From Loxodes magnus (taxonomy: Eukaryota; Ciliophora; Karyorelictea; Loxodida; Loxodidae), in the NCBI GenBank assembly GCA_946699065.1, contig CAMPDV010000280.1, forward strand, positions 1-64,000: 64,000 bases of DNA, in the 5' to 3' direction. Below the pieces are notes generated by a model, which saw only the letters and a list, made by a program, of their open reading frames with translations, had not been told where the DNA came from and made no database searches. Made by a program: the position numbers and the translations under genes. Below are positions 1-64,000 of this stretch, piece after piece (position 1 is the first letter of the stretch; every line of letters starts with the position of its first letter).

Positions 1-367
1 AGTTTTTAACCAAGAAAAGTTAGCAATTTTATATTTTTTTAATTTTTCGAATTCAAACTTTAATACCTTTGAATGTTTAGGAAAAAAGATTTAATATCTA
101 GGAAAAAAATCTTTGAGTTTATTCAAATTTCTCCTAGTTTGCTTAATCTTCTCTATAAAGAATTTTTCTATCTTTTTGAACTCATTAATTTTAATAATTG
201 TTTGCACATTTATTTTGTATATATATTTTTTTCTAATTTTAATTCTTCTAAGACATGCTATTACTCATATAAATAGTTTTCTTTTATTATATCAAATAAA
301 GCACATAATGAATGATAATTAAAATTAATAACTTTCAATTATAATTTAAAATATTCAAAATCAATTA
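1..367. other. AT-rich flank downstream of copy A
   Basis: This is the 3' flank of the minus-strand gene that ends at 368. It is very AT-rich and I see no motif, repeat or RNA-like structure in it. The open stretches here only reflect T-rich sequence. Confidence 0.5.
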
Positions 368-3300
368 TCAAACCTCTTCAACTTTTATCTCTTCTTCTAC
401 ATCTTTCTTAATTCCCTTTTCCTTTTCCTTTTCCTTTTCCTTAGCTCTTTTTCTTTATTGTCTTTCTTTTGCTAGTTAATCTAAAGATTTTCAAATTGAA
501 TCAGGCCATTATGCTTAATGTGTTACACCCTATATAAATTATTAGTCAGTTGCAGATATTAATTGCTTTAAATAATTATTGTCTAAGATCTTTATTTTTG
601 GAGAATTTTAAATTTTCTTTGTTTTCTTATTTTTCTTTTACAATTTTTTACTTTTTTTATTATCTTTTTTCTATTCGATTTAGAAATTATGACTAGCGTC
701 TTCTTTCTAAAGCATGACTTCTTTGTTCTAATTTTAATTTATAGCAACTAACTACCTTTAACTCGACATTTATAAAATGATAGAGTGATCTGAATTAGGT
801 TATTCAGCAATGAAGGTATCTCTACTATCTAGTTTACTTGTATTTTAATTTTCTTAGCCTTGGCAGCTAATTGGTATAGGGTAATTTTATAACTAAGCTA
901 TTTTATTTTATTTTTTTATTTCTTTTTGTTTTTTCTTTTCTTTGATTTACTATATAATATCCTTTATCATTGCTATTATGCACATTACTATTCCAATAGT
1001 TGTTATAGTACTTGAAATTAAGACTATTGTTCTTCCTAAACGATATGCTTAGTCTGAATTTACAGAGTTTAAGTTTCTAGTTACTTGCTCTTTGCTAAGC
1101 TAGTAAAAGTAGAAATTAAAAGAATACAAAATGGAGAGTCATGTCTCTTATAAGACGTGAATTATGTTAAGTGATTTAAACTTAAAAGGTCTACATTTGA
1201 GAATGTAAGCAAGTTAAGATAAACTTATTACTAAGCACAGAACTATCTAAGCCATTGCGTATTCCTATAAGCCTATTAAGATGATAGATAGCAAAACTCT
1301 TCTAAGCAGAAATAAAGGATAGAAAATTAAAGCTTTTCTTTCACTTTTCAGTTCATCGAATATAGAAAAGTATTTAGTTGTAAGTTCTTCTAGTTTCTAT
1401 TTTTATTAGGTTTCTCCAGTATTAATTTAGTTCTTTATTTAGAAATAGCTCTTTATAACAAAAAGCAAACGAAAAAGTACTAAAACTTATAAGATCTAAA
1501 TTATAAAACTTACTAAAGCTATTCCCGATGCTAAGACATTGAAAGAAGTAAAAGCGGTTTAAAAGTTGGGATTGTAAATTTGGAGAATGGAGGAATATCC
1601 AATTTACAAACTAAAGAACAGATAAACTGTTAAAGGTAGCCTATAATGGAAATACTTTTTTCTTAAGCTTTTTAGCCAAATGGTCTTACAAAGTTTTTAT
1701 TAAATAAGTAGAAGAATATCTACAAACAGTACTGATAAAATAAACATGTTGAATATAAAAGAGTTAGCTGAAAAAATGTAGCTTTCGTATCCTAATTACC
1801 GTAAATTAAATTTATGGACTTAACTAATTTATGATTCAAAGTTTATTTTGTCTTATATTTTATTAATAAAACTTTGACTTTATTGATAGTAGTAAGCATT
1901 TAGAATATCAGGCCTTTCCACTTAAATATAGGCATTCGAATAGAAATACTCAGTTGCGATCATAAAAGTAAATCAATTTCCAATTTAATTTGACTGAGAA
2001 AAAACCAAATTTGTAGTGGTAGATAAACATATTCCTGCTAGTATTGCTGATTATTCTGCTTGCTGAGTGGATTAGATAAACTATTTAATTTAATCAGATA
2101 TTCTATAGTTATCAATATTTAATTCTTAATCTTAAGTATTTGTCTAATTTTCTTCTAAATGTTTTCCTTCTTCTATATTTTCTTCTTTTTCCTCTTCATT
2201 TTATATCTTCTCACATGTAAAATTTTTTGTTATAATAAATTGGTCAAAGCATATCAAGCATTTACTTCCATCCTCTGAACATTATGAACAATTAGATATT
2301 TTCTATTCGCAAGGTAAGCAAGTCTTATTAATTTAGTCATAATATTCTGTCTAAGAGCATATTTCAATGCAATTATTATTATATAATTTTTTATTATTTT
2401 TACATGCTATACAGGTATTTTAATCTAAACACTTAGTACAATCTTCATTTATCTCTTAACAAGAAATACATTTTTAGTCAACTCCAATATAGAATCCATC
2501 ACTACATTTTTTGCAAGTTAATCCATCAGAAGTGCATTCTAAACAGTTAGTTAAAGTTTAGCTGCATGGTTCACATTTTCGATCTTTATTTGAGTCTTAA
2601 TGAGTAATAGGACAGTTATCATAGCAAGAATTTTAATAAAGATATTTATTAGCACATTAAGTACAAGTAGTCGCGTTTATGCAAGCTGAACAATCAGGTA
2701 TAATTGAACATGAAGAACACGTTTATCCTGAGATAAAATATCCAGTCTCACATAAAGTACAAACTGTTCCAAGAATATTACATTAAAGGCAATTGTTAAG
2801 AACTAAATTACATAATTGACAAATAAAGTCATTATCTTTATCTTATGTTGTATTTAAACAAGTATCTTAGCATGTTCCATCCAAATTCAAATACTTGTTA
2901 CTTAGACAACTTTAGCAAGTTTAGAGAGTTGCATTAAAACATTATCCACTAACACAGCCATTCGAACATAAATATGAATTAAAAAGAGTTACAAAATCGC
3001 TTACAGTGAATTATTTATTATTTGTCCAAAATCTTACATCGAATATACTACATCTAAATTATTAATTTTTAGATGAACCAATAGTAATATATGAACTTTA
3101 AGTAAACGGAAAATATTTGTAGCTAGTTTCGATTGCTGAAATAAAAACAAAATTTGTAGATGGTCCAATAAAACTGAAAGTCAGATTATTATTTGCTTGC
3201 TAAAACAAAATCAATGCTCAAGTATTACGAATTTTAAAAAAAGATTACCTTTCTAATTTGAAATTTTTATTATGAATTTAATTATGTTCAAAGTTGGTAT

Positions 3301-3568
3301 AAACTTAAAACCGATATTCCGTGTATTCATTTTAATCTTGCAAAGCAAGCGCTACTTAATAAAAATTATCATCATAAGTTAAAAACTTAAATCACCCTGT
3401 TATAGCTCAGACAGATGTTGAATTGAGCGAAGGATTGTAATTGAACTAAGAAAATGATTTATTTTGTTATTCATTGTCTAAGATAGTTATTGGAGGGCTT
3501 GAATTTGTAAGTTATAAGTATTAAGAGCACAATTATTAAATCCGCAAAGCAAGAAAGACTAGTCACAT
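368..3568 (-). CDS. LamininG-like / furin-type Cys-rich multi-span membrane protein (copy A)
   Basis: Predicted 1,066-residue surface protein read with TAA/TAG=Gln and TGA=Trp. It starts ATG TGA CTA (Met-Trp-Leu) and continues into a hydrophobic signal peptide ending near residue 18. Residues about 20-205 form a laminin-G/concanavalin-like domain (WAITGWFK near the start, VRFW near the end). Residues about 208-455 are CxxC-spaced furin-type repeats. An acidic linker follows, then roughly nine hydrophobic segments (about 510-890, including GNWFTFMIATE, whose Trp is TGA). The tail is Lys/Glu/Gln-rich and ends at TGA (370-368). The frame is intact throughout. Compared with copy F it lacks about 373 residues of Cys-rich repeats. 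Role (surface receptor or antigen) is inferred from architecture; no ligand can be named. The start is supported by the same ATGTGACT in three paralogues. Confidence 0.85.
412..441. repeat. Hexanucleotide repeat in the copy A tail
   Basis: Imperfect tandem copies of ccttttcc-type 6-mers. On the coding (minus) strand they encode an alternating Lys-Glu run in the cytoplasmic tail of copy A. Copy F has a shorter, unrepeated version here. Confidence 0.6.
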
Positions 3569-6108
3569 CTTTTTAAATTAAGGGGGAATTAAACTTGAAT
3601 TAGTAAAAAACTAAATGAATGGAATATTATTTCATAAAAGATTTTATTTAAGCTTTTAGATGCAATGCTATTATAATAATTTAGATATGCTATTAAGAAT
3701 CGAAGTTTCAGTATGCATTGTGAGAAAATTAAAACTTAAAGTGCAATTTAATTTTCCATCTAGCTTTATTATAGAAATGTTTTCATTCAAGTGTTGATGC
3801 TAAAATAATTAATAATTTTCATTAATACCTTCTACTTAAATATTAAATATTTAACTTAAATGGTATAATAATTAAGTTATATTTCCATATATTTTTAGTT
3901 AAATAGCTCATTATCGATTATTAAACTCTTATCTATTTTAATTTTTTGTAGTTAAGAAATTCTTAGCAAAGATAATCTAAATCACATTTAAAAGGTACTT
4001 AGTAATAATTATTTTTCTAACTAGATATTTTTAAATTTGAATGGATCTATAACACTTAAGACATCTCAAAAAAAGAATACCAAATCTGATTTTCTTTAAT
4101 ATTTTTTTAAATAATAGTGAATGAATAAAGGCGAGATAAGTTTAATGCTTTATTTTTAAGTTTAATACGCGAATATCTAGGATCTGTGCTTCAAAGATTA
4201 CTCATTAATATATTTTATTATCCTTTTTTATTTATTTTACCATTAAAATTTTTAGACACTTATAAAAGTAAAAAATTCCAAGAAGCAAATGAGATAAATT
4301 TTAAGAATTAACTACTTAGTGAATAAGATAATGCAAATAACAAGAGTGAGAAAAGATAAATCTCAATGAGAGTTATTAGCAGTATTTTAAGAGTTTCTCT
4401 TCTTCAAATAAAAAAGCCTAGATAGATATAGTGGAAATATGAAATTTCTTAAATGAAATTCCTAAAAATTGGTTAATGATCAAAGAATTAGTATTTCAAA
4501 TGAAAAATCTTATATGATTAAGTTATTAGATTGGATTTAAATTATTCATCCTAAAACGTTCTAATTCTATAGAAAATTTTTTAAAGCAATATGAATTGTT
4601 GCTATTTGATTCTGGATTTCATAGATCAAGACTCCGAAGCCTTCACATTATTAATTAAATACAGCAAAAAATTTACAAAATTAGTTTTGAAGATATAATA
4701 TGATGTTATAAAATTCACAAGCAAACTTGATGAATAAAATCGTAATTAAGGAAAATTATTGCATGAGATATTTTTCAAAATCAATTTACAAAATTATAGA
4801 AATAAAGCAAAAAGTAAAAACAAAAAAGATTGTAATAATTTGTATAAAATACCGATTTATAAGAAAAAGCAGGCTTCTTGTAAAGAAAAAAACTTTATAA
4901 TTTTTAAGCATTTCGTTTAAAAATAAGCTCAATCTTTCTATAAAAAGGAGGAAAGATTGGTATAATAAGCTTATATAAAGGTAGGCACTTAATATTAGAG
5001 GTTTTATAAATATCAATTTTCAATTTTTTAGTTTTTATACAATCTATAACTAGAGTATTAATCTAAGAAAGATTTTTTAAAATAAAATTGTATAAAGATA
5101 TCTCCCCCTTATATTAAAGATAAACATAAATTAATTAAAAGGGAACATTTCTACAAAATATTCTGATAATTATGAAATAAAAATATTGCTAGAATATACT
5201 TATCAAAACCTTAAAAAAATGATTAGAGTTTATATTAAGTGTTCGAGCTTTTTATAGTTATTACCTTTATTTAGCGAAATAATATTATATGTTTGAATAT
5301 CGTTTTTAAAGATTACTAGCATTTAATGTACTAAAGTTGTGAATTGTTTTGCAATAAGTTAATTAATAGATTTTCTAAGTTTAGACCTGATAAAATATCA
5401 AAGTTATTGTTCACTTAAAATTAAAAATTAATTTAATGTTTTTTTAAGTAATTAATAAATCAGATCGACATTCAAAGGAAATATTAATTTTAATATTATA
5501 ATCTTAGAAGCTGAATAAAGCATGTTTAAATAGTTGAAGAATACTAGTAATTTTTAATTTATTAGTTATATAAATCATAAAATTGTATTAAGTTTAATTT
5601 AGTAAAATATATCCTTTTTTCTATAATTCTTTAACAAATTTGCTTAAAAGGTTATAACCCTTACAAGCAAATTGAGATGAGATATTATAAAAAATTACGA
5701 TTTATTATTAAATATTTGTTATAAAGATGTAATTGATATAGCTTTTAAGACAAGAGATATATTAAATTTAAAAATTCTTTAATCTAAAACTGTAATCTTC
5801 TATCACTTATTTGAAATGGAATTAAGCTAAATGTAAAAATTAAACTTTATTTAATTAATTTGCGTAATTAATTTCTAGAAGCCTTCTAATATCCCATTTT
5901 TTATCATTTAAGTCTGATTTATTCTAGTTAAATCTATTTTTTAATATGAACTTTATTTTTTTCAACATTATGCATCTACTAATTTACGCTTAAGATAAAA
6001 AATAAGCACAACAATTTTTAATTTAAGCCTAACCCAAAATACTCATCACTCTCCAAAAGGGTTTAAATTTTAAATTTACATCTTTGTCCTCAACTATCTT
6101 CGATAAAT
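3569..6108. other. AT-rich spacer
   Basis: Spacer between the start of copy A and the end of the MORN gene. The first tens of bases resemble the sequence just upstream of copies F and G (a gtttaatt...ATG stretch on the minus strand). Beyond that I recognise nothing. GC stays slightly raised to about 6020, so the MORN gene could end later than annotated (see TGATGA at 6048-6043). Confidence 0.4.
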
Positions 6109-7839
6109 TCACTTATTAGCTCTCTGAACGATTTCTTTTTTTAAATTTATTTATCTAAACCATTTATATAAGCCTTATATAAAATCTTTTTGTACGACTA
6201 TTTTATTATTTATCAATATTTTTCCTTTTTATTATCTAAAGTTTTAGAATAAGGAGTATCTAACCTTTTAGAAATATAAATTATTTTAGCTATCTCCACT
6301 GGAGAATTTCATCACTCCTTTACCATTTTTTTAACCTTCTATATATTATCCTTCAAATTTACTTCCATCTTTACTCTTATACACACCATATCCATGCTTT
6401 TTATCTTTTAATCAGTCTCCTTCATAAGTATCTTCATTTGAATACTATATATCTCCTTTGCCATGTTTTAAACCTTCTATATATTATCCTTTATATATTA
6501 AGCCATCTTTTCATTTATATATACCTTATCCATTTTTTTCATCTTTTAATCAATCTCCTTCATAAATATCTCCATTTGAATATCACATATCTCCTTTACC
6601 TTCTCTTAAACCTTCAACTCACTGTCCTTTATATGTAGAACTATCTTATCATTTATATATACCTTAACCATGTCCTTTATCTTTTAATCAGTCTCCTTCA
6701 TAAGTATCTCCACTGAAGAATTTCATGATTCCTTTACCACCTTTTAAACCTTCTACATATTATCCTTCAAATTTACTTCCATCTTTACTCTTGTATATGC
6801 CTTATCCATGTTTTTTGCCTTTTAATCATTCTCCTTCGTAAGTATCTCCATTTTAATACCACATAGTTCCTTTACCTTCTCTTAAGTCTTCTACATATTA
6901 TCCTGTATATTTACTTCCATCTTTACTCTTGTATTTACCATATCCATGTCATTAATCTATAAATCAATCTCCTTCATAAGTATCTCCATTTGAATACAAC
7001 ATAATTCCTTTACCTTCTCTTAAATCTTCTACATATTATCCTATATATTTACTTCCATTTTTGCTTTTGTTCATTCCATATCCATGTTTTTTATTTTTTT
7101 ATCACTCTCCTTCATAGATACAGAAATTAAATATTTTTAGGGATTATGAATTAGTACAATTTTCAAAAATACAAAACTTTCATTAGTTTTTACCTTTCTA
7201 CATTCTGGTAGAATAACAACTTATATAGCAAGAAGGAATACTTCTAGTAAATAAATAATTTAAAAGCTACTATTTATTAATATCTATTATATAGCTTTTG
7301 CTTTGTTTTAGAATAATTAATCTAATGTCTAAATTATTTTAAATTAAAACAGCAGTGATAGTTAATTTTTAATTTATTGCTTGTTCTATCTCTTCTATAA
7401 TATCCTGATAGTTCTGACTTGTTTGTAGCCAATAAATATACTTAGATTTATTTGCAATTTATGTATAATTCTTTATTTTAATTTGCTTGGCATAGATAAT
7501 AACATTTTTTATAGAAGCATTAAAAGTTTCTATAGTGATGTTTAAATTGTTTAAAAGAGAAAACAAACAGGTATGAAATATATTCAAAAGTATAAATCAA
7601 AAGCTTATTTAATTTAATCTTTTCACTTGAAATTGAATTTATTAAGCTGGAGAATAAAGAGATGATTGAAAGTTAATATATTAATACTTCTTAATAACTA
7701 AATTACTAGAATCATAGTAGTATAATTGATATTTACCTAAAGCGTAGTCAGTTTGTATATTTATCTAAGCTGACTTATTAAAGGCTAATATTTTTAAATA
7801 GATCCTAAGCAATTTTTATTAAATAGAGCTATCTAGCAT
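6109..7839 (-). CDS. MORN-repeat protein with an N-terminal unknown region
   Basis: Predicted 576-residue protein. Residues about 242-517 (7116-6289) are twelve uninterrupted 23-residue MORN repeats of the YEGDW...GHGxGxY type, a family that usually sits at membranes, cortex or flagella as scaffold or lipid-binding modules. The repeats alternate between two types, so the unit is a 46-residue dimer repeated six times. The conserved Trp of YEGDW/YKGQW is TGA in most repeats, which strongly supports TGA=Trp. Residues 1-241 match nothing I know but have coding-like composition in the same frame. The start (MLDSSI, 7839) is the best upstream Met but is not certain. The first TGA after the repeats (6111-6109) is taken as stop; an in-frame TGATGA lies at 6048-6043. 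Confidence 0.78.
6289..7116. repeat. Six 138-bp tandem units encoding MORN dimers
   Basis: The MORN segment is six tandem 138-bp units (2 x 23 codons), each with one YEG(D/E)W-type and one (Y/F)xGQ(Y/W)-type repeat. Neighbouring units share long identical stretches, which suggests growth by unequal exchange of the dimer rather than of single repeats. Confidence 0.75.
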
Positions 7840-8189
7840 AATTAGATTTTACTCTTAGTATCTTATTAAAGTTCTTACTTTAATTAGTTTAGGAATTATT
7901 ACAATAAGCACTAACTTAGATATTTTGAAATAATTTAATCTTTTATTTTATTAAAGCAAGAGATTAAGATATTTATATAATTTATATTGTAAACTTTAAT
8001 ATAGGATAAAGCAAACTAAGATTAAATTGCTTAGATATATAAATCATAAATTAAATTTAAAGGAATTACAATAGAATTAATAGATGAAAATCTATAAAAT
8101 CGAACTAAATTTTCATTGTAATAGCAATATAAATCCCATTAATTATAGAACTAAGATAAACTTTACAATTTTTCTCTTGATCAATTTCT
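7840..8189. other. AT-rich spacer
   Basis: Sequence upstream of the MORN gene. The MORN frame stays open here, but composition falls to that of spacer and there is no convincing Met, so I treat it as 5' flank. Nothing else recognised. Confidence 0.35.
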
Positions 8190-8380
8190 GTCCAGGAGGG
8201 TTGAATTCTAAGATTCCTGGTGTAAGCGGACTTCGCTTATATTTTTGGTTTCTCTTCCGAGGTTGGCATTACATCAGCATGAGCTATTTTCTTCTGTAAC
8301 TTTGTCTCCTCATACTGATACCAGATCCAGGCTTTTACTTCTTAAGAGCTACGAAGAAGCCTTTCTCGAGGTTTATATAT
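8190..8380 (+). ncRNA. GC-richer island with hairpins, candidate structured RNA
   Basis: An abrupt GC-richer stretch of about 190 bp in AT-rich DNA. Perfect or near-perfect stems are visible: CCAGGA (8192-8197) with TCCTGG (8215-8220), TAAGCG (8223-8228) with CGCTTA (8234-8239), and GGCTT/CTTC (8330-8341) with GAAG/AAGCC (8353-8361). A T-run follows near 8382-8389 on the plus strand. It matches no snRNA, tRNA, 5S or SRP RNA I could recall. The strand is a guess from the T-run. A coding exon on the minus strand is the alternative: all frames are open, so coding cannot be excluded by reading. Confidence 0.28.
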
Positions 8381-8399
8381 TAATTTTTTTGTTTGAATA

Positions 8400-10385
8400 G
8401 ACTAAATAAGCTACAAATAAATGCAAGAATAGAAGCTAAATAAAAAAGCTCCTTTACTAGCTTTATTATTTCAAATATAAGCATAAGAAATGTTAGCTTC
8501 TTATTAATCAAATTACAATCTTCTTTATTCCAAAACTTAGTTATCTAAAACTTCCAAATCTCATAAATTTATTTTCTGCTTCATAAAATAGCTGACAATT
8601 CCATATAAGACTTAGTTAGAGGAGAAAGAATTTTTATACATTTCTAATTTATTTTTGTATAAATCCGAATAAACAGCTAAAACTCCTCCTTATATAAATG
8701 CTATATTTTTAGTAAAATGCTATTCTTAAGTTAAGTTAAATTAGAGTTTTAATAAAATAAAAACCCTACATTTCATGCTAAAGCTTGGTATCTTTGAGCA
8801 ATTATTTTTTGAATAGAAGTAACTTAAGATAAATATGCATATACTTCGCCACCATAACTTACTTTATTATCTTCAAATTTACAATTATCAACAAGGTTTA
8901 TTATGGTAATGCTAGTAAAATAACTCTACCATAATCTAATGCTTTATTTGATAGAAATTAGTTGCTAGTTATGAAATAAGAAATAGAGTTTTATAATATA
9001 AACAGCCTCCTTATGAAGCTATATTAAAGCTTAAACACTTGTTTTACATAATTTAAATTTCTGATTATCTAATTAATGCTATAATTCCTACAAACTAACT
9101 GGCTGAGTTATAACTAAAGGAATTAGAAAAAATGCTAGTGGCATTGGAAATCTCTAAATTTAAAAATTATCCTTATTTTGCTAAGGCTTTATTACTTCTA
9201 GCTGTATTATTTTAAATCAATCTTATAATTTAATTTTAACCATAAATTGAGTCTCCTTCTTTAGCAATGTTTTCAATAAAAGCACAATTTTCAATAAGAA
9301 AAATGGAAGAATAGAAGATTAAGATAGCACCATCTCAAGTATATGCTTTGTTATGTATAAACAAATTGCTTATAATCAGTTCAGCTTTTTAGTATGTAAA
9401 AATATAAAAGCATCCTGATCCTTATCCTGTTATATTTTAGTAAAAATGTTTCCTTCAATTTGCTAAATCTCAGAGGATCAAGTAGTACCAAAAATTCCTC
9501 CTTTAATAATAGAAAATTTTGATAAAACTAATTATCTTTTAAATAATATATAACAGATCCCTATAATAAAAGAAAGCTCCTATGCTATAAAGCACTATTC
9601 ATTTTACTTTATATGCAAGAAACTTTAAAACTACGGAATTTGATAATAGTTAAGCTCCTCCTGTGTCTGACAGACTTTTTGAAAAAGCAATCTCTAATTT
9701 ACTAGATATAGGTGAAAAAAAATTATAAGGCACCTCTATATTGTTGTGCTTCATTTTGAGTAATCTGGTTTTCTGTTATTAAGCTTACATTCTAAAACCA
9801 TAAATTAATATCTGCTCCTGTTAATTAGTAGTATTTAGAGTAAAGGTATTATTACTTACTTCAACAAAATTAGAGCATAATGCATAAATAGCACCTTCTT
9901 CTCAAAAAGTACCATTATCTGCTTAGTTCTATATAAAAGAGCATTTTAATATTTAAAAAAATGTAGAATATTCTATAGAAATAGTTCTCCTTATACTGTA
10001 GAGTTATTTATTAATTAATTGCGAAATTTATAATTATTTAAGCCTTCTTAGCATAAAATACTCCTCCTAAGTCTCCTATTTTAGTTTATATAAACTTAAC
10101 TATTTTAAATAATGTCTATAGAAGTATCTTATACGCAAAAGGAACCCCCTTTCTAAGTTAAGTAAGAATAACTTTACATCTAAAAGAATTTATTTTTGAA
10201 TGGTCAGAATATAAAGCACTTCCAAAATATTAACCTCTATTGTTTAAAAAGTAGCTATCAAACAAATATAGAAATGAGTTAAATGAAAATATGACTCCAC
10301 CAAACTAACGTTAGTTGCCTGTAAATTATGAATTTGTATTTATAAGAAAGAGTCAATAGAAATTATAACTGCTTCAATTAATTAT
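8400..10385 (-). pseudogene. Decayed PbH1 (parallel beta-helix) surface-protein gene
   Basis: The minus strand carries many PbH1/POMP-like fragments of the kind seen in the intact gene at 12745-20058, such as LGGVFYA near 10070, EEGAIYALCSN near 9890, YRGAL near 9735, SGCFYIF near 9415, WDGAILIF near 9325, YGGEVYA near 8850 and SKGAFLF near 8445. They lie in at least three frames, and reading must shift repeatedly (around 10085, 9980, 9800 and 9665, among others). No signal peptide, GYWR region or membrane domain is present. It is best read as a dead, truncated copy of the beta-helix family, oriented divergently from the intact gene. Confidence 0.65.
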
Positions 10386-10395
10386 TTAAAGTTAA

Positions 10396-10562
10396 TAAAA
10401 TTACTCCTTGGAAATTTCCTCCAGGGATTCACTCCTTTGGAAATTCTGTCTTCTAATAGGGTATGGTCGAAATGATGCCCCAAAAAAACCTAATCGTCTG
10501 GCATTTTTCAACCGTTATTCAATGCCTCCAGTTCTTTCCTCTTGGCTCCTACCAAGATTTTT
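10396..10562 (+). ncRNA. GC-richer island ending in hairpin plus T-run, candidate Pol III RNA
   Basis: A second abrupt GC-richer island of about 165 bp. It contains the palindrome GGAAATTTCC (10410-10419), ATGCC (10475-10479) facing GGCAT (10500-10504), and a perfect 6-bp hairpin TCTTGG-CTCCTA-CCAAGA (10540-10557) followed by TTTTT (10558-10562), which looks like an RNA polymerase III end. The family is not recognised. A coding exon on the minus strand, including an open frame beginning ATG TGA just upstream near 10588, remains possible. Confidence 0.3.
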
Positions 10563-10884
10563 GCTCAATTTGATTGTACTCTATCACATTTTTTTTCTTA
10601 TCTATAGAAATTTTATATCCAATTTATTTGAACTTGACAATTTCTAGCCTAATTTAATTCTATCTTAATTTTTCTTAATTTAAGCTTTTTCACTTATATT
10701 TTTATTTATAACTAAGTTAGCAAAATCTAAATAAGGGTGAAAAGGAAATAATAATTTAGCAATGAAGATATTTAAATGAGTTTTAAAAGCTTATTTTTAT
10801 TGTATTAATGTAGATAAATAATTATTGGAATGAAAGAGAAATGTTTATTGATTTGAATTATTTAATTTTTAGTTTATTTTCCTT

Positions 10885-11655
10885 TCAGTCACTTTAATAT
10901 TTTTGGTTTGAAATTAGTTTTCTTAATTAATCTGCATTAATTATATAATCCCTTTTTAATTAATTCTTAAATCACTTTAGATATTCTAAATTTGTATTTA
11001 ACTCTATTTAATATGGTTTAAGTTTCTTCTATTTTAGGATTACTTATCTTCTATATTTTAGTAGGATATTTAAATGTTTATAGATAAGCATGCCTAATTT
11101 AAATTAAATGAGTCTTATCTAATTTAAAGTAAAACTTAGTGTTTATGGCATCTTTTTTATTTTATCTTTAATAATCAATTATTTATAATAAATGAAGCTA
11201 GCTTTATTACTTATATCTTAATAATAAATTAATCCTTCTTCATAATTTGGCGCTCTTTTTAAATCTCTCTTCTATTATAAAACTTAGATAGTTGATTAAT
11301 TAGTATATTTATAATAGTTTCCTAATCTAAATTAAGGTATAAGGATATAAATGCTAATGTATTAAATTAGTTATTTCCCCAAGCAAGACACTTTGTATGT
11401 AATAGAATTATAATTAATCCTCTTAGCATTTTCTTCAATGTTTATCTTTCATTTGTAAATAATAATATAAAATATCACTATCATTTATCTTAATTTCCCA
11501 TGCTTATTAATGTTAATAATTTGATAAACTGGTTTCTGTATATTTAGGCATGTATCTAAAGTATTCCTTATAAAATAGCTATTAATTAGTTTATGTATAG
11601 TAAGTTTATATTAATAAGCTAGATTTATTCTAAAACTATTTATTTTATAAAGCAT
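10885..11655 (-). CDS. Unrecognised possible gene, about 256 residues
   Basis: Weak call. With TGA=Trp one minus-strand frame from a Met at 11655 to a TGA at 10887-10885 has more Ala, Gly, Pro, Asp and Glu codons than surrounding spacer (for example a run near 11255 reading KRAPNYEEGLIYYQDI). It matches no family I know and has no signal peptide or repeated motif. The whole frame may be chance, since nearly any frame is open under this code; listed only because composition differs from the flanks. Confidence 0.25.
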
Positions 11656-12744
11656 AATCAATTCTAGAAGTAGCTTCTTTAGATATTATCTTTAATTTCT
11701 AAACTAAGTAAACTTCTAAAAACTTAAATATTTAGTAAAGCTACTAAAAATTAAGATATTAGCATGATGTCTTTAAGCTTATCCTATCAAAACAGAAATA
11801 AAAGTCTTCTATAATTGAAGATAGTAATGCTTATATAGCTAATATACTATAAAAGAGATATAAGATCTAACAAGAAAGGAATTAAAGCAAGCTAAAACTA
11901 ATTAATTTAATCTAAACTAATAAATATAGCAAAAGCTATAACTATTAAAATAAACATTACATTCATATTTAAAACTAAGATAAAATACTCAAATATGTAC
12001 ATGGTTTAGTTTATTCTAAAACTAACTAGGAAAATATAATGTTTATTAACCTACCAAAGTACCATGTTATTAATATGTTAATAAGAAAGAAGAAATTAGA
12101 AGAAATGTTTAGGGCTAAAGCTAATAACTATTTAATAGCTTTATTTAGTTAGGAACAAATCCTTTTCTTTATTAAAGAGAATATGTAAAATTGTGTTAGG
12201 ATTGCTATAAAAATATATGAAGTTAAATAATAAAATAAAGCTTTAACTTTATGTATATTTGTCTTGAAGATTCTAATAAATAAATTAAATAAACTGGTAA
12301 GTTAAATATAAGAAGACTTTTAAAAATAGACGATAAAGCTTCTATTCTAATAACTTAAGAAAATTTAAATATATTAATAAAAAATAATAAAACTAAAGAA
12401 TAAAATTTAAGTTATTTTCTGCTTTTAAATTAATAGAAAATGATCAGATAGTTAAAAATATTAAAGTATTAAATCATGATGCTAAAATATGAAAAAGAAT
12501 AACAATAAAGAGTTTATCTGATTTATGCTATTATCTAACTGAAATATTTCATATATTTAGGCAAAAAATAAATGTATTATTTAAGGAATATTAATGCTTG
12601 TGTTAATGATTCCATTAGAATATATGAATATAAACAAATATAAAAATAATAAATTAAAATTTAACTTTATGCCTATTTGTCTTTATCTCTCTAATGCTTA
12701 TATCAAATAAACTTTAAATCATTTATTTACTAAGGAAATTAAAT
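11656..12744. other. AT-rich spacer with a diverged direct repeat
   Basis: Sequence upstream of the large beta-helix gene. Two diverged segments, about 12190-12275 and 12598-12690, share a similar series (tgtgtta...atatatgaa...ttaactttatg...atttgtctt), so a local direct duplication is likely. No gene is recognised. Confidence 0.35.
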
Positions 12745-15700
12745 ATGACGAGAGCAATAAGTTCATCTTTGTTACTTTTGTCGATTTTATACTCTATTTC
12801 TAAGCTTGGATGCTAAGCTATTAATGTGTATATTACAATACCTTAAATCACAAGCTTGCTATCGCTTACTAATCTTAATGGATCTTTAGAATAACCATTC
12901 AATTCTTTTTCAAATGCGCTCCTTAGTTTGACCGAAGGAGTTTATTATGAAGTTTTCGTTTCTCCTCATTAACATAAAGTAGATTGCTTAGTATGTTCAA
13001 AATGTACCTCTTTATGTGAAATTCTTAGAGGAGGGATAGCCAAAAAAGCACCTAAAAATATAACAATTTAGCCATTTAGCTGCAAAGACGATATATCAAA
13101 CAAAACTATGTGTCTAGACAAATAAAACTAAACTACCTTATATATTCAGAAAGTACAGCTTTAGATATACCTTCAATAGTATGACTTTCTAAGTTTAAAG
13201 AATCTAATAATAAGTGGAGAATAGATAAACAATGGAGCTACATGTAACTAAATAGACTGCACTTTATTTTAAAGCAATATACTTATAAGATCCTCCAGTG
13301 CTATGATATCAATAAATAATACAACTATTAAAAACTTTTACCTAAAGTAGAATTCCTTACTTTATGGTGATAGGAGTGTTATAGAAATTTATAACTCATC
13401 ATTTTAAAAAAGCAACACTTCTGATTCAGGAGCTTCCTTAATATTTAGTAACTCTCAAATTACTATTTAAAATGGCAAATTCATCCAAAACGGAGGGGGT
13501 GTTATAAAAGCTTCTGCATGTAATATAACTATAAATGAAATTTTGATTTCAGAAAGTTACTCTCCAGCAGGAAACTTTTATTAATATAAATCTTATGTAG
13601 ATTTACAAAATGGTACCTTTTATCGAAACTAGGGACTTAATGGAGCATGCTTAAACATATTATACTCTGAACTCCATGTAGTAAAATCCAATTTTTATGA
13701 AAATTCAGGACTTCAAGGAGCAGTTATGTATTCTAGATATTCCAATTCCAGCTTTTAAGATTGTGTTGCAGATTCAAACTCAGCTGTAAAAGGTGGAGCC
13801 TTTTTCTTAATCTTTACCTTTAATGATTATATCTCTAATTGCACTTTTAGAAATAACTAGGCTGAAGAGTCAGGAGGTGTAATTTTTAGCTGGTTTTCCG
13901 AAATGAACGTAGTAAACAAGAGCAAGTTTATTGCGAATAAGGCTAAGATATTTGGAGGAGCTATTTCTTTGTTTCAGACAAATATAAATTTTATAGATTA
14001 TAACTTGTTTGATTATAACCAAGCTGAATAATAATGGGGAGGGGCCATTTTTATAGTTAACGCTTTTATAAAGTCATTATCTGATAATATAGTATAGAGT
14101 AACATAGTTTTCTCAACAGACGGTGGGTTTTTCTATTCAATAAATGTCACAATTAGAGTACTACAAAATAACTTCTTCTTTAACAACTCAGCTAAGAATG
14201 GAGGGGGCATCAGTATTTTCTCAAAATCTGTAGTAGAAATAGTCTTTAATAATACCTTCGATTCTAATTTGGCTTAAAATTGAGGAGCAGCCTTTTATTC
14301 TGAAAACTCTAAAGTACTCTAAATAACAAAAAATACATTTATAAGAAACTAGGCTTAATGATATGGGGGAGCTTTAGCTTTCATTAGTTCAGAAACCAGC
14401 TTAATTGAGGATTGCGTGTTCATTTAAAACGCAGCAGTTTACTTCAGCGGAGGGGCTTTGTATTTATAGAATTCGATAGTAGAAAAAATCAATAATATTA
14501 CAGCTTAGAGCAATTAAGCACTTGGAGAAAACGGAGGGTTTGCATGCTTCTAGTAGTCTTATCTTGACGTTTTACAGAGCAGTCAATTTCTGAGAAATGA
14601 AGCAAAGTAAAAAGGAGGGGCACTTTTTCTAGTATCCCAAGACAAAAGAAAATAATCTTATATAATAGAATGCTCCTTTATTCTCAACCAAGCTGATTCA
14701 GGAAGTGTTTTTTATTTCTAGGGTTAAAGCTTTAATCTCAACAACTTGATAATAAAGTAAAATAAGGCAATTAAATACGGAACAGTATACATAGACTTTT
14801 TATAGGCTTATTTATCTGATATAGACGTTTAAGATAATGCAGCATATAAAGGTGCGTTTATTTATAGTGTTCAATCTACTTGGTCATTCGAAAATATCAA
14901 TAGTATCAATAATGTTGCAGAAGTAAGTGGAGGAGTAATATACTCAGAATAGAGCAAAATCTAAGTTAAGAATTTAGTTGCATAGAAAAGCCTAGCTAGA
15001 TATGGAGGTTGCTTTTATCTTTCTGATACTGAAATTACAATTTTAGACAGTAGTCTTTAAAATAACGAAGCAGTTATTAACGGAGGAAACATAAATGCCT
15101 AGCAAGGAAAAATTACTATTAGAAACACTGTATTTAGGTAGAATTCTGCTAGTGATGGTGTTGCAATGTACTTATCCTAAGTTTCAATAAACTTATCTCA
15201 AAGTGACTTTATCAGTAATAAAGCTATTTCAGGATCTATTTTATTTTTAATGAACTCAAATGCTAGCCTAGACTTGACTAACTTCCATAACAATACTTCA
15301 ATAAATGGAAATGCTTTCTATCTAGTAATATCAGACTTATTAAGCTTATAAAGATGTTCTTTCTTATTTAATTAAGCCAGCCAAGTAATTCAAACTCTAG
15401 AAATAAAGATGATGACTATTAAGCAAAACTAATTTATAGAGAACTAAGCTAAATAAGGACTTATAGATACTAAAAACACTAATTTGGAAGTGTTAGACAC
15501 TTAACTGCTAAGAAACAACATTTCTGATGGAATTTTAATAAAAATTTCCAATAGAAACTTTAGTCTGCTAGACTGCTTTGTAGTGAACAATACAGCTCCT
15601 AAAGGATCTATTTTAGTGCTATAATACGCATAAGGAATAATATAAAATACTACTTTTGAGAACAATGAAGCCCTAAATGGGGGTTCTATACAGTCATAAG

Positions 15701-18700
15701 TTTCAATTTATTAAATATATAAATGCGTATTTCGTAATAATAGGGCATCAAGTTAAGGAGGTGCTATTGAAGCTAGCTAAGATAAAATATAAATTTAAAG
15801 TTGCATCTTCGAGCATAATTACGCTTTTAAAGGAGCAATCTTCTTATTTTAGCAAGTAAAAGCTGAAATTGATGATATACAAGGAACTGAAAATATAGCT
15901 AACATAGGAGGAGTGATTAAAGCTGATCAATCTAATATAACAGTTTCTAACTCTAAATTCAGCTAAAATTATGCAAGAGAAGGAGTTATCTTTCACCTTT
16001 CATAATCAAATATATAAATAAACTGAATTGAATGTTCAGACAATGTAGCAAAGGGAAACGGAGGAATTGCATTAATGCAACTAAACAGTACATTTAGAAC
16101 TGAATATTCAAATTTTACCAATAATAAAGCAGAAGAAGGAACCTTTTTATATGTGCAGAATTCTTAGTTCGTAGTTTCAAAATCGCTTATTTTCAACAAC
16201 TATGCTACCTCCATGGGTATCCTTAGTTTATGGACAGCTAAAACTCAAAAGGCAAGTGAAATTAAAAATACCGAAATTTATGAAAATACAGGACAAACTT
16301 CAACTATATTCGTTTATTAAAGCCAGCTAATTCTAAAAAGCACTTAGATATATAAAAACTAAGTAAGTTCATTGACTTCTGGAATTATGGTTTGAAGCTC
16401 TATAATTTCTATAGAGGATTCACTCTTCTAAAATTAGTAAGCATACCAAGGAGTATTCATTTTAAGTGATCTCAATTCAACTTTAAAAATTTATAGGAGT
16501 CAATTTATAAACGGCAGCGGAGATTAAGGAAGTTCTTTGCATCTTACTAAAACTAACCTGTATTTAGATTCTGTTTCATTCGAAGGAATGTTCTCATAAT
16601 AAGGTGCGATTTACGCTATTTAATCAAACTTATCAGTTTATAGAACTTCTTTTCTCAAAAGCATTTCTAAAATTTATGGTTCGATTATCTACATGGAAAA
16701 ATCATAAATTTACATGGAAAATTGCAAAATAGACAACTTCATTAGTACTGCATTAGCCTTCAAAGAAAGTTTTATAAACTTAAACTACACAAAAATTACT
16801 AACGGTTTCAGTAGCTAAACCTACAGCTCTGCAATCTATTCTTTAAATTCTTAGATCAATATATCTAATTGTATTTGCTCGCATTAATAAGCTTAGATAG
16901 GTTCATGCTTCTCTATTATAAACGATGATTTATAATACAATTACTTGATTAAAGACAATATTTTCTAAGATAATATCGCATTTTAGCATGGAGGAGCAGG
17001 ATTTTGTCAAAATGCTAACATAACTTTCTGAAATAACTTGTTTCAAAATAACCAAGTAAAAGGAGAAGGCAGTCAAATTTCTAAGGGAGGAGCATTAAAA
17101 GTAACATGTGATAAGGGTTTACTTTGCAGCTACTACTTTTAAGATAATTCTTTCTTTAACAACAAAGTAATGAGCGTAATAAGCGAAGGCGGAGCTATTT
17201 CATTCTAAGGAACAATCCCTACATTTAAGCCTGAATTAGATAGCCTTTTAGTATGCAAACTGTTTAAAAATAACTCAGCTTACTATGGAAATAATGTAGC
17301 CTCATTTGCATTTAAATTAAGTAATATTTCAGTCAGTGATGTGTTTGATCATTGCAATAATAATTCTATTGATAGAAGCTTAGCATCTTAATTACCTGGC
17401 TATCCTGTTCCTGAGAATGTTTTATATATAACAGATATTTTTGGATAGATAGTTAAAACTGACAATACTTCTATCGTTTCTATTTTTTCTGAAGACGCTG
17501 ATTTGTCTGGCAAGACAAGGGTATTTTCAGAGTTAGGAGTTTTTAATATTAAAGACATAATTGTCAAAGCTAACCCTGGAAAGCAAGTTCATATTTAATT
17601 AGAAACAAATTCTTTTGAAAAAGGAGATCTGGCACTAGACAAGAATATGGAAAACAAACTAACAATATCATTAAACATTGATAAGTGCCTTTAAGGCCAA
17701 ATATTGATAGACGATACTTAATGTTAAAGCTGTATATTTGGCTAGTATTCTTTAAATTAAAGTGATAAATCTTGTAAGGAATGCATGTAAGGAGCAATGT
17801 GCTATGGCGGTGATTTAATAGCACCTAAGGAAGGCTATTGAAGACTAAACTTTAAATCAGAGACAATACACAAATGTCCAAAGCATAAGGCTTGCTTGGG
17901 TACATTTTTAAACAGCAGCTTTTAAAATTAATACTTCAAAATAACCAACCCTTAGTAAAGAGAAAATATGTTGTAGACAGTAAATTGACAAGGAAACTGC
18001 AAAAAAGGTTATCAAGGAGTTTTATGTGATGTTTGTGAGTAAGGCTGATAAAAAAATGGACTGAACGAATGCTAGAGATGTATGAGTAAAAAAACGACCA
18101 TAATCGTATCTTCGATAGTGTTAGTATTATTTGGTGCTTTTATATTTTATATAGTAGTATAAACTTTAAAATCAGCATACGAATAAGAATCTTACTACGG
18201 AGTATATTTCAAAATATTCTCCAATTACATGTAATTCTCTAATCTAATATAGAGTTTCAAGTTTTAATGACCCGACTTCTTCAATGAAATATTTTAGATA
18301 AATCAATAATACTAAGCAGCTACAGCATCTATTTTCAAACTGGATTGTATTTACTAATAAAATGAGAACTAATATTACAACAAAGTAATGAGCAATATGG
18401 GATTACCAATAGTTATTTTAATAATAGCATTTACTTCTATTCTACTATATTCAATCATTAGAAGAAAGAAATTCATCAAATCTATTTTTATTACTACCAT
18501 GAGTGTTACTTTCTTCTAAATATACACTAACTTAATTATGGTTATCTTTAGTTCCTTTAGTTGCTACTAAATTTCCTCAGACTATGCAGTGCTAAACGCT
18601 TATACTGAAATAGAATGCTGGAAAGGTCGTCATCGAAAGTTTGTTATATTTCTTGCGTTACCAGGTTTATTACTATATGGAATATTTGTTCCTTTTATAG

Positions 18701-20058
18701 TTATTTTATACCTTTATAAGAAAAGAAACTTAATAAGTTCAACTCTAATAAAGTCTTAGTTTGGTTTCCTAACAATAGGGTATAAAGATAAGTTTTATTT
18801 CTGAGAGTTTATAAAGATGTACTAGAAGTTTATAATCACCTTAATATTTATCTTCCTATAAAAATCTACTATCATATTCCAGTTTTGGTGTCTAATCATA
18901 GTAATGCTTTCCTGTATATACCTATAGATGAGATATCAGCCTTATATTAAAAAAGAGCTTAATAGTTTAGAAATGAATTACCTAGGAATTTCAATTTCCA
19001 TATTGTTCATAGGAATTTACTTTGAATCAGGAGAAAGTTATAAATTACTAGATTTAGCCTTGTTTGTGCTGCTGATAGTGATAAATGGGTATTTCTTAGT
19101 AGTATGGTTTCATTATATCTTCACAGAATATGGATACTAGACATTTACCAATTCTATGAGATTTTATTTTCGCTTATGTCACTTTAAGAAATTCATAAAG
19201 TTGAATGAGATAGTTACTAAATGGGAAAAGAAAGAAGAGTAATTAGCTAAGAAGGATTAAGGCACTCTTGACAAGCTTAAGAAAAAGATTACCGATGCTT
19301 TAGTTCATAATAAGAAGAAAAAACAATAAGAAGCAAATTAGGAATTCTATGATTTGGATTAAGAAAACAAACATAGTAAGAAACTAAAGTTAGTATTCTA
19401 GCAGCAAGATATTATTCAAATGATCAAACAATTAGAATGGACTCTCTTATATGGAACATGCTTGAAGGAGCTGTATAAACAAGTAGCTTATAATCGTTTT
19501 CTCTCTTAATAATAGTACTGAAGTTACAGGATTTCATCAATTTAATCTAACTGATGAAATTTCAAAGAAGCTTCGATTTTATTCGGAGAAAGCGATTTGA
19601 TCATGAAAAAGCATAGAGAGTCAATAAAAGAAGTAAGTTTAAATCAAAGTCTGGAAAAACACTTAAATACTTAAAAGCAAGAAAGTAAATTAATAGACGA
19701 AAATTTAATTGAATCTCATTTAAATAAAAATTGGAATTTAGAGCAAGAAAATGAAGAAAAAGAACCAAGTATCTTATAGTTAGAGAGCAAATAAATTATT
19801 ACAAAATAACCTCAAAATATAAAAAAAGAAATCTAAATAAATAGGTTAAATTATTAATCAAAGTGGCCTAAAGCAAAGTGAGCGTTTTATGATCATTATG
19901 AAGGATAAAAAAGTGATAATGATCAGGGAAATACAGTGCAAAGTTTCTAATTTTATGAAGACGGAGACTAAAGCAATATTTTAACTACATTTAGAGACGA
20001 AGAAGAAAAAATTGAGAAAATGAAAATAAAAGTAAGGAGTGAAATGTTTATTATTTGA
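12745..20058 (+). CDS. Giant PbH1 beta-helix surface protein with GYWR Cys-rich stalk and 7 membrane spans
   Basis: Intact predicted 2,437-residue protein. Residues 1-25 are a signal peptide (SSSLLLLSILYS core, then GCQ). About 100-1550 are dozens of PbH1/polymorphic-outer-membrane-like repeats with recurring GGA(I/F)(F/Y) and N-x-A-x-x-GG turns. About 1650-1780 form a Cys-rich stalk with the eukaryotic receptor-like pattern GYWR...C...C.G...C..GY.G.LC..C..GW; the Trp of GYWR is TGA at 17839-17841. About 1785-2128 hold seven hydrophobic spans, and about 2129-2437 a charged cytoplasmic tail. The stop is TGA at 20056-20058, in frame from end to end. Likely a cell-surface adhesion or sensing protein (inferred from architecture). 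Codons show TAA/TAG=Gln throughout. A decayed relative lies upstream on the other strand. Confidence 0.9.
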
Positions 20059-23000
20059 CTTAATATATAATTTCATTTAATCATTAATTAAAATTATCTT
20101 AGCTCTTAATAAATCTTTTAGTATATAATTATCTAACTACATTTATACACCTTTCATATTATAAAATATTAGACTAAAGTTTAAAATGCTTGACTTAGAT
20201 AATCTAATTTAAGTTTATAAATTGAAATAATATAAGAAATTTTATAAGATGAATAAAGAAATATTCCTATAATTAGAAGCTTTAATCCATTTTTAGTATA
20301 TTTGCTAAATCTAAAACTCTAATAAAAAAAAAAAGCAGACTAAGCTTTTAAAGTTTATTACTATGATTTTCTAAATCTTTAATTTCCTTCGACTTTAAAA
20401 AAGAAATTAATATAGCCTATTCTCTATCTAATTAAAGATAAGCTACTTATTTAATTATAGTTGCCAGTTGTTAATATTTTTTAAGCTTTTATTCTCCTTA
20501 ATAATAAATTAAGATATGGACTAATAAGTTGTTTATTTAATGCCTATAAAGCTAATAAACAAATGTTAATAATACTTTATTCAATTATTTTAAATAATTT
20601 AGAAAAGAGAAAATGGATAAATGACTATATATTTTTAGTTAATTATACAAATTAAAAGTTATTATTTTAATTAATTTTTTTCTAAAATATAAAGGAAACA
20701 TCTCTTAAGTCAGAAAAATTAAAGAGTCTTGGATCTCTAATTCCATATATCTAGAAATCTTTCAAATAAAACCAAATTTAATATATTTTCTTAATGATTA
20801 AGTTCTAAATTGACAAAGATATACATTATTATGCTAATTATCTACAATTAGCTAAAAATGTGGTTTTTACATCTATACATCAAGTAATAAAAAATAGATT
20901 TGTGAACAGAGTTGAGTGAAATAGTATAAATAAGTTATAAAAATATTTTATTTGTGCCTCTTATTATATTATCTCTTTCTTATACCTTCTTAAGTTATTA
21001 ATTATAAATTAATTGTATCTTACTATAAATTATTCTATTCAAGCTGATTATAATATATTACATCTAAGCATTGCTAAAACAAATATTTAGATTTTCTCTT
21101 TGAAGCTTTTGATTTATCTACTTGGATAATTTTATAAGCAAAGCAATTTAGAAATTAAAATTAGTTTAATGAGAAGCAAAATATAAAGCTAAATGAAACA
21201 TTTTGATAGCTTGTAGAATATAAATATTTAACTAAGCTTTATCTTATATCTTGCAATTTAATATACCTTTTAATTATTCTAGCTATATTTATCTAGTGAT
21301 ATAAAACTAAATTAAATAGATAAAGGAATTAGAAAATTGGATTATATTTCATTTAATAAGAGCTAAAGATATTTGTATTGGCATTAAAGTTTATTAATTT
21401 ATATGATAGAAAAATTTAATTTTGGAATATAACTAAGCAATAGCATCAAGAGATAAATCTAAAATAGGAAAAAATAAGAAACAAAATATCAGCAAAATTA
21501 TTTTTAGTGCTATTTGTCTGTTAATGAAATCCTAAAATGAATTTACTAATAATTTGAGAAACTTAAAATATAAAGGAGCTTAAGATATATAAAGTATGCT
21601 AAAGGTTCTAAAATTATTTGAAATTTTCATTAGAAATATGGAAAATATACCAAGACGCAATGAGAAAAGTTATAAATATTATTTTAACAAAACTATTAAA
21701 CATAATTGAGATTCTTCTATTTATGTTCTAATAGAAAAAAGCATGTTACGTTTAACAAACTATTAATTCATTTAAGGTAATGCTTAATTTAATTATTGCT
21801 CATGTAAAATTATTTTTGAGAAAGAGAGAAAACTTAAATTAAAGCATACAAATGACTGGAAAGAACAATTTTTTTAGAAAAATTTTGGGGAATTTCTAAA
21901 TGAAATCCTCTAAAAAAAGATTTATATTTATTTTATATAAAGTCAAATATGGTTGAAGTCAACTTTAGTTAGAATTTTTAATTTATTAAATACCTTAGAA
22001 CATTAAGATACCTCTATTGTTTTTATTTATACTTTGAATTATTTCAAAATTAATTTAAAAGTGCCTGTGGTTTAAATATTTCCTATAAATATTAATATAA
22101 TTCAATCATTTTCTATTTAGATTACCTTTAAGCATTTTATACTTAAACTATTATGTTTATTTAGAGATTTAGTCTTAAAAACTTAAACTTTTGATAAATA
22201 TTAAAATATCACATATTTGGATAAATTTAAGCATTCATGATGCTTAAGATTTATAAAAGTTTGCAATGTAAATAAAAAATAGCTATAAGCAATAATGATT
22301 ACAATATTAGTTGTAGTTCTTTTTATTTGTATGAGGGAAAATAAAATATTAACTATTTAAATTTTAGTTAATAATATCCCAAGAATAAATAAACTTATAA
22401 GTATTAGTGATATAAGAAAAACATACATAATTAAAATCATTTATTTATTTTTTGTGTACCTTATCTTTGGAAACAAAGTTTGGAATTAAATGAATATTAT
22501 AGAAATTAATTTATCAAATGCCAAGTATCTTAGGTAACTTAGTTTTATAATAAATAAGCCTTTTTAAGACCAAATATCCCAAATAGATTTTTTTTAATTT
22601 ACACATCAAGAGATATAAATAAAAATTTTAGTCTTTTAGAGAAATAAAGAAAACTTGATATAGAAAATTTATCTTAATAAGCACATAATTTCAAAAATTA
22701 TTAAATTATATTAATAAAAGTGTAATATCTAATAGTGCAAGACAAAATCCTTTAAGAGAAAAAAATGAAACTATATTCCTATCATATAAATCTTTCTCCT
22801 TTATATTATACACTTGCTTAGTCTTACAAATAAAATAATATTTTATCTTTTACTAATTAATTTTTTAAAATTGATGCTTAAAAAAAAGGATTTTAATTTG
22901 CAATGACTAAAAACGAGATTCTAATTTATCATACCATGATTTTAAAGTAGTTTTTTTAAAATAAATTAGACAATAATTACTTAGTTGCATAGTATATGAA

Positions 23001-26000
23001 TAAAGATAATCCAATAACAAGAGTTTCTTAGACTCTTTTTATAATATTTTTAAGTATTAATATATATAATTTTAAAATAGTTCTTAACTTGCTTTAATTT
23101 AGAATTATTTTAATTTAATACAATTTTCCTTTAGAATTTTATTACTTTAGTATATTTTCCTTTTATTTATGATGAAATCTAAGGCTTTACTTTAATCATT
23201 CCATTTGTATTACAATTAGTTAATTATAAATTTAATGGTATTATTTGGATAATTTTATACTGCAGTGCTAAAATTAAAATATCAGACTATTAGCATTATG
23301 ATGATTATTTGCTAAAACATTAATAATTTTATCATCCTAGAAAATAAATAATAGGAAGCTTTTATCTAAATTTCATTTACTTTCCTTAACTTTTAGTTCA
23401 TTATTGAACAGTTCCAAATCTAGTAAAAATTAAATTTTTCTCATTTAGTTATTTGTTGGAATAGTAAAAAAAGTATTTTACCAGATAATTATTAAAGATA
23501 AAGCTAATTAAAACTTTTTAATATAAATGAAAGAAAATAAATGAAGGACTATTAAATATCTAATTATTTATAATTGAAATTAATAATTATAAATAGTTAG
23601 AATTATCTAATTAAGCTTATTATGCTTTAATTATTATAATATGAAAGGATTTAGAAGTTATAGGTATTAGTGAGATTAAGATTTAATTTAATTTTAAATT
23701 AATTGAATATTATCTTCCTTTCGCTTATATTCCTCTTGATGATATAGTTAGCTATTTATTATAAAAGAAACATTTTTTATATCATAAGTTAATTAATTTA
23801 AGTTTATCTAATTATTAAGCTTCTTTAAAAGCCAGATGCTTTATTAAAGGCAATATATTATAATAATTTTATAAAGCTTATAAAATAAAGGAACATTCTC
23901 AAATAAATTCTAGCATTATATCTCTAAAACTAAATTTCTGAAATATATACATAAAACAATTATAGGTATCCAACTATAAGAAATATATAGAGCACAAAAG
24001 TTAAAAATAATATCTAAATATATTATTATTCTTTAACTAAATAAATTTCTATAAGCATGCAATAAATCATATAAACTCATTCAAATATATAGATGTAAAT
24101 ACATTATTATGAAACATTAGGTTTTAAATCCATATAGTAGCTTGTTATTTAAAATAAGAGGTAATTTAATAACTAGTAATAAGATTCATATTCAACAAGG
24201 TTTATTTATTACTATATATAATATAGACATGGAAGAACTAGTACATGCAAAGATAAAAGCTTACTTGCTAATAAAGAATTTAATTGGTAATTGCTTAAAT
24301 TATCTCTAAATTAATTTATTTTAAGGTTAATAGTTTGGTATATAATCCAATACATTCTAGTTTTATAAATTTAACTATTTTAATTTAAACTATCTTAATA
24401 CATCAATTTTAAGAAAGAGATTAAAGTTGATATCTAATATAAACTCTAATATTATACTTAATTAATAGTTAAAATCTACCCAACTTCTTAAATAATATAT
24501 TTATTTCTAAATTAATTATAACAAATAGATAGATATTAAATAAAGGTTCTATAGTTAATTAAATAAGCTTAAATATAAACTGAGGCTATTAAGATAAAAA
24601 TTAAATTATTATCTTCTCATTATTTAAATGATACATCTTCTTTGATTATTTTAAGTCTTCTTTCATAGATAACCAGAAAATAATTGGAATTACAAGTTTT
24701 AATTCTAAATAAAATAATTTTAAAGCATTGGATAGATAAAATAAAAAGCAAAAATTAATAGATAATTATTTTTATTTAAGTTACTTCTGTATTTAAAAAT
24801 AATAGATTCTATTTTATTTTTATTTTGTCTAATATTTTATGAAAATATCTTATCCAACTATAAGCATTTTAATGAATATGAAAAATGTATAATTTCAAAG
24901 TTATATACTCATTTAGCATTAATATAACAAGTATTATTATTTAAATTAAATAGAAGTAGCTATATTTTAGTTAATTATATTATTTAATTTTTAATTATTA
25001 TATTATTTCTACTAAATAAATGAGCTTCAAATATCAACTTAACACCTATCTAATTAAAATCTTGCTTATTATATTTTAAGTAGATTCATATTTTATTTTG
25101 CTTGTTATTTGCTTTAATTTCAAACATAATCCAGAATTTTTATTAAGTTATAATAGCTTTGAGTTGTATGAACAGATTAAGTTAATAGTTCTATCGTTAC
25201 CCAATTAATTATTATATGTATTAATAAAAATACTAAAATAGGTAAAAGGAAATTAGCCAAAAAAGTAGAAAAATTGGAATAAGAGCGTGCTATTTTTAAA
25301 GTTTAAGCAGTCTAATTTTATTTTTCAGGATCTGTTTTATAACTTTTAAACATTTAATTTAAGAAATAAGCATGCAACCTATTTATATTTCGTTATAAAT
25401 GAAAGAAATAAATCAGAAAAAAATTGTTTTTATTAATGTGATCATGTTAGACTTTTTATAACTAACATTTGTTTATAGCTTTTAAAGAAATAAATAGATT
25501 TATTTTGATGAGTCTAAACTAATTAAAAGCTCTATCATAGTTAATTTTTAAAGAAGCAGAATGCTACAGTTAATTACATCTCAATTATTTTTTCTTTTTC
25601 AAAGCATGAACAAGCTTAGTTTCTATCTTTTTTATTTAAAATATAATAGTTCTATTTTCAAAAGTTTATTAACTAGAGTATAAATAATTTTCTATTACTA
25701 GATAAACTATTTATAATTTCTTGAATATCTACTATAATTCTTTACAATTTTCATTTATATCACTTACGATTCCTTAGATAAATAATTGCAAACTTCTAGC
25801 TTTAGAAATTTTATTTATATCTAAAAAAATGATTGATATAGTTGGACTGAGTCGCTTTATTAGCTCATTAACTAATAATAATAAAAGATTTAATCTAACA
25901 ATTTTTGTAACTAAAGCCTAAAAACTAAGAAAATAAAATTATAAATGAATTTAAATAATTTATTTAAATTTATACATATACGAACTATTGCTTGCTATGT

Positions 26001-26400
26001 ATTCTCATTCTTTAAACAATTAGAGAAATATGGGATAAATATTTATTTATTAATGTCTATTTTTTATATTTAATCTTTCGTTCTCCAAGAATATAAATAG
26101 ATATCTCAAACTAAGAAGAAATAATCTTATTATACTGTAATAAAGGATAACTAATAGTAGACTAGCTATCTTTATCTTATGAGAATCTTTTCTATCTAGT
26201 TACTTTGTGCAATTATCACATTAAGTGTTCAATAAAGAAAACATCTCAAAAGCTTGTATATAGTACTAGGTTTAGAAATGAGATTCTTAATACTTTTAAT
26301 ACCTTCAAATAATATAAAATTATATTCAAATATGCATTGGATAATACTTAATCAAAAAGAAAAGAATCCTTAAATTAAAAATTAAAGACAAAAATGATTT
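20059..26400. other. Long AT-rich spacer
   Basis: About 6.3 kb of very AT-rich sequence. I found no family motif, tandem repeat, tRNA-like or GC-richer island. Several frames read as long Lys/Asn/Ile/Gln-rich translations, but they lack Ala, Gly and Pro, as expected of non-coding AT-rich DNA under this code. One frame ending near 25946 is somewhat better but was not called. Confidence 0.4.
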
Positions 26401-27452
26401 TCAAATTAATTTAAATTAAGTTTAAGATGTAAAACTAATTTTCTTGCTATATAGCAGAAAGGAAAAAAGAGAAGAGTAAAAATGAAAATAGATAAAGAGG
26501 AAATACCATGAAAATATGAATTATAATTAATTAAATATTTTATTACTTACTAACAATGAGCTTTGATGAAATGCTGATCGAGGATTTTAAGCTTCTTAAA
26601 AGTCAAATTACATTAATTACATTCAATCTTCTTGGTATGGTTATTATAAAAATGATTATACAAAATTTATTTATTCTTCAAAGTTGACAAATGCTATTGA
26701 GTGTAAATCTTTTAGCATTATTTGCATATATAATCTCCATTATGGTTTGTATCAAAGCTTTGCTAAATTCTATTTATTTTATTATGACTTTGAACCTTTA
26801 TTTTTTTATTTTTTTGGGAATTTTAGTTTTAGTCTTAAGGAGTCTTTTGATTATTGAATTTAATGCAATTAAATGACAATAATTTGCCTTATTCTTAATG
26901 TTCATTTTAAGGAATTTCTGGCTTTTGACTGATTGTCAAAATATTTCTTACAAATTCGTTTAACTTTTTTTTGGTTCTTTGACTAGCCTCATCAGATTCT
27001 GCCTTTAATTAAATATGAGATAAGTCTTTCATGGATTAATTATCTAGATTTATTTAATGCTTAGTATCTTAATCATTAATCGCTGTCTATTCGCTTAAAA
27101 AAGAAAGGCTTTAATTTTTTTGGGTTTCTTTTTCATAAATTTGTTAGATTTACATGATCTAAGGTTTTAGATCTGAATTTTCCATCTAGAAGGTGCAAAT
27201 TTCTTAGTCCTTAATTATATCAGAAATAGCTCTTAGAGGAATTCCATATTTATCAGAAAGTTCACTTTTACTTAGCTTAATACTATCCTATAACATCATT
27301 TATCTAATTCTTTATACAAATTTAAGTTAATTAAACTTCAGCGGTTAGATTGTTCTAAAGAGGCTTAATCTATCCATAAGAAAACGGTCTTCTATATACT
27401 CAGCACCCTTGAATAAAAAAAGTAAGAAGATAGACTGAGCTCGATCATTCAT
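26401..27452 (-). CDS. Two-finger C2H2 zinc-finger protein with HTH-like segment, one intron
   Basis: Predicted 315-residue nuclear protein. Exon 1 (27452-26551) has a helix-turn-helix-like stretch at about residues 59-82 (LSKSELSDKYGIPLRAIS), an acidic/Gln-rich middle, then two C2H2 fingers. Finger 2 is canonical: C278, C281, H294, H299 (C-x2-C-x12-H-x4-H). Finger 1 has C243, C246, H267, H272 with about 8 extra residues in the loop. Just after finger 2 comes GTAAGT, a pyrimidine-rich tract and ATAG (26550-26447); removing these 104 nt gives a short tail ending at TGA 26403-26401. Without splicing the frame runs to TGA at 26354-26352. DNA binding is inferred. A transposon-derived origin is possible given the HTH but no terminal repeats were seen. 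Confidence 0.6.
26447..26550 (-). other. Probable spliceosomal intron of the zinc-finger gene
   Basis: 104 nt beginning GTAAGT and ending in a long pyrimidine tract followed by ATAG on the minus strand. Its removal keeps the reading frame and brings a TGA stop close behind the last zinc finger. It is the only convincing intron in the window and is much longer than the 15-16 nt introns known from heterotrichs. Confidence 0.5.
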
Positions 27453-30400
27453 TTTAACGTTTTTAATTATCATTAAATTTTAAATAATTTAAATTAAACT
27501 AAAGTCTATCTTCTATTAGCTAAACTGCTTAATTTAAATGTTTGCAAATTTCTTAATGGAGGTAAAGACCTGTTTATCTAATCTTAATCTTAGGAATGTA
27601 AAAATCACTCTATAATTATAATCCATTTAAAGCACTAAGATACCGAGGCTCTTAGTATTTTGATGTGCTTTTAAATAATTTTTTATATCTCTATTAATTT
27701 AAATTTTCCTTCCTTTTTAATTCCTTAAAATTTTTTATCCCTTTTTGATAAATAAATTCCAAATATACCTAAAAATAAATAAAATCGAAGCAAAAATATC
27801 AAGACGCAGGATTACTTAATTGATTTTTCTCGCTTTACAAATTTATTTTATTAAGATTTATCCATATACATATAATAGCTTCTTAATATTACTTAGAAAT
27901 ACATAATCATATACTAATATCTGTCTACTTTCTTATGCTTATATTACCTAGTAATATAAGATAAATTTAGAGTTTTCTAAAGTTTTATTATTAATTTAAT
28001 AATAATAGTTTCATAAATAGTATAATAAATTTCTATCTAAAATTAGCATAGTTAAATAGCTTATGCATATAAGTATAAAAGTATAATAATTAAGCTATAA
28101 TAAAAACTCTTAAAATTATCTAAACCAGAATTAACAGAAAGAAGAAAAGCAAGAGGAAAATAAAAATTTCTCCTATAGAAATTTTAAATTAAATAGTTAT
28201 CTTAATCTAGCTTATTGTACTTAAATAAGCTTTAGTTTTCAAAATATTTGAAATAAGAAAATCTAGTCTCAAACTTGAATATTTTTCTAAATTAAGCTAT
28301 CTATTAGTTACTTATAATGCTATATATAATTTATAACTAATTTGCATAGGTATATAAATAAATTAATATCCCTAATAATTTATTAAACTAGATATTAATT
28401 TAATTACATTAACGTTTTTCTCATTTGATTCCTGCTATTAATATTAAAAAAATTTAAGTTATATGAAACTATTTTCATTAAGTGATAAGTAAGTAGTTTA
28501 CACAACTTGCGGTAAGTCTGACAAATAAATTTCTTTGATTTTAATTTTTTATCCCAGCAAGTAACTATAAATCTTCTAAGACTTGGTCTAAATAGTTATT
28601 GCCTTTTCTCGTTGAATTTATATAAAAGTTTAGATATTAATAAGTTTATTTATTCTAAATAATTAAAACCTTTATTTTGTATATTTCATCTATAGCTTGC
28701 TATATCAAACATCACGCTTGCTATTTATAATTTATTAAAGTTTTACTAGTTTATATCTTTATAATATAAACTATAAAGAGAAAGAGAGAATAATTGATAA
28801 ACCCTTTCAAATCTTAAAATACTTTATATCAGTAATTTCTATAATAAGCTTAGCATCTTTCTATAAAATTAGATAAACCATAAAACAAAGCTATTTCATA
28901 TATATGAATGATAAATCTAATAAATAGATATCTCTCTAAATATTTAGGATACTCTTTATTTCTCATACTAGCAGGTAAATAGATATATATTTATATAAGT
29001 TTATTAGATATATTGTTAGACATAGTTTATCTACAAAGAAAAAGAGTAAAAGTCAGCAAATTGAAGATAATTCCTTTGCCTACTCCTATAAAAAAGATTA
29101 AGAAACTAAAGCAACATTAAAAATAAAATCTAAACCTAAATTTTAAGTTTATTCAAAGCTTAATTTAGACTATAATTTTAAAATTGTTATATCCATCTAC
29201 AATATTAGTTTATTAAATAAAAATTACTAAATATATAAGAAAGAATTATTAAGATCTTTGTTAACTATAATCTGAAAAATAAAGTCCAAATATAGAAGAT
29301 AAAAATCTAGTTTTTAAGTGATGTTAAATGAAAACTATCTATGTTAAATATTTAGCCTTAAATAGCCTTCATTCTATAAATCTAAACCAAGATTAAATAA
29401 CTAAAGATGAGTTAATAATTTAAATTATTAATCTCTGAGATTTGAGTAGCGTTGTAAACAATAGGAAAGATCAAAAGTTAATTTAATAGCTTTTAAGAAC
29501 AAATTTGACGTCGAAATTTTTAAAATTAAAACAATTAAATAGAATATAATTCTCTAAATAAACCAAAATTAATTGGCATCATTATTAAGATAATTAGAGT
29601 TTATGTTTACATTTATTCTTTAAACAAAAAGGCAATTATAACTGAAAAGACTCTAAAAATAATTGATATGGGGAAAATAAAATTTACAGACTTTCAATTA
29701 TCTTAGATTAAAAGGTAAATCTTCCTAGAGATAGCTAAAAATAATAATAATAATACTCTTTAAAAATACGAGATGACTCTTAAAAGCGAGAATGAATAAA
29801 AAATAAAATAAATAAAACTTAACACTAAAATACTAAACTAGTTTAATAATTTAAATAAATATATTAAAATAGAAAAATAGAAAATTAACTTTACTAAATG
29901 TTTATATTTTCTAAATTAATATTGTATAAATTAAGATCTTGTCACTAATATAAAAAAGGAATGTATCTTTATAACTAGAAGTATACATATTGGATATTTT
30001 AATTTTATCTAAATAATAATAGTTCATATATTCAAAAAAAATCACTAAATAAAACAAAGTTATAATCTAAATTAAAGTACCCAGAAAATAAATAGATGCA
30101 GATTTTATAAAAATTCTAAATATATTCATAATAAAAGCTTATATTTATAAATAAGCATTTTTGCTTATAAACAAAGGCTAATAAAATAAAAAGTCAATTA
30201 AAATTTCAGTTTCAAGTTACTAATAAATTATAAGATAAATTTCACGGAAAAATAATTAAATAAATAAATTCTAGTTTAAATTGAAAAATTCAACAGAAAT
30301 ACTTGTAAAATAGAAGTGATATCATTAGTTAAACTTGAAAAACTCGCGAAAAAAATGAATAGATCAAGGAGGAATTTAGTTATAATGAAAAATAAAATCT

Positions 30401-30679
30401 ATTATTCAGAAAAATATTTTATAATTGAGATTATTAAAGCTCTCTTAATAAATTTAATTTTCTCTTCAATTAATTTATCTATTTTATCTAGATGATAAGC
30501 TTTGCTCATTTTATGAATTTTTCATTTTTATATTGCTTTTCTAATTTTTTCTTTAAATCTCTCCATCACTCTTATGAACTACATTCTTTTATTTGCTGGA
30601 AATATTGCACATAAAAAATAATAATTATTATGAATAATTTTAATTTTAAATTTAAATTTAATAAATCCTAATTAATTTA
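27453..30679. other. AT-rich spacer
   Basis: About 3.2 kb between the zinc-finger gene and copy F. A slightly GC-richer patch at about 28500-28640 has no structure or motif I can name. Nothing else seen. Confidence 0.4.
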
Positions 30680-33600
30680 TCAAGCATCTTCAACTTTTAT
30701 CTCCTCTTCTACATCACTCTCATTTTCCTTTTTCTTATGCATTCTACTCTTTTTTGCTTGCTTTTTCTTATTCTACTATACTTAAGGTTTTTGAATCATA
30801 TCAGATTATTATGCTTAATGGGTTACACTCCATATAAATTATTAATCAGTAGCAGATATTAATCATTTTAGTCAATTATTGTCTAGAACTTTATTCTTTG
30901 GAGTATTTTAAATTTTCTTTTTATTCTTGCTTTTCTCCTTCATTTTTTTACTCTATTTATTGTCTTTTTTCTCTTAATTTTAGCTATTAATATTAGATTC
31001 ACTTTTTTAAAATACTAATTCTTCGCCCTAATTTTCATTTATTACATTGCTAACTAATTTCCTTGAACTTGACATTTATAAAATGATAGAGTTATCTATA
31101 TTAGGTAATTCAGCAATGAAAGTATCCCTATTATCTGATTTACTTGTATTTTTATTATCTTAAGCTTGGCTACTATTTAGTTAAATTTAATTTTATAGCT
31201 AAGCTTATTTCTTTAATTTTTCTAGTTCTTTTTGCTTTTTCTTTTCTTTGATTTATGTGATAATATCCTTTATCATTGCTATTATGCACATTACTATTCC
31301 AATAGCTGTTATAATGCTTGAAATTAAAACTATAGCTCTTCCTAGACGATATGCTTCGTCTGAATTTAATTAATTTCTTTCTTCTTTTTCTTTACTGAGT
31401 TAATGGAAGTAAAAATTAAAAGAGTACAAAGTGCAGAGTCAAAATTCTTAAAAGACATGAACTATGTTTAGTAATTTGAACTTGAAAGGTTTGCATATAA
31501 CTACATAAATAAGTTAAAATAAACTTATTAGCAAACAAAGAACTATCTAAGCCATTACATGCTCCTATAAGCTTATTAAGATTAAAGATAGCAGAATTCT
31601 TCTTAATAGGAATAAAGGATAAAAAATTAAAGATTTCCTTTCGCTTTTGAGTTCGTCGAACAGAGGAAAGTATTTAGTTGCTAGATCTTCAAGCTTCTAT
31701 TTTTATTAGATATCTTCATTATTAATTTAATTCTTTAACTAGAAATAATTCTTTAAAACGAAAAGTAAACGAAAAATAACTAAAACTTATAAAATCTAAA
31801 ATTATAAAACTTACTAAAACTATTCACGAGGCTAGGACGTTAAAGGAGGTGAAAGCGGTTTAAAAGTTGGGATTGCTAATTTGAAGGATGGAGGAATATC
31901 CAATTTACAGACTAAATAGTAGATAAAGTGTTAAAGGCAGCCTATAATGGAAATATTTGTTCCTTAACTTTTACAGCCAAGTTATATAGCTAAATTTTTA
32001 TATCATAAGAAGAAGAATATCTACAAACAGTACTGATAATATCAATATATTGAAAATGAAAGAGTTAGCTGAAAAAATGTAATTTTCATATCCTAATTGT
32101 CGTAAATTAAATTTATGGACTTAACTAATTTGTGATTCAAAGTTTATTTTGTCTTATATTTTATTAATAAAGCTTTGACTTTATTGATAGTAGTAAGCAT
32201 TTAGAATATCAGGTCTTTCTACTTTAATATATGCGTTTGAATAGAAAAACTCAGTTGCAATCATAAACGTAAGCCAGTTTCCAATTGATCTTTATTAAGA
32301 AAAAGCTAAACTTGTAGTAGCAGCTGAACATATTCCTGCTAGTATAGCCGATTATTCTGCTTGTTAAATTGATTAGATAAATTATTTAATTTTTTTGGAT
32401 ATGCTATAACTATCAATATTCAATTCTTAATCTTATGTATTCTACTTATTTTCTTATAAATTTTCTTCTTCAGGTATGCTTTCTTCTTCTTGTATATTTT
32501 CTTCTTTATCCTCTTCATTTTAAATTTGCTCACATGTAAAATTTTCCGTTCTATTAAACTATTCAAAGCATATCAAGCATTTACTTCCATCATCTGAGCA
32601 TTATGAACATTTAGATATTTTCTATTCGCAAGATAAGCAAATCTTATTAATTTAGTCATAATATTCTGTCTAAGAGCATATTTCAATGCAATTATTATTA
32701 TATAATTTTTTATTACTTTTGCATGCAGTACAGGTATTTTAATCTAAGCACTTAACACAATCTCCATTTATTTCTTAACAAGAAATACATTTTTGGTTCT
32801 ATAAAAAGAATCCTTCTTTACATTCTAAGCATTAAGCAAGTTACTAATCACATTTACTACAGTTTTCTATTTATAAATCACAACTCTAACAAATATTATC
32901 TTAGTCATAATCTTATTCACTTTCATCACATTAAGATATACATTTATTTTAAGAAAGCTTCAATTTATTACACTTTAAACAAACATTTTACTAATTGCAG
33001 CCAATACAATTTACATCTATCTAAGAGCATGAAGAACAGTTATTATTGAATGGAGTTTGATTTCCAAAACATTAATCACATACAAGTTAATTATTTTCTA
33101 CATAACATTTCTCACAATTTTCTATTTCATAACTACAAGCTTAGCATTCATTATCTTTATCTAAGTCTTATTCAGTATCTGGACAGAAATCTACACATTA
33201 ATTTTAAGAAATTAGTTTTTCGCAAAACTAACAAATAAAAGAAGAATCATAAAAATAATGTTTAGAGCAGCTATCAACACATTAGTTATCTTATAACTTT
33301 TTAGGATTCTAACAACTTAAGCAAGTCTTTCCATCTTGCGAGCAAGTAGAACAAAACTAAATACTTTCTTAACATTATTTACATTAAGAATTTTAATAAA
33401 TCCAATAACTAGTTTCGCAAATATAGCAAGATTATACTTATTAATTGCACTCTTAACAGTAAGGAATCACTTAATTACAAGGTTCACAAATTTAATCTTA
33501 ATTTAAATCTTATTCACTTGCAGGGCATTGAATGTCACATTTCTTATCGATTCATTTTAATTTATAAGGATTAAAACAAGAGACACATTAAGAAGTATTA

Positions 33601-35000
33601 CAATTTTGGCAATTATTTGAAAATGCTGAGCAGGCCAGGCATTAATCTTTGTTATTATTTAAATAAAAACCGAGGGAACATAGAGAACACTTTAATCCAT
33701 CTTCTGTACATTACTAACAACTTCATATGGCATCATTGCATCTTAAGCATTTTCTATTATTATCTTTATCTTACTCAGTTACTGGACAGTTAGTTGAACA
33801 TTTGTTTATATCATATTCTAACTTATAAGGAGAAGTACACTCAATACAAGGATTTCCTCAAGTGGAACATGTTTTACAATTATTTATTGTGCAGGCATAA
33901 CATTTTAAGTCAACTCCAATATAGAATCCATCACTACATTTATTGCAAGTTAATCCATCAGAAGTGCATTCTAAGCAATTAGATAAAGTTTAGTTACAGA
34001 GTTCACATTTTCTATCTGCATTTGAATCTCAATGAGTAACAGGACAGGTGTCATAGCAAGAATTCTAATAAAGATATTTATTAGCACATTAAGTACAAGT
34101 AATTGCATCAGTGCAAGCCGAACAATCAGGTATAATTGAACATGAAGAACATGTATTTCCTGAGATAAAATTTTCAGTCTCACATAAAGTGCAAACTGTT
34201 CCTAGAGAATTACATTAAAGGCAATTGTTAAGAACTAAATTACATAATTGACAAATAAAGTCATTATCTTTATCTTATGTTGTGTTTAGGCAAGTATCTA
34301 AACATGATTTATCCAAATTCAAAAACTAGTTATTTGGACAAACTTGACAAGTTGTGAGTGCTGAACTATAGCATTATCCACTTAAGCAGCCATTTGAACA
34401 TGAATATGAATTAAAGAGAGCCAAAAATTCAGATTCAGTGAATTATTTATTATTAGTCCAAAATCTTAAATCATAAATACTACAATTAAATATTGTATTT
34501 CGAGTTGAACCAATTGTAATATAAGAGTTAGGAGTAAATAAAAATTATTTGTAGCTAGTGTTGATAGAGGGAATAAAAATATTACTAGTGGAAGATTTTA
34601 TAAAGCCGTAGGTCAGATTGTAATTAGCTTGCTAAACTAAAATTAATGCTCAACTATTATAAATGTTTACTAAAGAAATCAAACCCAAATTGAAATCAGC
34701 AGTATAAAATTTTAAATGTTCATAGCTATTATAAATTAAAAACTAAATATCCATATAGGAGCTTTCGTTTTACAAAGTAAAGGCTGTTTAAAATTTTGTC
34801 CCACTTAAGAATTAAAATTTAAATCACCCTGTTACAGCTCAGCCAGTTTGTGAGTTTATTGAAGGATCGTAATTAAACTAAGAAAATAATATTTTCTGTG
34901 TACTCAATCCTTATACAGTTATTGGAGTATTTTGATTTTTAAGTTATAAGTATTGAGTACAAACTTAATAAAGCTGCAAAGCAAGGAATGCTAGTCACAT
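30680..35000 (-). CDS. LamininG-like / furin-type Cys-rich multi-span membrane protein (copy F), one frameshift
   Basis: Predicted 1,439-residue surface protein once one extra base is skipped. It starts ATG TGA CTA (MWLAFLALQLYQVC), a signal peptide. The lamininG-like domain spans about 20-205 (WAVTGWFK, DLRFW). CxxC furin-type repeats span about 205-830. An acidic IPEEES linker follows, then about nine hydrophobic segments (about 885-1260) and a Lys/Gln/Glu tail ending at TGA (30682-30680). Both ends are in the expected frames except for one extra A in an A4 run at 31798-31801, where copy A has A3; this may be a sequencing slip or a real lesion. The membrane half is closely related to copies A and H, the extracellular half to copy G. 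Function as receptor or antigen is inferred. Confidence 0.85.
31798..31801 (-). other. 1-nt insertion (frameshift) in copy F
   Basis: Plus-strand ctaaaattat here against ctaaattat at 1496-1504 in copy A. The extra A shifts the frame in the membrane domain (about residue 1067). Coding similarity to copy A resumes at once in the shifted frame and continues to the shared stop region. Homopolymer position makes a read error plausible. Confidence 0.8.
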
Positions 35001-35172
35001 TTTTATTAATTAAAAGTGAAATTAAACTTAATTTAGTTTTAAACTTAAAAATTTCAATTTATCCAAAGTTTTGCTTATAATAATAATAGAAGGATTAATA
35101 TTTGATAAAATTATTATTTTAAGGAAATTTAGATATGAGTTTTTAAATGAGGATTTAATTTTGTAAAGAAAT
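32440..35172. repeat. Left arm of the inverted duplication (copies F and G)
   Basis: This segment is the reverse complement of 43682-46430 with only scattered differences. It holds about 170 bp of upstream sequence plus the signal peptide, lamininG-like and Cys-rich regions of copy F. Similarity stops in the acidic linker on one side and about 35172 on the other. Boundaries were judged by eye. Confidence 0.75.
35001..35172 (-). promoter_or_regulatory. Conserved upstream region of copy F
   Basis: About 170 bp upstream of the copy F start closely match the 170 bp upstream of copy G, including an atttctttacaaaattaaat stretch and a tccttctattattattataa stretch. It probably carries the core promoter, copied with the gene. 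No individual element can be named. Confidence 0.35.
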
Positions 35173-38100
35173 ATACAGCTTTTTTAAGTTTTAAATTATT
35201 ACTATTTCTATTTATTAAATGTTCTGACTACGTAATAATCTTATGGATTATCTTTTTAAAAATATTTTAATTAGAAACCTTATGTAGAACTTTACACTTA
35301 AAAATTTTGATTTCTTTGTTTAATATTCTAAGATTAAAGCATTTTCATGAATAGATTTAAAGGTTAAGAAACAATTTAATAAATCAAAAAGCTTGGTAAT
35401 AGCTTATTTCTATTTCAAGTATTATCCTATACTTAAACAATGATTATGATTAAATATTGTTGTTTTGTACCAAGTATTCAACTTAAGTGAAAAATAAATA
35501 AATTATACTTGCATATACATTTAAAGATAATAGCTAATTTTGTATAAATAGCTTCTGACTTTATTCAATTTTGTAGATAGGATTTAGTAATAAAGATAAT
35601 CTAAAACTAATTAAGAAGGTATTTACTAAAATTTTTTTATGTTTATAAAATTCGCTTTCATTTAGATTTATGACCTAAGACATCTCTAAAAGAGTATATA
35701 AAATGTTTTATTTAATCTAATTTTAAATAGCAGTTGCTGTATAAAAAAAGATGCTAAAATGTTTGATTCTGCTGTTTAATAAATATAATTGTGAGGATTT
35801 TTTATTCTTTTATAAAATTCTTAATCTATGTCGTCTTCCTTTTTATCTTTTTTCATGTAAGTTCCAGATATTTTTATTGGTAAGCAACTTCAAGAAGAAA
35901 AAAATATTGAAAGAAACAATTAGCTTAGAAATAAAGAAAATAATAACAGAACGAGAAAAAATGAATCATAGTTAAAGTTATTTAGTCTATTTATTAAATA
36001 TTCCTAATCTTTCTTAAAAGAAAAAAGATAAATATTAGAAATTTTAAAACTCCAAATACCTTATTTACGATTTATGAGCTAGAAAATAAAAAAACTGAAC
36101 ATTTAAATAAATAAAATCTTAGATGATTTAGTTATAGGTATGAATTAAAATTATTTATCTTTATATTATTTTTTAATTTAGATAAATTTTAAAAGCAATA
36201 GAAAATTGGGCATTAGCTTCAGAGATATATTTAAATAGCTTTATAAGATTAAATTAATAAAATAAAATAAAAAATACTTAAATTAAGTTGCGTAACTTAT
36301 TTAAATTAATAAAATACGAAAGGAAATCTAAAACCTATGAAGCCAAATAAATAAAAATTTACAGGAGAAAAATAATCATAAAGTTATTTTGCTGAAATAA
36401 TCTGCAAAATGATTGGAAGAAGGTCGAAAAGCAAAATCAAAAATAGTTTTAAAATTTTATTATGAATAAATTTTAAGAAATAAGACAGTTTCTTAAAAAA
36501 TAAAATAAATTAAATTCTACAAAATTGACAAATAAATTTAAAAATAAAATTTAGGAAAATACTTTTAACTTAACAAATTTATTTATTTTAATTTCATTGT
36601 AATAAAATTTAAACTTCATAATTCATTTCACAATTATTAATAAAATATTTATCAATAAGTAATCCTTAATAAGCAACTTTATACGATTAATGTTTTCTCC
36701 TTAAATCACAAAAACAGCATAATAAAATAATCATATCTCACTAATTAAATTTTTAATTTGTTTCATATTTTATAGAGTATATCATTTCAAATTTTAAAAT
36801 GGTTTTAATTTTTAAAATTTTAATTTACATTTAATGTATAATTTTAATTATTACTAAAAAATATTCTATCTAAATTTAAACTTTTTATTAAATTATTATA
36901 TTTATTAGCTTTTATTATATATTTTTTATTATTATAACTTTATTATAGCAATATCATTCTACGCTAATAGTTAAAGCACAACATTTTTTATTAGTTTTAA
37001 TAGAAATTATTGTTTTGAACTCCAGTACTTTTTTAGTTTTATTATCTATTTAAGTTTGCTAAATATGGTTTTATAGCTATTCTGTTTATTTTAAAATTCG
37101 TGATAAATGTAATGAATCAGCAATCCTAAGTCTGATTTTATATTTTCAACCTTTCTTCGTTAGTACATCAGATTTAAAATTAAAAATTAAAAAATATGAT
37201 AGAAACTCTAAACTTATTTAGAAAATAATTATATCAATAAGAACATAATTAAAATATTTTTAAGAATGCTAAATCATACTAATACCATATAATCTACTAA
37301 GAGATATTTAAAATTTTGGTTGATAATTAACTAGCTTAATGTTTTCTATTATTTTCTATCTCTTAATTATTAAGAAAGACAACTTCATAAAGGATAATTT
37401 TTTCCTATTATTATAATCTTTAAAATGATTATTTTATTTTTTTCTAAACATTAACTTTAAAAAGGTATATGAAATAAATAATTTACATTTCACTTAAGTA
37501 TTTAAGTAGTTCGGCATCTACATTAATATCTTAAAGTGGGTGATAATAATAATCACTAAGTAAATAAAATCTACTTAGATATTTTAAATTAAAACTATTA
37601 ATTTCTTAATATAAGCAAAGATTCTTTAATTTTAATTATTAATTATGCTATTTTTATTTATGATATAAGTTTACCTCTTTATAACTATTTTTAGTTTATT
37701 TATTTTTTAACTTTTTCTTAAATTGAAAAAATGCTACAATTTCAAAAATAAATTAGACCTTATTTTTAATTTGTTAGATAATACCAACATTTAATAAGAT
37801 ATATCCATATGAATTGTATATAATTTCTAAATAGTAATATAAGATAAATTTAATAAAGCTAGTGTATTATTTTGCTAGAAGTTAAAAATAAAATATTTTT
37901 AACCCTAAATTATATCAGCATTTTTAATATTCCTTTATTATCAAAAGTTCATTTGATGTTCTTAACAATTATTAATAAATCAAGAGGCTATTCAATTATA
38001 TAAAGGAAAATAAAACGTTTGATATTTAAATCTTCAAAATAGAAAGAGAATATAGTAAAATAGAAGAAAGATATTAATAGATTTATTTATTAGTTATAAT

Positions 38101-41100
38101 ATCCGGAATTTTTATTTAACTAAAATTTTATACTTATAAGCAGTCTAACTTAAAAGCTATATGCATTAAACCAGCCCTAAAATTAAATTTATTATGGTTT
38201 GTGATTTAATTAACAATTTAAAGCATTCATATAATTTTAAAAATGCTAAATTTTCTATTACTTTTATTTGTTTGAGTTTATTAGACTAATGATTAACTAT
38301 GAGAGAAGGAAGATTTCAATTAAACAAATAATTTTAAGGTAATTATTAATAATTTCTATTACCATAACTTAATTAATTTTAGATTAATATATCTAATTTT
38401 AAATAAATTTAAAAGCAAGCAGGAATGCTATTTATTTTTAAATTGATTACTCATTTTATACCATCTATCATATCTTTTTAGTTTTAGCTTACATCTAATA
38501 ATTAAAATTTAGATATATTTGCTATTTATTTATTTTATTAATTAAAGTTGTGTGAATTTAATAATTATATTTTAGTAGCTTCCTGAAAAATTTAACCTTA
38601 ATATTTAATTAATTTAAAAACAAATTATAATAAACAAAAATTTAAAATAAATGTAAATCAAAAGTAGGTGCTTTTTATAGCTTAATTCTTATATTATGAA
38701 GCACATAATAATTTTTTAAATGATTTCGATTATTAAAGCTATTTGGAATATTTTTTGACTTTAGAAATTAAATTAATTAAGTTGGATCATAGAAAGATTA
38801 ATAAAGAGTAAATGATTTAATAATAATTTAGGAAATAATTTTATAGGCTAGTATTAGTCTAATTATGATTCATTTAAGTAAACATTAATTTGCTTATCTA
38901 TCTAATTTAATTGTATAACTACTTTTTTATTTTGTCTAAGTTAATAGTTATTAGGTATATTTCTGTGTAATTTGTTTTTAATAGAGTTATCTAGAATAAC
39001 TAAATTTTATTCTAAAAAATCTTGCGAGAGTATATGGGAATGCGCTTATATAGTTGAGTAAATTTTACTAGCAATAGGCTAAATTCTTTGATAAAATATT
39101 TGATCTAACTAAGTTTTAATAAATACTTAGAAAGAGATATTTAAATAAATTAGAGATTATGATCCTCCTATAAATTTTATTTTTAGACTCTTGAAAAAGA
39201 ATTAAAATATCTAAAATTATAAAGCTTAGATAAACAGATATATCTATTTTAAAAATATCAAAACCTAAAATATATTTAAAAGAGTAAAAGTTTAAATTAT
39301 TTGTCAGATGCAAATCGATAAAATTAAAAAAAAATTCCTCTAAAATACCAATACTAAGCTATAAAAGTTCGAGTTAAGTTAAGCTTTTACAATATTTTAA
39401 GTTCAACTTTTTTCTTAATAAAATTCTAACGAAATTTAAAAGCTTCAAGCTTATTAATTTCTTCTTAATTTAGTTAAAAAATATCTACTTAATTTAAATA
39501 ATTGATAAGAATAATAATATCTATACATTTGTAGCTTTCACTATATAATTATTAATTTTATATTTGAGTATAGCTTTATTTAATACAATAGACTTCTTTA
39601 TATTTTATAAAGCATACAGGTGATTTAATTAAATTTAAATATAACTATTTTAATTTTTTATTTGGTTTATTCCTTCATTTTAAGCTTTATCTTCTGCTTA
39701 CTTGATTTAATAAATAAACTTATAATCAAGTATATAATTAAATTTTTAATTAATTATGATTTTAACCATCTTATATAGCTTTTACTATGATAGTGGCTTT
39801 TTAGCATACATAGGGATATTAAGTCTTGCTAGAATTTTGATGATTTTAATTATTAAACAGCTTCTTTAATTTTTTGATAACACTATTTATGGAAATAAAA
39901 GTTAATTATTTCTCTATCTAATAAAATAGTAAATAAAAAATAATAGCCTTTATTAATTTAATCATATGAATGAATTACTAGAAATTTTAGACTAACTTAA
40001 AATGTATTATTATGAATAAAGAATCTAGAAATAATAAATAGGCTGATAAATAAGTATTAATTATTATCTTTTTTAGTTAAATTTATATCTATTATTTTTT
40101 ATAAATAACTATTATCTTTTTAAGTTGCCTTTTAAAACCTCTCGAAATAGCTTTTTATAATTTATTTAATTTTATTAAAGTAGGAATTTAGAGAACACAA
40201 ATATAGCCCAACGGATAAACTATTTAATATAACTTTATCTTTAATAGCTATCTAAATAAATAACTTAATATTTGGAAAAATTAAAATATCAATATCATTA
40301 GTTTTATTAAATTTAATCTTATCTTATATATATCTATTTTTAAATTTTAACTAATTAAATTAGATAAAATAGAAATATATTAAATAATAATTTCAAACAT
40401 TTTTAAATTTTTAAACTTAAATAACTAGCAAATAAAATATTTAGTTTCTTTGTATATAAAACTTTATATTTTTATTTTCCAAAATGAGACTAAAATTTTT
40501 CTTTGCTGAAATAATAGAAAAATATTAAGTTCAACTTTGACATGTTCATAGAATTGAATAATTTTTATGATTTTAGATGAAAAATATTGTTTTTATTAGC
40601 ATGATAAAAATAGTTAAATAAAATTTAATTTTTAAATCTTAAAATATAATACTTGTAATGCATAAGTATCTTTATAAATTTAGATATGTTTAACAATTCA
40701 TATGAGATATATCTCATGAAGAGTAATTTTTGCTAAGGAACAAAATAAAGAAATCAGTTTGATTTCATTATAATAGTTGTTTTAAATTTTAAATAAATTA
40801 ATATAATATAATAAACTTAAATTATAAATTTAGTTTATTTCTTTAGTCTTAATAAATAGCATGTATAAATCTAAATCCTTTAAATAGAAGCAATTTAGAA
40901 CTTTGAGCTTTTCTTTTACGAAATACATTTTTTGTCTGAATCTTTCTTAGAAATTAAAAAACTTTCTTTTTAAGATATATATGAAGCTAGATTTAGATTT
41001 AAGATTTTAAGAAAGAAGAATTTTGTTTATTTTTAGTTTTTTTCAGAGTATTTATAGAAATAAAAAGAACAAGGATTTTTAAAATTGAGATTTTATGAAA

Positions 41101-43681
41101 TTTTAGTTTAGTTATAAAAAAATGTAACTAAAAAATTATAATTAATAATAAACATTGGGAATAAAAGACAAATAAGAATATCTATTTTAGTAGTAACTAC
41201 TTGTCGATTATTAAGCTGCTATAATTTTATTTATATTTCTTATAAACATAATTAAAGAATTTCTCAACATTTTGTATATAAAATTCAAAACTAATAGAAA
41301 TTTAAATTAATTATTTGATCATGCTACTAAAATTTCAATTAAGAAAGTCATAGAATATTCAAATTAAAAGCAACTCTTATAATGAAATTTATCTATTTTC
41401 ATACAATTAAAAATAAATGTAAACTTATTAATTAATAGTTCCAGATTGAAAATAAATCAACTCTAAGCCTAATATTCAAATTATAAATAAAATCTAAAAG
41501 TTTATAATCACAAACAAATGAAAATACAAATATAAATTTTCATAGTCGAATTTAGAGAAAAAACAACTTAAAAGTATAAAGATGTTTTAATTTAATTTAT
41601 TTGAGTTAAATTAATGCTTTTAAAACTTATATTAGAACAATATTATAGTATAAATTATTTTAAATTTAAATAATTATAAAATAAATTATAAAATAAAGAC
41701 AAAAAAGATTTTTTCGATAAAATTTTAAAAAATTAATAATTAATATTTAATAATTCAAAGAGAATGAAAGAGGATATTTTGTGATAATACTTTGAAATTG
41801 TTTAAAAATGAATGAGAATAAAATAATAAATAAACAATTTGGAAAATCATACTATATATCCAATTCGTTGATATTACCTAAATCGTATTCAAATAAATCT
41901 AAATATCTTTTATTAAGTAAGTTGATTCCTTGAGAGTGAAATAAAAAATGTATATAGATTTAATTTTAAATTTTTACTATTAAGTTTTCCTTTTAGCAAT
42001 GACTAACTAGGATTTCTAAAGATAGTTATTTTAATATCAATCTTAAATTAAATCTAGGATCAAATATCAAAGTTAAAATTTTTTTATTCCTATTTTTAAT
42101 ATACAATTATTTTATAAGTTCTTTAAAAATAATTAGCATAATAAAGAAAAAAACTTATTTCTTCTGAAATTAATACTCAAAGTATTAATAAAACTAAAGT
42201 TAGAATACTTAATATATCCAGAAATAATTTTAAAATGGTTATTATATTAATAATTAGTTAGAAACTATATACCTTATATTCTTATTTTAAATAAATAAAA
42301 CAAATTTATTGTATGATTTTATTATTTAATCTAAACTTTATGTTTTATTTAAAATTGTAAAAATCCATTCATGCTGTTTATCAAAGGCTATTCATAATAA
42401 ATCTCTAAATTAATAAATTTAATATCAAGTGTAAATCTAAATAATGAAAATAAACTTAAAAGTTTACAAAATGAGGCCTGTCTTTTAAATAAATGTTTCT
42501 AATTCTTTTAGAAAAAACGGGTAATTTTCTTTAAATATCATTCAGAGTTTACTATTTAAATATTTTCTAATTTACGTAATTTTTTTTTAATATTCTAGAT
42601 ATTTCTTTCTATCCTGATTTAATCTTCCAGATTTCTATTATTTTCTAATTTTATGCTTACATTTAATCCTAAAATGTAAACTCAATTTACTCAAAGACGA
42701 ATTTTGTTTTGTGAAATAAATTCAACAATTATTCTTAAGGTTTCTAATAATTATTTAAGAAGTACAAATAATTTTTAGAAATTTTTATTGTGTATTTTAT
42801 TAATTTATTCCCAAATTAATTTCTGGATTTTGGTTTATTAGTTCTGAAATCCATTATATATAATTTTAAAATTTATAAATAAAATAAAATTGTTCGTGCA
42901 TTTTATCTGAATTCATTCTGAATAGTTATTTAGAATGATTTGCTTTGAATTTTTATCTCAAAATTTTTCTAGCTTTTTTTTAATTTTTGTATTTTATAAT
43001 TTTAAAATTAATAAATGTATCTATTTATTCTTTTTTGTTAGAAAGAAGGAAAATTTATTATAATTGTTATTTATTTTTTTATTATTCATCTTTCCTTGCT
43101 TTAATTATATTAATGCACTCTAAATTTTTCAATAACTAGTTTCTTAAAATATTTTATCTTAGATTTTTAAATTTATCAACTTTTTTAAATAATTTAAATT
43201 TAATTACAAAGAAGATTATAGAAGAGATTAAATAAATATAATGAAAATTCTATTGTTAAAAATCCTCTTTTAGCAATTGAATAATAGATCAATGAAGTAT
43301 TCTAAAATATCTCACTTTTCTATTACTATTATTATTTTAAAATAGATGCAAATAAGAACTTCCACTTCTTTCTTTTTTATTTTCTCTAGTGCTTTAATGT
43401 TTAAAAGTTAAATTCTTTTAATAAAATCTTTATTTTATGTATCTCCTCAAAGAAATTTTATTTTCTTAATTAAATTATTTTTATCATGAAAAATAGGAAC
43501 TTTGATAATTATGCAAACCCTAAGATTATTCCTAATTTTACAGAAATAGTAAAAAATGCTTAACTAGATTATTACGTCTTTAAAATTTAAAAATTTTACT
43601 AAAGAAGAAAGTGAAAAATAAAAATAATTCCATTTTATATGACTTATATTTAAGCTTTTAGCAAAATTTAAAAAATTTGTT
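35173..43681. other. AT-rich spacer between divergent copies F and G
   Basis: About 8.5 kb of very AT-rich DNA between the arms of the inverted duplication. The arms' similarity ends sharply at both edges and does not continue into the spacer. I see no gene, island or tandem repeat. A short open stretch at 35751-35975 is not supported by composition or motif. Confidence 0.4.
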
Positions 43682-43854
43682 TATTTCTTTACAAAATTAA
43701 ATCCTCATTTAAAAACTAATTTCTAAATTTCCTTAAAATAATAATTTTATCAAATATTAATCCTTCTATTATTATTATAAGCAAAACTTTGGACAAATTG
43801 AAATTTTTAAGTTTAAAACTAAATTAAGTTTAATTTCACTTTTATTTATAAAAA
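43682..43854 (+). promoter_or_regulatory. Conserved upstream region of copy G
   Basis: Mirror of the region upstream of copy F (35001-35172). The conservation of about 170 non-coding bp directly before the start codon suggests a copied promoter and 5' leader. Confidence 0.35.
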
Positions 43855-46800
43855 ATGTGACTAGCGTTCCTGGTTTTGCGGTTTTATTAAGTTTTTTCTC
43901 AATATTTATAACTTACAAATCCAAGCATTCCAATAGTTGTTTAAGGATAAAATACACAGAAAATATTATTTTCTTAGTTCAATTACAATCCTTCTATCAA
44001 CTCGCAAACTGGCTGAGCTATAACAGGGTGATTTAAATTTTAATTCTAAGGTGGGATAACTTATTAAACAGCATTTACTTTGTAAAACGAAAGCTCCTAC
44101 ATGGATATTTAATTTTTAATTTATAGTAGCTATGAACAAATAAAATTTTATAGAGCTGATTTCAATTTGAGTTTGACATCTTTTTACAAAATTTATAATA
44201 GTTGAACATTTATTTTAGTTTAACAAGCTAATTACAATCTGACCTACGGCTTTATAAAATCTTCCATTAGTAAAATTTTTATTCCCACTAATAAAATTAG
44301 CTACAAATAATTTACGTTTACTCCTAACTCTTGAATTACAATTGGTTCAACTCAAAATACAATATTTAATTGTAGTATTTATGATTTAAGATTTTGGATT
44401 AATAATAAATAATTCACCGAATAAGAGTTTTTAACTCTCTTTAATTCCTATTTATGTTCAAATGGCTGCTTAAATGGATAATGCTATAATTAAGCACTCA
44501 CAACTTGTCGAGTCTGTCCAAATAACTAGTTTTTGAATTTGGATAAATCATGCTTAGATACTTGCCTAAACACAACATAAGATAAAGATAATGACTTTAT
44601 TTGTCAATTATGTAACTTAGTTCTTAGCAATTGCCTTAAATGTGATATTCTTGGAACAGTTTGTACTTTATGTGAAATTGGATATTTTATCTCAGGAAAT
44701 ACATGTTCTTCATGTTCAGTTATATCTGACTGTTCAGCTTGCACTGATGCAATTACTTGTACTTAATGTTCTAAGACATATCTTTATTAGAATTCTTGCT
44801 AAGACACCTGTCCTTTTACTCATTAAGACTCAAATGGAGATAGAAAATGTGAACCATGCAACCAAACTTTAACTAACTGTTTAGAATGCGCTTCTGACGG
44901 ATTAACTTGCAAAAAATGTAGTGATGGATTCTATATTGGAGTTGATTTAAAATGTTATGCCTGCACAATAAATAATTGTAAAACATGTTCCACTGGAGGA
45001 AATCCATGCATAGAGTGTGCTTCTCCTTATAAGTTAGAATATGATATAAACAAATGCTCAGCTAACTGTCCAGAAACTGAATAAGACAAAGATAATTATA
45101 GAATTTGCTTAAGTTGTAATGAAGCTATTTAAAATTGCTAGTAATGTACAGAAGATGGATTAAAGTGTTCTCTATGTTTTTCTGGTTTTTATTTAAATAG
45201 TAACAAAGATTAATGCCTGGCCTGCTCTGTATTTTCAAATAATTGCCAAAATTGTAACACTTCTTAATGTATCTCTTGTTTTAATCCTTATAAATTAAGA
45301 TGAATCGATAAGAAATGTGACATTCAATGCCCTGCAAGTGAATAAGATTTAAATTAAGATTAAATTTGTGAACCTTGTAATTAAGTGATTCCTTACTGTT
45401 AAGAGTGTGATTAATAAGTATAATCTTGTTCTCTTTGCGAAACTGGCTATTGGATTTATTAAAATTCTTAATGTAAATAATGTTAAGAAAGTATTTAGTT
45501 TTGCTCTACTTGCTCATAAGATGGAAAGACTTGCTTAAGTTGTTAGAATCCTAAAAAGTTATAAGATAACTAATGTGTTGATAGCTGCTCTAAACATTAT
45601 TTTTATGACTCTTCATTTATTTGTTAGTCTTGTAATAAAATAATTTCTTAAAATTAATGTGTAGATTTTTGTCCAGATACTGAATAAGACTTAGATAAAG
45701 ATAATGAATGCTAAGCTTGTAGTTATGAAATAGAAAATTGTGAGAAATGTCATGAAGAAAATAATTAACTTGTATGTGATTAATGTTTTGGAAATCAAAC
45801 TCCATTCAATAATAACTGCCCTTCGTGTTCTTAGATAGATGTAAATTGTATTGGCTGCAAATAGTAAAATGTTTGTTTAAAGTGTAATAGTTTGAAGCTT
45901 TCTTAAAATAAATGCTAATAATAATGTGATGAAAGTGAATAAGATTATGACTAAGATAATATTTGTTAGGGCTGTGATTTAGAAATAGAAAATTGTAGCA
46001 AATGCGATTAGTAATTAGTGTAATGTTTAGAATGTAAAGAAGGATTCTTTTTATAGAATTAAAAATGTATTTCTTGTTAAGAAATAAATGAAGATTGTGT
46101 TAAGTGCTTAGATCAAAATAAATGTACAGCATGTATAAATAATAAAAAATTATATAATAATAATTGTATTAAAATATGCTCTTAGACAGAATACTATGAC
46201 TGCATTAATAAGATTTGCTTGCCTTGCGAATAGAAAATATCTAATTGTTCATAATGTTCAGAGGATGGAAGTAAATGCTTGATATGCTTTGACTAATTTA
46301 ATAGTACAGAAAATTTTACGTGTGAGAAGATATAAAATGAAGAGGAAAAAGAAGAAAATATACCCAAAGAAGAAAGCATACCCGAAGAAGAAAGCATACC
46401 CGAAGAAGAAAATATATCCGAAGAATAAAACTAAGATTATCTGTCAGAAACAGAGAAAAGCTACATAAAATCAACGAATGGCATAAATTAAGGTTTAGCA
46501 AACTCTATGATTGCTTCTGCAGTTATTATTATTATATTTTAGTAAGGAAGCACAGCAGGATTCACTTTGCTTTGAATAATAATTTTCCTAGACGAGTTAT
46601 TAAGTCTAAATGGTATGCTCAATCTCAAATTTCCAGAAAACTTAAAATATTTCTATTAATTAAAGTCAATAGGAATACTGAGCTTCAACTTCGGAATTTA
46701 AAGTATATTTTTAACGAGTGATTAAAAAAATATAATATCCAGTGAAAATTTAAACATCTATAACTATAATGAATATACTATACTTTCAAACATTTATAGA

Positions 46801-48920
46801 GCTTTATTTGAAATAACTATCTAATGCTTTATATTTCTATGTTTTCTAGTTATTTAAAATTTATGGAAAGGGAATTCATACTTTAAGAACTTAATTTCTC
46901 ACTTTAAATATTGCGCTTTTATCAGATTTGGATTAATCAACACTTTTTAACTTTGAATAGCTATCTTTCTTCAATTTAAGAATTTGCAGTGCTACGACTG
47001 ATATACTTGTTTGAATTCAGTTTTTGCATTCATTTTATTGGTAAGATTTTTAGATAGATTATATAGATTTTATTTGTCATTTTAATAGCCTTAAAAATTA
47101 TCTAATTAGACAAAATAAAAGCCACCAGAAATAAAGAAAAAGAAAGTTTAATGCTTGTATAATATGGAAGCTTATTTGAAGAGTTTAGATATCAAGAATA
47201 TTTTTAAGTTTGTCTTTTTTATGTTCTCTTTATAGTGCGAAGATTTTTAATAAGTTTAGTTATAGTATTTGCCTAAGAGTATCCAGAATTATAAGTAGCT
47301 ACATTAATTATTTTAAACATAGTTCAAATAGCTTATTTACTATAAATAAATCCTTATAAATCTACATTAGATTCTTAGTTAAACCTTGCTAATGAAATAT
47401 TAATTTTGATGATATTTATTTTAGACCTTTGCTTCATAGCTTATGATAAGTAAGAAAGAGTACTGATAAACGAAGAAAAGTATAAAGAAACTGGTAAGTG
47501 CATCTTATTAATTACAACTTTACTCACTTTCACTAATATTTCAGTAGGTTTGTTTATAGCTTTTAAAATTTTCTATCTTAAATACATAAATTATAGAAAC
47601 AAAAAGTAGTTATAGTAATAAGTCTCTCCATAATTGAATAAAACTGATATTGAATTAAATGTTTAATAACTAGAAGTACTAGGAAAATATAATTAGGTAA
47701 AGAGTTAGAGACTTACAACTGGAAGAAACTTAAACATTTCAGTATAAGATTTAAATTAATAGCTTTAAATATAAAATATAGAAGAAATTTAAAACTATAA
47801 CCAATTAAATTTCATAATAGATGAGTCATTATAGTAGAAAGTAGATGTTGATGATCAATTGGTAGTTGATGAAAATTTTAAAGAGAAAAGATTTTCAAAA
47901 TGTTGTAAAAATATCGTGAAAAATCTGTTGAAAGAAGCTAAATCCAAGAAGGTCGATTTATAAAATTTAAAAAAGTCCATAAAAAATAGAGATCTGTAGA
48001 GATACAAAAAAGATATTAAGATGTCTCCAGAAGCAAGATTTAAAGATTTTATTCGTAAACATCTAAAAAAAACCAGCAGAGATTAGAAAGATAAAGAGAA
48101 AGTTAAATATCTAGAAAAATACTTCGATAAACTTTGCTCAAGAGAAGGGATTTATGAATAAAAACTTAACTATTTTCAATCAAATTAATATTTTTAAAAT
48201 ATATTCTTAGAATAGAAATATCTTAAGTCAAATTATTAGATTGTCATATAACTATTAATTTATTTATATATTCCTCTATCTCTTATTTTTCCAATATAAA
48301 GTTCTAGCATCCGAATTTTGTACAAATTTTTCTTTTTTCTTCTCTTGATTCTGACAGTTCTATATTATTCAGTAAAATATTGGTTTCTTAGAGCTAGAAG
48401 AAAAAGGTCGAATATTTAATTAGCATTTTTATTCTTGAATTGCTAGTTTGTATTACTGCTTATTGCAATTATTTTTCCAGATTATAACTTGATTATTATA
48501 ATTTATTCTTTTTAATTGTTTTCATTTAGTTTACTTGCGTCACTTATTTTTTTAAGTTTGGTATGATTTTATGAAAAAAAGCTTATCTTTCTAAAAACAA
48601 CTGTTTGACTTAAAATATATCAATTTATATAAATTAATTTCTATCTTCACATCAAACAATTTCATTGAAGTTAATTTAGAAATAAGCATAGAGAGAGTGA
48701 TTAGATAACTAATTTTAATCTCTCCAAGTTACTTTAATCTTCTATTTTAAGTCTGGAGTTAAAAGTCACTCCCGTTTATTTTTAACGACTAATGTTTGTT
48801 GCAAGATTTAAATGGTATAATGTATTTAAAGGGATTTATCAAAGTTTCATTTAGCATTTATTTAGTAATTTTCTCTGCCAATAAAACTCTACTATTCTGA
48901 GAATTTAGAATTTAATATGA
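43855..48920 (+). CDS. LamininG-like / furin-type Cys-rich protein with a different C-terminal membrane domain (copy G), one frameshift
   Basis: Predicted 1,688-residue surface protein if one base is restored. ATG TGA CTA starts a signal peptide (MWLAFLVLRFYQVFS). A lamininG-like domain (about 20-205; DLRFW with TGG) and CxxC repeats (to about 822) nearly match copy F. After a four-fold IPEEES-type linker the C-terminal half is unlike A, F and H: hydrophobic spans from about 885, then a TRP-like stretch (RRFLISLVIVFAQEYPELQ), a long charged cytoplasmic segment and further spans near 48250-48600. Frame 1 must shift by -1 in the T6 run at 47215-47220 to follow that stretch. The stop is taken as TGA 48918-48920; an earlier TGA at 48666 reads as Trp within coding-like sequence. 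Role inferred only from architecture. Confidence 0.82.
46363..46425 (+). repeat. 18-bp tandem repeat coding the acidic IPEEES linker
   Basis: About three and a half copies of an 18-bp unit (ccc-gaa-gaa-gaa-agc-ata), encoding a Pro/Glu/Ser hinge between the extracellular Cys-rich repeats and the membrane domain. Copy F has fewer units. The point where F and G stop resembling each other lies directly after this repeat. Confidence 0.7.
47215..47220 (+). other. Frameshift at a T6 run in copy G
   Basis: Upstream the coding frame is that of the start codon; downstream the coding signal (RRFLISLVIVFA...) is in the next frame. One missing T in this run would join them. Homopolymer position suggests either a read error or a recent lesion. 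Confidence 0.65.
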
Positions 48921-51900
48921 AGGTTAAATGAGTAAAGTTCATAGGCAAAATAGAATATATATTAAATCATTTACGACTAACTAAACTTAAATAAGTCTAC
49001 TCTAATAAATTAATTTATAAACCTATACTTACTAATGCTAAAGAACTTTATATTGTTAAATAAAGCACATTTAAATAATAATAGGTTTTATCTAATAAAA
49101 TAAAGGAAGAAGCTAAATAAAGTTGACTTTAGAAGTATTAAATCAAAAAGAATATAAATCCTAAAAAGTAAAGAATAGTAAACTACTTATATAGCTATTT
49201 AATTAACCTTAATTATTTTAATAAGAGTTCTTACATTCTTTAACTATCTATTATATCAAGCAAAAAGGCTTTAGGAGTATATCTGTTTTTAAAATTCTAT
49301 TTTTCTTAATTATTGTAGACTTATTTAACTAACCCTTCTATCTTAAGGCTAACTTAAAATTATTCTTTTAAATTAAAAACTATTTCAAGTCACTTTAATA
49401 GGACCTAAAAATAAGTTTAGAAGAACTTGTAAAATTAAATTTATTTTTCTCAGTAGTTTATTTATCTCTCCAAAAACCGAAAAAATCATTACTTATTTTC
49501 TATTTTAAAATCCTCCAAATTTATTAGTTTTAATACATGAAGAGATTCCTGAAGTATTTAGCAGAAAATAATAAGGATAAAGATTTAATAAAAATAATAA
49601 TTAGTTAATTTTTTAATTAATAATAAGATATAATAACTAAAAGGAAAAATTATAAAAGAAGGCTTTAACTTAATTTTATAAATTAAATTTAAATTGTATA
49701 TAATTAGCTAAAGAGAATATAGCTATTAATCTTTTATGATAGCATGAGTTTTTAATCAGTTTCAATTTTAGTGCTTAATTGAAGATCTTTCAATTTAAGC
49801 AAAAATAATAATTATTTTTTAATTTTTAAAATTAAAATTTATATCATAATTAATAGCAGCAAACAAACAATTAACCTTTATTTGCTTTAAGGTAATTTAA
49901 AATTATGATTCCTTTAATTATTTTAGATTCTCCTATATTTTGCAGAAAGTATAAGCATTCTTAAAAATTTCTATTAAATATTGCTTAATCTCTATACTTA
50001 ATCTCTTTTCCTTTTTTTTAATTTGTAATTTACTATTATATCAGCTTTAAATAATAAAAGCTTATATAACTTTAAGCAAAGAAAGAAAATAAATAAATCT
50101 AACGTTTTATAAAAGCTATAAGTATATAATCCTAGTACTAATGAAATATCTCTATAAATAGATAATAATATTAAAACTATTCTATTTAAGTAATTATTAT
50201 GAAAGTATATAATTTAAGAATAACTTTTAGTTCTATAAGTATTAGAAGTGTTTACATTCTAATCATTTTTAGTTGTTTTGTTTGCTAGCTTATCTTTTAA
50301 GTTTTAATAGAAATTATTTATTTCTTTTAAATATTTTCTTTAGGGATTAATAATTCACTGCTGCTTTATTAAATAAAAAATTAATAGTATAAACTGCTGA
50401 GTTGTAGATCTTGGAAAATAGTTAGCTTTTAGAGTGTATAAATAAAAAGTTATTCACTTAAATTAGATTTTATCTAACTAATTTTTCCCCTTGCATACTG
50501 AATGCTTGCCTTTGCTTATTATATGATTATTTTAATAAAATTAAAAAAGTTTTTATTAGAGAAAAGATAATCATAATAACTTTTTCAGGGATATTTTTAA
50601 ATTTATAATGAAAAGATTAAAAAAACCCATTTAATAGGCAAGCCAATTAAGATTTAAAAGGAAATTTAATTGATATTTGATACTTTAAAGTAAAAGAATG
50701 AGAGTATTTACTCAAATAACTATCTAAATAACTAAATATACAAACGTTTTTTTAAAGGGTAATAATAAAAGAAGAAAAATATTTAAAGTCTAAAAGAAAA
50801 TATTTTTCTTATAAATAAATATTTTAAGATGAGTCTTTAAAATCCAAGTGATATAGCAATTTATGAAAGAACTTAGAAGAATTATAAAGTTTCATAAAAG
50901 ATTAAAAATAAACTGTATTTAAAACCTAATTAAATTATTTAAAATTTTTATTGTTAAGCTGCGAATTAAAAATATTTAAGAAGAAAAAAGAAAATACCAT
51001 TTTGATAGCATACATTAAATAAAACTAATAAGAGATAATCTTTTTTAATTTAGAAACACTCTCTTCTTAGAAGCCACTTAAGAAGCAGTAATTTAATAGT
51101 ATCTTTAATCTAATTTATACGATAAAGCCATCAGAGAATGATAAAGAGGCAGCTTGAATATTTTTTAATTTTTAAGAAGTTGTACGTCTTTTAATATTAA
51201 TCTAAGAAATAATAAATAAATATACCAAATAAATAAGTAATTACATCAAATATATTGGTGCTCTGACTGGAAGGATATCAATATTAACAAAGTAGCAAAG
51301 TTTAAAAATAAAAAAATTATTTTTAATCAATTGAAAATAGAAGAAGAAAAGACCAGGTATTAGTCTATTTACCTGAAGTTATAAATATAAGAAAAATTTT
51401 AATCATTCGTTAAAATGAAAAAACGAAAGAAAAAGAAAATCTCTAACTCTCAATCTTTTTAAATAAATAATATTTTTAAAATGAAAAGATCTAAGACTAA
51501 AAAAATAGAATTGAGATAAATTTCTAAATTATAAGATTAGATGATTTAAAGTACTTGACTTAATAATTGTATAAATAAAATTATAATCTTTAGCTCACTT
51601 AAATATGACTAAAATAAACTTCTTTTAACTATATTCTCATTCTTCTTTTAAAGAAAATATAATCTTTGCTTTTAGTTAGTTTTAGATAAGGGTGAAAACA
51701 TTTATAATAAAAATATTATTTCAAATATTTAATTTTATCTAATCTAAGATATAATTAGTTAATTTTTTCATAATCCTTAACTAAATTTATTTTCATAATA
51801 ATAATGATATGGAGTGTGAGATATTCTAGTTTTCTTGCTTGCAGAATTTAAATTGGATCAATAAAATTTTAAAATAAGAAGGGCTATACTTTATAATTAT

Positions 51901-54900
51901 TTTATCTTTTAACTCTTTATTTAATTTTTCTTTTGTTTCGATATTTTTTAAATAAAATTAATAATTTGTTGACTTTTATTTTAATGATTTTTAAGGTCTT
52001 AATTTACTAAAGCTTGTTTATTCATTTTGTCTTAATATTTTGAAATGATAAAGAGTCCCAAGTGCTTTATATTAGCTTAAATAACTAAATGTAAAATTTT
52101 CTTTTATTCAATAATTTGATAATTTGATATTTCCCAAACTTGCTCCTTATTGTTCATTATAGCTTTACTTGCTTTGATATCTTAATCCAATTTTATAAAA
52201 ATTTCCTTAAGTTAAAACATTTGAATAGTTCATATTAGAAATGTTTATATATAGAATTAAAAGCATAGAGAGTATTTCTTTATGTTTAATATAACCAACC
52301 ACAATCTATTAATCTAGAATCTAATTAACTATAACCCATTTAGAGGCTTACATTTATATTTAAATTTAATTTATATAACCTGCTCTTAGGATTATAATAA
52401 ATGACTAATATTAAGGACAAACTAAGATATTTAGAAATAAATTAGATATTAGCATCTTTACTATATTGCTTTTCAATTCATTTAGATATTCTTAGGGCTA
52501 GCTCTAAAATATATATAGGTTAGAGGTTAATTTATCAAATAAAAGCATATTTCTAATTGTTTATTATATAACTTAAAATATATATCTAGTTAGTATAAAA
52601 ACATCATATAGTTATTAAATGCTAAATAGAAGCTTTCCATTGAAGCAACACTATTATTTATTTTACTTTTATTTGAACGAAAATCTTAATCATTTTAGCA
52701 TCCTCTCATATGCTTACAGTTTTAATTATTTTTCCATATAAAGTTCTTAACTGATTGTTTTATTTTTGAATATATCAAAAAAGAGAGTTTAGGAAAGAAG
52801 ATAAATCAATAATAGATAATTGGCAAGTAGATGTCCTATTAAATATCTTGTAGTTAACTAAAGATTTATATATAAAATTATATTTAAAAGGTGACTATAT
52901 AAATTATTTCCTATTAATTTCAAAAAGCCTCTAATATATTTCTGAAATTATAATACAAATAACTTTATCAAATTCCTATTATCTTAAATAACTTAAACTA
53001 TTTCTTACAGTACTTAAATATCCTAGAGTTTTTATGTTTAATAAAGATATTAAATACAATAGATATAAATAGATTCAGCTGTTTCAGTGCTAATTGTAGG
53101 ATTATGTTTTAATGAATGAGTTATAAAATTTGATAGTTCCTGCATAGTAGAGTAGAGTTGGTATACTTATATATAATTAAATATACGAAATAGGTAAAAA
53201 TATAAGCAATAATTAAAGGTATTTACATTTTAATTAATAAAGTTAAATTATACAAATAACTTTAATTAAATACTTATATCATCAAGTCTCTAAATCATTT
53301 AATTTATTATTCATTGTCTTCCAAATAGACACTCAAGTAAAAATGAAGTCTATTTTTAAATTAACTTAAATGGTTTAAATAAATAGATTAGTTATAAGTA
53401 CTTAGTCAAAGATATTCACTTCAGTAGATTTATTAGATCTACTTATAAAATCAGAAATCGAAAAATAATTGATTGGTATAAAGTAATTTGGATAAAATTT
53501 ATCTATAGAAAAGACTTAGAAATTATAATCGATAATTAAGATCTATAACTAAGATAGTGTTCTCTCTTAATTATATTTATTTTTATAAAGAAATATAATA
53601 TAGAAGATACACTAAGGTGCATGAGAAAGCAATTTTTGATTTAATTATTAATAATTATATATAAAGGTATTAATTATCTTAATGAATAACTTAATCTTAT
53701 AATTATTTAGATTAGATAACTAATTCTTCTAATGAAAACTAATTTTTAAAAGCTTACATTATTAAACTTAATCTTCTTCAGGTTTAAAAGAGAAGATCTT
53801 TTATAGCTTAATATTTAGAATGATTTAATCTATAGACTTGTTTTTATAGTTCTGCTATTATTTGTCTACTCTTTCTTTATAATAGTAGCAATATTTAATT
53901 TATATAGAAACTAGATTAGCTTTCTCTTTATTTTATGATTATTGCTTAGTCATTTATCTATAAATTTACCTCATAACTTAATTTTAGGAATTTGGATATA
54001 CAATCTATCATATTCTTTAATTTTCTTATATATAACATTATATAGAGTTAGATTATGATAATTTTATAGTTTTTCTAACTTAAAATAATATTTAAAAAAG
54101 AAATCCAGACATATAATGTAAAGCCTTAGTTTTGCTAGGTGTGTTTTATAATTATCCAATCCTATAAGTTTATCTAGTATTATCATGTTTTGTTAATTAC
54201 TCTATGATATAATTCTAGCTATATTTTTGAAAATACTATACATAATTAATTATGCTAGTTAACTTTAAATTTCTAAAAGCTTTGGTTTATTTAAAGAATA
54301 ATAGTAAAGTAATATATATGAGTTATATACAAGCAAGGGTATATGGAAGAAATATAAAAGTTCCCTTATTATCTACAAACTCTTTCATTATGCAATAGAT
54401 AATAAATATTAATATTACATATCAACTCTCATTAGATAATTATGTCTCATCCTTTTAGTTTAGTTTAGATATAAAATTAACAATATGAAAATTAATTAAA
54501 AACTTAAATTGTGACTAATAAATGTTGCTTCTATTAGTTAGGAGATTAAAATATTAGGCTAATTAATGAAGCTTTTAACTATACTTAGCAAGTATTAATT
54601 TTTTGCTTTTATAAATAGTTTAAAATTAATTTTATAGAACCCTAGTTATGCTATATAGGATCATTAATAAATTTGTTAGTTATTAAGGAACTTTATGGAT
54701 TTAATTAATTTAAAGCCTTTTATATTTAGACCCATAGCATAGATCTTAAGCTGCTATATAATAAAATTTAATTTATGAAAGACAAAAGTTATATACCTAA
54801 AGGGTTAAATTCTAGACAAGCAATAATATTAAATTAATAAACTTAAAGTATTGAAGTCTCTTATGTAATCCTATATTAGACTATCTTTAAAGACTTAATA

Positions 54901-56888
54901 TTCTAAAACATTTAAGCTAGTTAACTAATTGGCAACTTTTAATACTTGTTAGGCAACTTTTAAATTCTAAGAAATTAGGAAAAACTATTACACTCTAAGC
55001 AATTTTAATTAAATTGGTCTTTGGATAAAAAGATGCAAAATAGCTATTTTAAGTGTATTTCATAGTATAAATTAATAAGGATTCTTTGTATCGAAGTTAC
55101 TTCATAAAGATAGAGCTAAAAGAAACTTTAGTAAATAAAGTTAAGATAAGCATCTATTTATTTGCTCTTGATGAGTCTGAAAACTCAAAACTTAAGTTAT
55201 AAATCATAAAATTCTATTTTTGCTTAACTTTTATAGATTTTATTTGAAAGACAGAGAAAATTAAAGTTGCTAATTAAAAATAAATGAAGTTAGTAGCAAT
55301 AAAACAAGCTATGCATATAGAAATTTCTTTTAATTAAATAAATCTAGAATCACCTAGCTATGTAAATATAAAGTATTGATAACTAAAAAATTAACTTGCT
55401 AAGGTAAAAGAAATTAGAAATTATGATTGATAACTAAAATATAGTTAGACGAATATAATAGTCATTATTATTTTTCAAGAACTTATTAGAATAAAAGTAA
55501 AAGAATATCAAGAACTATTAAACAGACAATTTTAAATATCTGAATATATTTTAAGAAGCATTCCATTAAAGAATAGAGCAACTTAAAATAGCCAAAATAA
55601 TTTTAAATAACTCACAGTTAAAAAACGCAAGCAATTTTACAAGAAAATGTTTAAATTTAAATTTTAAAATTTAAAGAAATAATATGGTATAGCTATTTTT
55701 AGGTAGCTATAAAAATACAGAAAGAAAACCTAGTAATATAGTCAATCACTCTCTATCAAAACTTGAACTTTAAGTATATATAATTAATAAAAAATTCCTT
55801 TGTCCAATTTTCAAAACCAGAGTAAAATAAAGGTTTTGGTAGATGGTTATGATATATTTTAATTATAGCATAATTGCTTTAAAAACAAAAGCAGAAGCTT
55901 CTATTTTTTATTGCTGCTAGGTTAAAATATAGTTGCTTTAATCTTTAACTTTATATTCTTATTTAAATAAAAGCATAGATGTATTGCTTTTTTATTGTAG
56001 CTATTTAGTTAATAGCTTAATATAACTAAATTATCTTTAATGCTATCTTTTTTATTTTTCTCTTAAGAACTTTCACCTAAATTAACTTTACCATCTGATT
56101 GAAAATCAAATATTTAGTTTTCCTCTACTATTAAATAAATAAATTAAAGAGAACTAAAGCATATTAGAATTATTAATTTAGCTTTTTTAATTTAGCAAGC
56201 ACTGAAGCAAATAAAGAAGAAGCTAGATTAATAATATAATAGGTTTATGAAATATCTATGCATATTAGCCTATTTAAACAATCACTTTACACAATTATAA
56301 CTTTAATACAATCATACTTCATCGATTTTAGTAGCATTAATATAAACATGGTATAAAGAGTGTATTTCATAAATTTGATTTTGGATAGAACTGGGACTAA
56401 TTAACCTATTAAAAGATTAATCTTTGATTGATAAAATAATAAAACCTTAATTCTAATTAACTAGCTATCAATATCTTTGCTATTCAAGCTAAAAATACAG
56501 AACTATTTTTATATTAAAGGAGGTTAAAATAATTTTCCTAAAAGACTAAGAAGGGATGAATGAAGGTTGTGTATTTTATACCATTTATAAGATAAAGGAA
56601 AAATCCTAGATTATAAAAGCTTTATTTATTAATCCAAATAAAATAAATAAAAGAATATTAATTAAAAATTAGACATAACTTAAATCTCTTTTCATTAATA
56701 TAGAGATTATTAAATCTAAGTAAAAACTAATATTTGAAGCATATAAGTTCAATAACCTTAAGCTAGGAGTTTAGAAGTTATATATAAAAATAGAGAAACA
56801 TTGCGCAAATAGAAAGAAAGTCCTAAACTATTTTTAAAATGAGTTATGAAAAATAGATTTATTTTCTAATTTAAACTTTAAGAAAAAA
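48921..56888. other. Long AT-rich spacer
   Basis: About 8 kb with no recognised family, RNA or tandem repeat. A Lys/Arg-rich open frame at 50608-51558 ends at TGA but has almost no Ala, Gly or Pro and no motif, so it was not called as a gene. Confidence 0.4.
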
Positions 56889-59800
56889 ATGTGACTTACA
56901 TTTATTCTCTTACTAATATAAAAATCGTATCCCTAGAGTTTATAACTTTTAGATAATACTCCAACTTACTTTTCAGGAACCAACTTCTCTACTTATTAAT
57001 TTTCTAATCTTAACTATGACCCTTCTGTAAACTCATAAACTGCATGAGCTATTAGTTGCTGAATAAGATTTGAATTTTGTGACTGAAATGCAAATACTAT
57101 TTTTAGTTTGAATGAAGGATCTGATTGAAATGAATTTGATATAAGATTTAGAGATATTTAAGAAGGAATGTGAATAAGAAGTAATACATTTAGTGGCGAG
57201 AAAGTTACATATTTTGGAATTTGCAGCACATGAATTTTTCTCGTAATATAATAATAAGGAACGTAATTTGACTGAGGCTATGCTAAAAATAAAAATCATC
57301 TGTAGGCAACCTGGTAATCGGCGAACGTAGGAACTTATTTTTCTTTTACATAAAATTCCATTATAAAGTTAGGGGCTGGAATTTAATATTATCTATAAGG
57401 TTGAATGTACGATTTTAGATTTTGAATTAATAATAAATAATTCACCATAAATTAATTTCAAGATTCTTCTAAGTAAAATCCGTGCGAAGATAGCTGTTCT
57501 AGTGGCTGATGTGATATATCAAGTTTAGTACAATGTTAAGCATGTGATAGTAGATGTCTTACATGCAATGGACCTCATTCAACAAACTGCTTAACATGTA
57601 GATAAAACTAACATCTTGATAGAATAAACCAATGCAAATGCGACTAAAATTATGTCGAATCAAGTACAAATCCTTTTGAATGTGAATTATGTGAAAAAAT
57701 AATACCTTTCTGTACATCCTGCTATTGGCAATAATGTGCTTAATGCTAGTATCCGAAATACTTAACAATTGATCTTCTATGCGAAGATAATTGTTCAGAA
57801 AATTCATAAGATAAAAACGGAGATTTTATTTGTGAAAAATGTAACAAAGCAATACAAGGATGTTAAAATTGTAATCTGGAAGGTACAATATGCAATAAAT
57901 GTATGGATGGAAAAATTCTAATAGAAAATTCTTGCTTAAACTGTTATAGTATTACAGGCTGTAAAACATGCGATGAAACAAAATGCATAGAATGTTACGC
58001 GAAATATCTATACAACAATACTTGCATTTAAATCTGTCCATTAACACATTAGGATAAAAATAGCAAAAAAATCTGCGAACCTTGCGAATAAGTTATTAAC
58101 AACTGCATAGAATGTAGTATAAATGGTCTTAAGTGTTCAAAGTGCAACGAAGGATTCTACATAGGAAACGATTTCTAATGTCATCAATGCACTGATACTA
58201 ACTGCAAAAGTTGTTAAGTAGGAGGAGTTCCTTGTCTTGAATGCTTCAGTCCTTTTAAATTAGAGTATTAAATAAAGAAATGCTCAAGCCACTGTCCAAA
58301 TACTGAACAAGATAAAGACAATACTAGACTATGCTAAGCTTGTTCTTCTGCTTTGGAAAATTGTGTCTAGTGTACGGAAGATGGCCTTAAGTGTTCAAAG
58401 TGCAACGAAGGATTCTACATAGGAAACGATTTCTAATGTCATCAATGCACTGATACTAACTGCAAAAGTTGTTAAGTAGGAGGAGTTCCTTGTCTTGAAT
58501 GCTTCAGTCCTTTTAAATTAGAGTATTAAATAAAGAAATGCTCAAGCCACTGTCCAAATACTGAACAAGATAAAGACAATACTAGACTATGCTAAGCTTG
58601 TTCTTCTGCTTTGGAAAATTGTGTCTAGTGTACGGAAGATGGCCTTAAGTGTTCAAAGTGCAACGAAGGATTCTACATAGGAAACGATTTCTAATGTCAT
58701 CAATGCACGGATACTAACTGCAAAAGTTGCTAAGTAGGAGGAGTTCTTTGTCTTGAATGCTTCAGTCCTTTTAAATTAGAGTATTAAATAAAGAAATGCT
58801 CAAGCCACTGTCCAAATTCTGAGCAAGATAAAGACAATACTAGACTATGCTAAGCTTGTTCTTCTGCTTTGGAAAATTGTGTCTAGTGTACGGAAGATGG
58901 CCTTAAGTGCTCAAAGTGCAACGAAGGATTCTACATAGGAAACGATTTCTAATGTCATCAATGCACGGATACTAACTGCAAAAGTTGTTAAGTAGGAGGA
59001 GTTCCTTGTCTTGAATGCTTCAGTCCTTTTAAATTAGAGTATTAAATAAAGAAATGCTCAAGCCACTGTCCAAATACTGAGCAAGATAAAGACAATACTA
59101 GACTATGCTAAGCTTGTTCTTCTGCTTTGGAAAATTGTGTCTAGTGTACGGAAGATGGCCTTAAGTGTTCAAAGTGCAGCGAAGAATTTTTTTTATAAGA
59201 TGACATAGATTGTCTTTCTTGTTCAAATATTTCAGAAAACTGTAAGTTATGTAATTCTTCCTTATGTTTCTCTTGCTTTTATCCTTTTAAGCTTGGATAT
59301 TTTAGTAACAGATGTTGTTTATAATGCTCTGTATCTGAATAAGATTTTGATGAAAAAGGATTTTGTTCTCCTTGCAATTTCGCTATATCAAATTGTGATC
59401 AATGCAGTTAAGACAAGCAACTTTGCTCCATCTGTTAAGATGGCTATTGACTCAATTTTTATTTCTAATGCAAACCTTGCTAAGAAAGTATTGATTTTTG
59501 CGATTCATGCTCTTAAAACGGCCTTGACTGTTTTAGTTGTTCAAATTCAAAATTTTTATAAGATAATAAATGCGTCGATCATTGTTCTAAGGGTTACTTA
59601 TTTGATTTCTCGAGAGTTTGCAAGTTTTGTAGTAAAAAGATATCCTAGTTTTAGTGTGTTGATTCATGCCCTGAAAGTGAATAGGACATAGAAAAAAATA
59701 ACGTATGCTTGCCATGTAGTTCAAAAATAAACGATTGTTAGAAATGCCATGAAGAAAATGACAAACTTATTTGTGACTAATGCTTTCATAATCTAACTTT

Positions 59801-62135
59801 GTTTAATAATAGTTGCTTAAAGTGTTTTGAAATACATGAAAATTGTATTTAATGTAATGAATAAAATATTTGCTTATAGTGTAATAATACGAAACTTTCA
59901 GGTAATATTTGTAAATCTTAATGCGATGATAGTGAGCAAGATTATGATTATGATAATATTTGTGGGTCTTGCAGTTAAGAGATTCCAAATTGTAGCAAGT
60001 GCCACTAAAATATTAGCTAGTGCTTGGAGTGCAAAGAAGGATTTTATGTGTAGAGCAATGAATGTGCTTCATGCTCTTAAATTCATGCCGATTGTACTAT
60101 GTGTTCAGATGAAAAGACTTGTTTAGTTTGCTCAAATGACAAAATTTTATAAAACGATACTTGCATAAAAACTTGCTCATAATCAGAATATTATGATTAA
60201 AAAAATGAAAGCTGTGTATCTTGCCAAAAAAAAATAGCTAATTGTTCTTATTGCTTTGAAGATGGAACTAAATGTAAAGTCTGCTAAGAATAATATATCA
60301 GAAATGAAAATTATACTTGTGAACTTAAATAAGAAAATGACGAAGAAAACGAAAATGATAACAGTGTATAAGAAGAAGCTTAATAAAGTGAAATTAATAT
60401 CGAGAGTTTTTAATTGACAAACTAAGAAAAAAACATAATATAAATAGGTTAGTAAATAGTAAGTTTAGGTGCATTAGCAGGATCTGGGTCAGTAGCTACG
60501 ATGAGTTTACTTTTACCTTAAGGAGGTTCAATAGGAAATTGATTTACTCTAATGATAGCAACTGAGCTTTTTTTTACAAATGCATATATTCAAGTTGATA
60601 GACCTGATATTCTTAATGCTTATTATTACTAATAAAGTATGAGTTTCATTAGCGACCTATAAAAAAAGATAGATTTTGAGTCAGAAAAAAGTAAAGTAAA
60701 TAACTTTAACTTAAAGATATTAGGATATGAAAATTACACTTTTATTTCTAACTCTTTTATATTCAGCATGCTTATTCTTTCTATGCTAATGATGGACTTT
60801 CTTTTGTTAATTATTTAGAAAGTTATTAACAAGAAGAGTATAGTAGATCTAAGAAAATAGTTCTTCCATTATAGACTTACTATTACACTTTATTTGCTCT
60901 TTAATTTAAAGTTAGGATATTCCACCATGCTCTAGATTATTCATCCTAATTTCTAAAATGCTTACGCCAAATTTAATGTTCTAGTTGCTTGAACAGTTTT
61001 AGTAAGTTATTAATTTCAGATTCTCTAATTGTATGTTTTTATTCGGTTTTTCTTCGTTATTAAGAAATTCTTCAAGCTAAAGAATAAAATTAGTAGTGAA
61101 AGCAGTGAAATGAAAAAGCAATTAGAAGAGCTTATAATCAAATATTATCCAATATTTGATGAGCTAAAGCTAGAAAAGAAAGCTTTGATGTTTTATCCTT
61201 TATTTCTGATAAGAAGAACTCTATTATCCATTATCTTAATTGCTTTATCAAGCTACATAATACCTTAGAATATCTTATGCTTATTGCTAAGTCTTTCCTG
61301 GTCAGCTTACATTCTAAAGTGCAAACCTTTTAAATTTAATTTGCTAAACTTCATTCAAATTTTCTCAGAACTTTGGCTTTCTACTTTGTACTCTTTCAAC
61401 TTCTATTTCTATAATCTAAGCAAAAGAGAAGAAAAAAGAAAGCTATCTTTGCTATATTCAGATTAAGCATATAAAATAGGATTTGGACTAGTTATAGTTT
61501 CAAGCATAATAGCAGTAGTGGGTATAGTACTATGCATAGTAGCTATGATAAGAGATATTATACTATCAATCAAAGAAAAGAAAAAGTAATAAGAGCTAGA
61601 GAAACTAAAGAAGGCTGCTTACTAATCCAATGCTAATAAAAATAAAAACAAAAGCGTTATATTGAATAATAGTTTTAGCTAAAAAGACATAGGAGAAACA
61701 GTGCTTAATGACTAGACTTAAAATATAGATAGTTCCATTATCTTATAAATGTCAAGTTAAAGATAATTAGTTAGCTAAGTAGCAGATGATTAGGTTAAAG
61801 ATGATTTAATGTTTAGAGCCAGAAATGTAAAAGTTAATCCTTATGAAGAAGAGAAAAAATAGCGTAAAGCAAAATAAAAGCAAAAAAAGTAGAAGAAAAA
61901 GTAGAAAATTTAAACTCCTGAAGAGTAGGAGAAACAAATCTAAAATAAATACTTAAAATGACTTAGTTAAGTGGCTGCTCTAGTGATTGTGTAGAATACA
62001 CCATAGTAGGCCATAGAGGATATTATTTTATAAAACAATAAAGCACAAGAAGTAAAAAATAAAAAATAAAAGAAAAATGTAAAACAAAAGCAAAAAACAA
62101 CTAGCATCAAGGACTTGGAAGTTGAAGAAATTTGA
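56889..62135 (+). CDS. LamininG-like / furin-type Cys-rich multi-span membrane protein with four 86-residue repeats (copy H)
   Basis: Intact predicted 1,748-residue protein. ATG TGA CTT begins MWLTFILLLIQKSYP, a signal peptide. The lamininG-like domain spans about 20-205 (AWAISCW; FRFW with TGA where A, F and G use TGG). CxxC furin-type repeats span about 205-1145, including four near-identical 86-residue units at 415-758, each with 14 Cys. An acidic/Gln linker leads to about nine hydrophobic segments (about 1185-1555, including GNWFTLMIATELFF). The Lys/Gln-rich tail ends at TGA 62133-62135. Start and stop share one frame with no lesion. It is the most divergent but best preserved family member. 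The membrane part resembles A and F, not G. Surface receptor or variable-antigen role is inferred from layout, as in other ciliate Cys-rich surface families. Confidence 0.9.
58131..59162 (+). repeat. Four 258-bp in-frame tandem repeats in copy H
   Basis: Units start at 58131, 58389, 58647 and 58905, each exactly 258 bp (86 codons), and a fifth partial unit begins at 59163. Units differ at only a few bases (for example act/acg before gatac, aatactgaac/aattctgagc). Each encodes 14 Cys in CxxC pairs. Near-identity suggests recent expansion or gene conversion. Confidence 0.95.
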
Positions 62136-62828
62136 AGAAACTTAAATTATTTATTTTATGAATTTAAAGTGTTTTCTTTGTTTAAATTTAAGAAACCATT
62201 CCGAGAAAGCTACAAGAATAATTAAAAGCTTTTATAAGCTTTGAATGATTAAGTAGTTAAATAAGCCTAAAAAACTTAGAGAAAGTAAATAAAGAAAACA
62301 ACATGAGATATCTTTTATTAACCAGAGAAATAGTTAAATTAAATCTATTATATAAAGTATAGCAATGAAATAATAAAATACTTTAAAATTTATAAAAGTT
62401 TAAAGGAAAACTTTAATTCGAACATCTACATAATAATAATTAAGAGGAAAACTACTTTTTATTTAGAGGTAAATAATAATTTAAATATCAATTGAAATTG
62501 AAAATTGAGTTCTTAATAAAAATTAAAAAATTCGAAAGAAATTAAATTTTATGATTAAAGCTAATTCAAATTAAATTTGCTGGAATCTAGATTGCAACAT
62601 TAAATTTAAAAATACAGAGAGTATTCTATAATAAAAGCTCTAAATTTTTAATTTATTTGTAAGCTGAGAAATTGAGTTTTAGATGGCTCTGAAGTTTAAG
62701 TGAGTAGATAATTAAAGTTAGTAAATTCTATGCAGTTCATTTATATAAAATCTAAATTTGGTTAAGTGCAAGTATTTTAAATAATAAAGTCCTCTTTTAA
62801 ATTTTCTATTTCTTGAATTTATTTTATT
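62136..62828. other. AT-rich spacer between convergent genes
   Basis: About 690 bp between the stop of copy H (plus) and the stop of the probable gene on the minus strand. Nothing recognised; both genes' transcripts must end here. Confidence 0.4.
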
Positions 62829-63998
62829 TCAATTCTTCTCATATAAATCTAAACTTTTTGAGTAGATTACTGCAAGATAATAAAGTGGTGAAGTAGATGT
62901 TTAGATATTATTGTTTTCTAAAATTGGCTTAATAGAAGTATATCCTTATTAAATCCATTTTTCTATGTCTATCTAATTTAGAAATCTTTTTATAACTTTA
63001 ACTTTTGAAATTATCTTCGCCTATATTTAAGCTTTTTCCTCTTTGCTTATATTAAATTTTTGTCTGCTACATAATTCCAGAAGATAAAACTTTGATTAAT
63101 ATTTTTTATAAAAAACTTAGTTAGAACTAATAAAAATTTAGGTGAGACTTATGCTTTAATAAATAGAAAGGGCATCATTACTAAATTTTGGGAAAAAGAC
63201 TTATAATTTTTTAAGAAGTAAATTCAAAGAAAAGACTTCCTTTTAGATGGATATTTTTAAACTTTTTTCATTTCCGGTGAAGTGAATCATGGAGATATTA
63301 CAGTGAATAGTCAATAAGGCAGGAAAGATTTAAACTACTTCATTATAATTAAATTATTTTCTTAAAGTTCATTATGAAGATAGCAAAAAAAGAAAAAGAA
63401 GATTACCTTCCGATTTATTTTACCAATAAAATAAATTAATTAAAAAATAGAAAATCAAAAGAATAATTAACCAATTATTGATAATACGACTGAAATAAAT
63501 TTTAATTTTCTTTTATTTTGCAACAAAAACGAATTAAAAGTTAGCCCAGGAAATCATTTAAGTTAAAATAATTTGGATATTTGTTTTTCCTATTTATTTG
63601 CCTTTAAATTCATTCTTTTATATGACATCCAAATTTTATTTTATAAAATAGTTGCTTAGGGAATTATGCCACATTCAGCACTTTATTTAAGTTTTGTTTA
63701 TCAAATTTAAAGATTTAACTTAGTAAATTAAGTTTAATACTCTATTATCATAAGATTGGCTTTAAAAAATTCTTAAGAAATAGAATTTAAAAGGAACTTT
63801 GGAAAAGACACTACATTAATACTTGCTATTTTTATTGTATATAAGTTGATTTTGTTTTCATTTCTAAAATCTCTTAATACTCCTTTTTTTTAACTCGAAA
63901 AACAAAGAAAAAAATACAAGGATTGAATTAAATATAAGTTAAGAAATTTTTTTGGGCTAAGTTCAATTTTCTCGATTGACAGAAATCAAGAAAATCAT
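62829..63998 (-). CDS. Unrecognised probable gene at the right edge, about 389 residues
   Basis: One minus-strand frame from a Met at 63998 to TGA at 62831-62829 has coding-like composition, most clearly in its last half (for example IEKWIQQGYTSIKPILENNN near 62985, and MIHFTGNEK near 63290). Internal TGA codons read as Trp in plausible places (KCWMWHN near 63690). No domain is recognised. A hydrophobic stretch near 63420-63470 could be a membrane segment or an intron. The Met lies at the window edge, so the true start may be outside. Orientation is tail-to-tail with copy H. Confidence 0.38.
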
Positions 63999-64000
63999 AA

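Follow-up and report, generated by a model that had tools for sequence, protein, structure and literature searches.

The 64,000-nucleotide stretch analysed here (the window) is nuclear DNA of the genus Loxodes, almost certainly of L. magnus, and its genes are best read with the karyorelict code (NCBI table 27), in which UAA and UAG specify Gln and UGA means Trp within genes and stop at their ends. We put the probability of this reading at about 0.96. Codon meanings were established through homology, and the assembly searched comprises 705,730,643 bases in 7843 contigs. TAA and TAG fall on Gln in a MORN array, in the tubulins and in a set of Cys-rich paralogues, and TGA falls on conserved Trp columns within the MORN and tubulin genes. 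All homology-anchored gene ends examined are TGA. An initial annotation, made from the letters of the window, had proposed table 27, and these results bear it out. Loxodes is a member of the class Karyorelictea, and the code found here is the same as that of the table 27 organisms Loxodes and Parduczia, without any difference. Since Seah et al. 2024 give this code for Loxodes (PMC11441545, in the part cited), and organism and tRNA device are likewise published already, the novelty of the assignment is low. A codon whose meaning as sense or stop depends on position is one of the clearest exceptions to a fixed genetic code; the window shows the dual TGA cleanly, with the matching tRNA and release factor in the same genome. 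The features discussed below are listed in Table 1.

Table 1. Features of the window, in window coordinates
Feature	Position	Strand	Basis or remark
Paralogue A, Cys-rich	368..3400 (upper limit approximate)	-	terminal TGA 368-370 after VEEV
MORN array, 12 units	6289..7122	-	Pfam PF02493, E=1.4e-66, 216.9 bits, read with table 27; may be a fragment
Receptor frame, 2437 codons plus stop	12745..20058	+	codon-usage scan segment 12793-20007
TGG of WGGA, Trp codon of sister repeat	14035..14037	+	
In-frame TGA of NWGAA	14281..14283	+	
In-frame TGA of EGYWR	17839..17841	+	
Putative stop TGA of receptor gene	20056..20058	+	end of coding score and fall in G+C; not anchored by homology
Paralogue B, Cys-rich	32000..35198 (limits approximate)	-	paralogue alignment
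Paralogue C, Cys-rich	44401..46560 (limits approximate)	+	paralogue alignment
Paralogue D, Cys-rich	56763..62135	+	terminal TGA 62133-62135 after VEEI

We examined the ends of the 30 top-scoring tubulin loci. In all six beta-tubulin loci, TGA directly follows the conserved C-terminus, and the loci are unrelated straight beyond it. All 24 alpha-tubulin loci also have TGA after the conserved end, but these are weaker evidence than the beta loci because they are recent, near-identical copies that are partly alike beyond the stop. The script used for this purpose sought TGA past the conserved end; that all 30 loci end in TGA was read from the printed tails. Both eRF1 copies end in DEDFL-TGA, with an indel between them about 12 bases further on. 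Paralogues A and D have a common V-E-E-V/I-TGA end and diverge beyond it. Every paralogue had initially been described as ending at TGA, which holds for A and D, the two of the four Cys-rich paralogues whose end was traced. In both eRF1 copies we also noticed, from position 2764, a second in-frame TGA three codons past the stop, resembling a back-up.

The two eRF1 copies (L030 and L031) carry the motifs RAQNIKS and FLCENTF, and both have Ala at the position of human Ser70 (L030 was aligned to human eRF1, L031 was read in the sequence). Another locus (L029) matches the eRF1_1 family but was kept out of the eRF1 counts; the stretch of it that was read resembles pelota, a relative of eRF1. In Table 2 of PMC4695839, the combination RAQNIKS/FLCENTF/Ala70 is found in the row for Loxodes striatus and in none of the other 13 rows. 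The eRF1 of this genome thus has all three features of the genus, in agreement with the origin suggested in the initial annotation, Loxodes or something closely related to it.

Gene ends and release factor both speak against a Condylostoma-type code (table 28), in which all three codons would serve as sense and as stop. Here as in Condylostoma magnum, UAA, UAG and UGA can all be sense, and their meaning is set there by nearness to the mRNA end (PMC4967479, in the part cited). In that species, however, UAA and UAG are stops as well (same source), whereas neither TAA nor TAG occurs at any of the 34 homology-anchored ends examined here, all of which are TGA (those of 30 tubulin loci, both eRF1 copies and the two window paralogues with a traced end). 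Moreover, Gln sites 22–25 codons ahead of the TGA stop are filled by CAA/CAG, TAA or TAG depending on the beta-tubulin copy, and the eRF1 motifs are those of Loxodes. Table 28 is therefore very improbable.

A tRNA pattern allowing the anticodons CCA, TCA, CTA and TTA had 128 matches on the assembly and one on the reversed control. Among the 100 matches listed, 98 have one tRNA-Trp(CCA) 3' half in common, and none has the anticodon TCA. We found two arrays of tRNA-Trp(CCA), one with at least 48 copies about 187 bases apart (G000:C67:482323-491202) and one with at least 50 copies mostly 241 bases apart (G000:C148:155464-168939). Three copies were read whole, while for the others listed the view spanned the part between anticodon loop and T arm. 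ARAGORN calls tRNA-Trp(cca) for all three, and the Rfam tRNA model matches two copies with 58.2 and 58.9 bits, the top pair of the anticodon stem being non-standard in both. Indeed, the 27:43 pair is mismatched in each of the three (A.C in C67, U.C in C148), which leaves an anticodon stem of 4 bp; the copies read from the two arrays differ in position 27. A single-sequence thermodynamic fold of two copies did not give a cloverleaf. Two tRNA-like loci on C12 and C84 (L085, L086), called by neither ARAGORN nor Rfam, were dropped as degenerate.

In Blastocrithidia and Condylostoma, the reading of UGA has been tied to such a 4-bp stem, which is credited to Loxodes as well (PMC13092985, PMC12005148, in the parts cited). 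The tRNAs found here have the CCA anticodon and mismatched top stem pair of this known device, and here they lie in long tandem arrays. Going by this literature, the short-stem tRNA-Trp(CCA) would read UGA besides UGG, while Ala70 would weaken the action of eRF1 on UGA and the altered TASNIKS and YCF motifs would blunt it on UAA and UAG. Gln-tRNAs that read UAA and UAG are to be expected. With 3'UTRs being short, eRF1 would win only in the vicinity of the poly(A) tail; such a context model, based on poly(A) nearness, was put forward by Swart et al. 2016 (PMC4967479), and both a short 3'UTR and termination by nearness to poly(A) are reported for L. magnus in the cited part of PMC11441545. Blastocrithidia shares the 4-bp-stem tRNA-Trp(CCA) for UGA and a changed eRF1 but differs in using UAR for Glu and UAA as stop (PMC12153298, in the part cited).

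The position of TGA within genes is clearest in the tubulins. Counting the conserved Trp columns that coincide with TGA, a check proposed in the initial annotation, gave the outcome expected under table 27: of the 36 TGAs present in 50 tubulin segments, 28 are confined to two of about 210 columns, namely Trp21 and the Trp/Phe column 101–103, and TGA also occurs in the W column of the MORN repeats (see below). The remaining eight tubulin TGAs fall elsewhere. At Trp21, the 36 segments without TGA have TGG in 35 cases and Leu in one; at column 101–103, the 36 segments without TGA there have TGG (6), Phe (26) or Tyr (4). In segment L076, the one segment checked in this respect, both TGAs align to Trp21 and Trp101 of solved beta-tubulins. 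The residue most often opposite TAR is Gln. Twenty tubulin segments had been hand-picked from matches with at least one TGA, so that their ratio of 36 TGA to 7 TGG is biased by this choice, but the column result is independent of it. In the unpicked tubulin table, counted by eye, none of the top 30 matches contains TGA, compared with 116 among the remaining 120. The tubulin family is hugely expanded in this genome (258 candidates, of which 150 were scored and all 150 matched), with many tandem or facing copies (contigs C64, C237, C629, C441, C134 and others).

The four Cys-rich paralogues of the window were aligned pairwise with the three codons masked. In 25 aligned cells, one partner has TGA; the codon facing it is TGA in 8 of them (four pairs, each entered twice) and TGG in 5. 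The 12 misfit cells have TAA (3), GGA (3), CAA (2), TAT (2), TTA (1) or GAA (1). Three codons of paralogue B, which face Gln, Gly or Gln/Glu in the sister copies, account for 7 of these 12, suggesting that part of the copies may be adrift or no longer intact; the three odd TGAs may be either Trp substitutions or the onset of decay. Opposite TAA, the commonest codon other than TAR is CAA (32 of 468 cells), followed by GAA (24) and AAA (23). The coding frame of paralogue D contains a 258-bp tandem repeat (window 58123-59188, 4.1 copies, 98% match), which is a recent internal expansion. We also considered the Giardia VSP family for these paralogues, but Pfam matches were weak for B, C and D and absent for A. 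As all of them were below the cut-off, membership was not accepted.

Under a Tetrahymena-type code (table 6), with TGA as a stop only, the in-frame TGAs would mark pseudogenes hit by nonsense mutations, and their enrichment at Trp would follow from the ease with which TGG turns into TGA in AT-rich DNA. The window genes are indeed multi-copy, the odd TGAs of paralogue B lie in non-Trp columns, and the canonical tubulins and eRF1 do without TGA at Trp. However, TGA stands at Trp101 in beta-tubulin L062 and at both Trp21 and Trp101 in L066, and these two are 97–98% identical in protein to the canonical L048 and L057, with pN of 0.025–0.031 and pS of 0.71–0.77. A protein kept this constant while synonymous sites are saturated indicates that L062 and L066 are working genes, and as they carry TGA at conserved Trp, the pseudogene account is ruled out for them. 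TGA is thus more than a stop in these tubulins. In addition, dN/dS between the window paralogues is 0.22–0.54, and the eRF1 Ala70 and short-stem tRNA-Trp also stand against table 6, which we consider extremely unlikely.

The reading of TGA as Trp was also examined in the MORN array, for which no gene start or stop was found. The array has 11 TGA, 1 TGG, 13 TAA and 1 TAG codons. Seven of the 11 TGAs occupy the same phase of the 23-residue unit, namely the W column of Y-E-G-x-W. None of 20000 random placements matched this concentration, although the placements are not truly independent, given that the units arose by copying from each other. The conserved Trp had been said to be TGA in most units; this is so in 7 of the 12, while the other five have Tyr codons in the W column. 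When each of the 20 residues was substituted for TGA, Trp gave the highest Pfam score (216.9 bits), ahead of Phe (210.0), Tyr (191.7) and Leu (189.3), with Gly lowest (120.7). For TAA/TAG, Gln was the best of ten residues tried (216.9 bits), ahead of Glu (211.4). In the window and 28 genome loci together (n=389), the MORN Trp column consists of TGG (140), TTT (93), TAT (89), TGA (48) and others (19). At many loci, MORN matches are spaced by 138 bases or multiples of it (contigs C150, C186, C1513, C1859, C1056), and some contigs have them on both strands.

We give next to no credence to TGA as another aromatic residue, for example Phe, even though the MORN score for Phe is just 7 bits below that for Trp in a column that accepts W, F and Y, and column 103 of the tubulin alignment also accepts F and Y, because Trp21 is filled almost exclusively by TGG where TGA is absent, five TGA–TGG pairs occur among the window paralogues, and the tRNA found is a tRNA-Trp.

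Trp as the internal meaning of TGA is likewise applied in the receptor frame, which, with domains assigned by eye, has a signal-like start, beta-helix-like repeats, a Cys-rich part with GYWR and then hydrophobic stretches. Pfam gave weak matches only, the best of them (DUF7630, E=5e-4) below the cut-off. The frame contains 100 TAA, 41 TAG, 14 internal TGA and 11 TGG codons; UGA thus makes up 14 of 2437 codons (0.57%), compared with 0.120% of codons in Parduczia (PMC4967479, in the part cited). The initial annotation had located TGA in GYWR and NWGAA and TGG in WGGA, and we find these codons, as well as the terminal TGA, exactly where it placed them (Table 1). The coding score stops at about 20007, and beyond 20058 the G+C content drops from 0.22–0.32 to 0.13–0.20; from this we infer that the terminal TGA is the stop of the receptor gene. 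The last internal TGA lies 59 codons and the last TAA 29 codons before it; in paralogue D, the corresponding distances are 58 and 22 codons. These values are in line with the depletion over about 20 codons before the stop reported for L. magnus in the cited part of PMC11441545. In the AT-rich gap between the MORN array and the receptor gene, a G+C-richer island is visible by eye (window about 8165-8385), without Rfam or tRNA match; Rfam and ARAGORN had no matches in the whole window.

A modest lead emerges from the choice between TGA and TGG at Trp. In canonical genes, none of 104 Trp codons is TGA (alpha-tubulin 0/72, beta-tubulin 0/24, eRF1 0/8), compared with 14 of 25 in the receptor gene, 30 of 41 in the Cys-rich paralogues and 11 of 12 in the MORN array; the loci in this comparison, from which the set selected for TGA was left out, are not independent, and the 24 alpha loci are near-identical. 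The proportion of third-position A among NAR codons is 0.73–0.80 in every gene set except the MORN array (0.91). TGA is avoided more strongly than TAA/TAG, which the canonical tubulins still use for 133 of 336 Gln codons in alpha and for 59 of 126 in beta. GC3 is 0.22–0.28 in eight canonical tubulin loci and 0.15–0.16 in the near-identical, TGA-bearing L062 and L066. Near-identical beta-tubulin protein comes in two classes, one with TGG only and one with TGA.

One explanation, to which we give an even chance, is that UGA for Trp is a leaky and costly codon in Loxodes. In divergent and multi-copy genes like those of the window, it would drift towards a mutational balance determined by AT pressure, whereas selection would remove it from the canonical genes, which are presumably highly expressed. 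In Blastocrithidia, highly expressed genes avoid reassigned codons (PMC12153298, in the part cited). Our limited literature search for such avoidance in ciliates brought up this report and a review on frameshifting; Seah et al. 2022, cited for the code, may already treat it. If the explanation is true, the choice of Trp codon would reflect the level of termination that a gene can bear, and the balance would be set by an eRF1 with Ala70 together with a single short-stem tRNA-Trp encoded in long arrays. The contrast between the two beta-tubulin classes could serve as a natural test of the cost of an ambiguous codon.
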